In this document: positions 1 through 64,000 of the stretch, in pieces
Layout of the letters: every line of letters starts with the position of its first letter
How positions within the stretch are numbered: the stretch's first letter is position 1
Source of the DNA: Tomocerus qinae
Lineage: Eukaryota; Arthropoda; Collembola; Entomobryomorpha; Tomoceridae
DNA length: 64,000 bases
Assembly (NCBI GenBank): GCA_020055645.1
Contig: CM034547.1
Span: 41,581,909-41,645,908 of the forward strand
Direction: 5' to 3'
Translations under genes and position numbers: made by a program
Notes under the pieces: generated by a model
Told to the model about the DNA's origin: nothing
Databases searched by the model: none
The model's input: only the letters and a program-made list of their open reading frames with translations

Positions 1-443
1 ACAGGGAATTCAAATCACATTATGAAATGAAAGTTCATCAGTGGCAACATTTGAGGGAGAACACTTCCTGTGGTGGTGGTGATACTTCCTTATTTGTTCC
101 AAAACCTAAAGGAAGACCTAAAAAACCGAATCTTAATACAACGGCTGGAACTGCTAAGGAAATTGCTGATGATAATGAATCGCCAAATAAAGAGTTTTAC
201 GAGTGCAAAGATTGTGGTAAACATTTCATAAGAAAAAGATACCTGCAAAAACATATTGATTGCATGCATACCAAGTCTGATGATGAAGTGGAAATGCAAG
301 AGTCTTCAAGTCTACCTTTGGAAACACCAGAGCAAAATCTTCCTATAGAAATGACCGATTCCTCCATTAATGAACCTGATGAATTTGCAGCTCTCAATTT
401 TTCCAGTCAACAAATTCGCGTGATAGAAATAGATGCAATATAA
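1..443 (+). CDS. C2H2 zinc-finger protein, 3' terminal exon (partial)
   Basis: The reading frame is open from the window edge to the TAA at 441-443. The bases ACAG at 1-4 could be a splice acceptor, so this is probably the last exon. The first residues (FKSHYEMKVHQWQH) look like the helix and two histidines of a C2H2 finger cut by the intron. One complete finger follows at about 201-272: CKDCGKHFIRKRYLQKHIDCMH. Before it is a basic stretch (KPKGRPKKP) resembling an AT-hook or nuclear localisation signal; after it comes an acidic Glu/Ser tail. It is likely a nuclear DNA-binding regulator. The rest of the gene lies outside the window, so no family assignment is possible. The 3' UTR follows in the AT-rich spacer. 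Confidence 0.75.
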   Translation, partial: REFKSHYEMKVHQWQHLRENTSCGGGDTSLFVPKPKGRPKKPNLNTTAGTAKEIADDNESPNKEFYECKDCGKHFIRKRYLQKHIDCMHTKSDDEVEMQESSSLPLETPEQNLPIEMTDSSINEPDEFAALNFSSQQIRVIEIDAI

Positions 444-1730
444 TCAAGAATATTACCGATAACTGCAAAAGTGATTCAGGAATGTAACATTTTATACTCG
501 ATTTTTATTTTATACGTAATTCTTTCGATTGTACCTCTGTTGGTATGTAACTTACAATATTTGTTACAATAACCATGCTCTAAATATGTATACTAAGTAA
601 ATAGTTATGTAGCTCGTTGAATTGATTGCATTTAATTGGGTCAGGAAGTTATGACTCATAATTTGATGCTTTGTAATTTAATTTGCATTTTATTAGCAGC
701 TATAAGCACTCAATGAAATTTCTCAAAAATTTTAGTTAAGTTATATACCTATACTTAAATATTATTTGTAATACTTTAGTATAAATGTTACTTGTAAAAG
801 GTAAAAGACTGTTTTTAAGTTTTAAAGTGATTTTAAAGCAAATACTACACAAATTGCATTGGATGAGATGTAATTGAGAGATTTGTTATATATATCAGAA
901 TATAATGTATGCGAGTGTGCCTTGGAGGTTCAATAATTCTGAGTAACTTTTTAATGCCAATAATTAACAACTTTTACACTACATTTCTTATACAAATTCA
1001 ATTTGCATTTAGTTACCCAGTATGAATTAAAATATTAGACTATTGATTTGAAACGTAAGTGAATATTATATCTGTAGAATATTGGTAGATATTTTTAATT
1101 GTAGCGTAGCTCTCCGTGTAAAAAGTACCGAATGTTGCAATTTGCAACAAAATGATATTACTAATGATATTATCTGTATTCATATAATGTATATTTACTG
1201 TTAATATTTTATTAATAAATATAAGAGTAAGATCCTTGTTGAAATGAATATGCGGAGATAATACATTCATACTTAGTTTCTTTCAGCAAAAATTTGCTCA
1301 TTGGTATTTTTAAGTTTTCTAGAAAAAAAATGTTTGGGGTGCAATTGGGCTCAAAGTTAATTATGCCTGAAGACAAATTCCGTAATGTATCATTCATACT
1401 TTCCGAAATTCTTAGATGAATATCTCTCCACCACGACCACGATAGCATCTGAAACAATAATTTACACGTAATGCTAATAAATAACAGTAAGCAATGCTTA
1501 TTAAGCATATACCATCAAAACATTAAACATAAACGACCTAAATAACTACATTCAAAATATCTCTTTGAAATATGACATCTGACAGAATTTGACACCGTAG
1601 CAAAATAGTTTCACAAATTCTTAGATTGCAAGCGGACGGTATATGATTGCAATAATTTATTCGCCATTCTTAATTCTTAACTACTCATTGCTGATGTAAA
1701 TTACTTCCTCGTTCATCCGATCTAGTTACA
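444..1730. other. AT-rich intergenic spacer and 3' UTR
   Basis: No supported gene. It holds the 3' UTR of the zinc-finger gene and the upstream region of the next gene. The short open frames on the minus strand (about 1040-1508) have no splice-supported continuation and no recognisable motif. Confidence 0.6.
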
Positions 1731-3771
1731 ATGTGGTTTTTTGTGAAAAAGGAGTTTTCCGATTTCTGGATCAACAAGATATTTGTTTTGGCTATTTTTG
1801 TACTACATATTTCGGGTAAGTTTTGTTTAATTCAATGCATAAAAAGTTTCAAATTTTTTTTGTTTCAAAAGTTTGAGTAAAAGATATTTAAAATAGAAAT
1901 TTCTGGCTATCTTAATCATCCAATTGGTCAATCACATCAGGAAGACAATCATGAATATCATGGACCACAGCCTAGACACGGGCCATTCTGGGATGATTTA
2001 AGAGGTATGTCATTATCATTTTCTGTAATTAGACACAAATTAATATTTTTAATTTATATTACTTTTTTTATTACGATTTTTGAATTTCTCCTTATGAATA
2101 TTAAAATATATTTATAAATAAATTTAGTCACATGGGGCAAGAACACATCGTATCCTCACTTCAACCGACTACCACGGACTACAGCGGAAGCGGAGCGTCA
2201 TGGTATATAATTGATTAATTTTTCTAGTCTATCCAAAATATTTACCATTTTTTATCAACGTTTTATTTTTTAAGGATGGTATCGTACTAGCCAAGATTGT
2301 TACAACGATGGACATTTTTACGGATTTCGATATGCAGAGCAAGGACAGTCTTCAGCTCTCAGTCTACTTTTTGATATCCAAGGGATTATTGCTGGCATAC
2401 AAATGAGTGTATGACAACTTCATTTTTATAATTTATTAATAGATATAAATCGTATTTATTTTTGTACATCTTATTTCTTTAACGGAAAAGGTGCCGTTGA
2501 ATTGTGCTAAAGCTAGGGGGAATCCATATCAATTTGAACAAGTGCCAATGTTTCTGCCGACACTTATCAATGACGTCGAGCACTACACACTTTCAGCATA
2601 TTTTGTGAAACCACGTAAGACTACTTAACTTAGATAGATAAAAATGCCGAAATCATATTACTTAACAGCATCAAACGTTTCCCGTATGAATTTAATTACC
2701 AAAATTTTGTAATTTAGTTTGTTTTCTTCACGCCTTAATTGATTCTGTTCTCTGTAGCTCATAAATAATATATTATTGTCCAAAAAATAATGAGAAAATT
2801 ATTAGATGAGAAATTATAAACGTAAAAATTTAAATTGTGTACAAAAATTTTTAATTTTGGTTTATATTTATAATATTTAAAATTAATTTGTCAACTCTGG
2901 GAGCAGCAACGATTTGTACAAAGGGAAGGACTGAAGAAGACCTTCGTGAGGAAGGGACGGGTACAGGCCTTTGGTTTCAGAATGGACGTCGTCGTACTTT
3001 AGGGATTCCACTAACCCTAGACGAAGCAAGTTATTTTGGTTGGGATAAAGTCCAATGTTTTCCTCAAATGGGTAACTTTCTTGATTACCGTCCAAATTAT
3101 TGTCTTAAATACAAGAACTTTATAAATTATTGTGTGTATGATTTATTTGAATGCTTGAACATAGGCTACCACAGTTTTTACCGTGTGGATTTATGGAATA
3201 AAATAAGATGCTCTAGAATATGGCCTTACGTACTGCTTGCTAATAAGCACGACCAAATCCACGGATTCGTTTTCATGGTCTTTAGCGATTGCCATTCAAA
3301 GCGTTTCGAGCACCTACCTATAGATGCTGTCGTAGTAAGTTGATTTACTTGTCTATTCAAATATTTCTAATCAGCTTAATATTATTATTATTTAATACAT
3401 ATTTGCCATTGTTCACTTTTTGTAATTTCACATTTTAATATGTTATATGATAATGACTGCGATGAACTGCTTACGTAATCATTTTGCATAAAAATTAAGT
3501 TTACTTGAATACATTGAATAGAAATCCAATGCATTCAAGAACCTAGTACTAAGCTTACTAAGCAATGTGAATATTTTTTATTAAAAATTTTTTACTTGTT
3601 TATTCTTCGTAGTAATGAATTCCATGTATTAATGGCAATAATTTTTATTGACAGAAATTATTGAATGGTGACAGTGGCGGTTGCCCAGAATGTGCTGTGG
3701 AACAAATGAGCCATTATAATATGACAACTATGCATGTTTATTTCCAAGACCCGAAAACCATTAAGTGCTAA
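1731..3771 (+). CDS. Secreted or membrane-anchored protein of unrecognised family, 8 exons
   Basis: Exons read by frame: 1731-1815, 1897-2004, 2128-2202, 2275-2408, 2491-2614, 2904-3071 (the acceptor could be 2907), 3165-3334 and 3655-3771, giving about 326 residues. All junctions are GT-AG and frames join cleanly. It begins with a hydrophobic signal or anchor (KIFVLAIFVLHISG, residues 16-29). The rest is a compact extracellular-type domain with paired cysteines (QDCYNDG, VPLNCAKARG, TICTKGR, VQCFPQMG, KIRCSR, SDCHSKR, GGCPECAVEQ, TIKC at the very end). Conserved-looking blocks include YAEQGQSSALSLLFDIQG and GLWFQNGRRRTLGIP. GDSGGCPECAV resembles a serine-protease motif, but there is no supporting catalytic context. 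I do not recognise the family. Disulfide-bonded secretion is inferred. Confidence 0.75.
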
Positions 3772-4758
3772 CCGATATTGCCAAAAATAAATTAATATAT
3801 TTTTTTTTTGCTGTGGAATATAATGTCTTGAATTAAGTAAAGAACATAATTTACATAAGGCATACATCATTATTAAATTCTGTAGTACTTGATTCTGTCT
3901 GCAGAACAATCTAATTAATTCTTGATTGCAGAAATTGTTTTTAAGTGTGGGAAAAATAAATGTCAGACTAATTACTAAAACTTGTAGCGTTTAACCTCAA
4001 TTGTTTTTACTGTAAATTATAAAATCCGCAAATTTTGACCACATGGTTTATAGGAGATTAGTGTCTTAAAATTTAATGTTCATCTGGGGTTTTAGTTTTA
4101 ATAGAATTTTTCCTAAGCAAGGGTGACATAATATTCAGAGTGTATAAGAATAGAGTAGGAGTGGTAAAGAGACATGATACATTGCAAATATTATCACATA
4201 GACTCAGAAGTTGGGTATTTGGAACACTTGAAAATGTTTCTGACCTAAAGATATCAACATCTTGTTTGCCGAAAGGATTTTGTTTGCAAATGTTAAATGC
4301 TAGTTGAGACTTGTGTGGATTGGGTAAATAGAGAATGTGCGATAATGATGTGATATAGTTATTTATTGTTATTGTGTATGAAGTCGGAGTAAGCGGTAGA
4401 GACATGAGTAAAGTGTATAGTGTTTAGTTGTTCCATTTATTTGCACCATTGTGTCTATTATCTACTTTGTACACTTGATTAAACTTATTTTATTAAGGAA
4501 GTCTGGGAAGGCGGATTTACAGTACAATAGGTATGATGATGCAGTAAAGTAAACGTGAAAGGCTGCGTGATATTTTAAGTTTTATAAGCAGATAGACATA
4601 ATTTCTTGAGGAAATAGAAGCTAAAAATAGATGGTCTATTTAGAAGGATTGAGGTGCAGTGGCCTTTTTGTCTCTATACTGATTGTCACCACGCACACAA
4701 CTCGAACAATTATTTCTTCTATATACTTACATGGTCTGACAGAATTTCATATTTTAAT
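3772..4758. other. Intergenic spacer
   Basis: No supported gene. AT-rich. A minus-strand open frame at 4073-4405 has no motif, no splice context and composition like the surrounding spacer. The end of this stretch is the 5' flank of the phosphatase gene; the reading frame is open upstream of its ATG back to 4654 but without domain content. Confidence 0.55.
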
Positions 4759-5705
<947 letters not shown>

Positions 5706-7186
5706 AAAGACTAAAAATTGTATCATTGTATCCTTAAAATAATTACCCGATACTAGTTAATTATATTGGAAATGGGGAAGGCTTATTTTGGAGCTTTTAC
5801 CATCTAAATTCATATTCGAAAATCAAATGTCTATAAGTTTCACGAGAATAAATACAACTGAACTTCATAAGTACCTTTCTATACTACAGTTAAAATATTT
5901 ATTCAGAAGAAGTCAATTTCATGCACTGCATATACTCATTAATTACTATTATATATTAACCTCTTTTGTTGTTACCAGTATGCATCTATGTTTACTTGAA
6001 CATATCGCCCAACAGTGCCTCCCCTAATTTTGAGAAAAGATTTTTTTTCAAAAATGACACATGGTTTGAACACCTGTCAAATTTTTTAATTTTTTTTATT
6101 ATACCCAGATCTTGAAATACCTAGCAAAATGAAACTAACAAAATGAATTATTATTTTGAAACCAAATCCTATGTTGATTTTAAGAATTCGTCCGAATTCG
6201 TGCAATTTGTTCGATCATATATGATCACTGTGGTCAAAAATAAAAATTTTCAAATTCCGATAAATTCGTATGTTCAATACAACACACCTGTAAATTAGTG
6301 GCTTCTTTGGCGCTGAATAATTTCATCATAAGTTCTGAGATATGAGTTCATCTGTGTACACTAATTTTGGCCATGCAGCAGCATGCAATACAACATACAT
6401 GCATATTATTCCAAAAAGGTGTTAACACATATTATAGTTAAGTTTACTATTTTATGTGATTTAATGCAATTTTGAAATTTTTACGTCGATAGGAGAGAAA
6501 TTACTATGAAATTTCGGCGATACCAAGCATGCATACATTTCATACATATAGTGCGTAATAGTTACATTACAAAACACGATTATTTATAGAGATTAGGACG
6601 TATTTTAATCTTTAAAAATTGCATGTACCATGAAATATGGATTTAACGACGTATGTATATTCTTGTCGTGTTACAATTATTTTTTTTATTCCGTAATGAT
6701 TATAAAAATAATCATTAGTAAGTATTTTCATTCTAGGGTAAGTAATCTCTTGTATTGTTAACGTAATTGTTCCATTGACAAGTCCCGATCACATGCATGC
6801 AACTCAGGCAAGTGCTGATCATGTAGTCACAAAATGCAGCACAAATTCCCTGGTTTAAATTTTGTTAAAATAAATTCAGTTGAAAGTGATTAGACATTGT
6901 ATTTAGAAATATTGTATCACGTATATGACTTTCCAGGAAACTCTTAATTTGATCTTTCTATGACGTTTTGTGCTGGATAAACAGTACAATACAGCAGTAT
7001 ACTTATTGAAATCATATTGTACCAAATTGCATGTTAATAAATTAAATTCTGTTACAAACGAGTCGTCACGCAAAGAGAAGATGATTTTTCATATAAATGC
7101 TCAGACCTAATTTCAAGTTGACCTAGTAAAAATTCCAGCAAGTAAGCAGCAGTTGTCAAGTACTCAGTTAAGCTAAACTAACAATC
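5706..7186. other. Intergenic spacer leading into the OBP-like array
   Basis: No supported gene. From about 6860 the sequence is the upstream flank of gene A and has a close copy at about 9665-9991 upstream of gene B. The region 6030-6850 is AT-rich with no structure I can name. Confidence 0.55.
7091..7098 (+). promoter_or_regulatory. TATA box of gene A
   Basis: ATATAAAT lies about 96 bases before the ATG of gene A. The duplicate gene B has GTATAAATAC at the matching place, so the motif is kept in both copies. Confidence 0.5.
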
Positions 7187-8109
7187 ATGAAGGCAGCAAC
7201 TTTATTCGGACTTTGTGTCATCCTCGCTGTGGTCTGTGGTACACAGGTTAGTATTTTACAATCTGATATCGCCATATAACAATAATAATAATTATTATTG
7301 TAAATAAAATTTTTTATGATGTCCAGGCGGGCAAACATTGTGGGATGAAGGCGTGTAAAAAATACATGCACGAACCCACAGAAGATCAGAAGGCCATGTT
7401 TAAGGAATGCTTTGGCGGAGCATCTGGTACCTCTGATGATGAAGACAAGAAGATGAAGATGTTTGTACGTCACATAATATTAATATCTTGTTACTTTTTA
7501 ATCGATTTAAAAAAAATTATTTTTATACATTTACATAATACCATTACTTTAATTTAGAAATTATTATTTTATTTTTATTTTACAGAAAATGGCTTCCTGC
7601 ATTGTCACGAAAACAAAAATTGTATGATTTCTTATAAATTTTCTCAAGCATTCAAAAAGTTAATGTTTTAGTTACAATGACTTTATATCCCAGGTAGACA
7701 ATGGTAAATTCATGAAGGCCACTTACGATTCTGATATCGACAAGAGATTTAAGGACGCCGAAAAGGCTGCTTTGGTAAAGAAGGAGACAGAAACTTGTCT
7801 TAAGGACGGTAAATACTTTAAATCTAATTACTTATTTTATCCAATTTTACTAAATATGAAAATGGAATGATCGAATAATATTACTAATTTAGGTGATGAC
7901 TGTTCCGACGATACCAAAATGGGCGCAGCCGTTAAATGCATGTGGGAAGCGATGGCAAAGGTAATCTCTATTAGTACATTATTTATTGCTAAATGCTAAC
8001 ATGTTTTATTACTATCTAATTTTATACATTATAAGCTTTAGCAGCATTACCGATCTGTTTACAAAACTTGTTATCATTTTAGGCTTGCAAAGGAGATGAC
8101 GCCGAATAA
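7187..8109 (+). CDS. Array gene A: small secreted odorant-binding-protein-like protein
   Basis: Six exons: 7187-7246, 7327-7464, 7586-7621, 7694-7808, 7893-7960 and 8083-8109; 147 residues. Exon 1 is a signal peptide (MKAATLFGLCVILAVVCGTQ), cut near GTQ-AG. The mature protein is about 125 residues, helical in appearance and rich in Lys/Asp. It has eight cysteines: HCGMKAC, KECFGG, MASCIVTK, ETCLKDGDDC, and KCMWEAMAKAC. The last pair has the C-x8-C spacing of cysteines 5 and 6 of insect odorant-binding proteins, and SCIVTKTKIVDNGKF resembles the helix-3/4 segment. The classical C2-x3-C3 pair is missing. The OBP family carries small hydrophobic ligands in extracellular fluid; assignment here is an inference from pattern, length and exon-1 signal peptide. 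Closest relative is gene B. Alternative: an unrelated lineage-specific secreted family. Confidence 0.7.
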
Positions 8110-9896
8110 AAGTATTCTTCAACAAAATATGGACTCTAATTTTTAAATAAATTATATCATGTTCTCCCAAAATAAACTGTCTGTAAAACATTCGAGTCAT
8201 AAATAAATATTAAATATCCTCTGCTATAATAATAAACGATCGAACGTATTTAGCATAGACATTGTGCGATATATATTGATTTAAGATAACTATATAAGTG
8301 AAATACAAAATGATCCATCACCCTCCTGAACTGTTTTAAGACAGATGAAAATAATAACAAATCATGTAATATAATCATACTTAACACTTAAATGGAATAA
8401 TACATCTTTCATACTATAAATCTGTTATTTATTGAATCCATAATTACCCTTTGTTTTTAATCGATGCTGCCGAGAAGGATAGATTTAACGATTGGGAGAG
8501 TCCAATGACAAGTTACTTTTCCAGCGTAATTTATCATTTCACAAAATTGCCAAAAGGATGCATTTGTATTACATTTAGATAGTTATATTTATTATACCTC
8601 TGGTAGCGCCTTAAAATTAATTTTGTCGGTAGCATTATTCTTTGTGGTTGTTTCTTGTATTAAATTAATAATTTTACGCAAAAAGCATTAGTATTATAAA
8701 TGCGAAAAACATAAATAACAAGCTTCGTATTTTTATAATTAAAAAGATCATGATCAGAGCTCAAGATTTTTCAATAGAGAAGAATTTACTAAAACCCAAG
8801 ACTTCGATCTAGATTTGTTACGAATTGATCGTCGTTACTACATTTAAAAGAAGTTACAGACAGAATTTTAATTAACAATATGCGTTTTCTACCAATTCGT
8901 TGCATTAACTCGCACTCAATTCACAACTTTCGTTTGTGTTTTGTTTTCTCCAATGTCGTTAGTCGGTAGTATTACATGACATTTGCATTTATTAAGTGGT
9001 GTGCAACACTGCTTCAGAAGGAATGCCTGATCTGTCTGTCCTTCCGTCTGTTAGCACGATAATTCAAAAACGGTTTGCGATAATCAATTCAAACTTTCTG
9101 TACGTAATGCAGGGGGTGAAAAGCAAGGTCAAATTCGAAAATAGACAAAATCGGTGGCACCCCCTGCCTGTGGGCGTGATCCAAAAATTTAAAATTGGCG
9201 TAGCTTTAGTTATCGACATTGTAGAACGTCATGAGATCGAAAAGGTTATTCCTTAGGTCATGTCAAGGTCAAGTCACGTGTTAAAAGGTCAAAGGTCATT
9301 AAAAAAATTCACTAAGAACCTCATGTAACGTCAGATAATTAGTTCAAACTTTCTATGGGATTTCACACTTTTTTACACCCATTTGTACATGGCCTATGGA
9401 CAAAAAAAACTTGAAATCAAATATTAAAATATTAGGTAGCACCATAGCCAGAGATATTTGGAAGATATTAGATATACATCCACATGGATAAATCATTCAC
9501 AAAATAACTTTTTTGGAAATGTTAGTAATCGCTAATCCCCTAATTTGCAAATTGCGATTTGCATAGACTGGTACGGATAGACGCTAAATATTACGATTCG
9601 TTTGGTAAAAGGTAAAAAGTATGGGATTATATTAAATTTTATATTAAACTTGTAATTAAATTCTCTGGTTTAAATTTTGTTAAAATGAATGCAGTTATTG
9701 AAAGTGATTAGACATTGTATTTAGAAATATTGTATCACGTATATGACTTTCCAGGAAACTCTTGGCTCAATCTATGACGTGTCGTGCTGTATAAACAGTA
9801 CAATACAGCACAAATTATTGAAATCATTTGTACCAAATTGCATGCAAAATTCACTCTGTTGCAAAAAGTTGTCACGCAAGAGAAGATGATTTTTAG
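8110..9896. other. Spacer A-B with repeated downstream block
   Basis: No gene. About 8300-8890 is a block that recurs after genes B (part), C and D; its hallmark is CTGAACTGTTTTAAG followed by CAGATGAAAATAA (8328, 11078, 15099, 24167). About 9425-9600 is a second block recurring before C, D and E (hallmark CATAGCCAGAGATAT). Between them, about 8890-9415, is inserted sequence not found in the other spacers. At 9020-9280 it carries a moderately GC-richer run (CTGTCTGTCCTTCCGTCTG, then ACGATAATTCAAAAACGGTT) that looks like a dispersed repeat. I could not find its ends. Confidence 0.5.
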
Positions 9897-9906
9897 TATA
9901 AATACT
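9897..9906 (+). promoter_or_regulatory. TATA box of gene B
   Basis: GTATAAATAC at 86 to 95 bases before the ATG of gene B, at the same relative place as in gene A. Confidence 0.5.
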
Positions 9907-9991
9907 CAGACGAAAATTCAAGTTGACCTATTAAAAATTTCAACAAATAAAGTAGCAGTTGTCAAGTATTCAGCTAAGCTAAATAACAATC

Positions 9992-10867
9992 ATGAAGGCA
10001 GCAACTTTATTCGGACTTTGTGTCGTCCTCGCTGTGGTCTGTGGTACACAGGTTGGTCTTTTACAATCTAGTTTCAGAATAAAACAATAATTATTATTGT
10101 AAATAAAACCTTTTGTGGTGTCCAGGCTGGCGAACATTGCGGGATGATGGCTTGCAAAAAATACATGAACGAGCACACAGAAGAGGATAAGACCTTATAC
10201 AAGGAATGCATGGGCGGAGCTACTGGCACCTCTGAAGACGATGACAAGAAGATGAAGATGTTTGTACGTCACATTTTAATATTTTGATGCTTTTAATCGA
10301 TTTTAAAACTTTGACAAATTATTTTCATATATTTACATATTACCGTTAAATCAGAAACTGTTATATTATTTTTTTTCCAGAAAATGGGTTCCTGCGTTAT
10401 GATGAAAAAGAAAATTGTATGATTTCTTACAAAGTTTCTCAAAAATATTCAAAAAGTTAATGTTTTAGTTACAATGACTTTATATCACAGGTAGACAATG
10501 GTAAATTCGTGAAGGCCACTTACGATTCTGATGTCGATAAGAGATTTAAGGACGCCGAAAAGGCTTCTTTGGTAAAGAAGGAGACAGAAACTTGTCTTAA
10601 GGACGGTAAGTATTTTAAATCTAATTCTTTATTTTGCTAAATATGAAAATGGACTGATTGAATAATATTAATAATTAGGTGATGACTGTTCGGACGATAC
10701 CAAAATGGGCGCATGCATGAAATGCATGTGGGAAGCGCTGAAAAAGGTATTTTCCTTCAGTACATAATATTATGCAATTTTAATGCTAAAATGGTAATGA
10801 TTCAGCATTACTGTTCAGTTTACTAAACTTGTTTGTGCTGTGATTTTAGGCTTGCAAAGAGGAATAA
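9992..10867 (+). CDS. Array gene B: small secreted odorant-binding-protein-like protein
   Basis: Six exons parallel to gene A: 9992-10051, 10126-10263, 10381-10416, 10491-10605, 10679-10746 and 10850-10867; 144 residues. The signal peptide is nearly identical to that of A (one substitution). The mature chain keeps HCGMMAC, KECMGG, GSCVMMKK, ETCLKDGDDC and KCMWEALKKAC (C-x8-C). It has one extra cysteine just before the last pair (MGACMKC), giving nine, an odd number, so one may be free or pair between chains. The C-terminus is three residues shorter than in A (ACKEE). Function is inferred as for gene A. Confidence 0.7.
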
Positions 10868-12540
10868 ATAAGGCATGCTTCAACAATATGGACCCTAATT
10901 ACAAAAAATAAATTATATCATGTCCTCCCAAAATACTGCTATACTCTGTAAAACATTCGAGTCACAAATAAAAATCCTTTATGATAATAATAAACGATCG
11001 TATCTAGCATTGACATATGTTTCGATATATTGATTTAACGTGGTTATAAGTAAAATACAAAATGATTTATCGCCCTCTTGAACTGTTTTGAGGCAGATGA
11101 AAATAAAAATAACAAATCATAATTTACTTAATAAGCAAAAATTGAAGACTGAATATTGATTAATTGTATTAGATAACAATCATAGCCAGAGATATGGCGC
11201 CAAAGGATAAACGTCCATTGTTGAAAATTATCACCTTATCCATCCTCAAGCCAATGATAGAGGTCGATTCTTCTCCATCTTCTTCTGAATCCCCGGGTTT
11301 AAGGGCTTGGAAGATGTGTAACCGATAAAGCCGAAATTTGGTGCGTTTAAAACAGGTCTTATCCGCTTATTGTTATTGGCTTTCCCATAGGATGGAAAAA
11401 TGTGACAATTTTCGACAATTGACATTTTTCCGTTGGGGCCATATTTAAGCCACGGATTTACGAAACCATACCTCAAGACATTACTGAACTGAAGGCAAGA
11501 ATTGTCGACGAGGTTGCAAGCATTAGCATTACCCCGTTCGGCATACTGACTGTGGAACACCAAATGGAGTATAGTAGATAGTAGAAGAGGGTCACAATGG
11601 TCACATTGTAAATTTTCTAATAATTTAAGTACATGTAAAAATCTCAGTGTCTTAAATGACTTACATGTTACATGTAATGACATTCACAACACAACATATT
11701 TTTTGGAAATGACCTGTAATCGCTAGTCTTGTAATTTGCAATTTGCATAGATTCATAGATTGGTACGGATAGAGGCTAAATTATATTATGATTCGTTTGT
11801 GTTAACATGATTAATAAGTTATGCAAATCAGAGGATTAGCGATTGCCGTATAGACCTTTTTTTCCAACAATTTGGCGATCTATGAACCAATTTATGCAAT
11901 TAATACATTACAAAGTTCAGCAAGTATAATATTAGTATATTATACTTCCGTGGATGCAATGTAACTAAATCCTCATAAATCTCCTTCATTCATTCATCTA
12001 ATTTCTATACCCAAACCGTTTATATGAAATAAAATAACTACGGTACGCCGATAAGTCACAACACCTTTGCTTATGAATGGATTAGGATAAAAAATTGGAA
12101 TCTGACATATATATATCGGAACCGGAGAGAATTCTAAAATGTCAGCCAACGTTTCTCGAGAAAATTGCCAATGCACATAAAACAGAAAATAATTGACGAC
12201 AATTTGAAGGAATTCGTAACAATTTTCCAGGTTTTGGTAAAACCATTTCTTCGCATTCTATATGGCCATTGCCCCATCAAATTTATAAAATATAGAATGA
12301 GAAGTTTGTTCATATTATACCGTCATAGATAATATATTTTAAAAAAATGACTGACGATTGTTTTGTTTTGTGTTCACTGCGTATGTGTAGTTTGGCACGA
12401 AATTGATACATCAACAGGACCATTGTTAACTCTAATTTTTAAATGTCGCGTTTAGCATGCTATAACTTAAAATGACGTAAATATTAATAAAGTCATGTCC
12501 TCTTTTATGTAGTAATGCGCGTCTTTTGTTGCTCGATCCA
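10868..12540. other. Spacer B-C
   Basis: No supported gene. 11055-11160 and 11690-11830 are array spacer blocks; 12000-12180 is a further block (hallmark AATAACTACGGTACGCCGA) that recurs at 21716 and 25247. An inserted stretch at about 11185-11682 is listed separately. Confidence 0.5.
11185..11682. other. Inserted stretch in spacer B-C, with one long open frame
   Basis: Compared with spacers A-B and C-D, spacer sequence stops after CAGAGATAT near 11185 and resumes at CATTCACAA near 11682. The inserted stretch holds a minus-strand open frame (about 11246-11683, about 145 codons; the first codon is a nominal start only). Its translation has scattered cysteines (QCDHCDP) but no domain I recognise. 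No terminal inverted repeat or target duplication is clear. It may be a fragment of a gene or transposon carried in. Confidence 0.4.
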
Positions 12541-12550
12541 CATATAAATA
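12541..12550 (+). promoter_or_regulatory. Core promoter of gene C (TATA box)
   Basis: CATATAAATA, followed about 30 bases on by an initiator-like TGTCAGTCTCAC. The same arrangement (TATA, then AGCACCAAAATCAT) stands before genes D and E, so the three share one promoter design, different from that of A and B. Confidence 0.6.
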
Positions 12551-12631
12551 GTTGTAGCACCAAAATCATAATTGTCGTCATCTGTCAGTCTCACTAGTCT
12601 CACAGATAAAAAATATTATTAAATTAACAAA

Positions 12632-14028
12632 ATGAAGGCTTCTGCAGTCGCACTTCTAGGACTTTGTTTCCTCCTTGCTTTAATTAGCAGTACTCAGGTA
12701 AATAAACCATTTGTGTCACTTTTAAAAATACGTCAATTCAATTTAGATAAATACATTACAAAATTATCAAACACAGATTGAGTTGTATAATTTCTGATTT
12801 GAATTTACTACAATTATCATCCATTATATATTTGATATGGAATACATTGAAAATTGACGGACGAAAATCTATTTACAATTAATGTAAATGTAACTAACTA
12901 TAAACTTTTAACGTTCTTTTATTCTAGTGAAAAGCAAACATATTAGAGAACTAAATTCTTGGTATAATGGTAGCATTCTAATGTTGTCTAATGTGGACAT
13001 CATGAAAAAGCAATTATGGCTATCATAATTCGTGTTATCTATCGCATAGCCTTTTCACACTGTATTGGTTAATCATTGAGAATTATGAAAGCTTTTCAAT
13101 ACTGGAAAAATGTTTTTATCCATGAAATTTTAAAATTAAAGGCAGGAGGAGGAGGAAAAGGGAAAGGGAAAAGAGGGAAATGTGAGGGGATGAAGATGAT
13201 GGACGAAACGGATAAGGCAATGTGGAAAGACTGCGGCGGTAAAGAAATGAAAAAACCAGATGGTGGTGCTGAAGGGACTGGTGGTGACGAAGGTGGAGAG
13301 GGGAAAAAGAAACATTGGGAGAACATGAAGAAGGTTAAAAAATTATTTAAAAGAACCTTGTTTAAAAATTAATAAAAATTAATAATTGAGAAACTTTTTT
13401 TGGACGATTGATTTGCAAGCCTTCATTCGAACTACTCTGTAATTATAATCTAATCTAATTTCAAAAACTTTAAAAACTCCTTTTAGGTGGGAAAGTGCAT
13501 GATGGAGAAGCAGGGAATCGTAAGTATTTTATTTTCAAGCACATTATTTTATGTTGGACAATTTTCACGTATATACCGTTTTGTTTACATTGTGTTTAGG
13601 TTGCTGGCGGCCGACTTAATGTAGACAAGTATACTGAATTAATGAATAAAAAGTTTGAATCTTCCGAATCTGCCAATAAAGCATCAGAGGCCTTTAAAAA
13701 ATGTTGTGAAGGTATATATTATTGTGATTCTTCCTAAAAATGACAAATTGTCAAATACAAATTACAATGCAATTGCTAATTGTGTGCTGTTTTAGGTTTG
13801 ACTGACAAAGACTTAACTGACGAGGATATGGGAAAGGTCGGCAAGTGCTCAATGAAATCCATGTGGGCTGTAAGTTTCCTTATACTCAATTAATTATCAA
13901 TAATGTACAATGTAAATAAATAAATTCTACCGTGGCCCTCGCTAGTTGAGTAATAAGGTACTAGTAATTTTAATAATTACATATTTCAGGGTTGCAAGAA
14001 GAAGGAGAAGAAGGAAGATGAAAGTTAA
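12632..14028 (+). CDS. Array gene C: Lys/Gly-rich secreted OBP-like protein
   Basis: Six exons: 12632-12697, 13142-13333, 13487-13519, 13600-13711, 13796-13869 and 13990-14028; 171 residues. The signal peptide is MKASAVALLGLCFLLALISS. The mature N-terminus is Gly/Lys-rich (AGGGGKGKGKRGKCEG). A Gly/Asp/Glu-rich loop (PDGGAEGTGGDEGGEG) follows KDCGG. The second half resembles the odorant-binding fold: KCMMEKQGIVAGGRLNVDKY, then KKCCEG, then KCSMKSMWAGC with C-x8-C spacing. The tail is KKKEKKEDES. Exon count and phases match A and B, which supports common descent despite low identity. Seven cysteines in the mature chain. Secretion is supported by the signal peptide; ligand is unknown. Confidence 0.75.
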
Positions 14029-14198
14029 ATTTGCAGGATCACGAATGGAAATTCATATAAAATTATTTCGACAGGATTTTATAACAATTTTGCGTCTACT
14101 GTTTAGAAATATAAATATATATAATTGTTCATCCTTTTAAAAACTAAAAATGTAAATTTGTCAATAAAAATCTGTAAATATGGTATGATTCTAAGACT

Positions 14199-15065
14199 AG
14201 TCGCTCCCAGCATACATGACTCAATTTCGAAAGGTAGGCGACAGTCTTGCGTAGTTGCGTATTGGATATTGAATTTCGAAATATATTTACAATAAGCGTT
14301 CACCATTTTGGTTGTTTTCAAATTATGCTAATTAATACTACCACAGATGAGTGTAGTTTATTTTTATGTAAAATATGAACATGCGCATTTTGCTTTTGGG
14401 AACAACCTAACACCCGCACATACATACCGTAAATATCGATATAGTTCCGCGCGGAATTATTTTTCAAACAGTAATTTATTTTTTTAAATTTTCATTGCAA
14501 AAGTTAAAAATGAGTTTAATAAAAAATGTATTCATATTTCATCTTTTGAATATAGGGACATCCATCGGATCCACTAGGTCGAGGTCCATGTCTTCGTCAT
14601 CCGAAGGCAGTAAAATATCCTCATGGATCAGGGGCTGTTCCAATTGCATGTACTGAAGTACTGCTGCTGTAGCAGTAACATTTAACTGTTTGCTGGCGTT
14701 AGTCATCGAGCATTCTTCACATAATTTAATAGTCTTTATCTTAAAAGCCAAATTTCTAGACAAGTTTCTGGATTTTTCCTGGCCCCAAAACTTTTCATTT
14801 CTAAATAGGGATTTCCATTTCCCTTCACTTCATATTTCTTTTTCAGATTTTTCCACTAATTTTCAGGGTTTTAGAAATTCTGAAATAACCCGCAAAAAGT
14901 TGAAGAATTGACCACATACGATTTTGGTGAAAATGGTTGGACAAATCACTAAAAGCGATTCTAAGAAAGGCTGCATGTGAAACCCATTTTTAGAAGTAAA
15001 ACGTTTTGTGGCCAGGTAGATAGAAATATAGACACGTAAATTTTTCAAGGGTGCGATTATAATAC
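14199..15065. other. Insertion downstream of gene C with transposon remnant
   Basis: By comparison with the downstream region of gene D, array sequence breaks after GGTATGATTCTAAGAC (about 14198) and resumes near CTGTCTGTCGAAGTTACACG (about 15075). Inside, 14427-14467 is near-identical to the left end of the TA-flanked element at 44831-44943 (CCGTAAATATCGATATAG...). A minus-strand open frame at 14539-14763 follows (about 74 codons; contains CEECSMTN and an acidic PSDDEDMDLD end). It may be the end of a transposase gene, but I cannot confirm a family. No complementary right end was found. Confidence 0.45.
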
Positions 15066-15620
15066 AGAGATACTGTCTGTCGAAGTTACACGCCCTTCTG
15101 AACTGTTTTAAAGCAGATGAAAATAATAATAATACTCAAATGAAATAATGCATTTTTGTGCCCTTTATCGGTGTATGATCAGAGGATACAGAAATTTCGA
15201 TTTCATGGTGAATATAAATACACTTTGCCTTCTGGATAAATTACTAAATCTGATATTGGAAATTGCAATTGAAATCTTTGTTTTTAAACGATGTTACCGG
15301 GCAGCATAAAATTAGATTTAACGATTGGATTATTGGATATTGAATTTTATTATTAAGACCATAGACAGGTTACTTTTCCAGTTTTACAGCGTAATTTATC
15401 ATTTCACAATTACCAAAAGGTTGTGTATTACATTTGAATAGTCATTTACTTTTATTATACCTCCGCCGGTAGCCAGCTTAAAATTAGTTTTGATCGGCAG
15501 TATTATTCTTTATGGTCGTTTGTATTAAATTAATAATTTTATTATGCAAAAAGCATTATAGTATTATAATAGCGGAAAACATAAATAACAAGCTTTGTCT
15601 TTTTATAATTAAGGTCATAG
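15066..15620. repeat. Array spacer block interrupted by the P-like element
   Basis: About 15085-15612 aligns with 8310-8745 and 24155-24560 (shared runs: CTGAACTGTTTTAAAG, TAAATTAATAATTTTA, ACATAAATAACAAGCTTTGT). It stops at TATAATTAA next to the 8-bp target duplication GGTCATAG (15613-15620). The rest of this block resumes near 20810 (ACAATAGGAGAAAATACTAA), so about 5.2 kb has been inserted at this point. Confidence 0.65.
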
Positions 15621-15899
15621 CAGGACGGTAGAATACTATATAGAGATGGGTGATCCCAGTCAAAAACTTTATCACTTTTTTTATGCAAGGATATTGTAGC
15701 GCGGGACATGACGTCACTATTTCACAAAATCAAACGAATACAATACAACACATAACACAACTCAAATGAGTTTTAATCGTTTTAGATGTGCTTTTTTAGC
15801 AAAATTTGTGTAATTTTGATTTCAAATATAACGTGCTATTTTAGGCAATACTGAAGTACTAAATACGTTGTAATAGTATTCTAATAATTGCATTTCAAA

Positions 15900-17864
15900 A
15901 TGCCTTGTGCTATTTCATTGGGCCACAACACTCATAATATAACCATGAAACTGGATGAAGATATGTCTCTTCACCACTTTCCAAAAGACAAAACTCTGTC
16001 AAAATTTTGGGAATCCAAATGTAAAAGGACAGATCGAATTAATACAAAAAACTGCTGTTGTGTGTTCTCTCGCCATTTCCAAATAAATGACTTTATTGAA
16101 GACAAAATCAGCAAGATGCTTAGTTTAAAGTAAAGGAAATGAGGGTTTTAAAACGTGGAGTCGTACCCACTTTAAATCTTCAATTGCAGAAACTAAAGTG
16201 TCGAGGAGGACTTCGCATAATTCCATGTATGAACACGGGAATTGAAAAACTTGTGGTAATGATCTAAAATATCAATAATATATTACTTAATAATGCATAA
16301 AAGCTATTAAAATTGAAACTGATTGATTTTTAATATTTTCAACCGATGTTTTAGATTCAATTGTCATCCTACTGTCGACAGCAAGGGACCACCAGATATC
16401 TCCGTTTCTGCCCCTGTCTGTTTGGAGCCTTTTACAGATGATGAATCAAATTCTATACGGACTCTCAGTTGTGACTTTTCCACAGGGTGAAGTAAAACAA
16501 CTAATAAATAAACTAATTCAACTAATAAATAAAACTAATAGCATTTCCTTGAATCTTTTAAAGCCCTATAAAATCTCAGAAACAACCAGGACTTTAAAAA
16601 GGATAGATAGATTCAAATTAAATAAATCACATTTCCTTACATCCCCGTTCCGAAAGAAAATGTAAAACTCCACGCAGGTAGTTCCGAGTAAATTGAAATT
16701 ACACTAGGCTGAATTTAGGCAGCGGTACCTCGTTGCCGATACACATTGTTGCCAAATAACTTTTTTTACCAGCGACACCGGCAACAACGGCAACATCGGA
16801 AACACATTCCCATCTGATTGCCTTTATAACCTTTATATTGTATAATATGTAATAAATTAATATAGATCTAGCCGTCCATATATTGTGGATATAATAAACC
16901 TAACCTAAATGAATTAAACAAATAAGGAGGGGATCTGGGGAAAATTGACATTCTACCAGATTTGAATATGACGAACCTAAACTAATAATTTTTATTGCTA
17001 ACTGTCGAATTGTTTATTTCATTTATGTTATGTTTCATGTTTGTTATATCCGGAATATATGGATCGCTAGTTCTATTATACATTATAAGTGATAAAGGCA
17101 ATCAGATGGGGATGTTGAATGTGTATCCTGTGTTACCGTCGTTGCCGATTAAAACGTTATTTGGCAACAATGTGTACCGGCAACGAGGTACCGCTGCCTA
17201 AATTCAGCCTTACACTATACCACTAGATTCGAATAAAAAATGAAATACTCTTTCGAAACAGAATGTACACTTTAATGCCGGCCTGGTTGTTTGTGAGAAG
17301 TCGCTTTACAAAATATATAATATGGTAGCCAGAACGGGTTGCCCGTTGTCCTTAACCATTACCTTTAATGTTTTTAATAATTAATTACAGAAATTTAGAA
17401 ATCAATCAAGTTATATGAAAAATCCCAGCATCAACAATTTTACTATCAAAAGAGGAATCTGACAGTTAAATTGCTAAATGTTCAAAAAAGATCTCTATTT
17501 GTCTCTATTTGCAATATCTCGAAAGGCCTACGAGATCATTAGAGACGTTTGGACGATCCCCCTCCCTGGAGGAAGTACATTGAAACGGTGGGCACAAAAG
17601 TTTTCTTGCGAAAACGGGATATTGCATAATGTACTGACTGTTATGAAAGGAGAGGGAAAATCTATGGATGACTTTCAAAGACTTTGTGCTATTTGTTTTC
17701 ATGAAATGTCTCTGGACTCATCAGTGGTAATGGATACATCTCTAAACATGGTAATTGGACCATGTAAAAAAGTTCAAGTGATATTTCTTAGAGGCCTTTG
17801 TGGCAAGCATTGGGAATTAACTATTAGACTTCTCAAAATAAGTGTTTGCTCTGGTATTTTATAG
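15900..17864 (+). pseudogene. P-element/THAP9-like transposase, broken
   Basis: 15900-16133 encodes a degraded THAP domain: start MPCAISLGHN, then LHHFPKDKTLSKFWESKC and SRHF. The second zinc cysteine of the N-terminal pair and the cysteine of the usual CxxH motif are lost. A frame change follows; 16139 on reads MRVLKRGVVPTLNLQLQKL, the segment usually found after the THAP domain. 17478-17864 encodes part of the catalytic region: ISRKAYEIIRDVWTIPLPGG, STLKRWAQKF, FHEMSLDSSV, then VIGPCKKVQVIFLRGLCGKH. Frameshifts, early stops and the nested element at 16707-17209 break the gene. It ends before the GTP-binding and insertion regions of full-length P transposases. Confidence 0.8.
16707..17209. 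mobile_element. 503-bp non-autonomous DNA element nested in the P-like transposon
   Basis: Ends are inverted repeats: 16707 on (GGCTGAATTTAGGCAGCGGT...) and the complement ending at 17209. The first 54 bases match with one difference, and weaker inverted similarity continues for about 120 bases. The 8-bp target duplication TTACACTA flanks it (16699-16706 and 17210-17217). No coding capacity. The 8-bp duplication fits hAT, P or related families; the terminal bases do not decide which. It inserted after the P-like element was in place. Confidence 0.85.
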
Positions 17865-19215
17865 TATAACTTAAATCTTGTGCCTAAATATTAAATATTC
17901 ATATTTCATAATAATATGCATATGAAATTGGAATTTTAGAGACGTATTTCTGTATTAAAGTCCGCTGAGTATGTATGTGAACCTGAGAATCTGTGAAATA
18001 ATGACGTCATTTTATTTTCAAGGATAACTCAAACCTGATTTTTCGCTTTTGGGGCATCGTGTTTACATGGCAATGGGATCACCCATCTCTATATAGTATT
18101 CTACCGTCCTGGGTCATAGTGCATACATAAAATACTCTGATTGTTTATGCCACAATTGGGGATGTTGCTATGTATCTAACAAAAAAAAGTAAACAACTAA
18201 ACTAAGTCAATGTAGATTCACAGAGCCCGTCCAGGGTCTGTTTATGAAAGCCAGTCTGTATAAATGACACATAAAAATACCAATCCGATATCACCACAAT
18301 CATCTAAAATTTATTAGCTTACTAAATATCGTAAGCTATTGTGAACGGCCCTAACAGTCTGTCCTACTGTAGACAAAATTTTCCTAATCCCATATATAAC
18401 CCCACCACTACCCACCATTTTAATTCGGCTTAAAAATGGTAACATTTGGCAGAATATTTTGAAAAAAACTCCAGCTGCCACTACTTCAAAAGATACACTG
18501 ATACACATAGAAGAGACAAAAATGACAAAAGTCCATTTTTTGCTGTTAACAATTAGTATGCTATGTGTAAGATCAGCAATCATCGGGTGGGCAATCCAAT
18601 TTACAGACAAAGTACGGTATCGGGGAAGGGCATTTGCTTCGGCTAATTTTTTGAGACAGAGTGCATAACATTAGACACTTGTAATTTTTACCACTCATAA
18701 AAGAATGTCATAGGAAAATTTGAAGATCATTACTGAATGTGGCTTATTTTTAGTTTCGGGACTACAGCTGTGTCAATCGGACGCATTTTCCCATTAAATT
18801 ACATTGTAAATAAATCCCAAGTGGAAAAAAACAATGAGTGCATTAGCCCAAAGCATTGAGATTTTCACCTTAAACAGTACAAATATCAAATATTGTGTAC
18901 TGTGATTTTCAACTGTGGCTTTTTCTTATTTGTGAAACTAAAGCAAAAATCATGAAAAAAATTCCAAAATATGCTGTATAAACTTTAGAATTTACTATAC
19001 CTATGACTAAGCAAGTCACTTGATGTGCAGTTGCTTAGTTGACCTTTAGGCATGAGAGTGATATTATGTACAGCATGACAATTGCTCTAATAAAAGCCAA
19101 ACTAATTGCCATGGTTTATGAAAACAAGTTTGTTTATAATAATATCAACCATTGATCCATGGAAGTGGGACTGTTTTTAATGTTAACACTCATGTGTAAC
19201 CAAGGAGTATTAACT

Positions 19216-19710
19216 GGTCTGGTGTCCTTGGTTTCTCTTCTACTTTATCAGGAGAGTTCAGCTAGGCATTTTGCGCGAATATCTATAGGAGATGTTTTCG
19301 TTTCTTATACGATTGTTGCCAAAGAAAACTGGCAATATTGTCCCTTTTAGTGCCTAGATGGACCCTCCTGATAAAGCCGTTGACATTCCTTGGGTGCACT
19401 ATGTTCCTAGTTCCCAAGTTATCAATTGTTTTTGCAAGTGACCCAATCTAAATAATTTAGTCATCCTCCCTAATTAGCAATATCAGAGGAGCTTTAACTA
19501 GTATGGTATCTCTTTGGTTTTATCAGGAGGGTTCAGCTAGGCACTTAGCGTGAATATCTATTACGGATATTTATTTTTCCTCCCTTATTCGATTGTTGCC
19601 AATGACAACTGGTAGGATTTGTCCCTTACAGATATTCACGTAAAGTGCCTATGTGTACCCTCCTGAGAAAACCGAAGACATACCAAGGGATACCACACCA
19701 CCAGTTAAAG
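19216..19710. repeat. Two related foldback units
   Basis: Unit 2 (about 19496-19710) begins GGTATCTCTTTGGTTTTATC and ends with the imperfect inverse (…AAACCGAAGACATACC); about 55 bases at each end pair at roughly 80%. Unit 1 (about 19216-19400) shares TTATCAGGAGAGTTCAGCTA and ACGATTGTTGCCAA with it and has a shorter matching end (CCTCCTGATAAAG). Both hold GATTGTTGCCAA in the loop. They look like two decayed copies of one miniature element. Confidence 0.55.
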
Positions 19711-20421
19711 CACCTTGGCAATACCCATTTCATTTTTTTATCGCTGCAGTTTATTAGTAACTAGGGTACCCTTGCCCTGCACTCGACATGTAGTTTTAGG
19801 GAAATAAGAGGGCCTTGGGTTTTTGATCAGTTTTCCATTGTCTGTGGCCGGGTCTAGATTTCTTATCCGATACCGTTCTTTGTATAAATGTGTGATAAAA
19901 AATTGGTTAGCCAGTGTTCCCTACTTAAAAAGAACTTTGCCAATGAAATCCGTCCCATTTTGCCCCAGGGCTGCTTTTTTACTGATTCCATACACTATGT
20001 AACCGCAAGACATTAGACAAGATATACAAAGATGCACTATGCGTGCATGTGCGGTGGTGGAATGTTGAGTTTATCGCAAGCTAGTTATTCCATTACAATA
20101 GTTTATTATGCATGTACCCCCCTTGTGCCCTACCTATTGTCCTTCTCAAAAAACACTGAAAACAGTCGGACTAACTGAGATAGAAGAAAGAAATTCTCCT
20201 TTTTTATAGAACACCATATACGCACAGCACAGGCAGTCAGATTTCAGATTTGGATTGCATGAAAATGACAATGAAAGTCAGATCATAGTAGTTGGTAGTT
20301 ATTAGATGGAGATGTATTATTTCAAATTTAGCGCAACAGCACATTGTTACCAAGGACAGACACTTTTCTCAATAAGCCCTATGACCGAGAATGAGAGTTG
20401 CATAAATGACCACTTTTTTTG

Positions 20422-20732
20422 GCAAAAGCGATATAAGTGGAAGAATACTGGACCGAAAATTACAAGATTGGTATCGCCAGAAAGCCCGATTCTTCATTGA
20501 CAACGACATTAAGAGACATTTTCATTTGATGGTCTATGTTAGAAGTAATTGATATTTTAACCATCAAATATAGGCAAAAAATGCCATTTTTTAAGGAAAC
20601 ATCAATTACTTCCAACCTAGGCTATCAAATGAAAATGTCTCTTAATGTCGTTGTCAATGAAGAATCGGGCTTTCTGGCGATACCAATCTTGTAATTTTCG
20701 GTCCAGTATTCTTCCACTTATATCGCTTTTGC
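20422..20732. repeat. Large hairpin: 132-bp inverted arms around a 47-bp loop
   Basis: 20422-20553 and 20601-20732 are reverse complements with only a few mismatches (for example TGGTCTATGTTAGA against TAGCCTAGGTTGGA). The outer ends are GCAAAAGCGATATAAGTGG and its complement. The high identity suggests a young foldback element or a recent inverted duplication. No open frame of note spans it. Confidence 0.8.
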
Positions 20733-20800
20733 TAAAAGAAATTTAACATGGAATATGATAGTCAAGATATGATTTGAGTTTCCATGCACCCTCACGTTAA

Positions 20801-22156
20801 AAGAGATTCTACAATAGGAGAAAATACTAAACTCCAAGGCTTCGATCTAGATTTGTTACGAATTAATCGTAATTACTATTATATTTATAAGAATTGCAGA
20901 CTGAATATTAGTTAATGGCATTTCCTCGTCCTGGACAAAATAACAATAACTAGTCCGAATCCTAATAATATGAAAATATTAGAGCATCATAATCATAGCT
21001 AGAGATATTCAGAAGATATCTAATGCGCATACGTTTTATCCACATGGATAAAAATTATTTTTTTTGAAATGTCCAAGTGATTCCTAATTTGCAATTTACA
21101 GCCTGGTACGGACGCTAAATGTTATGATTCGTTTCTGTTAACATGGTTGGGTTATGCAAATCAGGGGACCCAAAACGTTTATATAAAACTAGCCGGTCAC
21201 AGGACCTAGGCCCTGTTATAAATAAAGCTAGCATGCAATATTGTACGATGAGAAGAAAGTATTTCAGATGCATAACTTTTTCTAATTGAACTTTTCATGG
21301 TTTTTCATTTAGTGGGTCGGCGTCGGAGGTGGAGATTTTACAGAGTAGAGACTTTTGTTTTAGAAAACTGTCCGCATCTCCTGACAAGGAGGAGGTACTT
21401 GGCAAGTGTATTGTCTTGTAGTATCATAGTTTCAACAATGTAAATGGCCAAATTTTAAATTTTCCCGCACATGAAATAATAGGAACCTTAAGCGAACCGA
21501 AAGCTGGAAATATTTGCATCAGAACGAATGAACTGCTTTGTTATGAAATATACGGACTTGTTGGGATTTACCACATTTCGGTAACGTTTAAGATTGAGGT
21601 CTGCTTAGCTGTGTTATCAGAGAGGCAAATTAAAACACGATGATATAAACAAACATACCTACGGAATTTTTCACTGCGCAACTCGAACAATACGATTATA
21701 CTATAGAGTGCTAAAATAACTACGGTACGCCGAAAAGTCATAACATCAGAATTACGATAAAAATTGGAATCTAACATATTTTTGAACCGGAGGGATTTCA
21801 AACATTTCAGCCAATATTTCTCGAGAAAATTACCAGAGCACAATCAACAGAAATTTAATCGACGGCAATTTATTGAAGAATTCGTAGAATGGATTTGGAA
21901 ACCATTTGCCAGGTTAGGTAAAACCTTCATAGATTTAATATATTTAAAAGATATGACTGACAATAGTTTTGTTTCGTACTGTCTACTGTATGTGGAGTTT
22001 GGCACGAAATTGATACATCAACAGGTCTGTTGTCAACTCTAATTCTTATGTGTCGCGTGTCAGCATGCTATAACTTATATAATGACGTAAATTTTAATAA
22101 ACTCATATTATCCTCTTGTATGTAGTAATGCGCAGTAAAAGTCTTTTGTTGCTCCA
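20801..22156. other. Array spacer C-D, 3' part, with a further insertion
   Basis: No gene. 20815-21185 and 21710-21960 align with the spacer blocks before gene E (24600-24760, 25030-25330). About 21189-21706 interrupts this alignment between TTTATATAAAA and CTAAAATAACTACGG, so about 515 bases were inserted here (starting CTAGCCGGTCACAGG). I see no clear inverted ends. Confidence 0.5.
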
Positions 22157-22166
22157 CATATAAATA
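22157..22166 (+). promoter_or_regulatory. Core promoter of gene D (TATA box)
   Basis: CATATAAATA followed by GTTGTAGCACCAAAATCATA, the same core as before gene C. Confidence 0.6.
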
Positions 22167-22246
22167 GTTGTAGCACCAAAATCATAATTGTCGTCATCTG
22201 TCGGTCTCACTAGTCTCGCATATAAAAATATTATTAAATTAACAAA

Positions 22247-23945
22247 ATGAAGGCTTCTGCAGTCGCCCTTCTAGGACTTTGTTTCTTCCTTGCTTTAATT
22301 AGCAGCACTCAGGTAATAAAACGATTTGTACCACTTTTAAAAATACGCCGATTTCAATTTACAGAAACATAAAATTATCAAACACAGATTCTCAGTTAAT
22401 GTTTTCCATGATTTTCTGATTTAAATTTATTAAAATTTTCATCCATTATTATGGAACTGGCACGTATCTATAAATTTGTTCAATGGGGGCGCAACGACAA
22501 AAAATAAGCATATTCACGCAAAAAAATTTTGCAGTTTTTGGCCTTGTTTGAGAAAAAACTCCTCTTTTTCTCAGATTTAAGGGGGATGGGGGCTGGGCTC
22601 CCGCCCCCTACTGGATACGTGCTTTATATGGAATAAGTACATTGAAAATTAACGAACGGAATCTATTTACAAAAATAAAACTAACTTCTAAAATTAATTC
22701 TAGTGAAAAACAAACATTAGAGAACTAAATATTTGACATCGTAAAGTCCTAATGTTGTAATTTCACTGGATTTATATTTGCGAATTTTAAAAGTTTCATA
22801 TTCACATTTGTGGACATCTAGGGTTGATTGAAATAGTATTATAGCTATCATAATTTTCGTGTTATCGATCACATACCCTTTTCATATGTATCCATCCTGT
22901 TGTATTGGTTAATCATTGAGAATTATGAAAGCTTTATTATACTGGAAAGATGTATTTTATCCATGAAATTTTAAAATTAAAGGCAGGAGGCGGAAAAGGG
23001 AAAGGGAAAAGAGGGAAATGTGAGGGGATGAAGAAGATGGACGAAACGAGTAAGGCAATGTGGAAAGAATGTGGCGGTGGGGACATGAAAAAGCCAGATG
23101 GTGGTGCTGAAGCGACTGATGGTGACGAAGGTGGAGAGGGAAAGAAAAAGCATGGGGAGAAATTTAAGAAGGTTAAACTTATTTAAAAGAACCTTATTTA
23201 AAAAATTTGCTAACACAGGGCCTAACCATTTGCAACAGCCTTCATTCGCGCCACTCTGTAATTACAATCTAATCTCATTTCAAAAACTCCTTTTAGATTG
23301 GAATGTGCATGATGAAGAGGATGGAGATCGTAAGCACTTTATTTTCAAATACATTTTTTTTACAAATTGGACAATTACGTATTAAGTACTCAAAAATAAC
23401 AGACTGGAAACCAATCCTACCCCTCCTTTTAACATGAAAAGTCAGGCTAAAATTTGAGGCGTAGGAGGGTTTCTAGTCTCCATTATTTCTGAGTACATAG
23501 TATCATTTTGTTTAGATTACTGCTGACAATAAAGTTAATGTAGACAAGTATACAGAATCAATGAATAACATGTTTGAATCTTCCGAATCTGCCAATAAAG
23601 CATCAGAGGCCTTTAAAAAGTGTTGTGAAGGTATATACTATTGTGATTATTCCTAAAAATGACAAATTGTCAAATACAATTACAATGCTAGAGCTAATTG
23701 TGTGCTGTTATAGGTATGACTGACAGAGAGTTAAGTGAAGAGGAAATGGGAAAGGTTGCCAAGTGCGGAATGAAATCCAAGAGGGCTGTAAGTTTCCTTA
23801 TACTCTTTTAAATTGTCAATAATCTATATACAACATAAGTAAATAAATTGTACCGTGCTAGTTGAGTAATAGGGTAGTAATTTTAATAATTTTATTACTA
23901 TTTCAGGGTTGCAAAAAGAAGGAGAAGAAGGAAGATGAAAGTTAA
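22247..23945 (+). CDS. Array gene D: Lys/Gly-rich secreted OBP-like protein
   Basis: Six exons: 22247-22312, 22983-23171, 23297-23329, 23516-23630, 23714-23787 and 23907-23945; 171 residues. Signal peptide MKASAVALLGLCFFLALISS. Exon 2 (AGGGKGKGKRGKCEGMKKMD) is nearly the same as in C. Exon 3 and the start of exon 4 differ sharply from C and E: IGMCMMKRMEI then ITADNKVNVDKY, where C and E have GKCM(M/L)EKQGI then VAGGRLNVDKY. The end has KKCCEG, KCGMKSKRAGC (C-x8-C) and the same KKKEKKEDES tail. Introns 1 and 3 carry insertions (about 22456-22625 and 23386-23496) not seen in C or E. Confidence 0.75.
22456..22625. mobile_element. GC-richer insertion in intron 1 of gene D
   Basis: Relative to intron 1 of genes C and E, about 170 extra bases lie here. 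The ends carry GGCACGTATC and its inverse GATACGTGC. The inside is unlike the rest of the array (GGGGGATGGGGGCTGGGCTC). Probably a small non-autonomous element. Confidence 0.5.
23386..23496. mobile_element. Foldback element in intron 3 of gene D
   Basis: About 110 bases absent from C and E. The ends pair: GTACTCAAAAATAACAGACT at the left against the inverse of AGTCTCCATTATTTCTGAGTAC at the right, with some mismatches. No coding content. Confidence 0.55.
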
Positions 23946-25546
23946 ATTTGCAGGGTCACGAATGGAAATTCATATAAAATTATTTCGACAGGATTTTATA
24001 ACAACTTTGCGTCTCCTGTTTAGAAATATAAATATATCTGATTGTTCAACCTTTTAAAATCTAAAAATTGTCAATAAAAATCTGTAAATTATAATATGGT
24101 ATGATTCTAAGGCTTAACCAAAACGTTTACAAAAATATACTTTCTGTCGAAGTTACACGCCCTCCTGAACTGTATTAAGGCAGATGAAAATAATAGTAAC
24201 ATATACTTAATGCTTAAATGAATAACGTATTTTTCATGACCGGTGTTTGATCAGAGGATACTTCGAATTTCATGGTCAATATGAATACGCTGTGGCCTTC
24301 TGGATAAATTAAATTACTAAATCTGTTATTGGAAATTGGAAACATAATTACCATTAATTGTTTTAATCGATGTTGCTGGGCAGTATGAAATTAGATGTAA
24401 CGATTGGATGATTGGATAATGAAAATTATGAGTCCATAGACAAATTTGTTCGGCAGTATTGTTCTTTATGGTAGTTTCTTGTATTAAATTAACAATTATG
24501 CAAAAAGCAGTAGTAATATAAAAGCGGAAAACATAAATAACAAGCTTTGTCTTCTTATAATAAAAAAAATCATGATCAGAGAGATTCTTCAATAGGAGAG
24601 AATACCAAAAGCCAAGGCTTCGATCTAGATTTGTTACACGAATTAATTGTCATTATTACTACAACATTTATTAGTAAAAATTGAAGACTGACTATTAATT
24701 AATGGTATTTCCTCGTCCTGGACAAAATAACTAGTCCAAATCATAATATTAGGAAAATTAGGTACTACTGTAAAAGGAAAAGTAAATAGAGCCCTGGGAT
24801 TTCTTTGTAAGTTATTTGGCACGCGAATTTCATTGTTATCATTTTTGAAGTTGTTTTATGCGAAATAAACATGGAAATAAACAGTATTCAACAGTGACAT
24901 TTGCGGTTGTCTAGGATAATAGAGGTAGTTGCCAAGACATTTGCCAATAAAATTTTGTGTTTTTCTGAAAACCTTTCAAAATTCGCTTATGGAAATTCGG
25001 GCTCCCAGGGCTCTATTTACTTTTCCTTCGACAATAGGTAGCTTCATAGCCAGAGATATTCAGAATTATACGCATACGTTTTATCCACACGGATAAAAAT
25101 AAAGATTTTTTGAGTTGTCTAGTAAAGTAATCCCTAATTTGCAATTTGCCGCCTGGTACGCACGTACGGACGCTAAATGTAATGATTTGTGTTAACATGG
25201 TTAGGTTATGCAAATCAGGGGACCCAAAACATTTATATAAAATAAAATAACTACGGTACGCCGAAAAGTCATATCAGGATTACGATAAAAATTGGAATCT
25301 GACATATTTCTGAACCGGAGAGATAATATATTTAAAATTTATGACTGACAATTGTTTTGTTTGTACTGTCTAGTGTGGACCGTATTTAGAGTTTGGCACG
25401 AGAAATTGATACATTAACGGGACCATTGTTAACCCTAATTCTTATGTGTCGCGTGTCAGCATGCTATAACTTTAATGACGTAAATTTTAATAGAATCATG
25501 TCCTCTTTTATGTAGTAATGCGCAGTAAAATTTCTTTGTTGGTCCA
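23946..25546. other. Spacer D-E
   Basis: No gene. It holds the standard array blocks (24155-24760 and 25030-25330) in the least disturbed order in the window, interrupted only by the inverted-repeat element at 24774-25028. It serves as the reference for recognising insertions in the other spacers. Confidence 0.55.
24774..25028. mobile_element. 255-bp element with perfect 26-bp inverted ends
   Basis: 24774-24799 (AAGGAAAAGTAAATAGAGCC...) and 25003-25028 are perfect reverse complements. The element may extend several bases further at each end. TAGGTA occurs just outside on both sides (near 24759 and 25036), a possible short target duplication. No coding capacity. Confidence 0.7.
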
Positions 25547-25556
25547 CATATAAATA
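25547..25556 (+). promoter_or_regulatory. Core promoter of gene E (TATA box)
   Basis: CATATAAATA followed by GTAGTAGCACCAAAATCATT, the same core as before C and D. Confidence 0.6.
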
Positions 25557-25635
25557 GTAGTAGCACCAAAATCATTCGTCGTCCTCTGTTAATATCACTA
25601 GTCTCACTAGATAAACATTATATTAAATTAGCAAA

Positions 25636-26928
25636 ATGAAGGCTTCTGCAGTCGCACTTCTAGGACTTTGTTTCCTCCTTGCTTTAATTAGTAGCACTCA
25701 GGTAATAAAACCATTTGTGTCACTTTTAAAAATACTTCAATTTCAATTTCCCTAAACATAAAATTATAAAAGTAGATTCTGAGTTCAAGGATTTTCTGAT
25801 TTGAATTTACTAAAATGTTCATCCATTACAATTATGATATGGACTGCATTGAAAATTGGCGAACCGAAATCTATTTTTACAAATGTAACTAAATTTAACT
25901 AACTAACTTTAACCTAGCTATAGTTTACATTGGTTGGATACTTTTGCGAATTTTTAAATTTTCATATTTACATTTATGGACATATCTAATTGAAACAGTA
26001 ACTTAATTATGGCCATGGCTATCATGTTGTCTATCGCATACCATTTTCATGGGTATCCATCCTGTATTGGTTAATCATTGAAATTTTAAAACTAAAGGGA
26101 GGAAAAGGGTGGAAGAAAGGGAAATGTGAGGGGATGAAAAAGCATACAGAAGAGGATAAGGCAATGTGGAAAGAATGTGGCGGTGGGGACATGAAAAAGC
26201 CAGATGGTGGTGCTGAAGGAACTGATGGCGACGAAGGTGGAGAGGGAAAGAAAAAGCATGGGGAGAAATTTAAGAAGGTTATATTATATATATTATTTTA
26301 TTCTTCGGATGATTTGCTAACACAAGGCTGTGACGTGAGCGTCACTTTATAAACTAATCTCATTTCAAAAACTTTTAAAAACTCCTTTTAGATGGGAAAG
26401 TGCATGTTGGAGAAGCAGGGAATCGTAAGCACTTTATTTTCAAACATATTTGTTTATTTTTTACATATTGGACAATTTTCAGATATATTATTTTGTTTAC
26501 ATTGTGTTTAGGTTGCTGGCGGCCGACTTAATGTAGACAAGTATACTGAAACAATGAATAACAAGTTTGAATCTTCCGAATCTGCCAATAAAGCATCAGA
26601 GGCCTTTAAAAAATGTTGTGAAGGTATATTGTGATTATTCCTAAAAATGACAAATTGTCAAATACAAATTACAATGCTATTGCTGATTGTGTGTTGTTTT
26701 AGGTTTGACTGACAAAGACTTAACTGACGAGGAAATGGGAAAGGTTGCCAAGTGCGCAATGAAATCCAAGAGGGCTGTAAGTTTCCTTATACTCTTTTAA
26801 ATTATCGATAATGTACAATAAAAATAAATAATATTATTCTACCTTCCGTCCCCGCCAGTTGATTAAGGTACTAATTTTAATAATTTCAGGGTTGCAAGAA
26901 GAAGGAGAAGAAGGAAGATGAAAGTTAA
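25636..26928 (+). CDS. Array gene E: Lys/Gly-rich secreted OBP-like protein
   Basis: Six exons: 25636-25701, 26098-26277, 26392-26424, 26512-26623, 26703-26776 and 26890-26928; 167 residues. Signal peptide as in C. Mature start GGKGWKKGKCEGMKKHTEED, four residues shorter in the Gly/Lys tract than C; the HTEED stretch recalls gene B (NEHTEEDK). Exon 3 (MGKCMLEKQGI) and exon 4 (VAGGRLNVDKY) match C and not D. Ends KCAMKSKRAGC (C-x8-C) and KKKEKKEDES. It is the last gene of the array. Function inferred as for gene C. Confidence 0.75.
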
Positions 26929-27662
26929 ATTTACCGGGCCACGAAAGGAAATTCATATAAAATTATTTCAACAGGATTTTATAACAATTTTGCGTCCCCT
27001 GCTGCAAAATCATGGTTAATTAATTAATTTCCCTGCTACTTCTAATCGTTCAACCTTTTAAAATCTAAAGGTGTTGTCAATAAAAATTTGTAAATTATAT
27101 GGTATGATTCTAAGACTTAAGATTCTAAGACGTTTATAAAAATATACTTTCTGCAGAAGTAACACGTAATTGCATTAAAATAAATAAAACATAACTAAAA
27201 GTCATGTAAAATCATTTACACAATTTAGTAGTAACTAAAATTGAAAGTGAGAAACTGAAATAAGACTTTATTCATTTTAGTCATTCAAGGAGATAGACTC
27301 ACAAAATATAAATTGAATGAAAAAGAAATGTTACATATCCAATTTAACAAAAAGAAGCTCTATACTCTACTCAGTTATCGTTCACCAGTACAAAAAGATA
27401 GTATTTCAAACTGTATCGGTAAGGCTCATCAAGTACGTAGAATTAATAGCTGTACATCTACAAAATATTAACTTAGCTTGGGTCTAAGCAAGGCATCTTG
27501 GTTATTTCGGTACACTGTAGGGAAAAAAATTTTGCACATTAAATACAAGAGTGGGAAGAAAGTGGCAATTTGAACAATTGACTTGACACAATTGCAAAAT
27601 TCCATCAACAACATAATTTATTCTGTCAGATAGAAATGGATGGAGTAAGTGTGGCTATAAAT
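26929..27662. other. End of array and 3' flank of the minus-strand forkhead gene
   Basis: No gene. 26929-27130 is the 3' flank of gene E, similar to that of C and D. The rest is AT-rich and probably includes the 3' UTR of the minus-strand gene that ends at 27663. Confidence 0.5.
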
Positions 27663-30600
27663 TTACCGACGCATAACGACGTCACCATTTGGAGCAAATC
27701 CAACGGGAGCCAAAAATGTTAGGGGAAGGTTATTCGTTTCCTGTGGTTCTGCATTCATTATATCAACTTCCTGTTTGTACTCCGCTTCTTGCAAACTTTC
27801 TGCAGATACAACCTGTATAAAGGATAAAATTATATTAGGCTAACAGTTTATACTGACAGTTTACTATCACGATCACGATACCAGGAACTTCTATTTTCTC
27901 AACAAATCCAAAACGTAATTAATTTATAACAATAAAATATAACTCCATCAATCATGCGTGACCGAATAGAAACATGGAATGTCATGCTTTTCTGTTCTGT
28001 ACCTTTATGTCATGTTGCTCGGCTTCCTGCTGCTAATAATAAAAGAAAATTACATTAGCCTCAATAAAAGTTATTAAATAGAATAGAATAAATAGACATA
28101 ATAAAAGTATATATTAATATATTTATCCAGAATGTCGCCCAAGGCAAAAAAGATATTTAAGAGTCACAATGAAAAAGTACAAAATTGAAATTACCTGGTA
28201 CGATGTAGAGAAATATTGTGAGCCGATAACATTGCTAACCATTGCGTCTATATTCTCTGTATTTTAAAAGTTACACATTGTTATGATACGCCATACGCGT
28301 TAAATGCAAATCAATTATCATTATTGTAACTTTTAAGTACCTGGATATTTTAGCGAGCTAATGTTTTCATTTAAAATGCTTGCTATTGTTTGTTTGACCT
28401 CTTCCAAGTTAACCTCTACAACAGCATAATGGCGACCACGATCGACAAGGTCCTTTTCCACCTTTACTACGTGTACACCACTTTCATCTAATTTCCATGT
28501 AAAATAATTGCTGGACAATGCTTTGACAATATCTTTTATCCATGGAACATCTAAATCCGTTTTTTCATGTAGATGGAACCATGGGAAATTATCTCTAAAA
28601 TAAAAAAATATTTTTACTCGATTTTTGTATGTATTTAAAAAGGCAACTTAAAAGTTTACACTCACTTTATAAATCCAAGTATTTCTGGTAGCGATACAAA
28701 ATTCTGCACGTTATTCTTGATGGCCAAAATAGCTAAGTATTCATAACTGATGTTAGGCTTTGTCCACTGTCTATTTTCAATTTCTGTAGTGAGTGGTGTT
28801 ATCGTCATTGGAACTACAATATTATATAATGGCAATGGTGTGTAAATCGTCATCGATTGTTGCTGCTGAGGCTCCTGTTCTTCCTCTTCTACAGTATCTG
28901 GCAAAACTTCCTCAGGCTCTGGTTCTAGTTCACTCACTCTACGACTCACAATCTGATTTTGTAAAATATTATGATTAGTATATGAACAAAAATTATGGAA
29001 AATGAAAGATTTATAATTAATTGGACCTTTTTCTTTTTACTGGCCGGTCGGGGTGGTGACAATCGTCGTTGCAGTTGGACTGCTTTCTACACAGAAATGA
29101 AATACAACAATGTAATTAATTTGAAGACGTAGAAGAATTAGTTTTTTGGCAAAGTCAAATAAAAAATTTAGATATTACCAAGAATGATTTTCTCTCTTTC
29201 GCAATAAAAGCGTAGTCAACGTCATCACCGACAGCTCTTTTCAGGATCTCTTCCAGATTTTCTATTATAACGACAAATACACAAACGTCAATAAGCTCAA
29301 AAATATGGTTGATGGCTAAAAATGATATTCTGCAGATAATATAGATAATATAATTAGTAAACCTACCATGATTCCCAATGGACTCAAAAATGGATAAAGC
29401 AGAAGCCTTAATTAAATTGTTAATTTCGACTTTTATGTTTATAATGCTGTCGTCCTCAGCATCGGCTACTGTCCAGGCAAATCTGCTTGGTAAACGAACT
29501 TGCCTAGAATTAACTGCATCCAATTTAATTAATTTGAAACAGTCATTTGTCTTGAGGCAAAGGTAAAGTGAGTTCTTCCAATTAGCTTGATATGAATTAA
29601 AAAACGGAAAGACTTCTCTGTAAAACACAAAGTCAAACACAAATAAGCATTAGTCAAATTAAGTAAATCCAGAAAATTGAGCGACTGAACTTACTTAATG
29701 AAATTGTGAATCTCGCTAATTTTCAGTGATTTTGAAGAACTACTGTTTATTGCTAAGAATGACAAGTGAGTATAGGTGAATGGTGGGCGTCCATAGCCCG
29801 TCTTATCAGGATCCAAGCATGGTTTTAGATATACGTGTTCATTTGGTGAAGTCCAATCTGATCTGGAATTGGAAACGACTTCGTCAGTTTTCTTGTGTTT
29901 CTCTTGTGGCGTTACAATTGTGATGATGTTGCTATTTGTACTTCCCTTTTCATGTCGTTCAGAAATGTAAATTTTTTCATTGTTATTCTGTATTTTTCCT
30001 TTTTCAAGTTGATCTTGTGAGTAAATCTTTTCTGCTCTAGCTTCTAACTGATCAATGTCAACAGTATGTTCAACAATTTCAAATCCAGGATCTTCAAAAC
30101 TATCGTCGGCAGTAACATTGTTTTCAGAAGATTGATTTTCTAAGGCGCCAACCAATAGCGCATTACAAAGTTTTTTTAATTCTCCTGAAACACAAATGTA
30201 CGTTTTTAAAATATTAGTAACTTGTAAAGATTAAAATAAATTACAATTTAAAAATAGGTAGCAAAATTACTTGGATGTGACAATGAATTTAGACTATTTG
30301 TACACGCATCTCTTATCGATTCTCTAATTTTATCAATTTTTCTTTCCCATACTCCATAACGTCTATTTGTTGAATTTGTTTCCTTTTTACTCTTGAAATA
30401 CTCTGTCTCCAAAGCTCGCTTTAGATCAGAGCCCCAATTAATACTGTCGGCCTTAAACCATGGGAAATAGTCTCTACAAAATCAAAACAGGTATTTTAGT
30501 TATAATTATTAACAATTTAATATAAATTATGAGTGTAATAGATTGCACTGACTTAATAAACTTGCAGATAGCCGAAAAAGGTAAACACTTGTCTTTCGTT

Positions 30601-32380
30601 TTACAATTTTTAATAGCAAGAACAGCCAACTGAATATAACTGAGTTTTGGCTTTTCCCATACTTTATTTGCTTCATTAGGTTGTTCAACGTCCATAGTTT
30701 CATGCCTGTCTACATTAAACTGCTCACTTTCCTCATCGTTGTATCCATGCGAAGAGAAACAGTTACTGGGACTTTCAGGTGATTTACCCTGCAATGGGTC
30801 AATACTTTCCTCTGTGGAAGTTTCGTCCCATGGCTCAAATCTAACAACCTCCTCCACCAAATTGTACGTTGATTTGGGTTCAATATTTATCACAATTTCG
30901 GAGTGTACAGAGTTTTCATTGGTTGAATTATTGTTTGCGCTACTGTACCCCGACGTTTGAGATGTTCCACTGCTAACCGAAGTAACAATAGAATCCGCCG
31001 AAGATATAGTATTTTTGGTCAATGTTTCCAAATGAGTTTCGGTAATATGAGAACGACATTTATTTCGCGAGAAGAAAATCGCAAAGCACACTCCACATTT
31101 AAATCGAGAATTGTTTGCATGGACTACATTTATATGCCGAGACAGTGATACCTGACTTTCTCCTTTTATAATCATTGCACAAAACTTGCATTTGTACATG
31201 TCTCTGTAATCTAGAAACATAAAATAGGAAATAATAATATTAGAGCTTGTGAATGTGCGCCAGCACACCTCAATGAAGTCAGAATCCAAGAATGGAAAAC
31301 ATATTTATATAATAATAATAATAATTGAAAAATTGTTACTTTCAAAATAGATGTGAGTTTGACTTTTATCGAACTTCGGTGGTTCTGGAAATTAAAAAAC
31401 ATAAAAAAATTATAATAAAACAATTTTTAACTATTAAAACTAGATGATTGGAGAATTGAAGGGCAAGATAATTTTTACGAAGAGGAATGGGGGAAAGAAA
31501 TTCAGTAATAGATAGGTAGTCTAAGTCTACCTAAAAAGAGTATTATTGTACCTGCTACTACGATTATTGAATCTTCAATGTTATTGCTGGAGTCTTTATT
31601 CTCTTCGATTCTAGATTTGATGCCAACATTTTCATTTGCTGAAAAAAATGGTTTTGGTATTGGTACAATTTTTAATACCGAATCTTCTTGACTAATAACA
31701 CTATCTTTATCTGTGCCACTTTCAGCTAGGAGGGAAACGGTCGAGCTGGAACTGGAACATGGATCTTGACGATCTTTACTCATGTAGTACGTTTTTTTCC
31801 CTTTCATTCCTTTCAGAGCATTATTCATGTCCATTTTAACGATTGGGAAAAATTCTGCAAAAAGTTAAAATCAAGAAATGAATTAGGTAATACATAAACA
31901 GTTCCATTTGAGTCATTCGTTATTTAATTTCTGTCTGTGCTTGTTTTGTACACTTTCGTGAAACAAATACAAAATACAATACGAATATATATTTTTTCTT
32001 TGATTTGGAGTAAACACGGCTTTATTACCATTAACTGCCATCCTTCGAAAACGGTCGACACACGAATCCCCACTAAATTCATTATTCCATTGAGAATTTT
32101 TGATTATAGAAAATTTGATGAATTCTACTTTTTGTTTTAAACTTTTTAAAATGAAATCTAAGCCTTCTTGTAATCGACACAGATCTTCCATAAGCTCGAC
32201 ACAATCCACGCAATAGTCAAACGTTTTGCTGATAACGGCAGCATGCTTTCTTGATGAAGGAGGGATCAAATGATTTATTAGTAACTCTGAATAAACTTCT
32301 TTCCTGTCCGTCACATGAGACTCCTTGTTACAAATTAGACAATTGTCCAATTTCATTCTTTTCGGAGAGGGATCTTCCAT
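27663..32380 (-). CDS. ZAD-like / C2H2 / triple forkhead-like protein
   Basis: Fourteen exons on the minus strand: 32029-32380, 31552-31854, 31340-31384, 30553-31210, 30271-30473, 29695-30184, 29367-29617, 29179-29261, 29027-29086, 28666-28952, 28341-28594, 28195-28256, 28003-28032, 27663-27812; 1075 residues. Residues 12-80: CLICNKES and YCVDCVELMEDLCRL, a paired Cx2C domain like the ZAD of arthropod zinc-finger proteins. About 240-290: two C2H2 fingers (CKFCAMII..., CGVCFAIFFSRNKCRSH). Three forkhead-like winged helices: near 420-485 (KPKLSYIQLAVLAIKN / DYFPWFKADSINW), 652-715 (RPPFTYTHLSFLAINSS / EVFPFFNSYQANWKNSL) and 880-945 (KPNISYEYLAILAIKNN / DNFPWFHLHEKT). The usual RHNLS recognition helix is changed in all three. 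Probably a nuclear DNA-binding protein. Exon 9 uses a weak donor (AAG-GTCCAA), the least certain join. Confidence 0.75.
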
Positions 32381-33695
32381 TTTGAAGGCCAATGAACGTT
32401 TATTTTTTGCAATAGTCACGAATCGAAAAGAAATCTCCAAAACAATTTGTAAGCATCAACACATCGCCCAATTGTTCAAAACACCACCAACCACTCAGCT
32501 GGTTTATGGTCAATGGTTTAGGAAACCGTCCTGGTTTTCTGAAAACAAAATTATGGCAATAATTTAATTGATATTCAGTATTTGATATTTTGATATTCAC
32601 CAGTATAAACCGTGCGATTAGGGATTTACTGTGTTCACAAAACCGAAACTTACTCAATTGTCAATAGGACAAATTAATACAACCCAAAACAAAACTGCAT
32701 AAAAAGGTTGAGTGTGTACATGTGTGTATAGTGGTATATGGCTTGGATTGTTATTATTCTAGCTTAGAATTAACTGAACACGTATAGCGGACTCACTGGT
32801 GCATATACCCTTTATGCCAAATTCCTGATTTTAGATAGCTAAAATTTCGATTTTTAATGGAACATTGAACATGACGGACACACTCGACACAATCGGACAA
32901 TTTCAGTCTTAGTTCAAATCTCCCTGAAGCTTGCAAGAGTCCCTCGCTCACGCGTCTCACTCACTTCTTGTTATTACTGACATCCTTGCAGTTTGGCTTC
33001 TCGTAGAGTTCATTTCCAGTTCCAGCATAGGCAGAGCTACCCATTCTTTTTCGTTGGGATAACCATTCTTGTTCTTCTTTGCACTATAAAAATGTTCAGC
33101 TCTTGGCTCTCTTTTTCTCTAATCTATGGTCATCGCTCTTCATTCATAAATTCATAAAATATTATTTTAATTTTTGCAAACGATCTTATTTTTTGCACTA
33201 ATAATTTAATCATTATTTTTGAAACAAGACATTTGGCTATATTATGGCTATAGGAAAATATACATTTATATATTTATATTGTATATCTAATAAATCTGAT
33301 TGGCAAGGCAGAAGGCACGAGTGAGTACATATAGATAGAAATGGAACTTTAATAAATTATTATACACTCTGACTACTGTTAAACTTTTGGTTTTGATATC
33401 TAGGTAAAAAATAGATAACAATTTAAGTACAACACAAACACAAGGAAGAAATATTTTTCCTCTTCCTCATTTCACTTGCATACATATCCATCAAGGTTTC
33501 CCTCTTTCTCATTATCCATAATATTATTATTTCCTTAGTTCACTCAAAACGAGTAAACCATGAGTTAGATCATAATAATTGCAGTGAACAAAAACATTTA
33601 AATTATTTTCATCATTATAACATTAAAAAGTGGAGTACATTGTTAAAAACTTGTTTCACAACGCGTTTTACACTACCATTATAAAGTAACTAAAA
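32381..33695. other. Divergent intergenic region
   Basis: No supported coding sequence. It lies between the starts of the minus-strand gene (32380) and the plus-strand gene (33696), so it should hold both promoters. The run TTCATTTCCAGTTCCAGCAT and the surrounding 32890-33130 are less AT-rich and may be transcribed leader sequence, but I see no defined motif. Confidence 0.5.
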
Positions 33696-34955
33696 ATGGA
33701 TAAAAACTTCGTTATTATTTTGTTTGCATTCTGTTGTATTATAAATGCTACCAAAATTTCTCATCACAGAGTAAAGGACAGAGATGCTCTTGGACGAAAT
33801 TTCAACTCCCTTCAATATAATGTTAGTATACAAAAATGTATTTTATTAGCATTGTATAATATAGCTTTTTTATTACAAATTATTCAGTAAAAGAAATCTT
33901 TCTTCTTTTACTCGATTTTGAATAGAATTAGAAGATATCAGCTATACATTATTATTATATTAAAATTACACTGATTTAATATCTAGCTTAATGAAGCTGG
34001 GCGGCAATACCGCAATTCTGAAAAGGGTGAAGTTATCAATACAAAAAATGACAATAAAATTGTGAAATGGGATGAAGACCAGGATATAAATAATGAAGTA
34101 GATATTGATGAAATAGTAAAGCCATATTATGATGCAGACGAGCTGGCAGATAATGATACTGAACACGAGGACAGAATGTTAAAAAACAATTTATCTTGGT
34201 ATGCGAAATTCAAAAACTACATGAAAAATAAATTGAAGTCATTGAACCATCGAATATTTTCTGAAAAAAACAAAACCCCAAAAAGTAAGTATAATATAAT
34301 ATATTAAATTATTTCAATCTACAGCTAAGTAAGTATTATATATGTCAGGTGCAGCAATGAAAGGGGACATTTTTGGCCATTTTGGCTAATAAAAATATAT
34401 ATACTTTATTCTCTTAATTTTTTCATTTAGCTTAGTTTGCTTCGGAGTTCATTAAAAATTTTTTTATAATATTATCAGGTTGATACAATCATCAGGTTCA
34501 ATATAATTCATTCAATCTTTTAACAATTATTAAATTATTATTAATTATTATGGTCTAAAAACCTATAGAACTGTAGAAATTTTAAATCTGGCCACACCTA
34601 TTATAGATATTTAGCTTACATAAAATAAAACAGCCTTTTGTAGGTAATTCATTAATCAACGGAATCAAATTTTCCTACACTTTACTTTAAGTGAAAAAAT
34701 GGGTAAATTGTATGCATTAAAATCTGCTTCTACTCTACACATAATGACCTAATTTGTAAAATGTAACCCAAAAGAATCATCGGTAATGACAACTAATAAT
34801 TTTGTTCAGATCAGGATTCCTAAAATATCATTAACTAAATACCTATTACCTATAACGAAATTTTAATATTATACAATACTAGTGTATTTCTGGTGAAATT
34901 TCAATTCATAGATGAATATCAAGATTCAGTCAGTGGACAATACAGTTCATTTTAG
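33696..34955 (+). CDS. Small secreted acidic protein, unknown
   Basis: Three exons, 33696-33821, 33987-34284 and 34912-34955, give 155 residues; joins are GT-AG and in frame. Residues 1-19 form a signal peptide (MDKNFVIILFAFCCIINA). The rest is hydrophilic with no cysteines: a stretch of acidic residues (DEDQDINNEVDIDEIV, DADELADNDTEHED) followed by a basic part (WYAKFKNYMKNKLKSLNHR) and a short end (SGQYSSF). A neuropeptide-like or other processed precursor is possible, since basic residues flank several segments, but no known peptide or amidation GKR motif is seen. I do not recognise it. Confidence 0.6.
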
Positions 34956-35197
34956 AAGCCACAGGAGACAGTCATCAACCAGCCAATTTCTTTCGATTCA
35001 ACACAGAAATGGTATACTCGTATCAAGTTTCATAATTCAGTCAGTCATTAGAATCTGACCATCGATGAAATTAATTCTCAATGTTATGCTACCTGTAAGA
35101 AAACCATTTCACGATTAAAATTCTGTTTGTTTTTAAGCAATAGTACATTTTATGTCACATCTTACTGAAATAGAAACTTACCTTATCTATCTCTTAT

Positions 35198-38100
35198 TTA
35201 TTTTTTGGGAGTTTCCTGGTTTAAAATAAAAATAATTTGTTTAAAGCAAATAATTATTGAAAATGACACATCATGAAAATGAAAGAAATAGTACATACTC
35301 TAATAGGTTATTTTTACTTAGAAAATAAGCTAAGTTTTACCTCCAGGTTTTCTGAAATTGCTTCCATCCCATTTCCATTTCTTGATAAAAATGACGAGGT
35401 TTGTTTACACTTTGTTACCTTCTGTAAAATTAATTGAAATTATTGAATAAAACAGTTAGATGTAGATACACCAAAAATAACAAGAACAGAAAATTCACTT
35501 TACCAAATGTTGCTGTTTGTTTGTTGCTGTTGCTGAATTTTTTAAAAACGATAAGTCATACTTGCTGCCTAAAGCCTTCCTTACAATTTCTTCTAGCTTT
35601 TCTATAGAATACAGAGAAACAAATATTGGTTTAAGCATGAGTCTTTATAAATTTTTGAACTTCCATACACGATATGCTTAAAATACCATAACTAATTGCA
35701 GCCAGGTAATTGAGGGAGAGGGATCCTTTTAAAGAACTGAGTATTTGCAATCGAATTTGGCTATAATGTGGCTCTACTTTTTCAATGCTCCAGCTTATCA
35801 ATGGACCAACTTTACCCTGTTCAAAATTCCGTTTAAAATAGCACCGATTTGTATTCAGAGTTTCATAGACGCACTTTTTCCAGCTGTTTTCGGTACGATA
35901 GTATGGGAAATTCTCTCTGTAAGTAAAGCCAATGACAACAAAAGTAGTAAAAGCAAAACCAAATTATCTATTTTTACGGAATACTAACAATGAAAAGTTC
36001 TTACGCAATAAATTCAATTATTTGCCTTGTGCCGAGAGTATTGTTTGAGTTGGGACTATTCGCGAGTGCCAAAATTGCCAACTGGCTAGGCGAAAATGTT
36101 GGACATATATATTTGCTCGTCGTATTGTTTTCATTTAATGTGTTGTTAAGTTGAGGAGCCGGATCATTTGAAATTGCAAATGGAGATACTGTTGCTTGTC
36201 TTTGTTCACTACCTCTATCTTTTTTCTCAGGAGACTATAATTTCAAGTTAACAAGTACATGAAATTAAATTTTGCGGTATATTTAGATATTCTATACTGT
36301 TTTATATTGTAGTAAAAGATTACTTTAGCCACTTGGCAAGTATAACTGTTGACAATTTGTGGAATTTTTGATGTAGTGTGATTATCTAAAATCTCATTCA
36401 TATCTTCGACTTTAATTGTCGGTTTTATATCTAATACGTGAGGAACTTTCATTTCTACTTTCAAATTGTCATTGACTTTCTGTAACAAAAAATCAGGTGT
36501 TAGTATTGTCATTTATTGGAAAACAATAAATATTAAATATTTAAAAACAAAATCTCACTATTTCACTTTCTTCACAAGTTCCTTTGTTTAAAAGCTCATT
36601 CGACACTCCATGTACAGCCATATTTTGGCAATCCAAATGTGAATTAGAGCAAGTTGGCACATTTGAATTATTTTCCACCTATTAAGGATAATTGCATTGT
36701 TAGCGTTCATTTCATAACATAGCACAGGATAGAAAATAGGTCTTACGTCTAAAGATTGCGTTTCCGTTGCATGGACGGTTTCAGACAAATAGTCTAGTGG
36801 AAGTGGCAATGAATTTACAGCGATACTGTCTCTTCCACTGAATTCGCTGGAGACCTTATCACCAAAAAGAGCCTTTACAAAGACCTCCAGCCTTTCTGAA
36901 TTCATCAAACCATAGTTTCATTATTCATAGGTAAATATATTAGTCACCATAATATAATATACTTAAGCCTAATAAGTCCATTATAAGGACTTAAATTAAA
37001 ACTTACCAGGAAACTCCATAAGATGCTGGTTTTTCTCGCACAAGAGAATAATTGCATTTCTAACTGCAACACATTGGCTTTCAACAACAGACCATCTACT
37101 ATGTAAATCGCTATCTCGTTTCCCGCTGATTGTACTAGAGTCATCATAGTCAGGAAGTTGCCAAAAATATTGGGTGTTAGTCAAGCATTTTCTAATTAAG
37201 CTCTTCCAATGAGGCTTGGCCGTTCGATAATATGGAAAATGATCCCTGAGTACAATCACAAAATATTAGTGGACGGAAGTTGATACAAAATTATGTTAAC
37301 ATTGTATAAACATGGCATTACTTTATAAAATCGTAAATTTCTCCGGTACTTAATTCATTGCTTTTACTACTCTTGATTGCCAAAACGATCAAATAATTGT
37401 ACGTCAGCGTGGGCCTCTCACATATTTTTTCCTTGTTTTCAGTCAGACGTGGACCTTCAAGTTGAGTAGTCTCGTTTCTACTTATTACGTCTATGTCAGT
37501 CTCAAAGTCATTAACCTGTTCAGAAGGTCTGGCAATAGAATTGAAAATCCTTTCTTCTTGTACGTCTAATGGATCAATGATTTCATTCGCAGCAGAAGAA
37601 GGATCATTCCAAGGATCATACTGTTCAATTTCTTCTAAGAATGGATATTCCTTGTTTTCGATGATGATATTTTCCTCCGATAAGGGTTCTTTCCTTTCTA
37701 CGTCAATCCGAGGGATTTCAGGAGCAATAATATTTTCCTCGGAACATGTAGCCATTCCAGAATCTTCACTTCTGGAATCTTCAGTTGATACAGATATTTT
37801 ATCCTTTTCGTTTTCTATAATTCCTTCATCATCTGCTTTGTCATCCTTACTGTGAGAAAAATATAACTTGATTGCTTTAGACTACAAGAATTCCTCTTAA
37901 AAAATCGAAGCTAATTGCAACTGGTTAATTAATAACTGAATATAATGAAATAATGACATTTACTTAGATAAACCTTACCTATCCTTACTGTCTTTTAAAT
38001 TTGATTTTAATAAAGCTTTTGAAAAATTATTTTCGCCATCACAAATAGATTTCGTTGAACTTTGCACACTATTCACGTTTTCCCCACCGTTGTCTGCAGA

Positions 38101-38912
38101 TTTTAAGGTCCTTTTGATTAGGACATTGTTTACATCCATTCTTACTCTGGGTGAGAGATTTGCTAAGTAAAAATTCAGAGTAGTGTGTCAATGAGTGTAT
38201 GATTCGAGACTTGTGAAAGTTTATTGATTATATTTGTGTTACCGTTACCTTTATTTTTTTTATAATAATTGTGCCATCTTAAATCTTAAATTATACTAAA
38301 ATGTTAAATTTTGTTACCTTTATAAAGGACTGATACAGTTTCATTATTTAATTTCGGAGAAATGATCTCTAGAGCAGGTTTTTTTGCAGACTTCTGATTT
38401 GGTCTCGGTATTACTTTACACCTTTCCAATTTGACTGTCGGGCGAAGATCTGCAAGAATTTATATTTACTATATACAATTTGTTATTATATACATATATA
38501 AATATACATCACCATTTTAACTTTAAAGGAGCAAACTTTAAAAATAAGCATAAATGTTGAACATACCACGAAGGGACATATGGCGAAAATAGTCTATGTC
38601 AATATTTCCACTAGACTTCTGCAATATCATTGTGGTCTTTAGTGTATTAACTTCAATACTTATTTTCCTTAAAATAGCATCCAAATCTTCTTTTAGACGC
38701 GATAATCTCTTTATAATATTTATGCAAACAGTGCAGAAATTAAAAATTCGGCCATCAAAGAGATCTAAATTATTATCATTTGAATGAGGGACTAAATATT
38801 TCACTAATAATCTCCGGTAAAGATTTCCATTGAAATCTTCAAAAGAATCTTCGTTGCATATCAAACATGTATCAAGATGTCTTTTTCTTTTAGATGTGGG
38901 GCCCCGTTCCAT
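35198..38912 (-). CDS. ZAD-like / double forkhead-like protein, paralogue of the 27663-32380 gene
   Basis: Thirteen exons on the minus strand: 38567-38912, 38318-38449, 37979-38162, 37322-37849, 37007-37245, 36747-36895, 36559-36678, 36324-36479, 36005-36234, 35687-35916, 35504-35601, 35341-35421, 35198-35215; 836 residues. Residues 15-85: CLICNEDS and FCTVCINIIKRLSRL, the same paired Cx2C domain as its neighbour. Forkhead 1 (about 365-430): RPTLTYNYLIVLAIKSS, GEIYDFIK, DHFPYYRTAKPHWKSLIRKC. Forkhead 2 (about 662-725): CPTFSPSQLAILALANSPNS, ENFPYYRTENSWKKC. FPYYR plus W are forkhead hallmarks, and domain 1 is the most canonical of the five. Each is followed by a short helical module (ERLEVFVKALFGDKV; EKLEEIVRKALGSKY) like ENLEEILKRAVGDDV in the other gene. 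No C2H2 fingers were found. The 18-nt last exon is the least certain. Confidence 0.75.
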
Positions 38913-39433
38913 TTCTTATTTCCTAAATATTCGGATTTATAAACAAAGTGACATGACAAGACAAAGTCGGTCGAAGTGTCGAAGTTTTATTTTGCCAATA
39001 GTTTTTAAAAGTTGCCTGTTTTTCTTTTGAAGAGAGATTATCAAGGCGCCCCTCTCATAAATCTCAAAAGAGTGTGTGATCGTGATGTGTTTAGTCTGTT
39101 TAGTGTGCAGTGAAATATTATTCCTGACCTTGCCTGGAAATTATGTCGAGCGGTTGATTTGAAGTATTGTCCATCAAAACATTGGCTTTTAAATCATTTA
39201 ACTTTTTTTTCATTTACTATTACTACCAAAAATATCTACTAGATAATTATTTGTTTTGTGCCAAATAATTAAGTATTTAAAATTTCTTTAATTAATTCTA
39301 GAAACTCAAAACAAACATGCTTCCTTTCGCGTAAATATCGGAACAGAAATTATTGTAGTTACTGTACGTAGTACGTATACAAGAAATAATAACCATCTAT
39401 TGTGTAGAGATACTGGGAAGTGTTTCCGAAATT
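38913..39433. other. Divergent promoter region
   Basis: No gene. It separates the start of the minus-strand forkhead gene from the plus-strand leader and gene that follow, and so probably carries promoters for both directions. No clear TATA arrangement is evident. Confidence 0.45.
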
Positions 39434-39734
39434 ATGAATAGTTTCAAATTAGATATACGGACAATATCTGAAAAAAGGTTTTTAAACTCCGAAACATTGG
39501 CTCTTCTTGATGACCCCTTTACTTTTACGGACTACGAATACTCAAAGAAATTAGGTAATAAAAACCCACATATTAATATTAAATCCCCAATTTTGTCAGT
39601 TCGTAATCGTATATTTGTGCCATTGCATTCTACAGTCAGCTTTCGACGCTATTTAGATTTTTTTCTTTCAATTTTATCTGACAGGTCAACAGCTGAGTGC
39701 TGAGTTCATTGTTGGAGAACTGGCAATCAACTAA
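39434..39734 (+). CDS. Possible short spliced ORF upstream of the homeodomain-like gene
   Basis: Joining 39434-39554 (donor GTAATA) to 39685-39734 (acceptor TTATCTGACAG) gives a 56-residue frame starting MNSFKLDIRTISEKRFLN and ending EFIVGELAIN-stop. The join moves the reading frame from an open but aimless one to one with a nearby stop. It stops 87 bases before the next ATG (39822). It could be a small gene, an upstream ORF on the same transcript, or an untranslated first exon that happens to be open. No family recognised. Confidence 0.3.
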
Positions 39735-39821
39735 ATTTGAAGATGTGAACTCAACGAGTAACTCATAGTCAATGTATTGATGGACAGTTGTTAAAGGATT
39801 TTTAAGAATAAAACTTCAAAA

Positions 39822-42800
39822 ATGGAATCAAGAAGCAACCAATCTCAATGGTTTAAGAACACGAACAACGGAGTGATGCTACCACCTCCTTCGGTCGTCA
39901 ATAGCATGCTTCCACCACCTCCGAAGATCTGTAGAGAGAAAGAAAAGGATTGGGATGATTCAATGTCAGTAGCTACCAGCGGTGGATTGCCGGCTCTTTC
40001 AGTGTACGAAGCAGAGGAGGAGGAATTTCGCCGACAGGCAATTTTAGAAGGAAAAATACCTTCAGAATTTGAACTTTCTTATAAGTGCACTTATTGTGCT
40101 ATTTGCTCATCAAAATCCAGTACAGTAAAAGAAGGTCTGGAACATTTCCGAAAGAAACACTATAAGAAAAGATGTCCAAAATGTTTCATGGTCTTTTCTT
40201 CAACTGGGAATGTCTTTAAGGATCATTTAACCACTCACTTCGTTGCCTCAAAGAGTCGTTTGGAACACATCCAATGTGTATATTGTGTTGACAAAATTTA
40301 TCACTATGAAGATCTATGGGATCATCTGGAAAATGAACATCTCTCCAACTTGAACAAGGAAAAAACTTCGATTGCTAATGACGGAGACAATGTTATTGAA
40401 GGTAAGATATAACGTGTATTTAACATGATGTGTTATTCGATAACCTTGCATAACTCTCGCAAATGTTCTTGTCTCGGTCTTGCTGGCCAGGCAAGCTTAG
40501 AGCAATGATGTTAGAGCGTATGATAATATGATATAATATGTGTTATAATAATTAATATTAATGGGCTGTAAAAATCTTAAAATAAACCAGTTTTAGAGGC
40601 TCCAGGAAAATTGCCGGGGGCATGGCCAGCTCGGTAGCTGATTTGAGAGCCTTGTAATTTTGAATATAAAGAAACTTAAAGTTGCGTCATTACATTAACT
40701 ATATAGTTTTTTATATATAAGAAATTAGTGTTTATTTTAATTTTTAGACCGCGCCCATTTAAATTTAGTATAAATAGTAATTTTGAAAAATTTTGAAATG
40801 TGATATGACGTCATTTTGACGTCACCAAACGTGAACGTGACGATGAAACGGGAAGTATAGTCCAGGCCTTAAGTTTGTAAAGAAACGATAACGTAAAGTT
40901 TAAAAGCGAATAAATGTTTAATTCACAGATTTATCTCCTGTCACTGAAGAAACATTTTGCCCACTTATTGAAAAGCCACAATGTAGTGATCTTCCCCAAC
41001 CGCCCCATCAATTTGTAGATGCCTCTTTTTTTGACAATGTGACGTTATTCACGCAAGATAATGTTCTGGAACTATGCTTGGGTAATAATGTTGGTGCTCC
41101 AATTGGTTCAAGAAGGAATACTCTCATTTCATCCTCATCGTACCCAGATTCTGATTCAGAAACAATAGACTTCCCTATACAGGGACGGAAAGGTTTTTCA
41201 GATGATCAGAAAAGACATTTAATAAGATCTTTTTTAGAAGATCCTAATCCTCCTTGGGATCCACGAGCTAAATATTTGTCACATTATTTGAAATGCGATA
41301 ACTCTCATAAAATATCAGTAAGTTATAAACAGCTCTGCTGGTCTTAATACATTATATATTACACATGTAAATGTTTAACCAATGAAATATTGCATTTAAT
41401 TAAAATTAATAATTTTTAATTTATTAATTTAGACATGGTTCACCAGTGAACGACATAAATTTGTAAAGGGGAACTTACCTATGTGGGCTAAAAGTCCATC
41501 TGGTATGCCTGGTAAGAAATGTCTTTAAAAATTTCAAATAGACGTGGATTACATATTTAATTTGCATTGTTTATGTTACAGCCTACAAAGGTCATCTTTT
41601 ACCGAATGGCAAACTACAAATAATGTCCATGCAAGGTCGGGGTGCAACGCCTCCATGTGATGATCGCTTTACGAATCGTACAAATGGTACGCTTTACATT
41701 TTATTCAACCTTTTACTTTAACTTAACCTTCCTTAATCATAATGACAGAAGTAGTATACTAGAACGATGTTTAAAGTAAAAAATCATGACTATAATCGCT
41801 ACGCTAGTGTTATAACACTTAGTTTTAGATTAAAATCTAGGTAATAATTAACAAAATGTTCTAAGTCAGCATCCATTGTGAATATCTTTAAAATTAAGCT
41901 TTCTTTTAAAGTGACTTTTATATTACAGAAAGCATTCCGGAAAACATAGAGCTTTTGAAACCAGCTGGAGTGGTAGTCATGTCAAACGACTCTAGGGCTT
42001 CTGCCATTGATTCCAGTAGCAATAAAGGACCGGATAATATGTTTGTGTGTGGGATTCAGCGAAAATGTAGTGACAGTGAAAAGTTGACGGAGGTTGTAAA
42101 AATTAAAATAGAGAACGATATCAGCCGTGGGTCCGAATATTCTAGTGGCTACGAAAGCGATGAATCTTGTGTTACAAAAATTATACCTTCATCTAAAACT
42201 ATTCCTGATACTAATAATAAGGAAAGGAGGGTTTCAACTTCTCGGGAAGCAGATACGAGGACGCAGATTGATGATGAGAGCACTAAAAATCTTCAAAATT
42301 TAGTAACTATGCACATAAAAGTCGAAAAGGATGAGATTTCCAAAACGCAAAATGTAACTACCAGCCAAAATAATATCGCCAGCTGCGTTTCGGGGAGTGT
42401 GAAAATTAAAGAAGAAAAAGGCGATGGCGGAAGAAGCTCTTGTGGTTATGAAAGTGATGATAGTTGCGTTACTCGAGTGTTTCTACCTGAACGAGCTAAA
42501 ATGGTTGCTGCTTTCAACAAATGGAGAGCTTCGCATTCCCAACAATCAAACATAAATGGTCAAACCAAAGCGGACAGTTCTACAAGCAAAATTATCTCTG
42601 CTGCAGACCAAAAGAGTCGTGAAAATACTCTAAGTAAAGTTAAGACGAACAATCAGGAGAGCATTGAAGTTGGTTTTAAACAACCTGCAAATGTTACAGC
42701 TACGGGAGGAAACCAAAGAAAACAACTTGTAAGCGAAATCAGAAATGAACAAGGAGTACAAAAACAAGGTGGAGAAGCAACCGACAATGCTAATATTCAA

Positions 42801-43769
42801 CATCAATGTACGACAGAAATTAAAGAAAATACCCACAGAAAATCCATTGATGACAAATCTGAGATAAGGAGTAATGTATCAAAAACCTTCAAGCCCAACC
42901 CACCATTCGAAAAAGGTGGAAATGATAATTCATTTAACAAAAAGCGACTATATAACAATGAAAATTCTGAAAGTGTGGAAAAGGAAACATTAAAGAAGAG
43001 AAAACTCAATAGTAATATAGTAGGTACAACACCAATAAAAACCCATCAAGATCAAATACAAGAAAACTATGAAAAAATCAATAAGAATTCCGTGAACGGC
43101 CCAAGAAAGAATGAAAATTCTAACGCCAGTTTCAAATTCAAAATTCCAAAACTCCCACATGAGGCCAATAAAGCAAAGAAAGCCAAAAACTTTCAACTAA
43201 AAAGTGATTCAACAAAATTTATTCCAAGATTTCAGAATAATTCTTCTAAATCTGCAGGCCGGGAATTATGTAAACCAAATATTCTGCACCCACCAGAAAT
43301 GTCTTATGGGAAATCAAGCCCCCCAGTGGTATCTCAATCTCCAGAGCGAGAGCGGCTTGCTTCTAATTGCACGATTTCTATGTCTACTAATTCAGGCATT
43401 TCCTGGGGGGACCAACCAGAAACAAATTCCATTATCAAACCTGTGGTTCAACGTCATCGAAATGGCAATAATAAAATGGTAGGAATACCAGGAAATAGCG
43501 TTTTAAATCAGCCACCAAAACGTAGGAGACGTCGGTGTGGGACACCAATTGGTCAAAGACTAGCCCCTGCGGTGACGACTCAACAGTTAAAACAATCTTT
43601 AAAACAAAGGGAAGAGAAGGCAAGAAATGAGAGACAAGAAAAATTACGCCAAGAAGAAATCAAAAAGCGAAAGGAAGAAATGCAAAAACAACTCGAACTG
43701 AAGGAAAAGAAGGATAAATGGGAATTGCAGAGATTAAAATTTTTAAGCAATAAGACAGTCGATGACTGA
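39822..43769 (+). CDS. C2H2-like / homeodomain-like nuclear protein
   Basis: Five exons, 39822-40401, 40929-41317, 41433-41511, 41582-41686 and 41929-43769, give 997 residues. The N-terminus is proline-rich (LPPPSVVNSMLPPPPK). About residues 88-190 hold three C2H2-like fingers: CTYCAICSS...HFRKKH, CPKCFMVFSS...HLTTH and CVYCVDKIYHYEDLWDHL...H. About 281-338 resembles a divergent homeodomain: FSDDQKRHLIRSFLEDPNPP, then KISTWFTSERHKFVKG, with the WFxxxRxK helix-3 signature split by the 41318-41432 intron. The large last exon is disordered and polar. It contains a repeated pair (GYESDESCVTKI, GYESDDSCVTRV) and several IKxE/VKxE SUMO-type sites. It ends in a basic run (PKRRRRRCG) and a charged coiled coil of about 60 residues. 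Likely a chromatin or transcription regulator; specific function unknown. Confidence 0.8.
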
Positions 43770-45943
43770 ACGGGAAACATTCAAGTATTACTGCTAGATG
43801 ATATTATTACTGCATTTTTGCATCTAACATAGTTCTCACAATGAGTTTAACAATGTTCTCTTTGGAGGACGATACTAATAAGACTGAACAGATTGGTGGA
43901 TCTAATAGAACACGCTAATGAATTTCATTCACCTAATGATAAGAAGGATACAATACAAATTTTAATAATAACATGGAAAAATGGAAATTACAAAACCCAT
44001 TTAAAAGTTAATTACTTGTATTTATTGCAATTTATTACTTATTAATTTGTTGCTTCGCTTTACTGCATTTTATTCGCCTTCACATAATACTATATTAATT
44101 AATATGATGTATGTGTTTTCATTATTAAGAAATGAAACATTAGGTGGAGTATTTAAAGCTATGAAATTATTTGCATAAATAATAGTATTATAATGTAATG
44201 CCGATCTTGCACGAATTTAGGGGTGCAAAAAATCTGAGAAGATGTTTCATTAAAGGTTAAAAAGTCGTAAAAATTCTTATCTCTTCACGTGAATATACTA
44301 CTTTTTGGTTAGTATTAGTGACTAGACTAGTGACATGTTTTGTTCGATCTTCGTCAGATGATTGATATTAATGATATCAAAGTAATAAATGGCAACGTCT
44401 GTCCCTCGTAGGAATAAGGCTTTAACAAAATGTCGATACTGTAATAACTAATAATATATACTATTGTAATAATTATATATTCGTTTTAGTGTTCTATTCC
44501 TTATGGACTTTGCTAGTCTTCTATTATTATTACATCTTTATTATATAATGCAATATTTTTTGTAACTTGTTATTTATTTTGATCTTTTTATTTCTAAAGG
44601 GAAGTGTACTAGTGATGTTATATAGTGACTAGGAAATGTTAATGTTAGCAGTAGAAAGGTTCTAAAATATTTGGCAGCAGTAGAACAACAAAATGAGTTG
44701 TGGTTATTACTGAGTTGTGTTTTGTGTTTGATTGTATTGTAAAAATTATTTATAGCAAAAATATACAAAGTTTTCATAAATTGCTGTATTATAATCACGT
44801 TTAAACGGTATTTTAATTTTAATTTGTGTACCGTAAATATCGATATAGTTCCGCGCGGAATTATTGTTTCAAACCCATGAAAAAAAGCTTGAAAACGCTA
44901 AAATAATATATTTCGATAGGCGGAACTATATCGATATTTACGGTATATTCAAAAGGAGAGCGCTTATTGGATTTGATGTGGAACTAGAAATTGTGTAACT
45001 AGAAATTGGAAGTTAGTAGATGAAATTGTATACTATGTATTAATTGTTTTGTGTGCGGTAAAAATAACCCTAACGGTATTTTGTAAAATATACCTACCTA
45101 TGCAAAAAGTCTTCAGCGAAATGCAATAAAAACCAAAATTTACGTGTATATTTGTAAAAAAAATTATTGAAATTTTTTAATGAAAAATTGTTCCCAATTA
45201 TTTTTCAAAATTTTGGGATAAAACGTTCACTTCCAGCTCATTTCATTTAATATTCCGTCTTTCCTTCCATTTCATTTAGATTTCCCCGAAAAACATTAAA
45301 ACCGCAACCCTTATTTTCCCCAATTGCTCATCATTAATTAAAATAAAATATACATAATAATTTTCCATTTGTGGAAATAAAGGACATAAAAAATTCATCT
45401 TAGTGAAATTGGCCATTGAGAAGAAAGTCCGGGAATGTTCCATATAGATATCCATGTGTTTAGTATTCAGAAGAGCAGTAATTTAGTATACATTCAATTC
45501 ATTCAGTCTCGAAGAGTCAACAAGACCAAACCTTCCATTTCTACAGACTAGGACTAGACAGTGTAAAACGTACCAATAAGTTTTTTTTACTTATTCACGT
45601 AAAACTAAAATATTGATATTGATGTATATAGAACTTATTCAGAAGCTCCATCACTCAATAATAATAATTATTATCTAGTCCATTATTTAAGAACATCCCA
45701 GCAAGTGCAGGGAGGAATTTATTGTGATTTTAACGTGATAAAATCGATCAGCTGGTTACATAGTTGGCCATTATTTTCAGTTTCTGGAAACTATCAAGTC
45801 TTAAAAACGGTAAGCAACAAGGCAAAACTTTAATTGTTATCATTGTGGCTTATTTTTCAGCAAATGCCTGAAGAAACCTCTTAATTTTGTATTATATCGT
45901 ACATCAAATATATAGGTGCCCTGGACTGAAAGCAGATGTAAAC
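43770..45943. other. 3' UTR, intergenic region and 5' leader
   Basis: No supported coding sequence. Includes the 3' UTR of the preceding gene, a small TA-flanked element (44831-44943), and the 5' flank of the zinc-finger gene. A non-coding first exon for that gene may lie before 45860, since ATTTTTCAG at about 45852-45860 is a good acceptor. Confidence 0.5.
44831..44943. mobile_element. 113-bp miniature element with TA target duplication
   Basis: Ends are perfect 24-bp inverted repeats (CCGTAAATATCGATATAGTT... and complement), flanked by TA at 44829-44830 and 44944-44945. This is the pattern of Tc1/mariner-type miniature elements. A matching left end occurs at 14427-14467, so the family has at least two members in the window. 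Confidence 0.8.
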
Positions 45944-47984
45944 ATGCAGATGCATTTTTTGAATACAAAAATTTTAGAAGAAAAATGTGCGAATTGCACT
46001 TCTCCTTTCGACAAGAAAAACCTTCGAGCTACCAAACTTAAGGTATCTCGTGACAAATCTGCTCAGGAAATGGAAATTCAGGTATTGGACGCTCTGGCAT
46101 TCATTTGCGAAACATCACGAAATGAGTTCGCAAATACATTGGCTCACTTTATTGAAGATGAAGAAAACGAGACAATCTTACCAACCACTGCGGATTCCTT
46201 AACTGTGGCATTGTGTTGCCAATGTGCACCAATTTTGACAGAAATGTACAATTTTCACAGAAGTTTTAACAAGTTGGCAAAAACAGACTCCATTATCAGC
46301 AAGGTCAAAACTTTTCTGGGAAGACATCCGATGAAAACTGACACATCTATCACTTTAGGAGATACAGAGGAATTTGGAGAGAATTTGTTTGATGATTTAA
46401 GTTATGATGCTAATCAAATTTTATTGGAAGATAATCTGGATTTTCGTTACGAGTACGATGTGCTGACAGATTTTCCGCAATTGTTGCCCAGCTCTACTTC
46501 ACCAACTGTCAAAATAGAATCTCAAGAAACAGTCCCACTTTCGAAAGCTCTACATCCTTTAACATTTTCACTTGCAAAAGCAAATGACGATTTCAATATC
46601 GAGAGAAAACGATACTCAGGAGGCGCAAAAATTGGATTGAATTCAGTCGCTCATTTTGGTAAGAATAAAATGCTAAAAGTTTACAATTTACAATACTACA
46701 TGCACTTAATCAATCAAAGCTTTAATAGTGAAAAAATATATTTTGTTATGTAGAATCATTGATATATATTATGGCAATTTTAAGCATATTTTATTTGGTG
46801 GTTTATTTGCAGGGCCATCATTACCAGTTCCTTTTGCAAATGGCAGAATCACTAGAAGGATGACTCGAGAAAGTGAAAAAAGTGACAATCAACTGAATAT
46901 CGATGACAAAAGTTTACCAGCAGCTACTTCAACCATCACTCATGTAGCCGTCGGTCTCGAAGAATCTGAAAATGATTTCAGTTTGGGAGCTGTAGGAGCA
47001 AACGAATATGAAGATATTGCTTTCGTGCAATCGATAGAAGTTTCCAATATTGATGAGGACATTGCGACACCATCAGAAAGTTCACCATCCCAATCAATTC
47101 AAGTTGATGAGCATTCGACCATTAATATTGAACAACTCGAAGAATTGAGTGGAAGTCAAATGTCCAAAGAGTCATTTACCAACGGAAACTTCCAAATTGA
47201 AAACGAATCACCTAGTTCCGAGGGGTCAGCCAAGGAAAAAGCAGAAAGAAAAAGCAAAAGTGGAGGAAGAGTTCCATGTGGTGTCTGTGGCCAGAAAATA
47301 TGCCAAGATAACATGAGAGGTCATATGAAAATTCATGCACCCGTTAGGGAAACATTTAAATGCGAGCTGTGTGACAAGGTCTACTTGCACAAAAGAAACC
47401 TCAAGGTTCACATGAAGACGCACAAACAAGGTGAAGATGTCAATTGTCAATACTGTAACAAAATATACCCAACTTTGTTGCTATTAAAATGTCATGAAGA
47501 AGTTCATCATGGAGAGGAAAAACCTTATTGTTGCCTATTCTGTCCACTGAAATTTCGCAAACGGAGGGAGCTCGACGGTAATTGATTTTGTCATTCCTAA
47601 ACTATTCATTTATTCTTTCTGGGTTGAATGATTCTTGCATTTTTGTTTTCATACCAAAATAATGACATTATAAAAATATAGGGAATTATTTTTGCATTTA
47701 ATATATTTAAATTAATTCATTTTAATTTGGTTTATGTATTAATAATAGTTTATGGTATATTTATTAAAGTTCATTCGCCAATCCACTCTACAGAACGTCC
47801 ATTTAACTGTGCGGAATGTGGAAACAATTTCAAGCGTAAGAAAGATTTGAGGAGACATGAAAAGATTCATTCGGATTCCCGTCTGGACCAAGAATTGTTT
47901 AAATGCAAGGAATGTGGCAAACTTTTAAGACACAGTTTTAGCTTGTACAAGCACCGCGTTAAGTATCACCGCCAACAGCAGTAA
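45944..47984 (+). CDS. Six-finger C2H2 zinc-finger protein with ZAD-like N-terminus
   Basis: Three exons, 45944-46658, 46813-47577 and 47770-47984, give 564 residues. Frames join exactly, and the last join completes finger 4 (RKRRELD + VHSPIH). Residues 12-120 contain CANCTSPF and CCQCAPILTEMYNFHRSF, again a paired Cx2C module of ZAD type. A long acidic linker follows (EESENDFS, EDIAFVQS). The six fingers at the C-terminus are CGVCGQKICQDNMRGHMKIH, CELCDKVYLHKRNLKVHMKTH (first 20: CELCDKVYLHKRNLKVHMKT), CQYCNKIYPT..., CLFCPLKFRKRREL..., CAECGNNFKRKKDLRRHEKI..., and CKECGKLLRHSFSLYKHRVK.... Likely a sequence-specific DNA-binding transcription factor in the nucleus. Upstream in-frame sequence to 45887 lacks an ATG-led extension I would trust. 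Confidence 0.85.
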
Positions 47985-50900
47985 TCAAACACCTTCAATC
48001 TTGTGATATCTAAGTAACAAGTAAATCTGCATTCTAAGAATATCAGAGATTCTCAAAGTTTTTGTCAAAATATTTTTTGGTAAATGTAGTATTTTTGTTG
48101 AAATTAATGTAGAACATATCCATTGTTTTTATATTTTTTATTTGCAATATTTTTTCACCACTAGATTTTTTACATTTTTTATTTGAGATCATTGTTATTG
48201 GGTCGTGTCTACTTATAAGTGTACTATTTTACTTTATTTTAAAACAACATACGTATGTTTTTTGTCAACATTCTAAAGGCTAGAGATAGTTTTTTAACTG
48301 TGGTGTTCATTAAACGCTTCCGAATAACATTTTGTCTCCCAATATAATGAACTTGTGTTTTTTTGTAAAACAAAAGACGGGTTCAACGTCAACGGATTTA
48401 TCACTTGCTTTCAACTGTACTCCATTGAATCATCAATATCAAACAATTGTATTAGACTAGAGCTAGTTTTAAATATACCATATTTCTCCCAAATGATTTT
48501 GTATGTAGCTTTTAAATATGCACACATGTTTGTATGAATAATTTAGACAAGCACATCATTTTAAGAAAGGTTTATACGATTTTCTAAGACTTATTTAAAA
48601 CATGTACAACCAATCTGTTTCCAATGTCGCCAGAGCTTTATTTTTGTGTCTCGGGACTAGTCACTTTCAATAGTCATTTTGTAATTGTATGAGAATGAAC
48701 ACATTTTGGAATGACACCGAATACATAAATGGTCAAGCTTAATTTCTTATACTGGGCTTTGTGTTTTTTACAACCGAAGGTTTTGTTGTGTAAGATGTGT
48801 ATGTAAATAATCGTAAATGTAAACTCAAAATTGAAAAGAAAACTAAAATTAGTTGTGTATGTTATGAATAGGTGATACTAAACTTAAATTACTACCAGTG
48901 TTATATGATAATCAACTGTATTACATTGATATCGTACGTTCAATCAAACAAAACTCAAAACTAGGAACTTAGAGTTATTCTAATCAAAAGCGAACACAAT
49001 TAACCAAGTGATAAAAATTGTGAGCTACTTACCAATTGTTATTAATATCTATCGAATACATCTAAATCTGATAATTGATGTAAGGTGATGATAATTAAAT
49101 TGATGTGTCCTTAAGTGCATCCAATCTAATCATGCCAAATATTCTACTATTAACATTGGGTACATTATTAGGGAAATAAGAACGGATGTATACTGAAGAG
49201 TTCTTCCCTTTTAACATCCCTAATAGATAGGATAACTGTCTCAACACTAACTCATCTCCATAATGTGATGCAATTCCCTAGTGGGTAGTAACAAAAGTAA
49301 AATAATTGTTTCAATAAAATTCTTAATACTAAGAGTCATATTTGTGATGTTAGTAGATGTAGAATTTGTTTAGAATTACAATCAAATAAATGTTAGTTCA
49401 TCACTAGTAATATTTGTGAAGTGGTGCGAAGACTATAGATTAATAATATTTCACTTATTGGTTCTAACTAATAGCCATCATGCCAAATTATCCAAAAATA
49501 TCAAATCATGTCCTCCTTACCTTTTTATTTTCCTTTTTACTGCACAACGGTTTTATGCAAAAAATTTGCAAAGTTATAATTTTGTTTGTGAACAGGCGTG
49601 TATATATGGCATGTTGATTATAGCACTAGTGACTAATTCAATAGTGATATTTGATGTTTGCAAATTTTAAAACTTTTCAAACTCTAGATTTTTCATCTTT
49701 CGTCCAAAGTGTAGAAAATTATTTAAAGTGTTATAAAGTTCAATTACTTACTATGATTCAAAATCCGAATTTAAACACGTATTGTATTGAATATTGATGC
49801 ATAGAACTAGTCAAGATGAGGCACAGTCTTGTTTTCAATAAAGTTGTTGAATCGTTTTCCTAATTATTGTTGCTTAATAATTATCTCCGTATATATAGTA
49901 ATGTATGTAATATCAAGGTTCGAATAATAAAATTATTACTAATTTTTGTTTCATTAAGTCTGCTAAAATTTACTTTTTTGATCAGCCCGTCTAGAGGGTG
50001 GTCGAAATTTTAAGAAATAGCCAAAATATATCGCAAATGCATGTAATATTATGGGCAAGGAAGGGTACACTGACTATATGACAAATAATTTTCATAAAGC
50101 GTTTCCAGCATCTGTAATATATGGCTTTGGAATTTTGTGTGAATTTATTGTTTAAGGGCTGTCATTGCGTTATTAGCAAATCATTTTAAAATAATAGTAA
50201 AACGTTTAGTCAGTTAGTCAAAATTATTGAAATAAAAGTACTCGATTTGTATGTATTGGTTAGCAATAAAATTTGGTTAAATACAATAGTAAATAGTACC
50301 ACTGCCAACTATTCATATACAATTACGATTGTAATATTTTTACAGTGTCATATTGACCGTGTTGTTGAACGGAGTTGACGGAAGTTGCTGAATGAGAAAT
50401 TAAGAATGGCGATGACACAGCGATACTATTCAGACAGAATGAGATTGCACTTCTGTTTATTTTTAGACATTTTATCTATCCAAGTATCTTATAGAACTAA
50501 TCTGACTTTTCCTATCCCAGTACAACATAAAAAGCAGCCTTAACTTATTTCCTTGAGGAACAGAATCAAATAGATACCTTAACATGTCTATAGTATTTTA
50601 ATTCTGTTCTTTGTATGTAAACAAAGTCAAATCAAAGTTGTATCTTTTTCTGGTTCTAGATAAAATTGTGTATTTTCTAGTTTACTAGTCTATTCCGTAT
50701 TCACTGTAGCTAATTGTTAATTACGACCAGAAAATTAACATTTTAATTTTCAACGCTTAGTTGTGGTTCTAACATAATTTGCTCTTTCGAGTTCTTTGTT
50801 GGTTGTTGGTCTATCAAACGCAGAAAATGGAAAAGGAATGCAAAACGAATATGAATTTTGCAGATGCCAGTTTGAATTTCACAAGATTTGTTTTCAATGT

Positions 50901-52156
50901 ATCACAAAAATATACCATTTGCCTAGTATTTGTATTGCATTTCACCTTTTCATCATTATAGCCATAATTATTCAGCATAAAATTATTTCCTGTATTACAA
51001 AGTCAATGTTATTTACCATTCACTTAGCGGTACATATTTACTTAACGTCCCGTGTGTATTCATATGAAGTTAAAATGGTCATGGTTTATCACCATCAGTA
51101 GTGCGCTGCACTGTTTACATTATATAGTTTAATTTTAGGTGTAGTATGTGAGTGTCTATATATCAATTATAATACACAGAATGGTCGTTCATGGTGGAGT
51201 AACCAAACGCAAAGCGAACTTTCGATTTCTTTTCATTAGTGTCACTTTAAATAACTCGTAAGGTGATAGCTTCCCCATAGAGAGAAATGACTTGCAGCAT
51301 AGCGTAAGCATCTCTGCATTTTGTACCCTGGCTATCTTATCTGGTAAAATGCAGCAGTGACAAAACTTTCCACGAGTCCTTAATGTTTTCCGAGTTGATA
51401 TTTTGGTATATTTTTTATCTATTTCGTGATATGTCAAGTACTGTTAAAAGATTAATAATTTCTCAAATATTATTTTTAGCAAAACAATGTCTTAGACAAA
51501 ATTTCTTAAGACGTCAGCTTTAATATATTCCAAAAAATCATTATTATGTGAACGAAGCATTTGTTTGATGATAGTTAATTTTCTGAGTGCATTAAGTGCA
51601 TCTTATTCTTTTGCAAATATGTTGCATTTCCAATTCTCATGCTATTGCTATCAAGGTACTTTAAATAAACTGTTGGCAACAGGCGTATACGCAGGATCGA
51701 AGCGGGAGATTTAAAAAAAAATTCTGATGGTCTGGTTGTCCTTCGATAATAAAATGCACGCATATTTTGGAACGACATAACTTGTTTCAAATCTGCTTTT
51801 TGCATATGGTAGCACATGTATTCAGCCACAATCAGTTATCATTAGAATCAAGGCAAATAGACAGATTCCTGTCTCTTCCTCCCCCCATCCCCTGCCCGTA
51901 TCAGGTGGGTTCTGTAGAGAAAGTCCTATAAAATAGTTTGAAATTTTATATGGGACTTTCTTTTGAATTAGTCCCATTCCGGAATCCCATTCCTGTCCCA
52001 GATCAAACTGCAGGTAGTCATGAATATCCACCCTTCAGGAGTCAATTAACACCAAGCTAAATAGTGATATCTTGTCGATTTTGTAGATTCCACGATAAAA
52101 TGTTTATTCCAAATAGTTAACTTCAATTCTTCACCATGTGTCAACATGCAGAACTA

Positions 52157-52976
52157 AATCAATTCCTAGTAGACTGTAAAGCTGGAAAGAATGGAATATG
52201 TCATTTAATATTGAGTAGGGATGCATTCGGCAAGTCAGCTGGAAATACAAATTCAATATAGTAACGCGACTTAAACAATACCTAAATAGTAATATCTTGT
52301 CGATTTTGTAGATTCCACTCACTACGCCATCTAAAATCCAGGGTTATAGTTGGAGTCTTTGGTCCAACAGTCTGGGCAGGAGTTGATGGTATTGGTATTA
52401 GAGTATTCATATAAGTTTGGAGTCAACATGCAGAACTCAATCAATTCCGCACCAGGTGACTGTAAAGCTGGAAAGAATCGAGTATCACGATTAGGATTAT
52501 ACCCGATTAATATTTTTTTGGATTTCAATACAAATTGAATATAGTATTGTGATTTAAACAATACCTAAATAATGATTTGTGACAACTCTAGTTAACTGCA
52601 CTCAGCACTGATGAATCCCACACGTGTATTTATAATGAAGTGACGATGGACGACCATTTCCATTATATTTTGACAATTTTTACGATAAAATGTTTCAAAC
52701 TAATCACAACCCAATCAATTCCGCACCAGGTGACTGTAAAGCTGGAAAGAATCGAGTGTCACGATTAGGATTATACCCGATTAATAATTTTTTGGATTGC
52801 AATACAAATTGAATGTAGTATTGTGATTTAAACAATACCTAAATAGTGATTTGAGATAATTGTAGTTAACTGCACTCACCACTGATGAATCCCACGCATG
52901 TATTCATAATGAAGTGAAGATTGACAACCTTTTCCATTATATTTTGACAATTTTCACGTTAAAATGTTTCAAACTC
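52157..52976. repeat. Tandem repeat, period about 272-282 bp, three copies
   Basis: The run AATCAATTCC...GACTGTAAAGCTGGAAAGAAT occurs at about 52157, 52439 and 52711. Copies 2 and 3 also share ATTAGGATTATACCCGATTAA, then TTTAAACAATACCTAAATA, and AGTTAACTGCACTCA. Copy 1 is the most diverged. No coding potential. Confidence 0.7.
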
Positions 52977-53055
52977 TTATATTTTGACAATTTTCACGTT
53001 AAAATGTTTCAAACTCTTATATTTTGACAATTTTTACGATAAAATGTTTCAAACT
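52937..53055. repeat. 40-bp tandem repeat, three units
   Basis: TTATATTTTGACAATTTT followed by (C/T)ACG(T/A)TAAAATGTTTCAAAC repeats three times in a row with a period of 40 bp. A single unit also stands at about 52663-52702 in the preceding larger repeat, from which it seems to have expanded. Confidence 0.75.
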
Positions 53056-53569
53056 GTATTTAACTAATCACAATGGACAAAAATCCTCTTCTTTAGCCAA
53101 TTTTCACTTTTGGGTTACAATGCAGTGACAATATTGTTGCAATGAAACGAAAATTGTATTCAACTAATCGTTGCTCTAGAGAAGCTATTTTATATTGCAT
53201 TTGTCTCCCGCAGTTTCAGAGCATGTTAATACCAGCGCGGTGTGTAGTCTCTTAGATAGCTCAGCTCATTCACAGTCCTCTATGTTATACGCTGTCTGTC
53301 TCACCTGCCGTACTATTACTGTCTGCCTCACCTGCTGCACTTTTATAATTTCCACAAAGCAGGGGATGCGTCGAATTTGAATTTTAATGATAACTGGTTG
53401 ATCCTGAATATATATGCTACCATATGCAAAAAACAGATTTGGAATAAGTTATGTCGTTGCAAAGATATACGTGCCAATAAAACACCCATAAAATTAGTGG
53501 ACGTACAGACGATCGCCAGAGTGACGGCGACAAATTCATAAGGATACTAAGCAAAGCTTCGATCCTAAT

Positions 53570-53767
53570 AAATACCATGACGACCTAACAAGGTATGCTG
53601 ATAGTTTTAAAAAAAATCTCTCAGAACCACTAATGGGGATCAAAGGAGAAGGATCCATAGAGTATTACTCAATGGCATGGGGACGCCTGTACGTTTCCCC
53701 CATAAGTGGTTCTGAGTGAATTTCAATCCCCACTATCAGCATACCTTGTTAGGTCGCCATGGTATTT
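53570..53767. mobile_element. 198-bp foldback element
   Basis: AAATACCATGACGACCTAAC... at the left end and the complement of its near-copy at the right (…GGTCGCCATGGTATTT) pair over 36 bases with one mismatch. A second, inner pairing joins CAGAACCACTAATGGGGA to the inverse of CCCATAAGTGGTTCTGA. Target duplication not clear. Confidence 0.65.
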
Positions 53768-56181
53768 AAAGTACCTTGATTGCTATAATACACGCAAGAA
53801 CAATTAATACTTAATTATTAAGTATTAATTATTAATACTTCAACTATGGAAGGTAATGAGGGATTATAGTTATCTACAAATAAGTGCACACGAAACTTTG
53901 TGTACCACCACGTACACAAATTAATGAATTGATATTTCTAACAGGGTTGTATATTTTCCGGACGAAACTATTACTGTCCAGGATGAAAATAATTTTATCC
54001 ACTTTTTATCCAGGACCAAAGTGGACAAAACTAATTTCGTCTGGAATAAAATTAGTTTTGTCTCCTTTGTCCACATTTTCCTATCTGGAGACCGCAACCC
54101 TGATTTCTAACCGTATTATCTAGGTGTAAGGAAATGAACAGCAGAAATTACATTAAACGATTTGAAATTAGGAAAGTCAGCAGATGTACCTCAACCTCAA
54201 CTACATATGACACTGCTATTACGCATTTATTGTGGATCCCGACGACCCGATATTATATAGTGGCATTACTTTATATAATGTACACAAAATATAGCATCGG
54301 TTGTTCACTATTGAAGAACAACAATAACTTTGTACACCACATGAAGTTGTAGTGTAAGGCGTAAGGTACCAGCCAGATACGATGACTAGGAGAATAAGCA
54401 AATATAGATTGTGATTGACGAACATTTACATTTAGGGTAGTATACCTTGGAAGAAAATAATATTATAACCTTTTCACTGTCTGTCTGTACAGATGCGAAA
54501 TGGAAAACAGGTACGCATACACTTGCACTCTTTAATCACTATCCAAAGTATAGTCGACTCTTGTTTTTCTCCTTTTTATAAACACATGTATAATGCATGT
54601 TCATGGAGCCGATAGCAGTCAGATAGACTAAGCACACACACACACGAATTTAACATACTGACTGAGACAAGTCTGCACCTTTATGCAAAGCAATTGGACC
54701 TTATACACAACGCAGATGGTTAAAAAAGGTTTCTGCCTTGTACAAATAGTACAAAATACTTTTCTTATGCTAATTAACATTTTAAATTGTAATTACAGAT
54801 ACACTATGAATGCTATTGATATGTAAAAGGAGAAGTATAATGGCAAAGATGAAAAGGTGCTTGATTTTCCAATATTTACAGGATATTAACAGAGATGGAT
54901 AAATTGTAAACCCTGGACGACTATTATTAAATGATGATAATCTAGTCAAAGTGAAGTTGAAACTTGAAATGCAATGTCCAAATCTGAATGTACTAATCGT
55001 GTTTTGCTCTGATGCTGCGTTGGTCATTGTGAGTTCATTATGTAGGCCCATATGGAGTACCAAAACATTTATTAGTCAGAGCTAAAAAGTCGCTGTGGTC
55101 GGTTATGCGATTTGACAACTGTCAGGATTCTTGTGACTTCCGTTGTTATTGTCAAACTGCTTTTCTGTCTAAATTAATTCTTACTCGTGGTTTTTAATTA
55201 ATTTTTTTGCAGAAAATGCATAAGGTACATTGTGCAGTGCATAAGGCCCTTGAAAAGAATTTGAAAGTGGAAAAGCATCCAAAGTAAACGGATAGAAATC
55301 GAAAAAGGAGAGAAATTCAATGGATATCTTAAGCTAAAAATTTTCCTGATGCAAATCTTGCTCAGAGCTGTTTGTGAACAGATTTATAGGACCACTGTTG
55401 TTGACTGTGGATAGAAAACGTCTCTATAGTACAAAGCACACACCTCTACCTAATGTAGAGTCAGAAGGTAAAGTTTTTTGTTAGAGGCATGATTTCTGTA
55501 CCTGCATCATTTGTTTACATACAAACTATTATATTTACAGTGCAAAGACTACGAGAATAATTTGCAATTTATTTCCACTGATAAAAAGCGCATTTTTTGC
55601 AACTCGTTATAATTATTCTCCATTTCATGGTAATAAGACTTCGACGTCTTATAATCTTTGAGTTGCGAGCTGAGTTGGTATGAGTCAACATCAAAGTATC
55701 AGTTCCTATTTGTAATATTGTAAATAGCTCAGTAGTTTAGTAGGTGATATCTGTTCTCGACTGTATTTAGTACACTTTTCCTAAAGGAGTACCTTATTAT
55801 CTTAAGTGCACATAATCATAACGATCGTAGTACCATGAAATATTATCTTTGTTGTTGTGATACTATATATATTATGCAGTGGGCAGTGGGTGGTGTGTGA
55901 TAATTAATTGCGTAACTCAGACAAGTCTAGTGTAACAAGTATTTTCTGCAAGGAATGTGGTTCTACTGTGTTTAACATCATTAGCACATTCAACGATTAA
56001 AATTTTTGCAAAAGTGCAGTGTGTAAGCAAATGTAATTCGAAAGGTGCGAGAGTGAGACGCCTTTGCATTTGGATACAGCAATGTTGTGTATAGTCTACG
56101 CAATTGGTTATAGTGGAGTGACTTTCAGTGGATTCACTGCACATTTTCAGAAATTGTGATAATTATGTCATTCTTAGGAAA

Positions 56182-59100
56182 ATGGTAACAACAAGCAAAT
56201 TATTGGTGGCCACGACTGCTTTTACTGTTCTCTACTTTGCATCCTACATATACAACAGGAGAATAGGACCAACTGTCAAAATTTCAAATGGAAAAATACG
56301 AGGATTACGATCTGTTTCCAGAGGCGGAAAAGAATTCTACGAATTCCTAGGCATTAAACTAAATAAATTCAAATTTTATTTTATTATCAATTTATTGGAA
56401 TTTTATGCTTTGTTTTTAAAATTATTTACAATTATTTAGGAATTCCTTATGCTAAGCCTCCAATCGGTCCGCTACGCTTTGAGGTTTTGACAAATTTTAC
56501 ATTTTCAATTAAATATTTGCCAATCGCAAGGCAGTTGAGACATTTTCATTTTGCCAAAAATTATTTATTTTGTACATTATTTATTTTCGTAACTTTATAA
56601 TTACGTGAAATAATTTTTTATTAAAATCTTAATCTGCAGTCATGAAATAAATCTTAACACTATTTTATTTTGTGTGCTATTTTCATTTTGTGATTGTCTG
56701 AAAAATGAACACGTCATTTATTTATTTATCATCACGTATCATTGCATATTTGATAGAATTAAATATTCTGATCCAAACTTACAAAAAGTAAGGTAAATTT
56801 CGTTACTTCATTTCGTATAACAGTTCCCGTCGTTGTCTTAAATTGTAGTAATTAATTGCATTAAAATTTTATTTTCTGTTTTGAAATATTTTTAAAAAAA
56901 TTCTATTGCAATTTTTAGCTTCCTGAACCAGCAGAAAATTGGTCTGGTACTTTAGACACATTCAAGGATGGAGAGTTGTGTATGCAAGTGGACAACTTTC
57001 TGAAAACTGTAAAGGGAACAGAAGACTGTCTCAGGTAGCATCAATTAATTAATTATTTTTTTAATATATTAATATCTAAATTAATTTCATTTTAATTTAT
57101 TGAAATCAAAATTTAACTTACAGATTAAATGTGTTTGCCCCAAAGGTAATTTTTGTTTGAAATATTGATTTATATAATTATATGATGTGTATATTTTATT
57201 TGTATATTGAGGAAATTAGATTTCAAGTTCAATTGGTTATAATAATATTTAACTTTCAGATAGATGGGGATTTTAGCAAGACTCCATTACCTGTTATTGC
57301 CTATATTCATGGAGGTCCTTGCACTTACATTTTTTATATATATAAAATAAAACAAGCTGACCTTCATCTCATTCCTAGCACTTTGTCCACTTTTCGATCA
57401 ATACATTACGTATTCATTCCTGTATTATTTTATAACTTACAACGTTTGTTTTGATGCAGGATACTTCATGGCAGGGGAAACATCTTTCCATAGGTATGAA
57501 TCAAAAAATCCTGTTTTTAATAATAACTTTGTGATATTTAATGAAATAAATCGCTATTTTCAAAATTAGACCTGAGTACCTCTTGGATGAACCAGTGATT
57601 TTAGTTGTTTTGAGTTATCGGATCAACTCTTTAGGTTTGTAATCAAACTGGATGAAATTCATGACTATCATTGATGTGTGAAAGTGATAATTAATTAATT
57701 AATTTAATATTTAAACAGGATTTCTAAATACTGGCGATGGGGTGGTAAAAGGTTTGAATACTACGGTTAAATAGATAATAATTGCATTCTAATATTAAGT
57801 TGAAATATTATCTAAATCTGTGTTTAGGTAATATGGGTCTTAAAGACCAAGTTTTGGCTTTAAAATGGATCCAGGAAAATATTTCTGTATTTGGAGGGGA
57901 CAAAAATAAAGTTACAATCATGGGGGAATCTGCTGGTGCATCAGCAGTGGCCTACCATCTCTTGTCACCTCTAACCAAAGGTCGATTTTTTATGCATTTT
58001 TTGAATTTTATGTGTATATTATATGCCCGCTTTCATAAATAATAATTGAGATAGTGGTTTGGAAATTTCAGTAAAAAATAATTAATTAGAACCTGTTTAA
58101 AAGCACTCAACATATTATATATGTTTACTTATCAATTCTCCAGGTCTCTTTGTAAGAGCAATAACTCAGTCAGGTTCTGCAATTAAACTCTGGTCCATTG
58201 CTAACTACCCTGTCGAACAGGCTGTACGTCTTGGAAAGCTTTTAGACTGCCCTACAAAATCAACAAAGGTCATGGTGGAATGTTTGAAGGGTCTTGATGC
58301 TAAAAGAATTGTTTCTATTCACCGAGAGACTGTGGTAATGCCCTTAAAGATTGTGCAAAAGATATTTTTGTACTTCTAATGCAGGATTGTTTCTAATATG
58401 TTAAAAATCTTTTCCTTATAGACACCACTTCTTCATCCATTACACATGTTTGGTCCAACAATTGAATCCGCTGTTGGAGAAAATATAACAGAAAGTGAAA
58501 AGTTCCTTCCAGAACATCCTTATGAAATTCTTAGGAAAGGAAATGCTCACAGAGTTCCGGTCGGTTAAAAATTTTATTATAAAATCCACGTGAGAGTTTA
58601 TTAAATTAAACTAATTGTTATTTAATTCTACAGTTGCTTACTGGGGTGAATGCCGACGAAGGACTTTTAATTTCTGGAAGTAAGTTAAGACTTAAGACAG
58701 TAATATTACAATTAAGTTACTTCTGGATTAAAAGTTACCTATTGAATTTTATCTGGTTTTTCACTAGGAGTTCTGTACGATAAAGAAATGACTGCCAAAT
58801 TAGAAAACAACTGGAATGATCTCTCTCCTAAATTCCTCGTGTACAATAAAAATCGAAAAGACTGGACCGCTCAAATCCGCCAATTTTATTTTGGCTCAAA
58901 AAATACTCAAGGGAAACTTGATTTTGCAAAACATTTTGTCAATTTCACTAACTTGTTTTCAGATCGTTTGTATATTTTTGCATCTCGGGAAACTGCGTTA
59001 ATTCAATCACAGTACTCTCCAGTATATTTGTATTTCAACAATTACAAAAATGAAAAATCTCTGGCTTATTTTATGAGCATTAAGGTAAAACCATCGGAAT

Positions 59101-60067
59101 GTCAAAATGTCAATACCTATGCCTATTTATACCTTTTATAGGTATTTCCTAACATATGATACATAATCATGATTTTATCACATCAAAATATTGCAATTTG
59201 TTTAACTATTTTATTGACATTATTGATTCTAGGTAAGATTTCATTTGATGACTGAAGTAATCATCCGACTTATTTACGATTGGATCGGTGAAAAGCTTTT
59301 TGGATGGAAGATGCCGTATTTGGGTGTAAGACTACAATTTTTTTGTACTAAATATCTCTTTGAATGACGCAGGTTTCTGTAGGAGTAAAAACTGTAATGT
59401 TTACTATTCGAAAGACATTTTTTGAAAATTACATACAAACTGATGAGATCAATATATAATTAACACCGTTAAAACACGTAGCATTGTTGTAATGCTCAAT
59501 AATTATTATTGCGACCACCAAATATTATTTTAATTGTTATTTTAATTTTTGTTCTGTTGTATCGCCGACAGGTATGTCACGGAGATGAATTAGTTCATAT
59601 TTTTAAATGTAAGTTTTTTATATTATCGAAGCATTTTTAAATTTTTGTAATGCATTTTTTATAAATATCAATTTTTAAATTTTTAAGTGCCGTTAGTGGA
59701 GATAAATGTCAACTCTCGAGATTACCAAATGTCCCGTCAATTGGTAAAACTGTGGGTCCAATTTGCTTACGACGAGTAAGTCTGATTTTTAAAATACTGC
59801 AAAAATGGCAAATTGATAGTCTGTTTAACTGTTCATTTTTTCTCTAGCACAAAATTGAATGTGAACGGGTCTTCCTGGCCCCCTTTAAATGGAAATGGCA
59901 GTGAAACGAATGATAAAAGATTGACATACATGCTTTTTAGCGATTCGGAGCAGAGCAAATTGGTCAGTGAACCGTTTTCTGAGCGAATGCATTTTTGGGA
60001 GAAACTGAATATGCCATGGATTGATATTAAAAGTGGCGATGCCGAGAATGACTTTACTAGAAGATAA
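56182..60067 (+). CDS. Carboxylesterase with N-terminal membrane anchor (complete, probably active)
   Basis: Seventeen exons: 56182-56350, 56440-56483, 56919-57034, 57124-57145, 57260-57314, 57460-57493, 57570-57634, 57719-57751, 57828-57980, 58144-58334, 58422-58559, 58634-58679, 58768-59084, 59233-59325, 59572-59608, 59688-59775, 59848-60067; 606 residues. N-terminal anchor [19 protein letters not shown]. Type-B carboxylesterase marks: [24 protein letters not shown] (exons 3-4), oxyanion-loop IHGGYFMAGE, nucleophile elbow [10 protein letters not shown] (Ser about residue 214), acid loop TGVNADEGL and [11 protein letters not shown] with the catalytic His. The triad is complete. These enzymes hydrolyse ester substrates, from juvenile hormone to xenobiotics; substrate cannot be told here. 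Exon 1 ends at a GC instead of GT donor (CTAG-GCATTA). ATG 56182 is chosen as the first ATG of the frame. The next gene is a tandem paralogue. Confidence 0.85.
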
Positions 60068-61128
60068 TGAACATTACAAAATTTTGACAGTACATTATAT
60101 TTATGGTTTTATAATTTGTCACATTTATTTGGTGCACCCCAGTTACCCGTCAAATGCAAATTTCACATTTTAATATATGATACTTTGTAACAAGTACCTA
60201 AATGTATTAAAAATGTTAATTTTGAATTGTCTATTAGACGTTTAGAAAATGTTGGCCTTTTAATTTATCATACCGACCGATTTTATTCACTGTTGAAATC
60301 AATGGAAAACAAAATCTATCTTCTACGCTACATCATGTAAAATATTTACGTATCTTTACGAATTAACGCTGCTGACGCAGAAGAAACCAGTTGATTGTTT
60401 TTGTTCAGACTTTTGGCAATAAAATTAAGAAGTAACAGATTGATTTCTTAGTATTGAATATTGCTAATAATGATTACTTTGCGCCTTGCTATGAAGAATG
60501 AAGATTCTAGGCGTAGACGTGAAGTATATGTTAAATATACCTACACGTGTATTATATTGTATGTTTCATATCTGTAATGAGGCATTGGACTTACAATTCC
60601 AATGAAATGGGAACAATAAGACATACCACAAGGCAATCCACAACAGAAAATAATATTATTATCTAGGATTACAATAAGCACCAAATGTTATTTATTAAAT
60701 ATCATTGGCAGAGATAAAAGAGAAATCAGAGGTCGTCTTTAAGCCGTATAAAAGCAATAAGAAAGGACAAGAGACAGATATATTTTATCCTAAGATAACT
60801 TAAAGTGTATCTAGATTTAATTTGGTACAGTTTCTTTTACGTCGCATCATAGATACTTACATGTGGCGACTTAATGGGGATCCATTATTTAGGTATGCAG
60901 GATTAAATGGAAATTGACTTTATGTAGCTTAATCTCTGAATGCAAATGATGTCCCAGTAGGAAAAGTAATCCTCTTTAGTATTGCAGTTTGCAGATTTTC
61001 TAATTTGGTATAAATGAGAATGAGAATTACATCTTCCAAAGTTTGTTAAGACTTGTGCAAGGGAAGTTTTATTATCATGGTCTCCACTCTGTAATTGAAT
61101 TGACCCAAGACAAAAAATATACTTCAAA
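60068..61128. other. Intergenic spacer between the esterase paralogues
   Basis: No gene seen. AT-rich; 3' UTR of the first esterase and 5' flank of the second. A minus-strand frame at 60903-61127 has no support. Confidence 0.5.

Positions 61129-64000
<2,872 letters not shown>

Follow-up and report, generated by a model that had tools for sequence, protein, structure and literature searches.

To our knowledge, Fox proteins carry one forkhead domain each, and this norm is broken by two neighbouring genes in the stretch of Tomocerus qinae DNA analysed here (64,000 nucleotides of contig CM034547.1, referred to as the window), with three forkhead units in gene A (A1–A3) and two in gene B (B1 and B2). 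The closest described system is FoxN1/4, represented by human FOXN1 and in this genome by L023 (FOXN1 match, E 1e-49), which shares with these units the forkhead domain and two introns, identical in site and phase; the PE-x-L-type motif that follows the domain in L023 recurs in some of the units, and FOXN1 is the top PDB match of a profile of the five units. In the stretch read, however, L023 has one forkhead domain with the helix sequence WKNSVRHNLS, whereas each modelled gene of the family to which A and B belong encodes two to three units preceded by an N-terminal CxxC...CxxC domain, and the family has lost this helix sequence. Three single-forkhead zinc-finger genes in this genome (L024, L025 and L026) also carry two C2H2-like fingers, 27–30% identical to those of A, together with a FoxN1/4-like forkhead and PENL motif, and they group with FoxN1/4 (92/85, in a long-branched tree with unsettled bootstrap values), but they differ from the family in having a single intronless forkhead, in retaining the RHTL helix and, judged by eye, in lacking CxxC...CxxC in the open frame.

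Insect ZAD zinc-finger proteins form a large and dynamic family in which an N-terminal CxxC...CxxC domain, with a long spacer between its two CxxC pairs, is combined with repeated DNA-binding modules. By analogy the family described here may work in a similar way, although it has no ZAD-profile match and its repeated module is the forkhead rather than a C2H2 array. In the annelid Owenia fusiformis, Fox orphan-3 is likewise a divergent Fox gene with added domains, but these are a RING finger and RAWUL, and the available part of the report makes no mention of extra forkhead domains (PMC9539403).

The hand-built models of A and B together comprise 27 exons with GT–AG at all 25 introns and an unbroken, stop-free frame, and their parts are as follows (all from the spliced models unless stated otherwise).

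27663..32380, minus strand: gene A, encoding 1075 aa with three forkhead units in 14 coding exons (with Pfam)
32029..32380, minus strand: A exon 1, N-terminal CxxC...CxxC domain (with alignment; domain at 17 genome loci)
31032..31190, minus strand: A, two C2H2-like fingers, ends approximate (by eye; Pfam below cut-off)
30553..30656, minus strand: A1 first half (H1–H2), end of exon 4 (with Pfam)
30271..30473, minus strand: A1 second half (recognition helix, wing), exon 5 (with Pfam)
29695..30184, minus strand: A exon 6, post-A1 helix (PRELKKL), linker and A2 first half, no Met before the core
29367..29617, minus strand: A2 second half, exon 7 (with Pfam)
29179..29261, minus strand: A exon 8, post-A2 helix (HENLEEIL)
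28666..28763, minus strand: A3 first half, end of exon 10 (with Pfam)
28341..28594, minus strand: A3 second half, exon 11 (with Pfam)
28195..28256, minus strand: A exon 12, post-A3 helix (PENIDAMV)
35198..38912, minus strand: gene B, encoding 836 aa with two forkhead units in 13 coding exons (with Pfam and blastp to A)
38567..38912, minus strand: B exon 1, N-terminal CxxC...CxxC domain (with alignment)
37322..37419, minus strand: B1 first half, end of exon 4 (with Pfam)
37007..37245, minus strand: B1 second half, exon 5 (with Pfam)
36747..36895, minus strand: B exon 6, post-B1 helix (PERLEVFV)
36005..36234, minus strand: B exon 9, B2 first half, in-frame stop directly upstream of the exon, Met absent before the core
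35687..35916, minus strand: B2 second half, exon 10 (with Pfam)
35504..35601, minus strand: B exon 11, post-B2 helix (YEKLEEIV)

The Pfam forkhead profile (PF00250) recovered the 3 + 2 units from the spliced translations far beyond chance, with 104.6 bits (E 3e-30) over three stretches of the entire A protein and 96 bits (E 1.4e-27) over two stretches of B. The original prediction of several forkhead-like domains spread over two paralogous genes is confirmed by the models and these matches; blastp between A and B gave E 8e-31. When scanned singly, all five window units exceeded the cut-off of 27 bits (A1 37.0, A2 58.9, A3 28.8, B1 63.0 and B2 43.3 bits), A3 barely so, as did seven of the ten units scanned from elsewhere in the genome (12/15 overall; D1 of gene D, introduced below, scores 58.4 bits); the other three were L052u1 (26.0 bits), L053u1 (17.6 bits) and D3 (no match). 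Structure prediction of a lone second-half exon, which represents part of a unit, was uninformative (pLDDT 60).

Two introns connect these units with FoxN1/4. A phase-2 intron lies just ahead of (D/E/K)xFP or its equivalent in the five window units, in the units of two further genes, C and D (C1, C2 and D1–D3), and in L023 (FM-C-DHFPYF), and a phase-1 intron behind the domain (MSDP-ENLEL in L023) is also common to L023 and the units of A–D (A exons 6, 8 and 12, B exons 6 and 11, C exons 6 and 9, and D exons 5, 8 and 10 are entered in phase 1). Judged from the ends of exon matches, five other Fox genes with a cut in the domain (L013/14, L016/17, L020, L021 and L022) are apparently cut elsewhere. 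The shared site and phase of both introns indicate descent of the A–D units from the FoxN1/4 gene. It should be noted that L019, which is not a FoxN gene by best match, also has the phase-2 intron, and that A2 scanned singly matches not just FOXN1 but also FOXA2 and FOXN3, so the argument for descent leans mainly on the second intron and on the profile of the five window units, for which FOXN1 was the top match among PDB sequences (E 3e-18). The exon following the domain opens with PE-x-(L/I/V) in five of ten units (A3, B1, C1, D1 and D2) and with looser versions in A1, A2, B2, C2 and D3, the L023 form being PENLEL, and a tree branch separates the units, FoxN1/4 and L024–L026 from 13 other Fox sequences (90/81, with long branches and unsettled bootstrap values). 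We are highly confident in the multi-forkhead architecture together with its descent from FoxN1/4.

The N-terminal domain had been described as a paired-Cx2C, ZAD-like domain. The paired CxxC motifs are present in A (40 positions apart) and B, the four Cys are invariant in an alignment of seven members, and in having two widely spaced CxxC pairs the family resembles ZAD proteins; identity as a ZAD is unsupported, as none of the seven members matched the ZAD profile in Pfam. Comparison with PDB sequences gave nothing better than E 0.14, and the seven-domain alignment had no match at E 0.01 among 403 candidates from the protein database. At E 1e-3, A residues 411–1000 had no match there among the best 7994 candidates by shared words, and neither did B residues 360–445 at E 0.01 among 13 candidates; we suspect this database to be poor in animal proteins, and these null searches therefore say nothing about absence elsewhere. 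Among titles and abstract openings, we found no literature on multi-forkhead, lineage-expanded or ZAD-linked forkhead proteins.

The same N-terminal domain is found at 17 loci in the 334 Mb genome (fourteen on genomic C1 and three on genomic C2), which include, besides A and B, gene C (modelled to its ninth exon), gene D (modelled to its stop codon) and 13 further loci. In all 12 loci read, forkhead-like halves lie downstream of the domain; four of the remaining five have a weak forkhead match 1.7–2.0 kb downstream. Seven of the loci read (A, B, C, D, L047, L051 and L054) directly show more than one unit; in the other five of the 12 the read stretch stops early. A 12-row tree of longer units gave no order of unit duplication. 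These loci bear out, inside this genome, the earlier suggestion of a class of multi-winged-helix DNA-binding proteins, but the term DNA-binding is put in doubt by changes to the recognition-helix residues that read bases.

FOXN1 contacts bases through Asn317, Ser318, Arg320 and His321, according to the available part of PMC7062188. We compared the equivalent positions in 15 units (A1–A3, B1–B2, C1–C2, D1–D2 and the first units of L047, L049, L050, L051, L052 and L053), leaving out D3, L048 (covered in its first half), the second units of L047, L051 and L054, which are partial, and the L054 first unit, which is a close copy of that of L047. The entropies at the four positions were 3.19, 3.14, 2.82 and 3.11 bits, all within the top eight for variability among 44 hand-anchored columns that exclude the wing; the helix-anchoring Trp is missing in 5/15 units, so the register there was set by hand. 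These base-reading residues are nearly fixed in the other Fox domains examined in this genome (Asn, Arg and His each 18/18, Ser 16/18; the 18 include L024–L026, two of which are near-copies), whereas the family units have Asn in 2/15 (including A2), Arg in 3/15 (including B1 and D1) and His in 1/15. As no unit has all three together, canonical forkhead DNA binding is unlikely.

We consider it somewhat probable that A and B are lineage-specific multi-winged-helix nuclear regulators, of a family known from one genome, which arose from FoxN1/4 and have re-specified DNA contacts, and would still bind DNA. The sequences give about an even chance that DNA reading has diversified among the units, and variability at exposed sites can also reflect lost constraint rather than new specificity. 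It is possible, if doubtful, that the units, still folded as winged helices, no longer bind DNA sequence-specifically and now serve as modules for protein–protein or non-specific DNA or RNA contacts, with relaxed constraint accounting for the variable recognition helix. Such a loss would agree with the release of all four base-contact positions, with the neutral or acidic charge of three units (A3 -3, L050u1 -2 and L052u1 0) and with the poor profile matches of D3 and L053u1, but 12/15 units are net positive, the recognition helix has a mean net charge of +1.2, and C2H2-like fingers, recognised by eye, adjoin the units in A and C. Mean net charge does not separate the units from other Fox domains (3.7 vs 4.8, p 0.27). 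In one tandem pair dN/dS is 0.15 (bootstrap 0.09–0.24, 164 codons), and the low dN of the helix-bearing exon (0.04 vs dS 0.25) also counts against lost binding; the recognition helices of this pair differ by one residue, and we therefore see no recent diversification.

Mixed proteins, with one or two DNA-binding units per gene (e.g. A2, B1 and D1, the top Pfam scorers) and the rest decaying spacers, would be compatible with either re-specified or lost contacts, and we regard this as unlikely. The uneven Pfam scores, from B1, A2 and D1 at the top down to A3, and the retention of Asn in A2 and of Arg in B1 and D1 are what it would predict, but constraint in the tandem pair spans the first unit and the beginning of the second. 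It is very improbable that the architecture is an artefact of gene models which join a separate gene for each forkhead unit. Several short exons of the models (e.g. A exons 3, 9 and 13 and B exon 13) were picked by hand, and the exons opening A1, A3 and B1 contain Met codons; however, Met is absent ahead of the forkhead core in exons A6 and B9, with an in-frame stop immediately upstream of B9, and their units are therefore unable to begin separate proteins and require an upstream exon. Exon A6 moreover carries both the end of A1 and the start of A2, and C and D repeat the same exon order and phases elsewhere in the genome, and we have set one gene per unit aside.

Returning to re-specified regulators, a forkhead exon pair of FoxN1/4 type, together with its introns and the following exon, may have been duplicated within a gene that already had, or gained, the N-terminal CxxC...CxxC domain, followed by multiplication of whole genes. 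The N-terminal domain would join protein molecules, and each protein would place its two to three winged helices on adjacent stretches of DNA. With fold-defining residues kept and base-contact positions differing by unit, each unit could read its own DNA sequence, and the whole protein might, like a zinc-finger array, recognise a long composite site. A probable role, parallel to that of other expanded regulator families, would be regulation of genes or chromatin at targets that change fast. Only tentatively do we extend this to a large modular family with a re-specified helix in every module and a long composite site, which would make it the forkhead equivalent of expanded zinc-finger arrays. 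If true, this would be a new route from one conserved regulator to a large regulator family, adding an expanded regulator family built without zinc-finger arrays, and, with fold-defining residues kept, contact positions freed and modules strung together, a natural experiment on changing forkhead specificity.

According to the available part of PMC7062188, FOXN1 binds most strongly to two motifs 10 bp apart, and linked units on adjacent sites would suit a FoxN1/4 descendant with this preference. The FOXN1 forkhead domain by itself showed no significant binding in the assay described there (PMC7062188), and a bare family unit may therefore also bind weakly. As for the C2H2 fingers predicted in one of the genes, two C2H2-like fingers are seen in A by eye, but these fall under the Pfam cut-off (best E 0.072). 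Gene C has a finger pair resembling that of A, with 67% identity, and similar pairs occur elsewhere on genomic C1.

We describe here models of proteins with several forkhead domains, together with their paralogs, the introns that they share with FoxN1/4, altered contact residues, and constraint in one pair of loci. To our knowledge, Fox proteins carry one forkhead domain each, and no multi-forkhead, expanded or ZAD-linked forkhead proteins were found in searches of open-access papers. The two genes in the window are:

27663–32380, minus strand: gene A, spliced model with 14 coding exons
35198–38912, minus strand: gene B, spliced model with 13 coding exons

All 25 introns in these spliced models are GT–AG (68–190 bases), the joined frames contain no internal stop, and GC by codon position is higher in the coding sequence (0.31–0.44) than in the introns (0.25). 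B is paralogous to A (blastp E 8e-31), and the outer coordinates of the original prediction agree exactly with the models. Its count of five forkhead units, three in A and two in B, is borne out by the profile check it had asked for, as each unit scanned singly passes the Pfam Forkhead cut-off (PF00250, 27 bits; A1 37.0, A2 58.9, A3 28.8, B1 63.0 and B2 43.3 bits).

Exon A6 joins the helix following unit A1, by way of a linker, to the first half of A2, with no Met ahead of the forkhead core in either the exon or the preceding open frame, and exon B9 (the first half of B2) also has no Met ahead of the core and an in-frame stop directly upstream; A2 and B2 are therefore unable to begin proteins of their own. 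Because Met codons do occur in the exons of A1, A3 and B1, the same reasoning cannot be applied there, and the predicted link between A3 and the rest of gene A depends on the splice model.

Paralogs are found elsewhere in the same assembly (334 Mb in 115 contigs; the window is C2:41581909–41645908), including two further modelled genes with the same phases at their exons as A and B:

about 50 kb before the window, plus strand: gene C, two units, modelled to exon 9
contig C1, minus strand: gene D, two units and a decayed third, modelled to the stop codon

The third unit of gene D has no Pfam Forkhead match. By eye, gene C past both units (L010 5950–6350) seems to have acidic exons and a tail with repeat-like PVTVV(S/A), unlike A and B. 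Genome searches with queries from four members, among them A and B, placed the N-terminal domain at 17 loci (14 on contig C1 and three on C2), each reaching E 1e-3 or better with one or more of the queries. We read the DNA behind twelve of these (A–D and L047–L054), and same-strand forkhead-like halves lie downstream in all twelve, with more than one unit in seven (A–D, plus second-unit starts in L047, L051 and L054); the stretch read stops early in L048, L049, L050, L052 and L053, with half a unit in reach in L048. When the forkhead search was relaxed to E 10 (47 candidates scored, so that counts are lower bounds), same-strand first-half matches appeared 1.7–2.0 kb downstream at four of the five unread loci:

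58.8206 Mb, downstream forkhead match
58.8264 Mb, downstream forkhead match
128.085 Mb, downstream forkhead match
131.711 Mb, downstream forkhead match

No such match was found in this search at the fifth (39.471 Mb), and a second first-half match lies behind the L050 unit (C1:58849261). The matches downstream of N-terminal domains are weak (E 0.18–1.2, under the Pfam cut-off), and it is their position that carries weight. Adjoining weak matches to both forkhead halves (E 0.02 and 0.8) also occur at C1:19933269–19933609, minus strand, with no match there to the N-terminal CxxC domain; this is perhaps another divergent family member.

Among PDB sequences, FOXN1 is the top match of B1 (E 2e-12) and of a five-unit profile (E 3e-18, with FOXG1 and FOXK1 next); for A2, FOXA2, FOXN3, FOXA1 and FOXN1 all fall inside about 1.5 bits. 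The FoxN1/4 gene of this genome, L023 (FOXN1 170 bits versus 104 for FOXN3 as runner-up), has introns inside FM-C-DHFPYF (phase 2) and in MSDP-ENLEL (phase 1). The units in genes A–D carry both introns with position and phase unchanged, which points to descent of the family from FoxN1/4. Five other Fox genes (L013/14, L016/17, L020, L021 and L022) are cut inside the domain, apparently elsewhere judging by the ends of exon matches. L019, whose top PDB matches are FOXK and FOXP, has the first intron, which is therefore not diagnostic of FoxN1/4 by itself. A paper on annelid Fox genes describes introns at conserved forkhead sites in clade II Fox genes (PMC9539403). Behind the second intron, 5/10 units have PE-x-(L/I/V) and the other five have looser versions of it. 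In a 32-row tree with long branches and unsettled bootstrap, one branch sets 15 units apart from all other rows (94/89), and another splits these units, FoxN1/4 and three FoxN1/4-like genes from 13 other Fox rows (90/81). The three genes are:

C1:134.24 Mb, L024, FoxN1/4-like
C3:23.23 Mb, L025, FoxN1/4-like
C1:135.93 Mb, L026, FoxN1/4-like

Each is a single open frame encoding a pair of C2H2-like fingers and one forkhead that keeps the RHTL helix, and L025 is a near-copy of L024 on a different chromosome.

A FOXN1 study assigns base reading to Asn317, Ser318, Arg320 and His321 (PMC7062188). At the equivalent positions 15 units (A1–3, B1–2, C1–2, D1–2 and the first units of L047 and L049–L053) have 10, 10, 8 and 10 kinds of residue, with entropies of 3.19, 3.14, 2.82 and 3.11 bits versus 0, 0.61, 0 and 0 bits in 18 other Fox domains of the genome. 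Ranked by variability, all four fall within the top eight of the 44 hand-anchored columns (chance 5e-4, if columns are interchangeable). The old base-contact constraint has thus been released, and since exposed columns vary more anyway, we read the variability as this release and not as positive selection. Hydrophobic helix positions are kept (I/V/L and L/V/M each in 15/15 units), and Trp is present in 10/15.

The family proteins would be nuclear and may dimerise via the N-terminal domain; several winged helices of one protein would sit along a single piece of DNA, with a separate preference for each. The rival explanation is that the winged-helix fold is kept and specific DNA binding lost. 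According to PMC7062188, the strongest FOXN1 binding was to a probe carrying a pair of motifs 10 bp apart, as would suit a protein with units in series; significant binding was not seen with the FOXN1 forkhead domain by itself, which cautions that single units may bind weakly. Net charge did not differ significantly between units and other Fox domains (mean 3.7 versus 4.8, p 0.27), the units spreading widely from -3 to +10.

Purifying selection is seen in one pair, the tandem neighbours L047 and L054, with dN/dS 0.15 (bootstrap 0.09–0.24; dN 0.086, dS 0.57) over 164 codons of the forkhead exons, dS being uneven by exon (1.63, 0.25 and 0.92). Their recognition helices differ at one residue, so this pair provides no support for recent diversification.

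The N-terminal domain has four invariant Cys as two CxxC pairs in a seven-member alignment. Its earlier labelling as ZAD-like is unsupported as regards membership, with Pfam ZAD matching 0/7 members, and comparison with PDB sequences gave nothing better than E 0.14; it may nevertheless work like a ZAD. By eye, the short motif (V/I)(K/R)FEPW comes ahead of the first unit of genes A, C and D and of loci L052 and L053; B, L047 and L050 have weaker versions of it.

Between A and B there is a possible small gene on the opposite strand (33690–34310, plus), whose reading seems to open with a signal-peptide-like stretch. Other features of the window are:

7267–7554, plus strand: open frame with KAM(F/W)K(D/E)C
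13073–13369, plus strand: open frame with KAM(F/W)K(D/E)C
22929–23183, plus strand: open frame with KAM(F/W)K(D/E)C
26002–26352, plus strand: open frame with KAM(F/W)K(D/E)C
45872–47585, plus strand: two open frames, the first with CxxC pairs of another type, the second with C2H2 fingers

The first four look like members of one family of small proteins with cysteines, and the two scanned have no Pfam match over the cut-off. The two frames at 45872–47585 are probably one zinc-finger gene (zf-C2H2_4 32.6 bits in the second), and 56122–64000 on the plus strand, judged by eye, probably holds tandem carboxylesterase genes, the single exon scanned there (57782–58039) matching COesterase at 89 bits.
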